Source: a virus. Taken from it: a stretch of 29,554 bases of DNA. The notes below the pieces were generated by a model that had not been told where the DNA came from, ran no database searches, and worked only from the letters and a program-made list of their open reading frames with translations. Numbering within the stretch: the stretch's first letter is position 1; every line of letters starts with the position of its first letter. Of this stretch, positions 1 through 29,554 are shown one piece after another. Location of the stretch: IMG/VR virus record IMGVR_UViG_3300046740_000489, positions 1 through 29,554 of that record. The stretch is one strand, 5' to 3'. The position numbers and the translations under genes were made by a program.

Positions 1-1
1 G

Positions 2-571
2 GTGCGAAGCGAGCCCAGACACCCCGTAGTGATACCCCTCTGGATTCACCCGCCACCGCCCGGGTTTACCTGCTTGGCTAAGGGTCTTTCCATTGCCGAA
101 GCGGCGCGAAAGCTCGAGATCCCGCGCTCGACGGTGCGCGAGTGGGCGGCCTCGAAGCTGTTCCACTGCAACAAGGACGGCTCGGTCTCGCCGCGCGGAA
201 TGAAAGAGCTCGCCGTGCTGGCCGAAGAGAAAGACGACGACGAGGACAGCGCCGGCGAATCAGCCGATCTAAAGCGGCTGCTCCTCAAGGCCCGCGGCGA
301 GAAGGAGCGCGCGATCGCCGAGCTGCGCAAGATCGAGCTCGAGCACAAGCAGGGCCGCTTCGTCGAAACCTCCGAGGTTCGATCCGCGACGCAGTCGGTG
401 TGCGAACAGATCCGCGCGCAGCTTCTCTCGCTCCCGTCGCGGATCGTGCGAGTCGCCGAGGCGGCGATCGCCGCGGGGAAGAAGACCGCCGAGATCGAGG
501 CGCTGATCTCCGACGAAGTGAATCGGATCCTCGAGGCCTTGCACACGATGCGCTTCGCCGGTGAGGCGTGA
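2..571 (+). CDS. Terminase small subunit (lambda Nu1-like)
   Basis: Predicted DNA-recognition subunit of the packaging motor; it would bind the cos or pac site and recruit the large subunit encoded just downstream. The conserved part starts around codon 25 with a helix-turn-helix-like stretch (GLSIAEAARKLEIPRSTVREW), as in the winged-helix N-terminus of Nu1. A charged helical middle follows (residues about 80-120, rich in E, K and R), then a C-terminal helical segment ending EVNRILEAL. The open frame reaches GTG at position 2, but the first 24 codons (PPPPGF and similar) do not look like protein. TTG at 74, giving MAKGLSIAEAA, may be the true start, and an upstream start outside the window is also possible. 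The stop overlaps the next start as GTGA. Small terminases diverge fast, so the call rests on both the HTH and the position before the large subunit. Confidence 0.75.
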   Translation: MRSEPRHPVVIPLWIHPPPPGFTCLAKGLSIAEAARKLEIPRSTVREWAASKLFHCNKDGSVSPRGMKELAVLAEEKDDDEDSAGESADLKRLLLKARGEKERAIAELRKIELEHKQGRFVETSEVRSATQSVCEQIRAQLLSLPSRIVRVAEAAIAAGKKTAEIEALISDEVNRILEALHTMRFAGEA

Positions 572-2418
572 GCGTCGCCCTGCAGATCGTCTACGGCGCG
601 GCGCGCCTGGCGCTTGTGCCGCGCCCGCGCATTCCGGTCTCCGAGTGGGCCGACGCGCACCGGACGGTGGCACCCGGCACCTCTCCAGAGCCCGGCCCGT
701 GGCGGACCAACCGCGTGCCCTATCTCCGCGAGCCGATGGACGCGGTGAGCGACCCCGCCGTCGAGCGCGTCGTCTGCATGTGGGCTTCGCAGCTCGGGAA
801 GTCGGAGTTGCTGATCAACGTGATCGGCTACTTCGTTCACCAGGACCCGTCGCCGATTCTCTTCGTGCAGCCGACAGAGGGAGCGGCCGACTCGTTTTCG
901 AAGGAGCGCCTCGCGCCGACGTTCCGCGAGTCGCCGTCGCTGCGAAACCTGATCAGCGAGACCGAGCGCGACAAGGACAACACGATCCAACTGAAGAAGT
1001 TTCCCGGAGGCTACCTCGCGATGGCCTGGGCCACGTCGCCGACGGCGCTCGCCTCGCGGCCGATCCGGATCGTCCTCTCCGACGAGATCGATCGCTGGGT
1101 GGTGAGCACCGGAAAAGATGGCGACCCGCTGGCGCAGGCGATCCAGCGCACGGCGAATTTTCACAACCGAAAGATCGTCCTGATCTCGACGCCCACCACC
1201 GAGGGGGAATCCGCGATCGAGCGCGCCTACGAGGACACCGACCAGCGGAGATTTCACGTTCCGTGTCCTCGGTGCGGCGTCTTCCAGGTTCTCGAATGGT
1301 CCGGTGTGATTTACAAAAACGCCGTCGGGGAAGTCGACCTCGACAACGTCTACTATCGCTGCGCGGACTGCAAGGGCCGTATCGAGGAGCGCGACCGGCC
1401 GGCGATGATCGACGCTGGCGAGTGGAAGCCGGAGAACCCGGGCCACGCGCACCGAGGCTTTCAGCTCTCGTCGCTCTATTCTCCGTGGGTGCGCTGGTCC
1501 GAGCTTGCCGCCGAATGGGCCAGGGCGAACAAAGACCGCGACCAGCGAGGGAAGAAGGAATTCATCAACCTGCGGCTGGGCGAGTTGTGGATCGAGAACC
1601 GCGACGAGATCACCGTCGAGGCGCTGGAGAAGAATCGCGAGGAGTACGAGGCCGAGATCCCCGACGGCGCCCTGCTGCTCGTCGCCGGCGTCGACGTGCA
1701 GGACAACCGCCTCGAGGTCGAGATCGTCGGGTGGGGAGCGCTGAAGGAATCGTGGGGGATCCACTACGCGATCCTCCCCGGGGACACCTCGACGCCGGCG
1801 CCGTGGGTGGCGCTCGACGCGCTGCTCGCGCGCACCTGGTCGCGCGCCGACGAGTCGAAGGTCCCGCTCTGGTGCGCCTGCATCGACTCGGGCGGCCACC
1901 GCACCGACGAGGTCTACGAGTTCTGCCGCGACCGCACGGCGCGCAACGTATTCGCGGTGAAGGGCTACGCCGGCGCCGGGCGGCCGATCGTCGGGAAGCC
2001 GACGCTCAACAAGCTGCGCGCGAACCTGTTCGCAGTCGGCGTCGACGGTGCGAAGGAGGTCCTCTACTCGCGGCTGATGCTCGCACTCCCGGGCCCGGGC
2101 GCCTGCCACTTCCCGGTGGCGCGCGAGACCGGCTACGACGCCGAGTACTTCAAGGGCCTGGTCTCGGAGCGCCGCAAGGCGAAGGTCCGCGCCGGCCGCC
2201 GCGTCCTCGCGTGGGTGCAGACGTACGCACGCAACGAGCCGCTCGACTGCCGGGTCTACGCGACGGCGGCGATGGAGCTGGTGGTTTCGACGAACGGCGG
2301 CGACGCCTACCTGGCGCAGCTCGCCGCGGCCGAGGAGAAGCGGCGTGGAGCGCCGGCGCCCGCGTCGGCTCCGATGGCTGCACCTCGGCGGCGAGTTCAT
2401 TCGCGAGGAGTCGAGTGA
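568..2418 (+). CDS. terL: Terminase large subunit (lambda gpA family)
   Basis: ATP-driven DNA translocase and endonuclease that cuts concatemers and fills proheads through the portal. The 616-residue length is close to lambda gpA (about 640). Visible motifs: a Walker A-like segment ASQLGKSE at about residues 73-80; a Walker B-like IRIVLSDEID with D172/E173; a coupling-motif candidate VLISTPTTEG just after; a zinc-binding pair CPRC (233-236) and CADC (265-268), typical of the gpA family; and an RNase H-fold nuclease region with acidic residues in GVDVQDN (D376) and CIDSGG (D440). The start is GTG 568, overlapping the small-subunit stop. It is translationally coupled at both ends, with GTGA again at 2415. 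Family assignment is secure; packaging mode (cos or headful) cannot be read from it. Confidence 0.95.
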   Translation: MSVALQIVYGAARLALVPRPRIPVSEWADAHRTVAPGTSPEPGPWRTNRVPYLREPMDAVSDPAVERVVCMWASQLGKSELLINVIGYFVHQDPSPILFVQPTEGAADSFSKERLAPTFRESPSLRNLISETERDKDNTIQLKKFPGGYLAMAWATSPTALASRPIRIVLSDEIDRWVVSTGKDGDPLAQAIQRTANFHNRKIVLISTPTTEGESAIERAYEDTDQRRFHVPCPRCGVFQVLEWSGVIYKNAVGEVDLDNVYYRCADCKGRIEERDRPAMIDAGEWKPENPGHAHRGFQLSSLYSPWVRWSELAAEWARANKDRDQRGKKEFINLRLGELWIENRDEITVEALEKNREEYEAEIPDGALLLVAGVDVQDNRLEVEIVGWGALKESWGIHYAILPGDTSTPAPWVALDALLARTWSRADESKVPLWCACIDSGGHRTDEVYEFCRDRTARNVFAVKGYAGAGRPIVGKPTLNKLRANLFAVGVDGAKEVLYSRLMLALPGPGACHFPVARETGYDAEYFKGLVSERRKAKVRAGRRVLAWVQTYARNEPLDCRVYATAAMELVVSTNGGDAYLAQLAAAEEKRRGAPAPASAPMAAPRRRVHSRGVE

Positions 2419-2660
2419 GCGCGAAGCCGAAAACACTCCGTCTCCCCGACGCGCTGCTCGAGCGCCTGGAAAGGATCGCGAAGATGAATGCGACCGATTT
2501 GTCGACGGCAATGCGCTTTGCGATCCAACGCGGCGTGAAGTGCATCGAGGAGGATTTGCAGCCGCCGGCGCCTCGGCCGTCGACGGAAAACCCGCCCGAT
2601 CCGCTGGTGTCGCCCTCGCATCCTGCTCAAAGGCGCGTGTTGTCACCTGGCGTGCGGTGA
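2415..2660 (+). CDS. Small ribbon-helix-helix-like protein
   Basis: An 81-residue protein starting at GTG 2415, overlapping the terminase stop by GTGA. The N-terminal half (KTLRLPDALLERLERIAK, then a second helix around DLSTAMRFAIQRGVKCIEED) matches the strand-helix-helix pattern of MetJ/Arc or CopG-type DNA-binding proteins. The C-terminal 35 residues are Pro-rich and probably disordered. It could be a DNA-binding regulator or a packaging accessory. Its place between terminase and head-joining genes is unusual for a repressor. The function is inferred from the fold pattern alone. Confidence 0.6.
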   Translation: MSAKPKTLRLPDALLERLERIAKMNATDLSTAMRFAIQRGVKCIEEDLQPPAPRPSTENPPDPLVSPSHPAQRRVLSPGVR

Positions 2661-2775
2661 CCCAAGGTCGATTTTTGTACACGCCTCCACACCGACGGGG
2701 CGCCCCTGCCGGCCCGATGACAGAAATTTTTCGCACCCCTTCCGAACCGTCTCCGATTCAGTCATTTGCTCGTGT
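2661..2775. other. Intergenic gap before the gpW-like gene
   Basis: A 115-base gap in an otherwise almost gap-free operon, visibly richer in A/T than its surroundings (for example gatttttgtacac and cagaaatttttcg). It might hold an internal promoter or mRNA processing site, but I could not find a convincing -35/-10 pair or hairpin. No clear Shine-Dalgarno sequence precedes the next gene. Confidence 0.3.
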
Positions 2776-3003
2776 GTGGCCCTGTCGCTCGAAGAAGCAC
2801 AAGCCCTCCGCGCTGCCTGGTTGGCGGCGCTGCAGGCCGTAGCGACGGGGCAGTCGTACACTATTGCAGGCCGTACCCTCACCCGCGTCGACGCGAAGTA
2901 CATCCAGCAGCAGTTCTCGAAGTACGACCAGTCCGTCGACCAGCTCGCCGCCGGTAAGACCGCAGGGATCCCGATCTTCCGCGTCATGCCGAGGGACGTG
3001 TAG
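2776..3003 (+). CDS. Head-tail joining protein (gpW-like)
   Basis: A 75-residue protein similar in size and layout to lambda gpW (68 aa), which stabilises packaged heads and forms the connector platform for tail joining. The N-terminal helix (LEEAQALRAAWLAALQAVATG), a short beta hairpin (SYTIAGRTLTRVD) and a second helix (AKYIQQQFSKYDQSVDQLAAGK) follow the gpW helix-hairpin-helix order. The position directly before the portal is that of gpW in lambdoid phages. GTG 2776 was chosen because it opens directly into the conserved helix; another GTG two bases upstream is in a different frame. Confidence 0.8.
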   Translation: MALSLEEAQALRAAWLAALQAVATGQSYTIAGRTLTRVDAKYIQQQFSKYDQSVDQLAAGKTAGIPIFRVMPRDV

Positions 3004-3005
3004 CC

Positions 3006-4682
3006 GTGGGTCTCCTCGACCGCGCCCTCGGCCTCGTCGAGCAGATCGCCCCCGAGTGGGGCCTGCGCCGCGAGCATGCGCGACAGAAAACCGCGCTGAT
3101 CAAGAACCAGGGCTACTCGCAGCATGGTGCGTCGCGTTTCACCAAGTCGATGGCCGGCTGGGTCACGGCCCGCGGCGGTCCCGACGCTGACATCACGCTC
3201 AACCTCGACCTCCTGCGCCAGCGCTCCCGCGACCTCTGCATGGGCGAGCCTCTGGCGATCGGCGCGCTGAAGACGATCCGCACCAACGAGATCGGCGCCG
3301 GCCTCAAGCTCAATTCGCAGATCGACGCCAAGTTCCTCGGCCTCACCGACGACCAGGCGATCGAATGGGAAGAGGCCACCGAGCGCGAGTTCGCGCTCTG
3401 GGCCGATAGCCTCTCCTGCGATGCTTCCCGTCGCTGCAACCTCGGCGAGCTCGAGGCGCTCGCGCGTCTCTCGGAGCTCATGAGCGGCGACGTCTTCGTG
3501 ATGCTCCCATCGATCCAGCGCGCCGGCGATCGCTACGACCTCAAGGTCAAGCTCCTCGAGGCTGACCGCGTCTCCGATCCGTGGCCCTACCCCGTCGGGA
3601 CCAACACCCTCGGCGGCGTCAAGGTCGACGAAGACGGCGCGCCGATCTCCTACTACGTCGCGCGCGTTCACCCGGGCGACCTCTTCCTCCCCGGCACCTA
3701 CGGCGGCTACGGCGCCTACGCCTTCGGCGCGGTCTCGGTCCCGCCGATGATCGAGGGCGGCATCTACGGCGCGCAGTGGAACCATTGGGACGAGGTCCCC
3801 GCCTTCGGCGCAGCGACGGGCCGGCGCATGGTGTTGCACATCATGGAGTCGGACCGTCCCGGCCAGCGCCGCGGCGTGCCGATTCTCGCGCCGGTGATGG
3901 AGCGACTGAAGCAGCTCTCCCGCTACAGCTACGCCGAGATCATGGCGGCCGTCGTCTCGGGGATGTTCACCGCGGCGATCACCTCGGATCGCCCGGGAAC
4001 GATGCCCGCCCAGGTCCTTCCGCCGGCCGCGCAGGTCCCGGAGATCCCCACCGACCCCGCCAGCTACCAGCTCGGCAACGGTGCGGTGCTCGAGCTCCTC
4101 CCCGGCGAGAAGCTCGAGGCGGTCAACCCGGGCCGCCCGAACGCCGGCTTCGATCCTTTCGTCCGATCCATCTGCCGGCACATCGGCGCGGGCCTCGGTC
4201 TGCCGCGCGAGCTGCTCGAGATGGAGTTCGCTTCGAGCTACTCGGCGAGCCGCGCAGCGCTCCTCGAGGCGTGGAAGCGCTTCTCGGTCGGCCGCCTCCG
4301 CATGGCCTCGCGTTTCTGCCAGCCGATCTACGAGCAGTGGCTCGAAGAGGCGGTGGCCCGCGGCTACATCGAGGCCCCCGGCTTCTTCGCCGACCCGATC
4401 ACCCGCGCGGCCTGGTGCGGCGCCGAGTGGACCGGTCCCGCGCAGGGCCAGCTTGATCCGACAAAGGAAGTCGAGGCCGCCGAGAAGCGCGTCGAGGGCG
4501 GATTCTCGACGCGCACCCAGGAAACCGCGGCGCTCACCGGCGGCAATTGGGAGCGCAATCACCGCGTGCGTGCTCGCGAGGAGAAGCTCCGTCGCGCCGA
4601 CCAGGTGATCCCGCCCTCGAACGCGCCGCCCTCACCGGCGTCCGCCGCCGAGGAACCGGCTCCGAAGGAGGCAGTAGCGTGA
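3006..4682 (+). CDS. Portal protein (lambda gpB family)
   Basis: A 558-residue dodecameric portal forming the unique vertex for DNA entry and exit and the docking site for the terminase. Features typical of the lambda portal family: an early segment rich in Arg/Asn (DITLNLDLLRQRSRDLCMGEPLA), then AIGALKTIRTNEIGAGLKLNSQ, a SGDVFVMLP core strand, and near the C-terminus ELLEMEFASSYSASRAALLEAWKRF, the family's conserved helix. The GTG start at 3006 has a GAGGGA Shine-Dalgarno at 2991-2996. The C-terminal 70 residues are charged and Pro/Ala-rich. Lambda gpB is 533 aa, so length fits. The stop overlaps the protease start as GTGA. Confidence 0.93.
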   Translation: MGLLDRALGLVEQIAPEWGLRREHARQKTALIKNQGYSQHGASRFTKSMAGWVTARGGPDADITLNLDLLRQRSRDLCMGEPLAIGALKTIRTNEIGAGLKLNSQIDAKFLGLTDDQAIEWEEATEREFALWADSLSCDASRRCNLGELEALARLSELMSGDVFVMLPSIQRAGDRYDLKVKLLEADRVSDPWPYPVGTNTLGGVKVDEDGAPISYYVARVHPGDLFLPGTYGGYGAYAFGAVSVPPMIEGGIYGAQWNHWDEVPAFGAATGRRMVLHIMESDRPGQRRGVPILAPVMERLKQLSRYSYAEIMAAVVSGMFTAAITSDRPGTMPAQVLPPAAQVPEIPTDPASYQLGNGAVLELLPGEKLEAVNPGRPNAGFDPFVRSICRHIGAGLGLPRELLEMEFASSYSASRAALLEAWKRFSVGRLRMASRFCQPIYEQWLEEAVARGYIEAPGFFADPITRAAWCGAEWTGPAQGQLDPTKEVEAAEKRVEGGFSTRTQETAALTGGNWERNHRVRAREEKLRRADQVIPPSNAPPSPASAAEEPAPKEAVA

Positions 4683-5842
4683 GCGTGAAAAAGTTTTGGA
4701 ACCTCTCCGTGAAAAAGGGCGCCGACGGGAGCAAGCACCTCGACGTCCACCTCCACGGCGTGATCGACGGCAACTGGACGGACGACGAGATCTCGTCGAG
4801 CTCCGACCTCGCCGCGAAGCTCGCCGAGCACCCCGATGCGAAGACCATCGGCGTGCGGATCAACAGCGTCGGCGGCTCGATGCTCGGCGGCGTGACGATG
4901 TACAACGCCCTGGCCTCGCACCCGGGTGAGGTGACCTGCTACGTGCAGGGGTTGTGTGCCAGCGCCGCGACGCTCCCGGCGATGGCAGGCAAAACCGTCA
5001 TGGGCCCCGGCTCGATGATGATGGTCCACAAGCCGGCCTCGGGCGTGTATGGCGACGCCGACGCGCAGCGCAAGCTGGCCGACGTCCTCGACAAGGCGCA
5101 GGAGTCGAGCGTCGCGATCTACGAAAAGAAGACCGGCAAGTCGCGCGCCGAGCTGAACGACCTCATCAACAGCGAAACCTGGATGACCGCCGAAGATGCG
5201 GTCGCCAAGGGCTTCGCCGACTGTGTCGGCAACGCCCCGACCAACGAGGCCGACAGCGACGGCGACACCGACAGCAGCATGCCGAACGATCCCCAGGATC
5301 TCGGCGAGACCGTGCTCTGGAATGGAGCCGAGTTCCCTCGCGCTGCGATGCCGGCGCAAATCCTCGCGATGGCGAAGAAGCCCGTGCCGCCCCTTCCGAT
5401 CGCCGCCGTCGTTCCGGCCACGCCGGTGCTCGCGCTGGTGCCGCCGCTCCCGCCGCCAGCGCCGATCACCCGCGCCGAGCTGGCGCAGCGTGATCCGGCG
5501 CTCCTCGCCTCGCTGATCGAAGAGGGTCGGACCGCCGGCATCGCCGCCGAGCGCGCCCGGCTCTCGGCGATCGACGAGCTTCCGGCGATGGGCTGCGCCG
5601 ACCTGGTGCAGGCGGCGAAGTACGGCGCCAAGCCGACCGACGCGCCGACCCTCGCCGTCGAGATCGTGAAGGCGCAGAAGGGCGCCGGCGCCGAACTGCT
5701 CGCCGCGCGCCGGATCGAATCGAAGAAGCTCGCCGACGTAACCCCCGGCGCAGTCGAGAACAGCGATCAGGCCGCCACGGCGCGGATCGTCAAGGCCATC
5801 ACCGACGGCGGCAACGCGCGTCGAGGAGGAAGCGGAAAATGA
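4679..5842 (+). CDS. ClpP-like prohead protease with C-terminal scaffold-like region
   Basis: A 387-residue predicted serine protease that matures the prohead. Residues about 20-190 form a ClpP/crotonase-like domain: the GVRINSVGGSMLGGVTMYNAL segment, nucleophile candidate S95 in GLCASAATLPAMAG, and H117 in MMMVHKPASG. The third catalytic residue probably lies in the following helical region. After about residue 200 the protein becomes Pro/Ala-rich and then helical (EEGRTAGIAAERARLSA), with no protease signature. This resembles the arrangement of lambda gpC, whose C-terminus is also made separately as the scaffold Nu3. An in-frame ATG at 5279 (residue 201) opens this region, but I see no strong Shine-Dalgarno there. 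The frame is open upstream to 4547, but GTG 4679 is preceded by GGAGG and fits the domain start. Confidence 0.88.
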   Translation: MSVKKFWNLSVKKGADGSKHLDVHLHGVIDGNWTDDEISSSSDLAAKLAEHPDAKTIGVRINSVGGSMLGGVTMYNALASHPGEVTCYVQGLCASAATLPAMAGKTVMGPGSMMMVHKPASGVYGDADAQRKLADVLDKAQESSVAIYEKKTGKSRAELNDLINSETWMTAEDAVAKGFADCVGNAPTNEADSDGDTDSSMPNDPQDLGETVLWNGAEFPRAAMPAQILAMAKKPVPPLPIAAVVPATPVLALVPPLPPPAPITRAELAQRDPALLASLIEEGRTAGIAAERARLSAIDELPAMGCADLVQAAKYGAKPTDAPTLAVEIVKAQKGAGAELLAARRIESKKLADVTPGAVENSDQAATARIVKAITDGGNARRGGSGK

Positions 5843-6210
5843 GCGACAGCGGGAGCCTCACCTACGACAACCTCATCGCCGGCACCCAGAAGCAGCTGGT
5901 CACGCGGGCTGGCACCGTGCGGATCTACGAGTCGTTCGCGCGCGGCGCGCTCCTCGGCCTCCTCACCGCCACCAACAAGTGGCAGGTGATCGACGAGGAC
6001 GGGGCCGCGACCTGCTCGGAGTTCGGCATCGCGACCGAGGCGGTCGACACCACCGCCGGCGCCACGGCCGTCACCGACATCTTCGTCGAGGGCGAGTTCT
6101 CGGAGAATGGCGTCATCTTCGCCTACGGCGACGTCGCCGACGACTGGCGCGAGATCCTCGCTCCGAAGGGGATCTACCTGCGGAAGAGCATCTCGACGGC
6201 GGGCCAGTAA
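5839..6210 (+). CDS. Head decoration protein (gpD-like)
   Basis: A 123-residue protein, close to lambda gpD (110 aa), which trimerises on the capsid surface to stabilise the expanded shell. It shows the gpD pattern: a flexible N-terminus (MSDSGSLTYDNLIAGTQKQLVTRAGTVRI), then a beta-rich core with FARGALLGLLTA (the 'rGavL' segment of the family), GIATEAVDTTAGAT and an acidic EGEFSENGVIF strand. The start ATG overlaps the protease stop (ATGA) and has a strong GAGGAGGAA Shine-Dalgarno. The place between protease and major capsid is the same as in lambda. Confidence 0.88.
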   Translation: MSDSGSLTYDNLIAGTQKQLVTRAGTVRIYESFARGALLGLLTATNKWQVIDEDGAATCSEFGIATEAVDTTAGATAVTDIFVEGEFSENGVIFAYGDVADDWREILAPKGIYLRKSISTAGQ

Positions 6211-6237
6211 GGCTCGCGGGAAAAGGGAGAAAAGGAC

Positions 6238-7356
6238 ATGAGCATCGATATCTTCGACCCGCGCAGCATGGCCCAAGCGCTGCTGCAGATGAAGCCGCCG
6301 CGGACCTTCCTACGGCAGCTGATGATCCAACGCGACGAGATGTACGCCAACGAGTCGATCGACGTCGACGTCAAGGTCGGCGCGCGCCGCCTCGCCCCGT
6401 TCGTCAACCCCAACAAGGGGCCCGGCAAGGTGATGGACCGGATCGGCTTCTCGACCCGGACCTACATCGCCCCGATGCTCGCGCCGAAGCGGCCGATCAC
6501 CGTCACCGACCTCCAAAAGCGCATGGTCGGGGAGAACATCTACTCGACGCAGACCCCGGACGAGCGCGCCGCGATGCTGCTCGGCCAGGATCTCGCCGAG
6601 CTCGACGAGGACATCACCCGCCGCGAAGAGTGGATGTGCGCCCAGGCGGCGTTCACCTCGCAGATCGTCGTCTCGGGTGACGACATCTCGGAGACGATCA
6701 CCTTCCCGCGCAGCGCCGAGCTCGTCGACGCCGCGCCGGCCGGTTCGGCGCCCAACGGCCTCGGCACCTCGTCGCCGACCTCGACCCAGCTGACCACCGC
6801 CCGGGTCTGGACCGCGTCGACCGCCGACATCCCGGCGCAGATCCGCCAGATGCAGCGGCTCTTCGTCAAGAAGACCGGCATCACCCCCGACTACGTCATC
6901 CTCGGCGAGTCGGCGGCGGACACCCTGCTCACCGCGCCGTCGCTGGTGGGCCTCACCGGCTTTCTCAACACCCTCCGTATGGACCTCGGGCAGATCAAGC
7001 CCGAGCTCCGCGAGGGCGGCGCGACCTTCCTCGGGACCTTCGCCGGCACCGGCTGCGACATCTGGGCCTACAACGAGTGGTACATCGACCCCGCCGACGG
7101 CATCGAGAAGCCGATGGTGCCGGCCAAGATGCTGCTCATGGGCTCGTCGAAGAGCTACACCGTCATGCGCTACGGCGCGGTCGGCGTCTCGAGCGGCCTC
7201 GACAATCAGGCGCAGCTGGCGCTGGTGACCGGCAAGCGCATCCCCGAGAGTTGGGTGTCGAAGGAGCCGGCGGTCCGCTTCCTCAAGGTGTCGAGCCGCC
7301 CCCTGGTGGTGCCGGTGCAGAACGACGCCTACCTCACCTGCCAGGTCATCAGCTAG
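6238..7356 (+). CDS. Major capsid protein (lambda gpE family)
   Basis: A 372-residue HK97-fold shell protein; lambda gpE is 341 aa. The N-terminus (IFDPRSMAQALLQMKPPRTFLRQLM) and the segment DVDVKVGARRLAPFVNP fit the gpE family, as do the long helix ERAAMLLGQDLAELDEDITRREEWMCAQA and the late WVSKEPAVRFLKVSSRPLVVP, the typical C-terminal strand before the stop. A good AAAAGGA ribosome site lies just before ATG 6238, in a 27-base gap after the decoration gene, as expected for a highly expressed gene. An insertion around residues 150-190 (Ser/Thr/Pro-rich) is a variable loop. Confidence 0.93.
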   Translation: MSIDIFDPRSMAQALLQMKPPRTFLRQLMIQRDEMYANESIDVDVKVGARRLAPFVNPNKGPGKVMDRIGFSTRTYIAPMLAPKRPITVTDLQKRMVGENIYSTQTPDERAAMLLGQDLAELDEDITRREEWMCAQAAFTSQIVVSGDDISETITFPRSAELVDAAPAGSAPNGLGTSSPTSTQLTTARVWTASTADIPAQIRQMQRLFVKKTGITPDYVILGESAADTLLTAPSLVGLTGFLNTLRMDLGQIKPELREGGATFLGTFAGTGCDIWAYNEWYIDPADGIEKPMVPAKMLLMGSSKSYTVMRYGAVGVSSGLDNQAQLALVTGKRIPESWVSKEPAVRFLKVSSRPLVVPVQNDAYLTCQVIS

Positions 7357-7365
7357 CTCGAGCCG

Positions 7366-7707
7366 ATGAACTTCTTCGATCAGGCCACCGCCGATCTCTC
7401 GTCGATGCACAACGTCGACGAGTTCGCGCGCTTCCTCTCGATCAACAAGGTCGGGGAGAGCGGCGCGACGGCGGTGGCGTGCATCCTCGATGAGGAGCTC
7501 GCGCCCGTCTCGGCCGCCGACGGCGTGCGCGAGTGGGACGCGACCCTCTACGTCCCCGCGGCGAGCCTCCCCGAAGAGCCGGTGATCGATCAGCGCTTCG
7601 AGCTGGTCGGCGACTCACTCCCCGGCGGCGCGAAGTCGGTGGTCGTGGTCCACACGAACACGATCCACAACGAGCGGATCATCCGCCTGCGCTGGTTCGA
7701 CTCGTGA
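7366..7707 (+). CDS. Probable head-tail attachment protein (lambda FII-like)
   Basis: A 113-residue protein directly after the major capsid gene, the place of the connector or tail-attachment protein FII in lambdoid phages. FII is about 117 aa, so length fits. The second half is beta-rich (WDATLYVPAASLPEEPVIDQRFELVGDSLPGGAKSVVVV), resembling the FII barrel with its paired strands. The N-terminal 30 residues are probably helical or flexible. I see no catalytic motif. The call rests on length, position and strand pattern. The stop overlaps the next start as GTGA. Confidence 0.55.
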   Translation: MNFFDQATADLSSMHNVDEFARFLSINKVGESGATAVACILDEELAPVSAADGVREWDATLYVPAASLPEEPVIDQRFELVGDSLPGGAKSVVVVHTNTIHNERIIRLRWFDS

Positions 7708-8270
7708 TCACCGCCGATGCACAGACGGACCGCGTCGAAGAGGCGCTGCGGGAGCTCCCGGGCGCGGCCGCTCGCGCGATGGCGCGTGCGCTCAACCGCG
7801 CCGCGGTGGCAGGCCGGCAGGCCGCGGTCACCGCGATCGGCGAGCGCTACGCGGTGAAGGCGAACGACGTCCGTTCGAAGATCACCCTTTCGACCGCGAC
7901 CCCAGACAAGCTCGAGGTCCGCGTCGAAGCGAAGTCGCCGGCGCTGGCGCTCGGCTACTTCCCGCACTCGCCGGCTCGCCCCGGCACCGGCGGCCCGGGT
8001 CGCCCGATTCTCCGCGCCGAGGTCCGCCGCGGCAGCTCGAAGCCGTTCCCCGGCGCGTTCATCACGACGATCAACGGCAAGCCCCGGGTGATGCTGCGCA
8101 CCGGCGGGAAGACCGCGACCGGCAAGCAGGCGATCGCCTCGGTCTACTCGGTGCCGATCGCGGTGATGCTCGGCGCCGACAGCGTCCGCGACGCCGTCGA
8201 GCAGCGCGCCCTCGAGGTCCTCGACGAGCGCATCGATCACGAGATCGATCGCGCCCTCGGTGGCGCATGA
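7704..8270 (+). CDS. Minor tail protein Z-like (gpZ family)
   Basis: A 188-residue protein matching lambda gpZ (192 aa) in length and layout. A helical N-terminus (EEALRELPGAAARAMARALNRAAVAGRQAAV) is followed by ERYAVKANDVRSKITLSTATPDKLEV, then a Gly/Pro-rich stretch and a SKPFPGAFITTINGKPRVMLRTGGK beta core, as in the prophage minor tail protein Z family. In lambda, Z acts in tail completion before head joining. Here it sits in a phage with a contractile tail, so it probably works in the neck. GTG 7704 overlaps the previous stop. The frame is open further upstream, but those codons shadow the preceding gene. Confidence 0.8.
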   Translation: MITADAQTDRVEEALRELPGAAARAMARALNRAAVAGRQAAVTAIGERYAVKANDVRSKITLSTATPDKLEVRVEAKSPALALGYFPHSPARPGTGGPGRPILRAEVRRGSSKPFPGAFITTINGKPRVMLRTGGKTATGKQAIASVYSVPIAVMLGADSVRDAVEQRALEVLDERIDHEIDRALGGA

Positions 8271-8806
8271 GCGATCCGACGCGCGACGAGGCGGTGAGCT
8301 TCCAAGCGGCCCGGGCGGGAACGCTCGACGGGCTGCGCGCCGCGATCATCGCGCGCATGGGCGTCGTCGCCGACAAGTTCCAATTCCTGCAGACGAAGAA
8401 AGGCGAAGATCGCTCGCCCGAGGTGGTCGACGGCTGGCTCGACTTTCTCGTCGACAACGACGTCGAGCGCTTCCCTTTCATCATCGTCCGCCCGACCAAC
8501 GGAAAGGACTCTCCCCAGGGTGCCGAACAGGACGCGACGGCGATCGTGAAGCTGATCGTCGGCACCTACAGCGACACCAAGGACGGCTTCCGCGACGCGG
8601 TCCAGGTTCTCGATGCGATCCGCGAGGACCTCGCGTCCGCGCCGACGATCGATGGCACCGCATACGAGCATACCGGCCCGCTCGAGTGGGAAGTCTCCGA
8701 AGAGCAGCACCGCCCGCAATGGATGGCGGTCGCGATCACCAACTGGACCTTGCCGCGCCCCCGTCGCGTCGAGGCGCTGAACCCCGACTCGGAGGCGAAA
8801 GAATGA
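8267..8806 (+). CDS. Putative tail terminator / tail completion protein
   Basis: A 179-residue protein with ATG overlapping the Z stop (ATGA) and its own stop overlapping the sheath start (ATGA). The order helix, strand, long helix and strand (FPFIIVRPTNGKDS, then DATAIVKLIVGTYSDTKDGFRDAVQVLDAIREDLASAP, then a final WMAVAITNWTLPRP strand) resembles tail terminator proteins that cap the tube beneath the neck. The slot just before the sheath gene is also that of a terminator. No family signature is certain at sequence level. Confidence 0.5.
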   Translation: MSDPTRDEAVSFQAARAGTLDGLRAAIIARMGVVADKFQFLQTKKGEDRSPEVVDGWLDFLVDNDVERFPFIIVRPTNGKDSPQGAEQDATAIVKLIVGTYSDTKDGFRDAVQVLDAIREDLASAPTIDGTAYEHTGPLEWEVSEEQHRPQWMAVAITNWTLPRPRRVEALNPDSEAKE

Positions 8807-10260
8807 GCCACGGCGTCAACATCGAAGAGCAGCCTACCGGCGTCGTCCCCCCGGTCGCGGTCGACTCGGCCCTTCCGACCTACGTCGGCACCGCCCCGGT
8901 GAACCTCGGCGACGAGAGCTTCGTCAACACCCCGGGCCTGTTTTCGACGCTCGCCGAGTTCTCCGCGAAGTGCGGCGACCTCGGCCAGGTCGACTCGAGC
9001 CTCTGGGATCAATACACCCTGCACGAGGCGGCGAGCGCGCACTTCTCGGTGTACGGCGCAGGCCCCATCGTGTGCATCAACGTCCTCGACCCGTCGAAGT
9101 CCGGCCACAAGACCCCGCACGTCGGCGAGTCGCACACCTTTACCTCGACCGACGAGGTCACCCTCAACCGGTTCGCGGCGCTGAAGTCCTCGGTGGCCGT
9201 GAAGGTCTCGGCCTCGGTGAAGGCGCTCGGCACCGACTACACCCTCGCGTTCGACGACGCCGGCATGCTGGTGGTCTCGCGCGTCTCAAGCGGCACGATC
9301 GCCGCGCTCGCGACGATCACCGTCGACTACAGCACGCTCGAGCCCGAAGCGATTCACGAGGCCGACATCATCGGCGGCTACAGCGCCGGGAAGTACACCG
9401 GCCTCGAGGTCGTGCAGCAGGTCTTCCCGAAGCTGCGCCGCGTGCCCTGTTTCATCCTGGCCCCGAAGTGGAGCCAGCAGCCGACCGTCGCCGCTCGCAT
9501 GGCGGCGATCGCCCACAGCATCAACGGCAGCTTCCGAGCCGAGGCGCTGACCGACCTCACCACCGAGCCCTACCTCATCGCCACCTACGCCGACGCCCCC
9601 GCGTGGAAGGCCGACAACGGCTTCACCTCGGTCGACCAGGTGGCGCTCTGGCCGAAGGGCAAGAGCGGGAACGACGTCTACCACCTCTCGACGATCATGG
9701 CCTGCGTCGCCGCGCTCACCGACGACGCGCACGACGGCCTGCCGTTCGCGAGCCCGTCGAACAAGAGCGTGACCGCGACCTCGGCGGTGCTCGACGACGG
9801 CACCGAGGTCTTCCTCGACCGCCTGCAGGCGAACAGCCTGAACGACCAGGGCATCGTCACCATCCTGAACGGGTTCAACGGTTTCAAGCTCTGGGGCAAC
9901 CGGACCTCGGTGTACCCGGGCTCGACGGACCCGAAGGACTCCTTCATCCCGATCCGCCGCTTCTTCAACTTCATCGAGAACACGATCATTCTCACCACCG
10001 ATCGCGACGTCGATGAGCCCGGCAACAAGCGGCAGATCGAGGGCGTCGTCGGCACGATCCAGAGCCTGATCAACGGCTACATCGCGGCCGGCGCCCTCGT
10101 CGACGGGAAGATCGAGTTCCGGAAGGACGAGAATTCGACCACCGACCTGGCCGACGGGAAGATCAAGTACCACGTCACGCTCACCCCGCCGTCGCCGGCG
10201 GAAGACATCACGTTCGTCGTCGAGTACGACCCCGCGGCCCTCGCCGCGCTCTTCGCGTAG
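8803..10260 (+). CDS. FI: Contractile tail sheath protein (P2 FI-like)
   Basis: A 485-residue sheath subunit that wraps the tube and contracts to drive it through the envelope. The N-terminus MSHGVNIEEQPTGVVPPVAVDSALPTYVGTAPV is the classic sheath opening (a 'G[VI]..E...G..p....s.vp.fvG.a' pattern). The C-terminal part has the conserved NRTSVYPGSTDP, IPIRRFFNFIENTI and a closing domain ending DITFVVEYDPAALAALFA, where the last strand swaps between neighbouring subunits. Residues about 100-220 form a variable outer domain. P2 FI is 396 aa, so this one has insertions. It establishes myovirus morphology. The true start is ATG 8803; the frame upstream is a shadow of the terminator gene. Confidence 0.95.
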   Translation: MSHGVNIEEQPTGVVPPVAVDSALPTYVGTAPVNLGDESFVNTPGLFSTLAEFSAKCGDLGQVDSSLWDQYTLHEAASAHFSVYGAGPIVCINVLDPSKSGHKTPHVGESHTFTSTDEVTLNRFAALKSSVAVKVSASVKALGTDYTLAFDDAGMLVVSRVSSGTIAALATITVDYSTLEPEAIHEADIIGGYSAGKYTGLEVVQQVFPKLRRVPCFILAPKWSQQPTVAARMAAIAHSINGSFRAEALTDLTTEPYLIATYADAPAWKADNGFTSVDQVALWPKGKSGNDVYHLSTIMACVAALTDDAHDGLPFASPSNKSVTATSAVLDDGTEVFLDRLQANSLNDQGIVTILNGFNGFKLWGNRTSVYPGSTDPKDSFIPIRRFFNFIENTIILTTDRDVDEPGNKRQIEGVVGTIQSLINGYIAAGALVDGKIEFRKDENSTTDLADGKIKYHVTLTPPSPAEDITFVVEYDPAALAALFA

Positions 10261-10269
10261 GAGGACACC

Positions 10270-10803
10270 GTGGCCGCAAAGCTCGTCCCCGAAAGACTGG
10301 TCAACTTCGCCGTCTACTCCGGCACGGCGTCGCTCGAGCAGATCGGTCTCGCCACGTGCGAGCTGCCGAACTTCGAGGCCATGACCGAGAGCATCGCCGG
10401 CGTCGGCATCGCCGGCGAGTACGAAAGCGTCGTGCTCGGCCACTTCAAGAGCCAGAAGCTCAAGCTCACCTGGCTCGCGGTCACCGAGAAGGGGCTGCTG
10501 CTGCTCGCCCCGGTGGCGCAGCAGTTCGACATTCGCGGCTCGATCCAGGTACAGGACCCGCTGAGTGGCGCGCTCACGACCACCGCCTTCCGCGTGCTCG
10601 CGAAGGGCCAGGTCAACAGCACCGGCCTCGGCAAGCTCGAGCCCGGCAAGAAGATGGACGCCGAGACGCAGATGGAGGTCTCGGCGATCTCCGTCTTCAT
10701 GGCCGGCAACAAGATCATCGAGCTCGACAAGTTCAACATGATCTATCGCGTCGGCTCCACCGACTTCCTGGCGAGCACCCGCGCCGACCTGGGCAAAGCG
10801 TAA
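10270..10803 (+). CDS. FII: Tail tube protein (P2 FII-like)
   Basis: A 177-residue subunit of the inner tail tube; P2 FII is 172 aa. The N-terminus AAKLVPERLVNFAVYSGTASLEQIGLATCELPNFEAMTESIAGVGIAGE follows the P2 family opening (a conserved 'lp.le..t..i.gaG..GE' pattern). A beta-rich body ends with FNMIYRVGSTDFLASTRADLGKA, matching the family's end region. GTG 10270 has an AGGAGG ribosome site at 10259-10264 that overlaps the sheath stop codon. The stop TAA overlaps the next ATG (TAATG), so chaperone translation is coupled to the abundant tube. Confidence 0.92.
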   Translation: MAAKLVPERLVNFAVYSGTASLEQIGLATCELPNFEAMTESIAGVGIAGEYESVVLGHFKSQKLKLTWLAVTEKGLLLLAPVAQQFDIRGSIQVQDPLSGALTTTAFRVLAKGQVNSTGLGKLEPGKKMDAETQMEVSAISVFMAGNKIIELDKFNMIYRVGSTDFLASTRADLGKA

Positions 10804-11117
10804 TGGACGTCCTGATCTCGAAGCCCTTCCTCGACGGAGAGGGGAAGGCTCTGAGTCGGACCGTCAACGGCCAGGAGCTCCTGGCGCTCGACCTCGCGAA
10901 GCTCACCGGCGCCGATGTCGACTTCTGCGTCGCCGAGGCCGGACGCGCGATGGGGACCTCGGTGAGGGTGCTTGTCACCGACAGCGAGTTTCACGCCCAC
11001 CTTGCTGCGAAAGCGCTCGTAGTCGATCGCGATCTGCTCAAGAAGATGCCCGCGAACGACTACGTGGAGGTCGTGACGAACGTTCAAGGTTTTTTGACGG
11101 GCTCGGTCTCTCCGTAG
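10803..11117 (+). CDS. E: Tail assembly chaperone, short form (P2 gpE-like)
   Basis: The 104-residue zero-frame product between tube and tape measure, the place of P2 gene E. It carries the typical compact N-terminal alpha/beta domain (ISKPFLDGEGKALSRTVNGQELLALDLAKLTGADVDFCVAEAGRA). Such proteins coat the tape measure during tail assembly. Seven codons before the stop lies a T TTT TTG slippery heptamer (11090-11096), so a fraction of ribosomes should make the longer E/E' form. ATG 10803 overlaps the tube stop as TAATG. No other function is suggested. Confidence 0.88.
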   Translation: MDVLISKPFLDGEGKALSRTVNGQELLALDLAKLTGADVDFCVAEAGRAMGTSVRVLVTDSEFHAHLAAKALVVDRDLLKKMPANDYVEVVTNVQGFLTGSVSP

Positions 11118-11266
11118 CAACCGCCTCGGAGACGATTCGAGCCCTCGCCGCGAGGTTGGCCATGGCGACCCACACTCCGATTCCCTACTGGCTATCGCTC
11201 CCCGTGGCGAAGGCCTACGCGTGGATCGAGACGGTCAGCCGGATCCGCGCCGAGGACTCCAAGTAG
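10803..11266 (+). CDS. Tail assembly chaperone, frameshifted long form (E/E')
   Basis: The -1 frameshift product: codons 1-98 in the gpE frame through TTT TTG, then 56 codons in the -1 frame from GAC 11096 to TAG 11264-11266, about 154 residues. The -1 frame is open across the whole gap and encodes a plausible C-terminal extension, ending with the amphipathic segment IPYWLSLPVAKAYAWIETVS. The motif 'yWl.lp...a.aWi..v' is typical of E'-type extensions. It ends exactly next to the tape measure ATG (TAGATG), and the -1 frame has no good start of its own before the slip. Coordinates span the frame change; a plain ORF caller would miss the extension. Confidence 0.85.
11090..11141 (+). promoter_or_regulatory. 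Programmed -1 ribosomal frameshift site
   Basis: Slippery heptamer TTTTTTG at 11090-11096, in the correct phase (T|TTT|TTG in the gpE frame). This is the heptamer reported for P2 gene E. Five bases downstream a possible stimulatory stem can be drawn by hand: CTCG+GTCTC (11102-11110) pairing with GAGAC (11129-11133) and CGAG (11138-11141), with a 4-base bulge. The stem is weak and only inferred; the heptamer, its phase and the open -1 frame are seen directly. Confidence 0.85.
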
Positions 11267-13372
11267 ATGGCCGGGAAGACCTACGAGCTCGCGATCGCCA
11301 TTGGCGCGAAGCTCTCGGCGACGTTCTCGCGCGAGACCTACTCGGCCAGCGCGGCGCTCGCGGGCCTCGGCAAGCAGGCCAAGCAGCTTACCGCGACCGG
11401 GCGATCGGCCGAGAAGTTCGCGCAGCTGACCGAGGAGGTGAAGCGCGCCGAGGCCCGCTACGGGACCGCGGCGGCCGCGCTGGGCCAGCTGAAGACGGCC
11501 GAGCTCGCCGCCGGCGGCGCGACCAAGGAGTCGGCGAAGTGGATGACCGCCGGCGCGCGCGCCACCAAGCAGGCAGAGGTCGCGCTCCTGAAAGCCCGCG
11601 ATGCGGCCAACAAGGAAGAGGCGGCGCTTCTCCTCGCCGGCGTCGCCACCTCGAGGCTCTCGCAGGAGCAGGAGCGCCTCGCGCGCCAGCTCGGCGCCAC
11701 CGAGCGCATGCAGCGCGGCGTCGCAGGCCTCTCGCGAGCCGGAGCGAAGATCGGCGGCCAGGTGCGGAGCGTGCTGTCCGATGCCGCGCGCCTCGGTGGC
11801 GTCGGCATCGCCGCCGGCGCGGGCCTCTTCGCGATCGCCAAGTCGACCGCCGAAGCCGGCGTCGACCTCGAGAAGACGGCGATCCGCCTCGGCACGACCA
11901 CCGAAGCCCTGCAGCTCCTGCGATCGGCCGGCAAGAAGACCGGCGTCGACGTCGAATCGCTCGACCAGGGCCTCGGCAAGCTGCAGGTCAACCTCGGCAA
12001 GGTCCTATCTCTGAAGCCGAAGGGCGGAGGCGGCAGCGGCCTCGTCGGAAGCGTCGGCGAGATCCAGCTGCTCGGGACCAGGGTCGGCGGCGCGAAGACC
12101 GCGGCAACCGATCCCTTCCATCACATCGGGCTCTCGGCCAAGGAGCTCGCGAAGCTGCAACCCGAGCAGCAGGTCGCGAAGATCTCCGACGCGATCAACA
12201 AGCTCGGGACGCACGCCGAGAAGTCGGCCGCGGCGGTGCAGATCTTCGGCCGCGGTGGCCTCTCGATGTTGCCGCTCATCGAGAAGGGAAGCGCCGGACT
12301 CGAGGAGCTCTTCGCGCAGGCCCGCGCCAGCGGGAACCTGCTCTCGAAGGACACGATCGAGAATTCGAAGAAGTTCCACATCGCGCTCCTCGGCGCCGAG
12401 GGCGCGATCGGCAGCGTCAAAAACACCCTAGGCGCGGCGCTGCTTCCGGTAGTGACGAACGTCCTCGGGAAGTTCACCAAGTTCGTCTCGGAGAACCGCG
12501 GGCAGATCAAAGAGTGGGCCGAGAAGACCGCAGTCTGGGTCGAGAAGAAGGCGATCCCCGCGATCATCAAGTTCGGCGGCGAGCTGAAATCGCTCGCGTC
12601 GAAAGTGATCTGGCTGGTCCAGAAGGGCGCCGAGCTCACCGGCGGCTTCGGCAACCTCGCGGCCGTTGTCGTCGCGATCCGCCTGGCGCCGCTGGCGAAG
12701 ACCATCGTCGAAATCGGCTACAACGCGGTCAAGGCCGCCGTCGGTCTCGGCCAGTACGTCGCCGCGAAGTGGTCGGCCGTCGCCGCCACCAAGGCGCTCA
12801 ACGATGCGAACGCCGCCGGCGGTGGCGGCGTCCCTGGCATCTCGCCCACCGCGGCCGCAAACACCGGCAAGGGGATCGGCAACGCTGCGAGCGCCGCGAT
12901 GGTAGCGAGCGCCGCCCTGGTCGGCTACCAGATCGGCACCTTCATCGACGAGAAGCTCGGGATCTCCGAGAAGCTCTCGGCGATCAACACCGACAAGGAA
13001 GGCCGTCTCACCAAGAACGTCTCCTTCGGCCTGCTCGACAAGCTCACCGGGCGCGACGAGACGATCGAGAAGGCCAACCGCGCCGGCGACGAGCACGCGG
13101 CCAAGCTCGCGGCCCTGCGCTCGCTCATGAAGGAGCAGGGCCTCTCCTACGCAGCAGCGTCCGACATCGTCTTCCGCGGCGGCAAGCCCACCGCGGCGCT
13201 ACAGGGTGGCGGCGCGGTCCTGCACTTCTCCCCGACCTACCACGTCGGCAGCGGGACCTCGCGCGAGGAGATGGAGCGCCAGATGGACGCGGCGCACCAC
13301 AAGGCGAAGAAGGCGGCCCTCGACGCGCATGCGGCCGAGGCCAAGAAGAAGCGGCGGCTCTCCTATGGCTAG
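11267..13372 (+). CDS. T: Tail tape measure protein (P2 gpT-like)
   Basis: A 701-residue protein that sets tail length and fills the tube lumen; P2 T is 815 aa. The N-terminus (YELAIAIGAKLSATFSRETYSASAALAGLGKQAKQL) is the usual tape-measure opening. It is followed by heptad-rich coiled coil to about residue 165, then a hydrophobic Gly/Ala segment GVGIAAGAGLFAIA at about 177-190. Next comes the DLEKTAIRLGTTTEALQLLRSAGKKTGVDVESL region, found in many tape measures of this family. Further hydrophobic stretches at about 463-490 and 535-560 may cross the host membrane at DNA delivery. It starts at ATG 11267, touching the E' stop. The stop overlaps gene X. A large ORF in another frame covers the same DNA and is a shadow. 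Confidence 0.92.
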   Translation: MAGKTYELAIAIGAKLSATFSRETYSASAALAGLGKQAKQLTATGRSAEKFAQLTEEVKRAEARYGTAAAALGQLKTAELAAGGATKESAKWMTAGARATKQAEVALLKARDAANKEEAALLLAGVATSRLSQEQERLARQLGATERMQRGVAGLSRAGAKIGGQVRSVLSDAARLGGVGIAAGAGLFAIAKSTAEAGVDLEKTAIRLGTTTEALQLLRSAGKKTGVDVESLDQGLGKLQVNLGKVLSLKPKGGGGSGLVGSVGEIQLLGTRVGGAKTAATDPFHHIGLSAKELAKLQPEQQVAKISDAINKLGTHAEKSAAAVQIFGRGGLSMLPLIEKGSAGLEELFAQARASGNLLSKDTIENSKKFHIALLGAEGAIGSVKNTLGAALLPVVTNVLGKFTKFVSENRGQIKEWAEKTAVWVEKKAIPAIIKFGGELKSLASKVIWLVQKGAELTGGFGNLAAVVVAIRLAPLAKTIVEIGYNAVKAAVGLGQYVAAKWSAVAATKALNDANAAGGGGVPGISPTAAANTGKGIGNAASAAMVASAALVGYQIGTFIDEKLGISEKLSAINTDKEGRLTKNVSFGLLDKLTGRDETIEKANRAGDEHAAKLAALRSLMKEQGLSYAAASDIVFRGGKPTAALQGGGAVLHFSPTYHVGSGTSREEMERQMDAAHHKAKKAALDAHAAEAKKKRRLSYG

Positions 13373-13577
13373 CCCGACCTACACCACGCGCAGCGGCGAC
13401 ACCTGGGACGCGATCTCTTTCCGCGTCTTCGGGACCGAGAACTACATGGACCTGCTGCTCGACAAGAATCCGCAGCAGAACGGTGTCGCACGCTTCGACG
13501 CCGGCGTCGTCCTCGATGTCCCTGCGCTGCCCGATCCGGTGCGCCCCACGAGCCTGCCGCCGTGGAGGGTCACGTGA
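13365..13577 (+). CDS. X: Tail protein X (LysM-like baseplate protein)
   Basis: A 70-residue protein with a LysM-like pattern (YTTRSGDTWDAISFRVFGTENYMDLLLDKNP), as in P2 gpX (67 aa). In contractile tails this small protein connects the tube initiator or hub. It begins inside the last codons of the tape measure (ATG 13365, 8-base overlap) and ends with a GTGA overlap into a mini-gene. Order and size match P2, where X also accompanies the hub genes. Confidence 0.9.
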   Translation: MASPTYTTRSGDTWDAISFRVFGTENYMDLLLDKNPQQNGVARFDAGVVLDVPALPDPVRPTSLPPWRVT

Positions 13578-13663
13578 GCCTCCTTCAGCTCGTGCGCTGG
13601 CACTTCTCCATCGGAGACCTGGCGTGCATCGCCTGGTGGTCGACGATCGGGAGGCTCCTGTGA
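13574..13663 (+). CDS. Mini-gene between X and D (29 codons)
   Basis: A short frame GTG 13574 to TGA 13661-13663 encodes 29 residues with a hydrophobic/aromatic core (ACIAWW). Both junctions are GTGA overlaps: its GTG overlaps the X stop and its TGA overlaps the D start at GTG 13660. That arrangement argues for real translation, at least to carry ribosomes from X to D. It could be a small membrane peptide or only a coupling leader; no family is recognised. Confidence 0.45.
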   Translation: MSLLQLVRWHFSIGDLACIAWWSTIGRLL

Positions 13664-14754
13664 GCGACCCGGTGCTCGATCCATTTACCCCGCGCCCGGA
13701 CGATCCGCAGGCGCTGCAGATCCTCGACCCCTACCCGGGCAAGAAGATCGCGCGGCACGCCAAGCTCGCGGTCACCTGGGAGTCGAAGGGGATCACGCGC
13801 GACCTCGGCCCCAACCTTCTCTCGCTCGAATACACCGACAACCTCTCCGGCGCGGCCGACGATCTCACCTTCGAGATCCAGGATCGCGATATGAAATGGT
13901 CGACCGATTGGCGCCCGACCTTCGGCGACTCGGTCGTCGCGCGCCTCGAGGTTTCCGAGAGCTGGTTCGCCGACGTCGAGGATCTGCGCCTCGGGAAGTT
14001 CGCGCACGACAGCGTCGGCTTCTCGGGGCCGCCGCACCGGGCCAGCTTCAAGTGCGTTTCCGCACCTCTCGCCACCGGCCTGCGCCGCCGCAAGCGAACC
14101 CGGGTGTGGCGCGGCCAGCGCATCGATCAGATCGCGAAGGACATCGCTGATCGCGCCGGCCTCGCGCTGCAGTTCGACGGCGACCAGGGCGACGCCTTCG
14201 GGCACGCGCAACAGGTCGACAAAAGCGACCTCGAGTTCCTCGAGGAGATCTGCAAGCAGGTCGGCCGCACGCTGAAAGTTGGCGAAGACAAGATCATCGT
14301 CTTCGACGAGGCGCAGATCGACCAGGGTGACTCGGTCGGCACCATCGACCTCATCGGCGGGAAGGTCCTCACCTGGTCGTTCGACGGCGACGACAGCGAT
14401 CGCTACGGGACCTGTCACGTCACCTTCTTCGATCCGAAGAGCGGCAAGGAGCAGAAGGGCGAGTTCGTCGACAAAAATAACCCCGACGGCCAGACGCTCG
14501 AGCTGCGCGTCCCCGTCTCCTCGCAGGGAGAAGCGACGAAGCGTGCGAAGGCGCTGCTGCGCAACGCCAACCGGTTCGCGACGAAGGGCAAGCTCACCAC
14601 CATCGGCGATCCGGGTCTCGTCGCTGGGGTGATCTTCGATCTCACCAACTCCGGCGGCTTCGACGGGAAGTTTATCATCACCCGTGCCGAGCACCGCGTC
14701 GGAGGCGGCTACGTCACCGCCCTCGACGTGCGCCGCTGCCTGGAGGGCTACTAG
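13660..14754 (+). CDS. D: Baseplate hub protein (P2 late control gene D-like)
   Basis: A 364-residue hub protein; P2 D is 387 aa. It fits the Phage_GPD family: DLGPNLLSLEYTDNLSGAADDLTFEIQDRDMKWSTDWRPTFGDSV is the typical first barrel, followed by RTRVWRGQRIDQIAKDIADRAGLAL and DLEFLEEICKQVGRTLKVGEDKIIVFDE. The C-terminus ITRAEHRVGGGYVTALDVRRCLEGY is the family's closing strand ('i..v.H....g.t..l...r'). It forms the trimeric hub that holds the spike. In P2 the same protein also modulates a transcription activator, which need not apply here. The true start is GTG 13660; the frame is open far upstream as a tape-measure shadow. Confidence 0.9.
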   Translation: MSDPVLDPFTPRPDDPQALQILDPYPGKKIARHAKLAVTWESKGITRDLGPNLLSLEYTDNLSGAADDLTFEIQDRDMKWSTDWRPTFGDSVVARLEVSESWFADVEDLRLGKFAHDSVGFSGPPHRASFKCVSAPLATGLRRRKRTRVWRGQRIDQIAKDIADRAGLALQFDGDQGDAFGHAQQVDKSDLEFLEEICKQVGRTLKVGEDKIIVFDEAQIDQGDSVGTIDLIGGKVLTWSFDGDDSDRYGTCHVTFFDPKSGKEQKGEFVDKNNPDGQTLELRVPVSSQGEATKRAKALLRNANRFATKGKLTTIGDPGLVAGVIFDLTNSGGFDGKFIITRAEHRVGGGYVTALDVRRCLEGY

Positions 14755-15285
14755 ATGCGCGGCGAGCTCCGGTCGGGCCGCGTCTCCTCGGTCGACGCGA
14801 AGAAGCATACGGTCAAGGTGCGGTTCTTCGAAGGTCGCAAAGACGACAACGACACCGAGGGCGGCTTCATCTCGGACGATCTCCCGATGATGTTCACTCG
14901 GCGCGGAGACTACTCCCTCCCGGCGAAGGACGATCCGGTCCTCTGCTTCATCGGCGACGGCTTCAAGGGCGTCGGCTACTGCCTCGGCCTGTTCTACAAC
15001 GACGCGGACGCGCCTCCCACCGACGACAGCGCTCGGCGCGTGGTCGCCGGCGACGACGTGCGCCTCGGTGCCTTCGACGCCAGCGACAAGGTCGCGCTCG
15101 CCCCGGCGACGAAGGACGAGATCCAGAAGGTGCTCGACTACGCCGACGGGATCGCGACGGCGATCAAGGGCGGTGTCGTGGTCGCACAGGACGGCGGCGC
15201 GAGCCTGAAGTCGACGATCGTCGCCGCGCTCCCGCTCAAACCGACGATCGATGCGCCGGCCGCCGAGAAGGTGAGCGCCAAATGA
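14755..15285 (+). CDS. V: Baseplate spike protein (gpV-like)
   Basis: A 176-residue central spike component; P2 gpV is 211 aa. The first 90 residues look like the OB-fold (RSGRVSSVDAKKHTVKVRFFEGRKDD, then FTRRGDYSLPAKDDPVLCFIGDGFKGVGYCLGLFYNDAD). Then DDVRLGAFDASDKVALAP begins the beta-helical needle, followed by a predicted helix and a short tail. I do not see the C-terminal HxH metal motif of P2 gpV, so the tip may be supplied by another protein. ATG 14755 begins immediately after the D stop. Confidence 0.85.
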   Translation: MRGELRSGRVSSVDAKKHTVKVRFFEGRKDDNDTEGGFISDDLPMMFTRRGDYSLPAKDDPVLCFIGDGFKGVGYCLGLFYNDADAPPTDDSARRVVAGDDVRLGAFDASDKVALAPATKDEIQKVLDYADGIATAIKGGVVVAQDGGASLKSTIVAALPLKPTIDAPAAEKVSAK

Positions 15286-15671
15286 GCTACGCGACGCTCG
15301 GAGACGACATCACTTTCGAGGTCAAAGACACCAAGTTCTACACCTGGTCGAAGGCCGATCGCTCGGGCGAGGGTCGCTGGGCGGAGCACCTGGTCTTCGC
15401 CGGCAAGCCCGCGCTCGAGTTCCTCGGGCCAGGTCTCGACACGATCATGCTCTCGATCCGATTCGACACGGATCGCGGGGTCGAGCCGCTCGACGAGGTG
15501 AAGCGCTTCCGTCTGTTGCGCGACACCGGGGCGGTATCGCAGTTCACGATCGGCGGAAAGCTGGTCGGCGACTTCGTCGTGCCGCATCTCGACGAGGAGC
15601 TGGTGCGACACCAGCCGAACGGTCGCCTCCAGACGGCGATCATCCGCGTGACGCTGAAGGAGTACGCCTGA
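15282..15671 (+). CDS. U: Tail protein U-like
   Basis: A 129-residue protein resembling P2 gpU (159 aa) in the segment LEFLGPGLDTIMLSIRFD, the short version of the family's 'pslqf.G.g...itl.G.l.p' motif, followed by LRLLRDTG-like text and a closing beta region (RLQTAIIRVTLKEYA). P2 U is needed for tail assembly. In P2 it lies just before D; here it lies after V. It is joined to V and to the next gene by ATGA-type overlaps. Confidence 0.75.
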   Translation: MSYATLGDDITFEVKDTKFYTWSKADRSGEGRWAEHLVFAGKPALEFLGPGLDTIMLSIRFDTDRGVEPLDEVKRFRLLRDTGAVSQFTIGGKLVGDFVVPHLDEELVRHQPNGRLQTAIIRVTLKEYA

Positions 15672-15946
15672 TGGCCATCATCTGGGCACCCACCGAGGTC
15701 GAGGAGGTGGTGCAGAACGTCCGCACCCTGCTCGTCACCGACGTCGGCTCGGTGCCGCTTTCGCGCGCCATGGGAACGCCGCAGGACGTGGTCGACACGC
15801 CCGAGTCGGCCGCCGGCGCGCGCCTGCAGGCCGACGTGATCAAGGCCGTCCGCACCTACGAGCCGCGCGTCAAGGTCGCCGACGTGAAACTCACCGCCAC
15901 CGCCGACGGGAAGCTAGTCGCCACGGCAGAGCTCGAGGCCCCATGA
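15671..15946 (+). CDS. W: Baseplate wedge protein (gp25/P2 gpW-like)
   Basis: A 91-residue wedge protein of the GPW/gp25 family. Typical features are the NVRTLLVTDVGSVPLSRAMGTP segment (family 'i..iL.T..GerpmrpdfG') and the final helix-strand DVIKAVRTYEPRVKVADVKLTA (family 'i..al...EPRi.v..v.v'). It is slightly shorter than P2 W (115 aa). It joins hub to wedges together with J and I. TGATG overlap at the start and ATGA overlap into J. Confidence 0.92.
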   Translation: MAIIWAPTEVEEVVQNVRTLLVTDVGSVPLSRAMGTPQDVVDTPESAAGARLQADVIKAVRTYEPRVKVADVKLTATADGKLVATAELEAP

Positions 15947-17121
15947 GCGATCTAGTCTTCGCCGAGAAGGACCCCGCGACCGTCATTGCCGAGGCGCTGC
16001 AGGTCTACTTCGAACAGACCGGCGTGCATCTCGCACCGGCCGATCCGAAGCGGTTGCACCTGCAGGCCTTCCTGCTCCTGCTCGCGCAGCAGCGCCAGAA
16101 GATCGACTACGCCGGCAAGCAGAACCTCCTGCGCTACGTCGACCTCAACATGCCGATCGAGAAGGCGCTCTTCATCCAGGCGCTCGCCGAGCTCTGGGGC
16201 GAGGTGCCGCTCCCGGCGAAACCCTCGACCTGCACCGTGCGCTTCTCCTTCGCGGTCTCCGGACCGCAGACGATTCCGCACGGGACGCGGGTCACCGACG
16301 GGACCAGCACCTGGGCAATCGGACCCGACGACGTCAGCGGCTTCGGCTTGTTCGTCGATGCTCCGGTCTCTTGCACCATCGACGGGTCGTCCTCGAACGG
16401 CGTCGCGCCTGGGCAGATCGACACCCTCGTCAACCCGATCTTCGGCTGCACCGGCATCGTCAACACCACCGAGACCATCTCGGGGCGCGATCTCGAGACC
16501 ACCGAGGCCTTCCGCGAGCGCCTCCGCTCGGTGCCCGAGAGCCGATCGACCTGCGGACCGCGCATCGCCTATGAGGCCGCCGCGCTCGAGGCCTCGGCCT
16601 CGGTCGCCGACGTCGTGGCCCTCGGCGCGCGCGATGCCGCCGACATGTTTAGCAACCCACCGCCGCCCGCCGGCGACGTGTGGATCTTCCTCACCGAGGG
16701 CACGCGCGATGCCAACGGCGTGTTGATCTCAACGATCCCGACGCCAAGCGGCGGCCTCCTCACCACCGTCGGCGACGCGCTCTCGGCCGAAGACGTCCGA
16801 CCGCTCACCGATCACGTCGTGCCGAAGACTCCGATCTTCCGCGACTTCGATGTCGATGCGACCTACTACATCGCAAAGAGCCGGTCGAAGTCGGCGGTGG
16901 AAATCCAGGCCGCGGTCGCGCTGGCCTTCGACGCCTACGTGCTCTGGCAGCAGGCGATCGGGCGCGACATCAACCCGTCGGAGCTGACTACGCGCCTCGT
17001 GAACGCGGGCGCGAAGCGGGTCGTGCTGCCTCTGCCCTTCGTTTTCGAAGCTTTGATGAGCGACCAGTGCTCGCGCATCGGGTACGCGACGCTCACCTAC
17101 GGCGGCGTGGAAAATGATTAG
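15943..17121 (+). CDS. J: Baseplate wedge protein J
   Basis: A 392-residue Baseplate_J family protein; P2 J is 302 aa, so this one has extra loops. It includes the helical N-terminus (HLQAFLLLLAQQRQKIDYAGKQNLLRYVD), the barrel VRFSFAVSGPQTIPHGTRVTDG (family 'i.aGt.v...dg..F') and GRDLETTEAFRERLRSVPESRSTCGPRIAYEAAAL, the conserved J segment. Residues about 280-390 form an alpha/beta end domain. It bridges neighbouring wedges in the baseplate. Coupled to W and I by overlaps. Confidence 0.92.
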   Translation: MSDLVFAEKDPATVIAEALQVYFEQTGVHLAPADPKRLHLQAFLLLLAQQRQKIDYAGKQNLLRYVDLNMPIEKALFIQALAELWGEVPLPAKPSTCTVRFSFAVSGPQTIPHGTRVTDGTSTWAIGPDDVSGFGLFVDAPVSCTIDGSSSNGVAPGQIDTLVNPIFGCTGIVNTTETISGRDLETTEAFRERLRSVPESRSTCGPRIAYEAAALEASASVADVVALGARDAADMFSNPPPPAGDVWIFLTEGTRDANGVLISTIPTPSGGLLTTVGDALSAEDVRPLTDHVVPKTPIFRDFDVDATYYIAKSRSKSAVEIQAAVALAFDAYVLWQQAIGRDINPSELTTRLVNAGAKRVVLPLPFVFEALMSDQCSRIGYATLTYGGVEND

Positions 17122-17692
17122 GCTCGAAGACGCCAGCCTGGTCGACTTCCTGCCCGAGTCGATCGCCTCCGACCCGGACATCATCGCCCTCTCGCTGGCG
17201 ATCGACCCCGAGCTGCGCGCGGTTGGCGCGGCGATCATCGAGGCGATCATCTGGCCGCGCATCGCGGAGCTCGACGACCAACTGCTCAACGAGATCGCCT
17301 GGGCCTGCCGCTTCAACGAGCTTCAGCTCTGGGACACCGCGACCACCGATGGGAAGCGCGCCCTGCTGGTGAACCTCTTCGCGATCCGGAAGAAGTCGGG
17401 CACGCGCTTCTCGGTGCGCCGCATCTTCGACCTGGTCTCCGTCGTCGGCCTGCTCACCGAATGGTGGGAAGAGGGCGCGCCGGCGTTCACCTACCGCCTT
17501 CGGATCTTCATCACCGACACTGGTGTGACCCAGCAGCAACTGGATCAGATCCCCGAGCTCCTCGAGCGCTTCTCGCCGGTGCGCTCCTACCTCTCGGAGT
17601 TGGCGGTCGAATCGGATCGCCTCGGTTCGTTGCTCCCCTATCCCGCGCTCACCGTCGGGCGCCTCACCACCATCCCCTTCGGAGGGCCGTAG
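17114..17692 (+). CDS. I: Tail protein I (baseplate wedge)
   Basis: A 192-residue P2 gpI-like wedge protein (P2 I is 176 aa). It opens with a short linker region (RLEDASLVDFLPESIASDP), and the core DDQLLNEIAWACRFNELQLWDTATTDGKRALLVNLFAIRKKSGTRFSVRRIF is the family signature ('lp.LA..w.vd.w....s...kR.li......h...GT..ai...l'). A beta domain follows and ends with ERFSPVRSYL ('pv...l'). It overlaps the J stop by 8 bases. Confidence 0.9.
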   Translation: MIRLEDASLVDFLPESIASDPDIIALSLAIDPELRAVGAAIIEAIIWPRIAELDDQLLNEIAWACRFNELQLWDTATTDGKRALLVNLFAIRKKSGTRFSVRRIFDLVSVVGLLTEWWEEGAPAFTYRLRIFITDTGVTQQQLDQIPELLERFSPVRSYLSELAVESDRLGSLLPYPALTVGRLTTIPFGGP

Positions 17693-18196
17693 ATGCCCAC
17701 GTTCTACACCGTCCTGACCACCGAGGGCCTCGCGCGCCTGGCCGCCGCGGCGATGTCGGGCGACCCGGTTGTCTTCCACGACCTCGCCGTCGGCGACGGC
17801 AACGGATCGCCCATCACCCCCGTCGCCAGCATGACGTCGCTGGTGAATGAGCGCGCCCGCGTCTCGGTCAACAAAGTCGAGATCTCCCAGAACGCACCGA
17901 CGACCATCCGCACCGAGGGTCTCATCCCGGCCGACGTCGGTGGCTTCACGATCCGCGAGGCGGCCATCTTCGACCGCGACGGCGCGATGATCGCGATCGC
18001 CAGCTACCCGCCCATCTACAAGCCAACGCTCGCCGGCGACGGCGTCTCGGTGCAGGAGTACATCCGCATCCTGATCCAGTACTCGCCGGTCACCGCGGTC
18101 GCACTCACCGTCGACACGTCGGTCATCACCGCCACCGTCGAGGACCTCGAGGATGCAACGGGCGGGAAGCTCTTCCTCTGGGAGAACTTCAGCTAG
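17693..18196 (+). CDS. Tail fibre N-terminal domain protein (P2 gpH-like, short)
   Basis: A 167-residue protein matching the N-terminal tail-collar domain of P2-type fibres: FYTVLTTEGLARLAAA, then FHDLAVGDGNGSPITPVASMTSLVNERARVSVNKVEI, then EGLIPADVGGFTIREAAIFDRDGAMIAIASYPPIYKP. In P2 gpH (669 aa) this domain attaches the fibre to the baseplate and is followed by a long shaft and receptor-binding tip. Here the protein stops after the adaptor (WENFS), so the shaft and tip must come from other genes, perhaps those after 18594. ATG 17693 starts directly after the I stop. Confidence 0.85.
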   Translation: MPTFYTVLTTEGLARLAAAAMSGDPVVFHDLAVGDGNGSPITPVASMTSLVNERARVSVNKVEISQNAPTTIRTEGLIPADVGGFTIREAAIFDRDGAMIAIASYPPIYKPTLAGDGVSVQEYIRILIQYSPVTAVALTVDTSVITATVEDLEDATGGKLFLWENFS

Positions 18197-18203
18197 TGCG
18201 CGG

Positions 18204-18446
18204 CTATTCGATGCAGTGGCCGCCGGCGCCGATGGCGCAGCACACGCCCTCGACGCCACACCCGAACGGCGAGAAGACGTCGCAGGCCTTCGCAGCTTCG
18301 GCCGGCGCGCAACAGCGCTCGCCGATCTGCCCGCAGGGGCCGGCGTCGACCGCATCGGCGTCGCTCGAAGCGTCGCCGGGGTTCACGGGGAGGGCGGCAG
18401 TTCCGCAGCCGACGAGGAGAAACAGGAAGGCGAGGTACTTGCGCAT
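18204..18446 (-). CDS. Cysteine-rich lipoprotein (reverse-strand moron)
   Basis: An 80-residue protein on the opposite strand to everything around it. A lipoprotein signal peptide is clear: MRKYLAFLFLLVGC with lipobox LVGC and C14 as the lipidated residue. A Pro/Ser/Asp/Ala linker (GDASSDADAVDAG) follows, then a compact domain with eight cysteines (38, 45, 46, 55, 63, 69, 70, 78), including two CC pairs, which suggests disulphide packing outside the cytoplasm. Linker and Cys style resemble many small Myxococcota lipoproteins. It probably acts in the host envelope during lysogeny, for example in superinfection exclusion, but this is a guess. ATG 18470, eight codons upstream, is an alternative start. 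Only seven bases separate its stop from the convergent fibre gene. Confidence 0.7.
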   Translation of the reverse strand: MRKYLAFLFLLVGCGTAALPVNPGDASSDADAVDAGPCGQIGERCCAPAEAAKACDVFSPFGCGVEGVCCAIGAGGHCIE

Positions 18447-18483
18447 GCTCAACGATGGATCCCCGAGCATGCGCCGGTCAACA

Positions 18484-18557
18484 CCGTCGGTGATTTGCAT
18501 GCAAAAGCATGCAGTTATGACTTGCCCCGTCGGTGAGCGTGCGCGCTCCCGTCGGTG
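18484..18557 (+). repeat. Three direct copies of CCGTCGGTG
   Basis: Exact 9-base copies at 18484-18492, 18527-18535 and 18549-18557. Start-to-start distances are 43 and 22 bases, near four and two turns of DNA, so bound proteins would lie on the same face. This is the spacing expected of an operator with repeated half-sites. No regulator for it can be named from this window. Confidence 0.6.
18496..18513. repeat. Perfect hairpin TGCATGC-AAAA-GCATGCA
   Basis: A 7-base stem with a 4-base loop, lying between the first and second 9-base repeats. There is no T-run on either side, so a terminator is unlikely; an operator or mRNA hairpin in the lipoprotein leader is more plausible. Confidence 0.55.
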
Positions 18558-18560
18558 CGA

Positions 18561-18579
18561 TGCGATCGATTCGATCGCA
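18561..18579. repeat. Perfect 19-base palindrome TGCGATCGATTCGATCGCA
   Basis: Nine-base arms around one central T, ending 14 bases before ATG 18594 and directly next to that gene's GAGG ribosome site. The position suits an operator or a translation-blocking hairpin for the downstream gene. It contains two GATC sites. Confidence 0.6.
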
Positions 18580-18593
18580 GAGAGGACCTGATC

Positions 18594-19037
18594 ATGAGCA
18601 CGCCCCTGTTTCTTCGCGACCCCCGGGCCGGCTACAACCAGACGATCATCTCGCCGGAGACGGACCCGGGAATCCTGGGCCGCACGCTTCCTCCGTCGAC
18701 GCTCGAGGATTGGAAGGAGCTCTTCTTCGAGGTCGAGGAGCCGATCCTCATCGAGTCGCTGCGCTACTGCGCGCACACCTACTCGACGGAGGCGGGGACG
18801 ATCGTCATCGCCTTGAAAAATGAGGAGTACGGCGGCGGCGGCTACGCCTACATCGTCGGCGCGTTCGCGGTGGCCGCCGGCCTCGCGTTGCCGGGCCCCT
18901 TCGCCAGCGACGAGATCGACATCGACCTGACCGTCCCCGCCGGCTGGAGCTTCCTCGTGATGCACAACGTCAAGGTGAGCGGCGGCGGGAGCTTCGCGAC
19001 GCTCGACATCGTCGCGTGCGGCGGCGTCGTCCGATGA
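18594..19037 (+). CDS. Unknown beta-rich protein, probable fibre/tip component
   Basis: A 147-residue protein I do not recognise. The frame extends upstream, but ATG 18594 has a GAGG site at 18582-18585. The sequence is rich in short strands separated by Gly/Pro turns (AGTIVIALKN, GGGGYAYIVGAFAV, EIDIDLTVPAGWSFLVMHNVKVSGGGSFATLDIVACGG), consistent with an all-beta sandwich such as a carbohydrate-binding or fibre-tip domain. There is no signal peptide. Its place after a truncated fibre adaptor suggests a receptor-binding role. Its stop overlaps the next gene (ATGA). Confidence 0.6.
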   Translation: MSTPLFLRDPRAGYNQTIISPETDPGILGRTLPPSTLEDWKELFFEVEEPILIESLRYCAHTYSTEAGTIVIALKNEEYGGGGYAYIVGAFAVAAGLALPGPFASDEIDIDLTVPAGWSFLVMHNVKVSGGGSFATLDIVACGGVVR

Positions 19038-19546
19038 AGGGGCGCGGCCCTCGCGGCATGAAGCGCCCCCCAGCGTTCCCCGATCCGTCGAAGCTCGCCG
19101 ACGGGCAGGTGGCCACCGTCGAGGGTGGGAAGTGGACCGCGCAAACACCGGGAGGGTCGAGCTTTCCGATCGCCACCGTCGCCACTGGTGGAATCGGGAG
19201 CCCTCCCGATCCGGATCCTTCGAATGAAGCGCTGATCCTCTCCGACGACGGATCCCTCAGCGATCCGATTTCCGTTCCGGCGGGAGTCACCAAGGTTCGC
19301 CTGCGCCCGCTCTCCGACGCTTTCAAGGCGGCGATCGGGGTCGTCTGGCATTCGCCTCCGTTTTGGAAACCGCAATCCGGAGCCACCGCCACCCCGAACG
19401 CCGACGGCACCTTCCCGGTGATCGCATCGACCACCTGCCACGTCGGGATGATCACCTATTCGACCTGGAACTACAGCGACTCCCTCGGCGCCGCGGTCCC
19501 CGCGGGGGCGGTGGTCGCGTCCTGGGAGTTGGAGTTCTTGCCGTGA
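19034..19546 (+). CDS. Probable tail fibre segment protein
   Basis: A 170-residue protein beginning with a basic stretch (MKGRGPRGMKRP), followed by PDPSKLADGQVATVEGGKWTAQTP. This 'l.dGqv.tv..g.W....p' motif recurs in phage fibre proteins between adaptor and shaft. The rest is beta-rich with Ser/Thr/Gly (ILSDDGSLSDPISVPAGVTKVRLRPL, then TTCHVGMITYSTWNY, ending VVASWELEFLP). It may be an external head or tip of the fibre together with the preceding protein. ATG 19034 overlaps the previous stop, ATG 19058 is an internal alternative, and the stop overlaps the first glycosyltransferase (GTGA). Confidence 0.6.
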   Translation: MKGRGPRGMKRPPAFPDPSKLADGQVATVEGGKWTAQTPGGSSFPIATVATGGIGSPPDPDPSNEALILSDDGSLSDPISVPAGVTKVRLRPLSDAFKAAIGVVWHSPPFWKPQSGATATPNADGTFPVIASTTCHVGMITYSTWNYSDSLGAAVPAGAVVASWELEFLP

Positions 19547-20469
19547 TCGTCGATGTCCTCGCTCGACGCTGGGGAAGTCCCGAAGGTGCGCCTGACGGCA
19601 TGGCGATGGCGGCCGCCTACCTCGCCTTTACGCTCGCCGAGCTCGGCCACCAGGTACGCGGCTACACGGGCGGCGGCGCGACTCCCGCGTGGAAGCACCC
19701 GCGCATCGAGTGGCGCGAGCGCTCGCCGCTCTTCGGCCCGTCCTCCTTCGATGCCGATCTGATCATCTCGACGATCCAACCGCAGTGGCGGCGCCTGGCG
19801 CTCGACGCCACCAAGGCCGGAGCGATCGACCGCACGGTCTTCTGGCATCACCACGGATCGGTCCCGCAGGGCCTCGGCGGCATGCTGGCGGGCCTCAACC
19901 GCCCCGCGGTGTTCGGCGCCCAGGGATGGCGGAGCGTGCTCCTGCTGCCGCCCTCCAGCTGGGCCGCCGAGGTCGTCAATCGAGTGGTCGGCGACGCGAT
20001 CCTCGTCCCCGGGGCCGGCGCGGCCAAGGGCGGCTACATCGCTCGTGAGGTCGCCAAGCTCTGTCCCGAGCTGCGCTGGTACGTCCTCCCCGGCCGGCAT
20101 GCCGCGCATGACCTGCAGCCCTGGCAGGCGCTGCGCAACGCCGAGGTGGCGCCCGGTCTCGTGACGCCGGCGACCTTCCTCGCGCGCGCTCGGGCGGTCC
20201 TGTCGCCGACCCGCGAGGAGATCCACCCCCTCACCCTGGTCGAGGCCGCGGTGCGCGGGATCCCCATCGTCTGCACCGATCTCCCGGCGACCCGCGCCGC
20301 GCTGCTCGATGGCGCGTCCTACGTGCCCCTGGGCGCGCCCCCGCTCGCCTGGGCGATGGCGCTGCAGGGCGCGCTGCGCCACCAGCTCGAGCCGCTCAGC
20401 CTGCGCCCCTACGCCGAGGTGGTCGCCGGCGCCCTCGAGCAGCTCGCCGGCGCGCGGAGGGCCGCGTGA
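19543..20469 (+). CDS. Glycosyltransferase, GT-B fold (GT4-like)
   Basis: A 308-residue protein with two Rossmann-like halves. The N-terminus MIVDVLARRWGSPEGAPDGMAMAAAYLAFTLAELGHQVRGYTGGG is a typical GT4 opening (helix, 'LaelGHeV.vyt'). The C-terminal donor-site segment is SPTREEIHPLTLVEAAVRGIPIVCTDLPATRAALLDGA (about 221-260), with the E-x7-E-like pair E226 and E234. No signal peptide or membrane segment, so it should be cytosolic. It transfers a sugar from an activated donor; donor and acceptor cannot be read. GTG 19543 overlaps the fibre protein stop, tying this cassette to the tail operon. The GT4 core usually exceeds 340 aa, so this is a compact version. Confidence 0.8.
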   Translation: MIVDVLARRWGSPEGAPDGMAMAAAYLAFTLAELGHQVRGYTGGGATPAWKHPRIEWRERSPLFGPSSFDADLIISTIQPQWRRLALDATKAGAIDRTVFWHHHGSVPQGLGGMLAGLNRPAVFGAQGWRSVLLLPPSSWAAEVVNRVVGDAILVPGAGAAKGGYIAREVAKLCPELRWYVLPGRHAAHDLQPWQALRNAEVAPGLVTPATFLARARAVLSPTREEIHPLTLVEAAVRGIPIVCTDLPATRAALLDGASYVPLGAPPLAWAMALQGALRHQLEPLSLRPYAEVVAGALEQLAGARRAA

Positions 20470-21356
20470 GACCGCGGGTCTCGATCCTCGCGGACGTTCG
20501 CGGGTGGGCCTGGGATCGGAAGTCGCAGCAGCTGCAGCGGCACCTCGGGGACGAATTCGAGATCGACATCGCCTACCTCTACGCCTCGAGGCCCGATCCG
20601 CTCCCGCCCGGGAGCGACCTCTACAACACCTTCGAGGTCTTCCAGGCGTCGAGGCTGCCGTCGGGCCTGCCTTACGTGACCGGCATGACCGCGCACGTCT
20701 GGCCGACCTGGGAGCAGAAGCACGGCGCTGGAACGGTTCGCCGCTGGTCGGAGGCCGCGCGCGCATTCCATGCGAATAGCCGCCTCCTCGAGGCCGAGAT
20801 GGCGGCGCTCCTGCAGCGCCCGATCTGCTACTGCCCGAACGGCGTCGACGAGACCTTCTTCCGCCGCACCCGCCAGCGCGAGCAGGACAAGCACCTGGTG
20901 GTCGGCTGGGTCGGCAAGCCGAACCCGCGCAAGGGATCGGACATCGTCGCCGCAGCCTGCAAGGTCGCCGGCGTCGAGCTGCGGACGGTCGGCCGCACCT
21001 ACCGCGACGCGCTCGGGCCCGAGGCGATGCGCGAGTTCTACCAGGATCTGCACGTCCTCTGCGTCGCCTCCGACATGGACGGCACGCCGAACCCCGCGCT
21101 CGAGGCGGCCGCATGCGGCGTGGCGGTAGTGAGCAACCGGATCGGCAACATGCCCGAGTTCATCACCGACGGGGACAACGGCGTCCTCGTCGAGCGCAAC
21201 GCCGAGAGCATGGCCCGCGCGCTGCGGGCGCTCTCCTTCGACGTGAAGCGCGCCGCGCAGATGGGCGAGGCCGCGCGCGCCACCGTCGAGCGCGCCTGGT
21301 CGTGGCGCGACCTCTCGAAAAACTACGCCGACATGTGGCGAGGAGCTCTCAAGTGA
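20466..21356 (+). CDS. Glycosyltransferase family 4-like protein
   Basis: A 296-residue GT-B enzyme. Clear signs: FHANSRLLEAEMAALLQRPICYCPNGVDETFFRR ('..s..l...l......i..ipnGvd...f'), HLVVGWVGKPNPRKGSDIVAAA ('vgwvGr....KG.d'), and the donor-binding DGTPNPALEAAACGVAVVSNRIGNMPEFITDGDNGVLV near 205-243, with E213 in the place of the E-x7-E motif. The acceptor-side N-terminal domain is short. It is presumably cytosolic. GTG 20466 overlaps the preceding stop and the stop overlaps the next GTG, so it is coupled within the cassette. Confidence 0.9.
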   Translation: MRPRVSILADVRGWAWDRKSQQLQRHLGDEFEIDIAYLYASRPDPLPPGSDLYNTFEVFQASRLPSGLPYVTGMTAHVWPTWEQKHGAGTVRRWSEAARAFHANSRLLEAEMAALLQRPICYCPNGVDETFFRRTRQREQDKHLVVGWVGKPNPRKGSDIVAAACKVAGVELRTVGRTYRDALGPEAMREFYQDLHVLCVASDMDGTPNPALEAAACGVAVVSNRIGNMPEFITDGDNGVLVERNAESMARALRALSFDVKRAAQMGEAARATVERAWSWRDLSKNYADMWRGALK

Positions 21357-22159
21357 TCCCCTACGACGTGATCGTCTCGTCGGTCCACGACCGCGGCGAC
21401 CTGCTCAACCGCACCCTCCGCTCGATGCTCTCGCGCGTCGACCAGCTGCCGGCGCGGATCATCGTTCACGAGGACGCGCGCCCCGGCCGGCCCGTCGTCG
21501 AAGGCCGCACCGAGGAGATCTTGGCGGCGATCGGACGCGAGTACATCGTGCTCACCGAATTGATCGCGACGCGCCCCGGCCAGGGGCTGGCGCTCGCGAT
21601 GCTGCGCCTCCTCGAGGTGGCCTCAACGGAGTTCGTCTTCTACACGCAGGAGGACTTCGACTTTGTCCGCGAGGTCCCCATCGCCGCCTGCGTCGAGCTG
21701 ATGCAGCGCCACGCGCTCAACCATGTCCGTTTCAACAAGCGCGACACGCTGCCGATCAAGGGCGCGCACCGGCCCAACCGCGCCGAGTGGTGGACCAAGG
21801 AGGAAGTGGTCTTCGGCGGGCAGAAGCTCTGCGTCTCCGATCACGTCTACTTCCAGGCCAACATCACCCGGCGCGCGCTCTGGCTGCAGGGCTTCAAGGA
21901 GCTGCTGCTCCACAGCCCCGACGGCATGCAGCGCTGCGAGGCGAAGTTCAACGACTGGTTCAACAAGCGCTACGGCGACAACGCCGGCTCCGTCGACGGC
22001 TCGCAGGCCAAGCGGCGCGACCTCCTGCGCACCTTCATCTGGGGCGGCGTTGGCGAGCCACGCTTCGTCCTGCACACCGGGGCCGAGCGCCGTTCTCAGG
22101 GTTGGGGCGATCCGGAGCACGACCGCAAGCATGGCACCGTCAACGGAGAGAAGGCGTGA
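21353..22159 (+). CDS. Glycosyltransferase, GT-A fold (GT2-like)
   Basis: A 268-residue protein with a GT-A style N-terminus: DVIVSSVHDRGDLLNRTLRSMLSRVDQLPARIIVHEDA ('.i.vts..r...l..tl.sl......'), then EFVFYTQEDFDFV at about 93-105, where EDFD (100-103) occupies the metal-binding DxD place. It differs from standard GT2 in lacking an obvious QxxRW motif. The C-terminal region (WWTKEEVVFGGQKLCVSDHVYFQANITRRALWLQGF) may form the acceptor site. It is predicted to be soluble. GTG 21353 overlaps the previous stop. Confidence 0.75.
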   Translation: MIPYDVIVSSVHDRGDLLNRTLRSMLSRVDQLPARIIVHEDARPGRPVVEGRTEEILAAIGREYIVLTELIATRPGQGLALAMLRLLEVASTEFVFYTQEDFDFVREVPIAACVELMQRHALNHVRFNKRDTLPIKGAHRPNRAEWWTKEEVVFGGQKLCVSDHVYFQANITRRALWLQGFKELLLHSPDGMQRCEAKFNDWFNKRYGDNAGSVDGSQAKRRDLLRTFIWGGVGEPRFVLHTGAERRSQGWGDPEHDRKHGTVNGEKA

Positions 22160-23079
22160 GGCGACCGCTCCGCAGCGTCATGCTCTGCAACCCGAGCTAC
22201 CTCTCGGCTTACGTCCTCGGCGTGGCCCAGGCGATGGGCGCGCTCGGGCACTGGCACCGCGAGGTGAGCGTGCTCGACGATCCGGAGCGCGTCGTCCGAC
22301 AGCTCGAGGAGATGCGCCCCGATCTGATCTGGACGCACACCGTTCCGTGGGTGCCGCGCGAAGCTCCGTCCCCGGGCTGGCTCCTGCTCGAGCTGCTCGC
22401 CGCTTGGCGCAAGCGAGGCGCGCGCGTGGTCCTACACGACGGCGATCCGCGCACCGCGACGCGCTACCCGCAGGACCTCTCGGCCGCCTTCGACGTGGCG
22501 CTCTGCAACCACTCAATGTCGCGGATCGAGTGGCGGATCCCCTCGGTGCGCTGGCCCTACGCGGCGATGGCGCAGCGAGAGATGGCCGAGCCCGTCGACG
22601 ATCTGCGCTGCGCCCTGCTCTTCGCCGGCATCGTGCGGAAAGACGACGAGCTCTACTCGCCACGCTCCGAGGTCCTCGGCCACCTCCGCGCCCGGCTCGG
22701 CGAGGCGCTCACCATCCGCACCGCGACGGTCAACGACCGCATGCAGGCGGCCGACGTCGCCGTCTCGGCCCGGGCCATTCTCGGCTTCGGGCGCCCCGAG
22801 GTCCCCGGCTGGGTCGACACCCGCGTCTTCCAATACCCCGGCGCCGGCGGCGTGCTGATCCACGACGACGCGCAGGAGTTCCTCGTCCCCGGTGGCCACT
22901 TCGTTCGCTTCTCCCGCGGCGCCACCGCAGAGGAGACCGCGAGCAGCGTGATCGAAGCGTGGCAGAGGATCGGCCACGTTGAAGCCGAGCTGCGCGCCAA
23001 GGCCTTCGCGCACATCCAGGAGCACCACACCTGGCGCCACCGCGTCGAGCAGGCGCTCTCGCTCCTAGGTGTCGTGTGA
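22156..23079 (+). CDS. Glycosyltransferase-like protein, first of a tandem pair
   Basis: A 307-residue protein of the Glyco_trans_1_2-like kind. The N-terminal half has LCNPSYLSAYVLGVAQAMGALGHWHREVSVLDDPERVV and RGARVVLHDGDPRTATRYPQDLS. The C-terminal half has the donor-site pattern: AILGFGRPEVPGWVDTRVFQYPGAGGVLIHDDAQEFLVPGGHFVRF, then a closing helix EHHTWRHRVEQALSLL, as in that family ('R.fE..a.G..ll....e.......g.e.v.f', then 'ht...R...ll'). It shares long blocks with the next gene, so the pair arose by duplication. GTG 22156 overlaps the previous stop. Confidence 0.78.
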   Translation: MRRPLRSVMLCNPSYLSAYVLGVAQAMGALGHWHREVSVLDDPERVVRQLEEMRPDLIWTHTVPWVPREAPSPGWLLLELLAAWRKRGARVVLHDGDPRTATRYPQDLSAAFDVALCNHSMSRIEWRIPSVRWPYAAMAQREMAEPVDDLRCALLFAGIVRKDDELYSPRSEVLGHLRARLGEALTIRTATVNDRMQAADVAVSARAILGFGRPEVPGWVDTRVFQYPGAGGVLIHDDAQEFLVPGGHFVRFSRGATAEETASSVIEAWQRIGHVEAELRAKAFAHIQEHHTWRHRVEQALSLLGVV

Positions 23080-23984
23080 GGCCGCTCCGCTCGCTCCTGC
23101 TCGGCGACACCGACCACTACCTCTCGCCGTACATCTTCGGCGTGGCGCAGGGAATGGCGCGCCTCGGTCACTGGCACTCGTCGGTGAGCATCCGCCAACC
23201 AGCGAACGTGATCGAGCAGCGCATCACCGACGTGCGCCCCGACGTGCTCTGGACACACATGCTGCTCTGGCCGCCCCCCGGGAGCCCCGGCGTCGAGCGC
23301 CTGGTGGCGATCGTCGAGCGTGCGGCGAAGCGCGGGGCCCGCGTCGTGATCCACGACGGCGACTACAAGCCGGCGACGCGCCACCCGCACGACATCTCCC
23401 GCTGGTGCGCGCTCGCGCTCTGCAACCACACCTTCGACCGCTCGGCGTGGAAGGTCCGCACGCTGCGCTGGCCCTACTTCGCCTTCGCCCAGGAGCGCAT
23501 CGCCAGCGCCTCCCCGCAGCTCGGGTGCGAGCTCTTCTTCGCCGGGTCCATCGGGCGCGACCCGGTTTACTCGGCGCGGTCTCGGCTGCTCGACCAGGTG
23601 CGCTCCGCCGGCGTCCGCCTCCGTCTCGGCGACGATGGCAACACGCTCTTCCGCACCGCGGAGATCGCCGCGAGCGCCGACGCGGTCCTCGGCTTCGGCC
23701 GGCCGGGCTCGACGGGGTGGGTCGATACGCGGGTCTTTCAGTACCCGGGCGCCGGCGCGATCTTGCTGCACGACGACGTCTCCGGCTTCCTCGTCGCCGG
23801 CGAGCACTACATCCCCTACCAGTCGGGAAGCGCAGAGAGCATCGCCGAGGCCCTGGCGCGGTTGCGGGCCATGTCGATCGTCGATCGCCTCGCGCTGCGC
23901 CGGCGCGCGTTCGAATACGTGCAGACCCGGCACTCGTCGACGTCGCGCGTGCATGAAGTCCTGATCTCGCTGGGGGTGGCGTGA
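23076..23984 (+). CDS. Glycosyltransferase-like protein, second of a tandem pair
   Basis: A 302-residue paralogue of the preceding gene. Shared blocks include GLGHWH-like text, RPD[LV][IL]WTH, GARVV[LI]HDGD, the ATR[YH]P[QH]D[LI]S segment, ALCNH, RWPY, LGFGRP and the identical GWVDTRVFQYPGAG. The donor-site C-terminus (LLHDDVSGFLVAGEHYIPYQSG) is kept, while the N-terminal acceptor half differs more. That suggests the two enzymes use a similar donor but act on different positions or acceptors. GTG 23076 overlaps the previous stop, and the stop overlaps the next small gene. Confidence 0.78.
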   Translation: MRPLRSLLLGDTDHYLSPYIFGVAQGMARLGHWHSSVSIRQPANVIEQRITDVRPDVLWTHMLLWPPPGSPGVERLVAIVERAAKRGARVVIHDGDYKPATRHPHDISRWCALALCNHTFDRSAWKVRTLRWPYFAFAQERIASASPQLGCELFFAGSIGRDPVYSARSRLLDQVRSAGVRLRLGDDGNTLFRTAEIAASADAVLGFGRPGSTGWVDTRVFQYPGAGAILLHDDVSGFLVAGEHYIPYQSGSAESIAEALARLRAMSIVDRLALRRRAFEYVQTRHSSTSRVHEVLISLGVA

Positions 23985-24271
23985 TGCCGACCGAGACCTT
24001 CGAGCAGTACGAGGCCCGTCGGGAGAACGCGCGGAAGCGTGAGGCGGCCGCGCGGTGGCCGGAGATGGTCGACGAGAACAACCCCGACCACTGGATCTAC
24101 AAGATGCCGACGGTCGGAGAAGTAGTCGCCGCCGGCTACAAGGCCGAATACCACGCGAGCGTCGCCGAGGAGCGCGCCGAATTCGTGCGGCGGTTTCGCG
24201 AAGACCCGGAGTTCCGCGCGACGACGATCAGGCATGCGAGAGAAGCCCGCGCCGCGGAGCAACAGCGATGA
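23981..24271 (+). CDS. Unknown small charged protein
   Basis: A 96-residue protein rich in E, R and A (ETFEQYEARRENARKREAAARWPEMVDENN, ending AREARAAEQQR), with predicted long helices at both ends and a short middle (PDHWIYKMPTVGEVVAAGY). No signal peptide, membrane segment or known motif. The start is GTG 23981, overlapping the glycosyltransferase stop. The stop overlaps the methyltransferase start (ATGA), so it is kept in phase with the cassette and may be an accessory or adaptor for these enzymes. That role is inferred from position only. Confidence 0.6.
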   Translation: MMPTETFEQYEARRENARKREAAARWPEMVDENNPDHWIYKMPTVGEVVAAGYKAEYHASVAEERAEFVRRFREDPEFRATTIRHAREARAAEQQR

Positions 24272-24861
24272 CCTCATTCATCGCGCAGGCCCTGCAGGAT
24301 CGCCAGCTCGGACTCGCGCTGCATTACCCGCTGCTGCATGCGATGGTGCTCGGCCTCGACGCGCGGCGCACGCTCGAATTCGGCGCCGGCGGCTCGACGA
24401 GGGTGATCACCGACGCGATCGCACTGACTCGCGGGATGCACGTCTCGATTAGCACCGAGGACCTCGAGGCGGTCGAGCATCGCTACGGCGTCCATCGACA
24501 GCACTGGCGCCACTTCTGCGGCCTCTCCGACGAGCACCGGAACGTCGAGGCCGGCGACCTCGACCTGGTCCTGCACGATGGGTCGCACGCGGCCGACGTC
24601 GTCGCTCGCGATGTCGCCTGGGTGTGGCCGAAGATCCGCCGCTTCGGGCTGCTGCTGGTGCACGACACCCAGCACAGCTACGTCGGGGCCGAGATGCGCG
24701 AAGGCCTGGCCCGCGGTCTCGAGCTCGCCGGCGCCTGTCGCAGCATGACGACGCTCCCCTTCGGCTTCGGCCTCACGATCGTTCGCCGCGAAGATGGCGA
24801 AGCTCCGATCGTCCCGGCGCGCGCCAAGATCGGCAGCCCTCACACGACGTGGCCAGCATGA
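24268..24861 (+). CDS. SAM-dependent methyltransferase (class I, Methyltransf_24-like)
   Basis: A 197-residue class I methyltransferase. Motif I is RRTLEFGAGGSTRVITDAI (about 33-51, with the Gly-rich SAM loop GAGGS). Later DLDLVLHDGSHAADVVARDVAWVWPKIRRFGLLLVHDT follows the family's 'D.ifiDg.H.y..v..Dl....p.l..gG.iv.hD' pattern. This family often acts on sugars or other small substrates in glycan loci. No DNA-methylase motif (DPPY/NPPY or PCQ) is present. ATG 24268 was chosen because it overlaps the previous stop and starts just before the fold. Confidence 0.8.
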   Translation: MTSFIAQALQDRQLGLALHYPLLHAMVLGLDARRTLEFGAGGSTRVITDAIALTRGMHVSISTEDLEAVEHRYGVHRQHWRHFCGLSDEHRNVEAGDLDLVLHDGSHAADVVARDVAWVWPKIRRFGLLLVHDTQHSYVGAEMREGLARGLELAGACRSMTTLPFGFGLTIVRREDGEAPIVPARAKIGSPHTTWPA

Positions 24862-26054
24862 AGATCTTCGAGACCCTCGACCTCACCGCGCCCGGCGTGG
24901 TCCTCGGCAACCACGGCGTATGGATGCCCGGGCGCTGCATTAAGGTCCCGTTTCAGTGGAGCGGCCGCGTCACGAAGCGCACCCGACGCGAGGCCAGTTA
25001 CTCGCGTGAGACCATCGTTGACGAGGTGTGCATCCTCCGAGCGCTCGCCGAGCTTCGGATGGCGCCGCCCGTCGGCGACCTGGTCTACTTCAAGAACATC
25101 GTCTCGGACTATCCGGGCGCCTGGCATTGCGATCCCTGCGGCGCCTACGGCTACGAGATCGCCGACGCTCGCTCCCTGAAGCCGGGCCGTTACGACGTCG
25201 CCTCGATGCGCGCGATGTGGGAGCAGCAACCCGACGGCACCGCCGGCTTCGAGTTGGCGTGCGTGGCCGCTCCGCTCAAGCCGACGCCGTTCCACGATCT
25301 GCCGGTCGAAGGCTCGCCCGGCGCGTGGGGGGACGTCGCGAAGCCGGACAACGTCGTCAACGGCTACCTCGTCGACGTGCGGCGCACCGGGTGGGATCTG
25401 CTGCAGTGGAAGGGACAACGCTTCGAGCTTCCCGATCCGCGCGAGGACGTCGACGAGCTCTCGGTTCGCGTCCACCGCGAGTGCCAATTCCCCGCTGGCG
25501 AGCGCGCCGAGGCCTACCAGGACTTCTATCTCGATCGCCTCTGGCATCTAGGACAGCGCCGCGTGGTCGAGCGCGCCGAGCTGCTCGGCTTCGTTCCGCG
25601 CGCGGGTGAATCGGTGCTCGAGATCGGCTGCCAGTCGGGCGGCTTCCTGCAGCTCGCCGCGCTCGCCGGCGCCGAGGCGATCGGCGTCGAGGTCGACCCG
25701 AACTACATCGACTGCGCGCGCGCCCTGGCCCGCTCGTCGAGCCTCAACATCTGCATCCGCCGCCTCGATGCGGTCGCCGAGATGGCGCTTCTTCTCGACT
25801 GGATCGGCGCGCGCTTCCCCGCCGGCCTCGATCACCTACTGCTGCTCTCAATGGAGAAGCACCTCGGCGAGGAAAATCTCTTCCAGCTCGTCGACGCGCT
25901 CGGCGCGCGCCGCACGTACATCGAGACCAATGCGGTCAGCGACGCGCGGCCGATGAAGCTGCTCGACCAGGTGCGAGCTCGCGGTGGCCGCCACGTCGGC
26001 GACTCGCACGATCGCAACCTTCGCCGCCTCTACCAGATCACCAAGGAGACCTGA
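24858..26054 (+). CDS. Methyltransferase with an unusual N-terminal domain
   Basis: A 398-residue protein in two parts. Residues about 240-398 form a class I methyltransferase: VLEIGCQSGGFLQLAALAGAEAIGVEVDPNYIDCARALA (motif I near 253-262 and an acidic ribose-binding position in VEVDP), then DAVAEMALLLDWIGARF and a hydrophobic strand HLLLLSMEKH. Residues 1-235 are not typical of this fold. The order of strand, basic RCIKVPF strand, helix RETIVDEVCILRALAELRMAPP and 'GYEIADA' loosely recalls the N-lobe of kinase-like proteins ahead of some phage methyltransferases. A lone CDPC pair (91-94) is present. The substrate is unknown; glycan methylation fits the neighbours. ATG 24858 overlaps the previous stop. 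Confidence 0.75.
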   Translation: MKIFETLDLTAPGVVLGNHGVWMPGRCIKVPFQWSGRVTKRTRREASYSRETIVDEVCILRALAELRMAPPVGDLVYFKNIVSDYPGAWHCDPCGAYGYEIADARSLKPGRYDVASMRAMWEQQPDGTAGFELACVAAPLKPTPFHDLPVEGSPGAWGDVAKPDNVVNGYLVDVRRTGWDLLQWKGQRFELPDPREDVDELSVRVHRECQFPAGERAEAYQDFYLDRLWHLGQRRVVERAELLGFVPRAGESVLEIGCQSGGFLQLAALAGAEAIGVEVDPNYIDCARALARSSSLNICIRRLDAVAEMALLLDWIGARFPAGLDHLLLLSMEKHLGEENLFQLVDALGARRTYIETNAVSDARPMKLLDQVRARGGRHVGDSHDRNLRRLYQITKET

Positions 26055-26056
26055 CC

Positions 26057-26500
26057 ATGTCGATCACGACTGCGATCGCCCAGACCGCGAAGAAGGAGTT
26101 CTTCGACGGCGTGCACCTCTCGTCGCACACCTACAAGTGCCTCCTGCTGAAGGTCGGCGCGGCGGGCACCTACTCGAAACTGACCACGGGTGTCGGCACG
26201 CCCGGGTCCGGGTCGCCGTCGTCATCGAACGTCGGCACCGACGAGGCGAGCGGCACCGGCTACAGCTCGGGCGGCGTGGCACTCACCCGCAACGCGACCT
26301 CCGCGGGCGACACCGTCTACCTCGACTTCGACGACGCGGTGTGGGCGGCCGCGAGCCTCTCGGCGATCGGCTGCATCATCTACAACGACACCGTCGCGGG
26401 AAAGCCGGTCCTCATGGTGCAGGACTTCGGCGGCACGATCACGTCGACCGCCGCCGAGTTCCGCGTCGCGATCGCCAACCTCCTCTCGCTGGCCGGCTGA
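26057..26500 (+). CDS. Probable virion structural protein
   Basis: A 147-residue protein opening with TAIAQTAKKEFFDGVHLSSHTYKCLLLK, then Ser/Gly/Thr-rich turns and TGYSSGGVALTRNATSAGDTVYLDFDDAVWAAASLSAIGCIIYND. This layout ('tAk..fl.G.h......yk.aLy...a', then 'GtGY..gGvaL') recurs in a family of small phage structural proteins of unclear virion place. A strong AAGGAG at 26043-26048 precedes ATG 26057, a new ribosome-loading point after the enzyme cassette. Its TGATG overlaps the next gene. Confidence 0.65.
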   Translation: MSITTAIAQTAKKEFFDGVHLSSHTYKCLLLKVGAAGTYSKLTTGVGTPGSGSPSSSNVGTDEASGTGYSSGGVALTRNATSAGDTVYLDFDDAVWAAASLSAIGCIIYNDTVAGKPVLMVQDFGGTITSTAAEFRVAIANLLSLAG

Positions 26501-27297
26501 TGTCGCTCGCCACCGTCGACGACATCGTAGCGGGCCTCGCCTCGGCGCAGAGGATCCCGTATTACAAGACGCTCTCCGCGCCGAAGGCTGCCGGCGCATT
26601 TCAGTCGGCATGGCTGTCGGGTGGCATGCCAGGAGCGGGATCGGCGTCGCCCGCGTTCAACGCCGGCGCCGGCTATGCCTGCGACAAGTCGACGACGGGG
26701 GCCTTCCCTTACAGCAACGCCGCGGTGCAGAACTGGCTCGCCCGCATCTCCGGCCTCTCCTCGCAGCCGGGGACGATCATCCTCGCCGACCGCCTGTGGA
26801 GCTGCTCGGGCATGGGCTTCGCCAACTCGACATACACCGTCACGACGCCGGGGTCGCTGCCGGCACGCATCACCGACAACGGCGTCGGCTGCGAGCTCTG
26901 GGTCGAGCAGTTCGTCGCCGCCGGGTCGGCGTCGGGAACGCTCACCGCGAACTACCTCAACACCGCGGGCGCGTCGAAATCGGGCGTCCTCGGCGCCGTC
27001 GTCTCCGCTCCCGTCGTCGGACAGATGCAGCAGGTGCCGCTGCAGGCGGGCGACCTCGGGATCAAGCAGTTGACCTCCGTCACCAACTCGGCGACCTGGA
27101 CCTCGGGCGGCTGGGGCATGACGATCTTGAAGCGCATCGCCGAGATCCCGATCGGCCAGTCGGGCATCAACACCGTCCTCGACTGGGCCGCCTGCCTCGC
27201 CGCGATCCCCGCGGACGCCTGCATCATGGCCTTCTTCTCGGCGCAGAACACCACCGCGCCGAACATCAGCGGCATCGCGGCGGTGATCGACAAGTGA
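26500..27297 (+). CDS. Probable virion structural protein, beta-rich
   Basis: A 265-residue protein. It begins with SLATVDDIVAGLASAQRIPYYKT and continues with Gly/Ser/Thr-rich strands (GTIILADRLWSCSGMGFANSTYTVTTPGSLPARITDNGVGCELWVEQFVAAGSASGTLTANYLN). The C-terminal region has QQVPLQAGDLGIKQLTSVTNSATWTSGGWGMTILKRIAEIP, an 'L..GD.G...v..v..s.......g....l' pattern found in tail or external capsid proteins of several phages. No catalytic residues are seen. It is coupled to the genes on both sides (TGATG and GTGA). Confidence 0.6.
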   Translation: MSLATVDDIVAGLASAQRIPYYKTLSAPKAAGAFQSAWLSGGMPGAGSASPAFNAGAGYACDKSTTGAFPYSNAAVQNWLARISGLSSQPGTIILADRLWSCSGMGFANSTYTVTTPGSLPARITDNGVGCELWVEQFVAAGSASGTLTANYLNTAGASKSGVLGAVVSAPVVGQMQQVPLQAGDLGIKQLTSVTNSATWTSGGWGMTILKRIAEIPIGQSGINTVLDWAACLAAIPADACIMAFFSAQNTTAPNISGIAAVIDK

Positions 27298-28319
27298 GCG
27301 CCTGGGGCTACAAGGCCCTCCTTCGCGACCGCCACCTGGTGCGGCCGGCGTTCGATCACACCGCTGGATCGGCGGTGTCGGCCATCTCGCGGCAGATGTT
27401 CTTCGGCAGCATCAGCCGCGTGGGCACCAAGGCGCTCGCGGCCGGCCTGGTCGCTCCGGTGCCGACGGGCAAGGCGGCCGCGGCGGTGTCGACCGTGGCG
27501 ATCACCACCTCGATCGGTACCGTCGCGGCGACGGGGAAGTCATCCGCGAGTGCCGGAACGCAGGCGCTCACCGCGGCGCGCGGGACCCTCTCGGAAACCG
27601 GCAAGGCGTCGACGCCGGCGAGCCCACAGGCGCTCTCGATCGCGCGCGGGACGGTGAGCCCTGCCGGGAAAGCCTCGGCCGCCGCAGCGACCGGGGCGCT
27701 CTCGGCCGCCGTTGGGACGATCACGCCGACCGGGAAGGCCTCGAGGTCGGCCGGGCCGGCTGCACTCAGCGCGTCGATCGGAACGGCGGCCGCTGCCGGG
27801 AAGGCGAGCACCACCGCCGGACCGCGCGCCCTGGCGATCGCGATCGTCTCGCTCACAGAGTCCGGCGGCGAGACGACGGCGATCCCGACGCGCGCGCTCT
27901 CGATGGCGATCGGGACCGTCACCGCCCACGGCGCGGCGGCCGCCGAGGCCGACCAGGTCGCCCTCAACCTCGCGAGCGAGGAGCCTGTGGTTTCCGGCCT
28001 GGCGCTGGTCGCCGTGCAGACGTCGGCGCTCACGCTGGCGATCGGCTCGGTCGACGTGCCCCGTGCGGTCAAGGCCCGGTTTCGCATCCCGATGGTGCAG
28101 ATGTCGATCACCAGCGTCGAGGCCTCGGCGCGCGGAAGAGCGCTCGCCCACACCCGCACCATGCGGCTCACCGTTCGACGCTGGCAGGTCCCCGGAAACC
28201 GCGGCGACAAGAGGCTCGGCCACTGCCGCGCGACGGGGCGTTCTCTCGTCGCTGCGACGTCCTGCTGCATGTCGCTGTCGATCGGACACCTCGAAGCGAT
28301 CGGGGTCCTGGACCCATGA
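27294..28319 (+). CDS. Repeat protein with 22-residue units
   Basis: A 341-residue protein built mostly of 22-residue units. From residue 74 to 293 ten units follow with no insertion or deletion, and weaker units at 30-73 keep the same spacing. The consensus is roughly IGTV..TGKAS..AG..ALS.A. The conserved Gly, alternating hydrophobics and small residues suggest a beta-solenoid or stacked beta hairpins, as in fibre shafts. The last 48 residues depart from the pattern, are basic, and contain a CC pair; SIGHLEAIG near 329-337 may be a displaced half-unit. No signal peptide. It is probably a virion fibre or shaft component. GTG 27294 overlaps the preceding stop. Confidence 0.65.
   Translation: MSAWGYKALLRDRHLVRPAFDHTAGSAVSAISRQMFFGSISRVGTKALAAGLVAPVPTGKAAAAVSTVAITTSIGTVAATGKSSASAGTQALTAARGTLSETGKASTPASPQALSIARGTVSPAGKASAAAATGALSAAVGTITPTGKASRSAGPAALSASIGTAAAAGKASTTAGPRALAIAIVSLTESGGETTAIPTRALSMAIGTVTAHGAAAAEADQVALNLASEEPVVSGLALVAVQTSALTLAIGSVDVPRAVKARFRIPMVQMSITSVEASARGRALAHTRTMRLTVRRWQVPGNRGDKRLGHCRATGRSLVAATSCCMSLSIGHLEAIGVLDP
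27513..28172 (+). repeat. Ten in-frame 66-base repeat units
   Basis: Codons 74-293 of the repeat protein, ten units of 66 bases. The first five share GG(A/G)AAG..(G/T)C around the GKAS codons and a GCGCTC for AL. Later units diverge, especially the last three. Unit number could change by recombination between the early copies. Confidence 0.75.
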
Positions 28320-28333
28320 CCCAAGGAGAAGCG

Positions 28334-28561
28334 ATGGTCGCCCGAATTCTTCCACGCCAGACCGCGTTGCCGTCGCTGCGCGAGACCGTGGACCAGGTCG
28401 CAACGGGGTGCCGCATCGCGGTTGCGGCCCTGAACGATGAAACCGATCGCATCGAGGAGTATTGCGATGTCGCCGACCGAGAGAGAGATGGAGCTGGCCG
28501 AGATGGTGGGGCGGCTGGCGAACGAGGTGATGGCCCTGATCCAGGTGATCGGGCGCCGTGA
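28334..28561 (+). CDS. Small unknown protein overlapping the next gene
   Basis: A 75-residue frame. ATG 28334 was chosen over ATG 28316 because AAGGAG (28323-28328) lies five bases before it, although ATG 28316 overlaps the previous stop. The first 45 residues (ILPRQTALPSLRETVDQVATGCRIAVAALNDETDRIEEY) look like helical protein. The rest (GAGRDGGAAGERGDGPDPGDRAP) is low-complexity and lies within the 95-base overlap with the next gene, so it is probably shaped by that other frame. No family recognised. Confidence 0.5.
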   Translation: MVARILPRQTALPSLRETVDQVATGCRIAVAALNDETDRIEEYCDVADRERDGAGRDGGAAGERGDGPDPGDRAP

Positions 28562-28928
28562 GCCGGCATTCGATCGCCTCTCGGGAACATTTGATCGCGT
28601 CCGCCAGGAGCTCGAGGTCCTGCGCTCCGAGCTTGAGGAGCGGGAACGCGAATGGATCGACACCGTCCGCACCTTCGATCGGACCGTCGCCGTCGTCGGG
28701 AAGGACGTCACCGACGTGCAGCACACCGCGGACAACATCCGCGAGAAGACCGGGAGCTTCCCGCTTGAGCCGCGCGAGGAGCACCACGGTGCGATCGGTG
28801 GCGCCATCATCGCCTTCGGGAAGCTGCCGGCCTGGCGCGTCGTCGTGATGCTGATCGCGCTCGCCCTGGCTCTCGCGTTCGGTGGACACGGAGCGATCAG
28901 CGCCATCGCCAAAGCTTTTTCTCTCTAG
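28467..28928 (+). CDS. Coiled-coil protein with a C-terminal membrane segment
   Basis: A 153-residue protein (the frame opens at ATG 28437, but ATG 28467 has GAGGAG at 28454-28459). Residues about 35-75 form a strongly charged coiled coil (FDRVRQELEVLRSELEEREREWIDTVRTF). A hydrophobic segment near the C-terminus (WRVVVMLIALALALAFGG) could cross the membrane once, leaving a short tail. The layout recalls XhlA-like or holin-accessory proteins in lysis regions, though it is longer than XhlA. A lysis role is possible, not shown; no endolysin is visible in the window. Confidence 0.6.
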   Translation: MSPTEREMELAEMVGRLANEVMALIQVIGRREPAFDRLSGTFDRVRQELEVLRSELEEREREWIDTVRTFDRTVAVVGKDVTDVQHTADNIREKTGSFPLEPREEHHGAIGGAIIAFGKLPAWRVVVMLIALALALAFGGHGAISAIAKAFSL

Positions 28929-28943
28929 ACCAAAGGAGAACCC

Positions 28944-29554
28944 ATGCAACCGACCCTCGCCTGGATCAAAGCCAACTACGCCGCGATTCTCATCATCGCC
29001 GGCATCTGGTCGGCGATCGCCACCGCTCTCAACAAGACGAAGTGGCCGCGGCCGCCGGTGGGCTCGCCCAAGTGGAAGATCGTGCTGCATGCGATCCTCA
29101 TCGACGGTCCCGCGTTCCTCCCGTCGATCGACATGCGGGGCATGTTCGGCGCGCCGTTCAACGTGCCGTTCGTCACGCTCTCGAATCACCCGGCACCGGT
29201 GGGGGAGACGCTCGACGTCAAAGAGGCGATCGCCAGCATCGTCAAGAAGGCGGGCACCGCGATCGCTCTGCTCTTCTTCGCCTCCGTCCTTTCGGGATGC
29301 GACTGGGATCCGATCGACCACAGCCCCAACCTTGCGCTGATCATCGCCGGCAGCTACTTCGCGTTCTGCATGGCAGCCTCCCTGTACAAGCGCCTGCGTA
29401 CCGCAGCCACCTACGCGGCCCCTGTGGCGGTCGTGCTCTGCTGCCTCGCCGAAGGCTGCGCCGTCAACTGGCAAGCGCTCCTGAAGGACGGCGAGGCGTG
29501 CGCGGCTCAGGTCGCGGGCCAAGCGCTTGTCTCAACGATCAACGGCGTCATCGC
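28944..29554 (+). CDS. Membrane protein, cut by the window end
   Basis: An open frame of 203 codons with no stop before the window edge. It begins at ATG 28944 after a strong AAGGAG (28933-28938). The N-terminus (YAAILIIAGIWSAIATAL) is a membrane segment, followed by a Pro/Lys-rich linker and a soluble stretch (LHAILIDGPAFLPSID). Around codons 100-115, KKAGTAIALLFFASVLSGC reads like a lipoprotein signal with lipobox LSGC. More hydrophobic segments follow (LALIIAGSYFAFCMAA and YAAPVAVVLCCLAEGC). It may be one multi-span protein or a holin-like protein containing an internal lipoprotein start. The end is unknown. Confidence 0.55.
   Translation, partial: MQPTLAWIKANYAAILIIAGIWSAIATALNKTKWPRPPVGSPKWKIVLHAILIDGPAFLPSIDMRGMFGAPFNVPFVTLSNHPAPVGETLDVKEAIASIVKKAGTAIALLFFASVLSGCDWDPIDHSPNLALIIAGSYFAFCMAASLYKRLRTAATYAAPVAVVLCCLAEGCAVNWQALLKDGEACAAQVAGQALVSTINGVI

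Follow-up and report, generated by a model that had tools for sequence, protein, structure and literature searches.

Organization of the cassette

The window, that is, the whole analysed stretch of 29,554 nucleotides, is a 29.5 kb fragment of a P2/X29-like contractile-tailed phage in which eight open reading frames on the + strand occupy positions 19543–26054, encoding four GT-B glycosyltransferases, one GT-A-like enzyme, one small protein and two methyltransferases. The gene set given in the preliminary description (five glycosyltransferase-like enzymes, a small protein and two methyltransferases) is therefore confirmed by open reading frames and family profiles, with two genes lacking a family. 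Each of the eight genes starts within a 4-base overlap with the stop codon before it (GTGA in six cases, ATGA in two), including the junction between GT1 and the gene before it, while structural-type genes resume only 2 bases past the last cassette stop, at 26057; both features had been described earlier, and both hold. Since such overlaps are frequent across the whole late region of this phage (e.g., 5839/5842, 15282/15285, and 26497/26500), they indicate operon membership and are not peculiar to the cassette. The reading frames themselves are real, as supported by dN/dS values of 0.11–0.14 for GT1–GT3, measured against a relative, and by the homologs found in other phages.

GT1 (19543–20469) and GT2 (20466–21356) match PF13692 (Glyco_trans_1_4) with E-values of 1.8e-6 and 8e-17, respectively, the former being of the group 1/GT4 type with an EX7E motif at residue 226, and the latter a GT4-type enzyme with a DX7E motif and the mannosyltransferase 3oka as best PDB match. 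GT4 (22156–23079) and GT5 (23076–23984), matching PF13524 (Glyco_trans_1_2) at 6e-12 and 3.5e-9, are paralogs sharing 42% identity. Assignment of these four proteins to the GT-B fold relies on profiles above cut-off for each of them and on the E/DX7E motif in GT1 and GT2. GT3 (21353–22159) has no Pfam model, and only two features liken it to GT-A enzymes: the YTQ[E/D]D motif, which is conserved, and a weak match of its profile with PglI, an enzyme of family GT2 (E 0.05); its phage homologs conserve the YTQ[ED]D and RFNKR motifs, and its single-sequence AlphaFold model is unusable (pLDDT 37).

The sixth gene (23981–24271) encodes a 96-residue protein with no family above cut-off and no homolog in the related sugar islands of three viral contigs, labelled here G117, G118, and G119. 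It is followed by MT7 (24268–24861), an O-methyltransferase-like protein of the Methyltransf_24 family (macrocin/CmcI-type; PF13578, 3.2e-10), whose profile finds its best PDB matches among O-methyltransferases, including demethylmacrocin O-methyltransferase and 3ssm, at E-values of 0.04–0.05. MT8 (24858–26054; 398 residues) combines an N-terminal domain with a C-terminal SAM methyltransferase that displays EIGCQSGG as motif I and matches PF13489 (Methyltransf_23) at 4e-6, at the cut-off of the profile. The N-terminal domain has no PDB relative and is assigned to no class; a WxD...N...D pattern, recognized by eye as conserved, may hint at a protein-kinase-like domain, as in a WbdD-like kinase-methyltransferase. 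The single-sequence AlphaFold model of MT8 is also unusable (pLDDT 32).

Flanking virion-type genes and recurrence in other phages

Upstream, and coupled to GT1, lies f19034 (19034–19546, + strand), a presumed appendage or fibre protein of 170 residues and a candidate acceptor; it has no Pfam or PHROG match, and its earlier identification as a fibre gene therefore lacks database support. Downstream, three genes on the same strand form a recurring triad: s26057 (26057–26500), a Ser/Thr-rich structural-type protein resembling phrog_644 (1.9e-10); s26497 (26497–27297); and s27294 (27294–28319), whose translation is repetitive and Ala/Ser/Thr-rich (S+T 21%). For s26497, 11 homologs with 54–66% identity were found in viral contigs, mostly amid portal, head-tail, or tail genes; by inspection, a short gene resembling s26057 precedes these homologs in other phages, and a counterpart of s27294 comes after them in loci L008, L010, L011, and L012. 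The four flanking proteins are the highest in Ser/Thr of the window, a richness that is usual in fibre proteins anyway. Among the triad loci, L010 holds a clear nonulosonic-acid pathway (1 of 11), L005 probable methyltransferase- or glycosyltransferase-like genes, and L009 a weak case. A general association of the triad with sugar genes is not claimed, the independent BLAST control (1/11 versus 1/61 TerL loci) being too thin to sustain it.

Virion genes enclose the cassette, and from 19016 onward there is no space for a promoter of its own. Late co-expression with structural genes, as put forward in the preliminary description, is plausible from the operon embedding, but an antisense lipoprotein gene at about 18204–18446 parts the cassette block from the baseplate and collar-fibre genes, breaking it at ~18.2–18.45 kb, which could mean that the block is driven by a separate promoter. 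Promoter-like sites were looked for, with no hit in favour of either view.

A relative, G012 (TerL 81%), retains f19034, GT1, GT2, and GT3 up to the end of its contig, with f19034 being 99% identical (dN/dS 0.09) and GT1 97% identical. Judged from sequence, GT1–GT3 are under purifying selection. Homologs of MT8, GT3, and GT5, and partly of GT2 and MT7, co-occur in three unrelated viral contigs of 38, 104, and 169 kb (IMGVR_UViG_3300005440_000008, 3300010391_001853, and 3300025015_000010), the shared families showing 33–48% identity. MT8 has full-length homologs (43–45%) and GT5 homologs at 47–48% in G117, G118, and G119; GT3 is present in three copies in G117, two in G118, and also in G119; GT2 homologs (40%) occur in G117 and G119, and those of MT7 in G117 and G118 (42–47%) and in a Kyanoviridae sugar island (33%). 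These islands share the above families with the window, but they belong to other phage lineages and are larger, with epimerase and PIG-L genes in all three, DegT and WbqC in G117, and ATP-grasp genes of a Ter-type biosynthetic family in some. Nucleotide-sugar synthesis genes, present in all of them, are absent from positions 19016–28319 of the window. The preliminary description proposed a search of related phages for the cassette beside fibre genes: G012 keeps f19034 together with GT1–GT3, and two of the islands abut packaging or head genes, the G118 island stopping directly at the portal and the G117 island at TerS/TerL-like genes. In G119, the island has a DNA polymerase gene in its vicinity, and no gene next to it was recognized as structural. 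Searches of viral contigs with single-protein patterns and a GT4/GT5 alignment gave no close relatives of MT8 or GT4; a tblastn search of 50,697 phages with MT8, GT2, GT3, GT5, and the relatives of these proteins gave no match; a gpJ scan of genomes found nothing, and a TerL scan returned eight distant loci, none (0/8) being a close prophage relative.

Possible roles of the cassette

Our best reading, to which we give even chances, is that the cassette makes a methylated oligosaccharide in the cytosol that would be placed on a virion appendage. The cassette would then be a compact cytoplasmic pathway expressed together with the appendage genes, in which GT3 or GT1 might start a short chain built from nucleotide sugars of the host, GT2, GT4, and GT5 might extend it, and MT7 and MT8 would O-methylate the glycan. 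Attachment would most likely involve Ser/Thr of at least one neighbouring appendage protein, either f19034 or a member of the s26057/s26497/s27294 triad. We infer all four of step order, sugar identity, acceptor, and product on the virion. This reading draws on the embedding and coupling of the cassette within virion genes, the purifying selection on GT1–GT3, the recurrence of the families, the absence of membrane or DNA-hydroxymethylation genes, the mycobacteriophage precedent, and the Ser/Thr-rich flanking proteins. Against it count that no sequence result shows a glycosylated virion protein, that the glycosyltransferases and MT8 show no detectable relationship to the Firecracker glycosyltransferases, and MT7 just a superfamily-level one to the O-methyltransferase of that phage, and that the G119 island lies by a DNA polymerase gene and the larger islands are O-antigen-like (DegT, epimerase, PIG-L, and WbqC).

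The O-antigen-like character of these islands is also what keeps a serious, if rather unlikely, rival in place, namely that the enzymes alter the lipopolysaccharide or exopolysaccharide of the host during infection or lysogeny, thereby blocking superinfection. The sole match of MT7 among 50,697 phage records, a Kyanoviridae sugar island, points in the same direction, and the nearby antisense lipoprotein gene could be a superinfection-type moron. Jumbo cyanophage sugar clusters have already been read as host-surface modification (PMC7824862). On the contrary, the position of the cassette among virion genes, and that of two of the related islands beside packaging or head genes, argue against this role, as does the absence, by hydropathy, of flippases, polyprenol-phosphate transferases, or other polytopic proteins (GtrA/GtrB/Gtr, Wzx, WecA/PglC) in the cassette and in the stretches of G117–G119 that were read, although membrane proteins of the host could serve a surface glycan pathway.

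It is improbable that the product is a small molecule or nucleotide-sugar metabolite, for instance a signal or a secreted glycoside, that is attached to no macromolecule: Methyltransf_24 includes macrolide-sugar methyltransferases and the relatives hold the Ter-type ATP-grasp genes, but no scaffold-making gene is present and the cassette consists of glycosyltransferases and methyltransferases alone, among virion genes. Glycosylation and methylation of a modified DNA base appears more improbable still. Viral glycosyltransferases hypermodifying DNA are on record (Pyle 2024, as cited in PMC12619734), there is an overlap between MT7 and a DNA-methyltransferase profile of PHROG (E 2.8e-4), the gene beside its homolog in G117 is QueC-like, though below cut-off, and partner genes may lie outside the window, which is a fragment. 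However, the best family of MT7 is that of sugar and small-molecule O-methyltransferases, the neighbour genes in the relatives are nucleotide-sugar genes, and the families expected to supply a hydroxymethylated base (TET/JBP acting after a C5-methylase, or a dCMP/dUMP hydroxymethylase of the thymidylate synthase family) are absent from five contigs, including those of 104 and 169 kb, the window itself being incomplete. DNA modification was therefore dropped as main reading, and the earlier remark that no DNA-modification genes are visible is borne out, also for those larger phages in which these enzymes recur.

Returning to virion glycosylation, we tentatively consider possible a broader claim: that an undescribed glycosylation system, passed horizontally between phages and recognizable by the two-domain methyltransferase MT8 and by GT3, coats virion appendages of unrelated phages with a methylated oligosaccharide, the window having just its assembly and methylation core beside the acceptor proteins. 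If the cassette does glycosylate the virion, the phenomenon would reach a contractile-tailed phage with unrelated enzymes, MT8 and GT3 would serve as markers for finding it in metagenomes, the use of fibre glycans in adsorption, protection, or defence evasion would become testable, and a small soluble enzyme set for making methylated glycoproteins would be at hand.

Comparison with known phage systems

To our knowledge, mycobacteriophages are the only phages whose own enzymes have been shown to glycosylate the virion. Cluster O mycobacteriophages carry an O-methyltransferase and glycosyltransferases between portal and protease, and capsid modification was proposed for Corndog (PMC4351075); virion glycosylation was later reported for mycobacteriophages (Freeman 2023, as cited in PMC12619734). 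The precedent invoked in the preliminary description is a close architectural parallel, also visible in the Firecracker layout. The statement in that description that phage glycosyltransferases usually form moron operons of their own goes too far, as glycosyltransferase/methyltransferase blocks within structural operons were already published.

The Kyanoviridae islands (P-SSM2 type; Marine virus AG-345-L05) resemble the window in having, next to sugar genes, the MT7 family and one more gene of glycosyltransferase type, but hold nucleotide-sugar synthesis genes, while the window cassette lacks these and sits among virion genes. The cluster O block (Corndog gp35-38, Firecracker gp33-36) shares with it a methyltransferase and several soluble glycosyltransferases in a structural operon with short overlaps. 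Upon comparison with Firecracker gp33-36 by BLASTP, phmmer, and hhalign, the window glycosyltransferases and MT8 gave no match, and MT7 resembled gp33 at the superfamily level (hhalign probability 49.5%). In cluster O, the block occupies the portal-protease interval of a long-tailed mycobacteriophage, whereas in the window it lies in the tail appendage region of a P2/X29-like contractile-tailed phage.

Gene content and layout of the cassette

The window record is a linear contig of 29,554 bases in IMG/VR, probably incomplete and with a GC content of ~0.68, whose gene order and families show a P2/X29-like contractile-tailed phage type (terminase large subunit, portal, head protease, decoration protein, major capsid protein, neck, sheath, tube, tape measure, baseplate genes, gpJ, gpI, and collar-fibre N-terminus). 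Its sheath and capsid proteins are 37-45% identical to those of the nearest cultured relatives, Pararheinheimera phage KLER1-1 and Vibrio phages; at the place matching the cassette, KLER1-1 has fibre genes and no annotated glycosyltransferases. The sheath ORF as listed (8260-10260) is overlong, its start being placed too early: homology starts at about residue 184 (MSHGVNIEEQ..., ~8803), preceded by a separate 179-aa ORF (8267-8806).

The eight genes of the preliminary description (19543-26054; glycosyltransferases GT1 to GT5, a 96-aa protein, and methyltransferases MT7 and MT8) were confirmed as ORFs, together with the 4-base overlap of every cassette gene start with the preceding stop and the resumption of a structural-type gene, 2 bases past the last stop. 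Such overlaps are widespread among the late genes of this phage, so they mark the cassette as part of an operon and do not set it apart. Glycosyltransferase profiles scored above cut-off for genes 1, 2, 4, and 5 and methyltransferase profiles for genes 7 and 8, while no family profile did so for genes 3 and 6. GT4 and GT5 are tandem paralogs (42% identical), GT1 keeps an EX7E motif and GT2 a DX7E one, and both methyltransferases keep SAM-binding motif I. MT7, a Methyltransf_24 protein, matches a single site among 50,697 phage records, inside a sugar island of Kyanoviridae; DegT and NeuB-like genes lie there too, the latter recognised by inspection and BLAST.

Between the collar-fibre gene and gene f18594, a small Cys-rich lipoprotein (MRKYLAFLFLLVGCGTAALPVNPGDASSDADAVDAG...) is encoded antisense (18204-18446, minus strand). 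Its region (18204-18473) is conserved in the close relative G012 (dN/dS 0.24). The lipoprotein, myxobacterial in style, is a possible superinfection-exclusion moron and host hint. The spacer upstream of both the lipoprotein gene and f18594 holds a perfect short palindrome, TGCATGCTTTTGCATGCA (18480-18520), that may serve in regulation; a search of that region for a sigma-70-like promoter gave none.

Conservation and recurrence of the enzyme families

G012 (IMGVR_UViG_3300046517_002499; TerL 81% and portal 96% relative to the window) keeps, in unchanged order, f19034 (the presumed fibre gene before GT1), GT1, GT2, and GT3 as far as residue 209, where its contig stops short of GT4-MT8. Over these four genes dN/dS is 0.09-0.14, a sign of purifying selection, baseplate genes being equally low. 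At the DNA level, f19034 together with the beginning of GT1 is 97-99% identical and the gene preceding f19034 only ~87%; from this contrast, f19034 and GT1 seem to have moved as one piece.

Three unrelated viral contigs contain homologs with 33-48% identity to the window enzymes. G117 (104 kb, GC ~0.7 judged from codon usage), reached by a GT3 pattern scan, has GT2, GT3 (three copies), GT4/5, and MT7 directly before MT8. G118 (38 kb; 0.59 in its locus L096) and G119 (169 kb; 0.42 in L097) were reached by alignment of GT3 homologs, the former having GT3 (two), GT5, MT7, and MT8 and the latter GT2, GT3, GT5, and MT8. An MT8 profile matches all three and none of 36 other viral contigs. Because GT3 (no Pfam model) and MT8 (unknown domain) recur jointly in unrelated phages, the finding is more than a single-contig curiosity.

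In G118, ~220 bases separate MT8 from the portal gene downstream of it, with head morphogenesis and protease genes next in line; in G117, a small terminase subunit (Terminase_2) and, by inspection, a terminase-large-like frame lie downstream of MT8. The G119 surroundings read include a DNA polymerase gene, with no structural gene identified there. Epimerase and PIG-L deacetylase homologs occur in all three islands, DegT aminotransferase and WbqC in that of G117, and ATP-grasp genes in those of G118 and G119; the ATP-grasp proteins (L096 2579-3544; L097 8429-9358) are of the Ter-operon biosynthetic type.

Possible targets of the enzymes

These sugar-gene companions make a glycan the likely target of the cassette enzymes. 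The best PDB matches of the MT7 profile, all weak, are O-methyltransferases, including macrolide-sugar enzymes. The cassette and the read stretches of the three islands showed no polytopic membrane protein, so any flippase- or polyprenol-based pathway would need to come from the host. A soluble enzyme set, encoded next to virion genes, would make its product in the cytoplasm. The highest Ser+Thr contents of the window (18-23%) belong to the immediate cassette flanks, f19034 and the downstream triad s26057, s26497, and s27294, which fits putative O-glycan acceptors; Ser/Thr richness is also common in fibre proteins. Glycosylation of a virion appendage, with these flanks as candidate acceptors, is the leading reading, at about even odds. 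Modification of the host surface is a serious though less likely rival, in line with the published reading of large cyanophage sugar clusters as O-antigen or capsule modification (PMC7824862). A small-molecule product appears highly improbable. DNA modification is more improbable still, cytosine-hydroxymethylation genes being absent from all five contigs searched.

The triad itself provides a lead towards a possible association with sugar genes. Eleven s26497 homologs (54-66% identity) occur in other viral contigs, by inspection with a short s26057-like gene before and often a repetitive s27294-like gene after, mostly within head, neck, or tail modules. In locus L010, an apparent nonulosonic (pseudaminic-type) acid pathway (12202-17086; Polysacc_synt_2, DegT, NeuB, cytidylyltransferase, and GNAT acetyltransferase) directly follows the triad, before head-tail joining genes. 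In L005, methyltransferase/sulfotransferase and sugar-transferase-like genes precede it; one protein of this head gene region (6720-7730) matches a sulfotransferase family plus a Methyltransf_24 domain and adjoins a nucleotide-sugar-transferase-like gene.

Comparison with known systems

In cluster O mycobacteriophages, the interval from portal to protease encodes an O-methyltransferase plus glycosyltransferases, with products detected in infected cells and not identified in virions, and capsid modification was proposed for them (PMC4351075). Mycobacteriophage virion glycosylation was reported later (Freeman 2023, as cited in PMC12619734 and PMC12691614). The architecture of that block, as laid out in Firecracker coordinates, is that of the window cassette, but the window glycosyltransferases and MT8 show no homology to the Firecracker enzymes, and MT7 shows superfamily resemblance only. 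By this analogy, the cassette would at most work like the mycobacteriophage system, a likeness in working and not membership.
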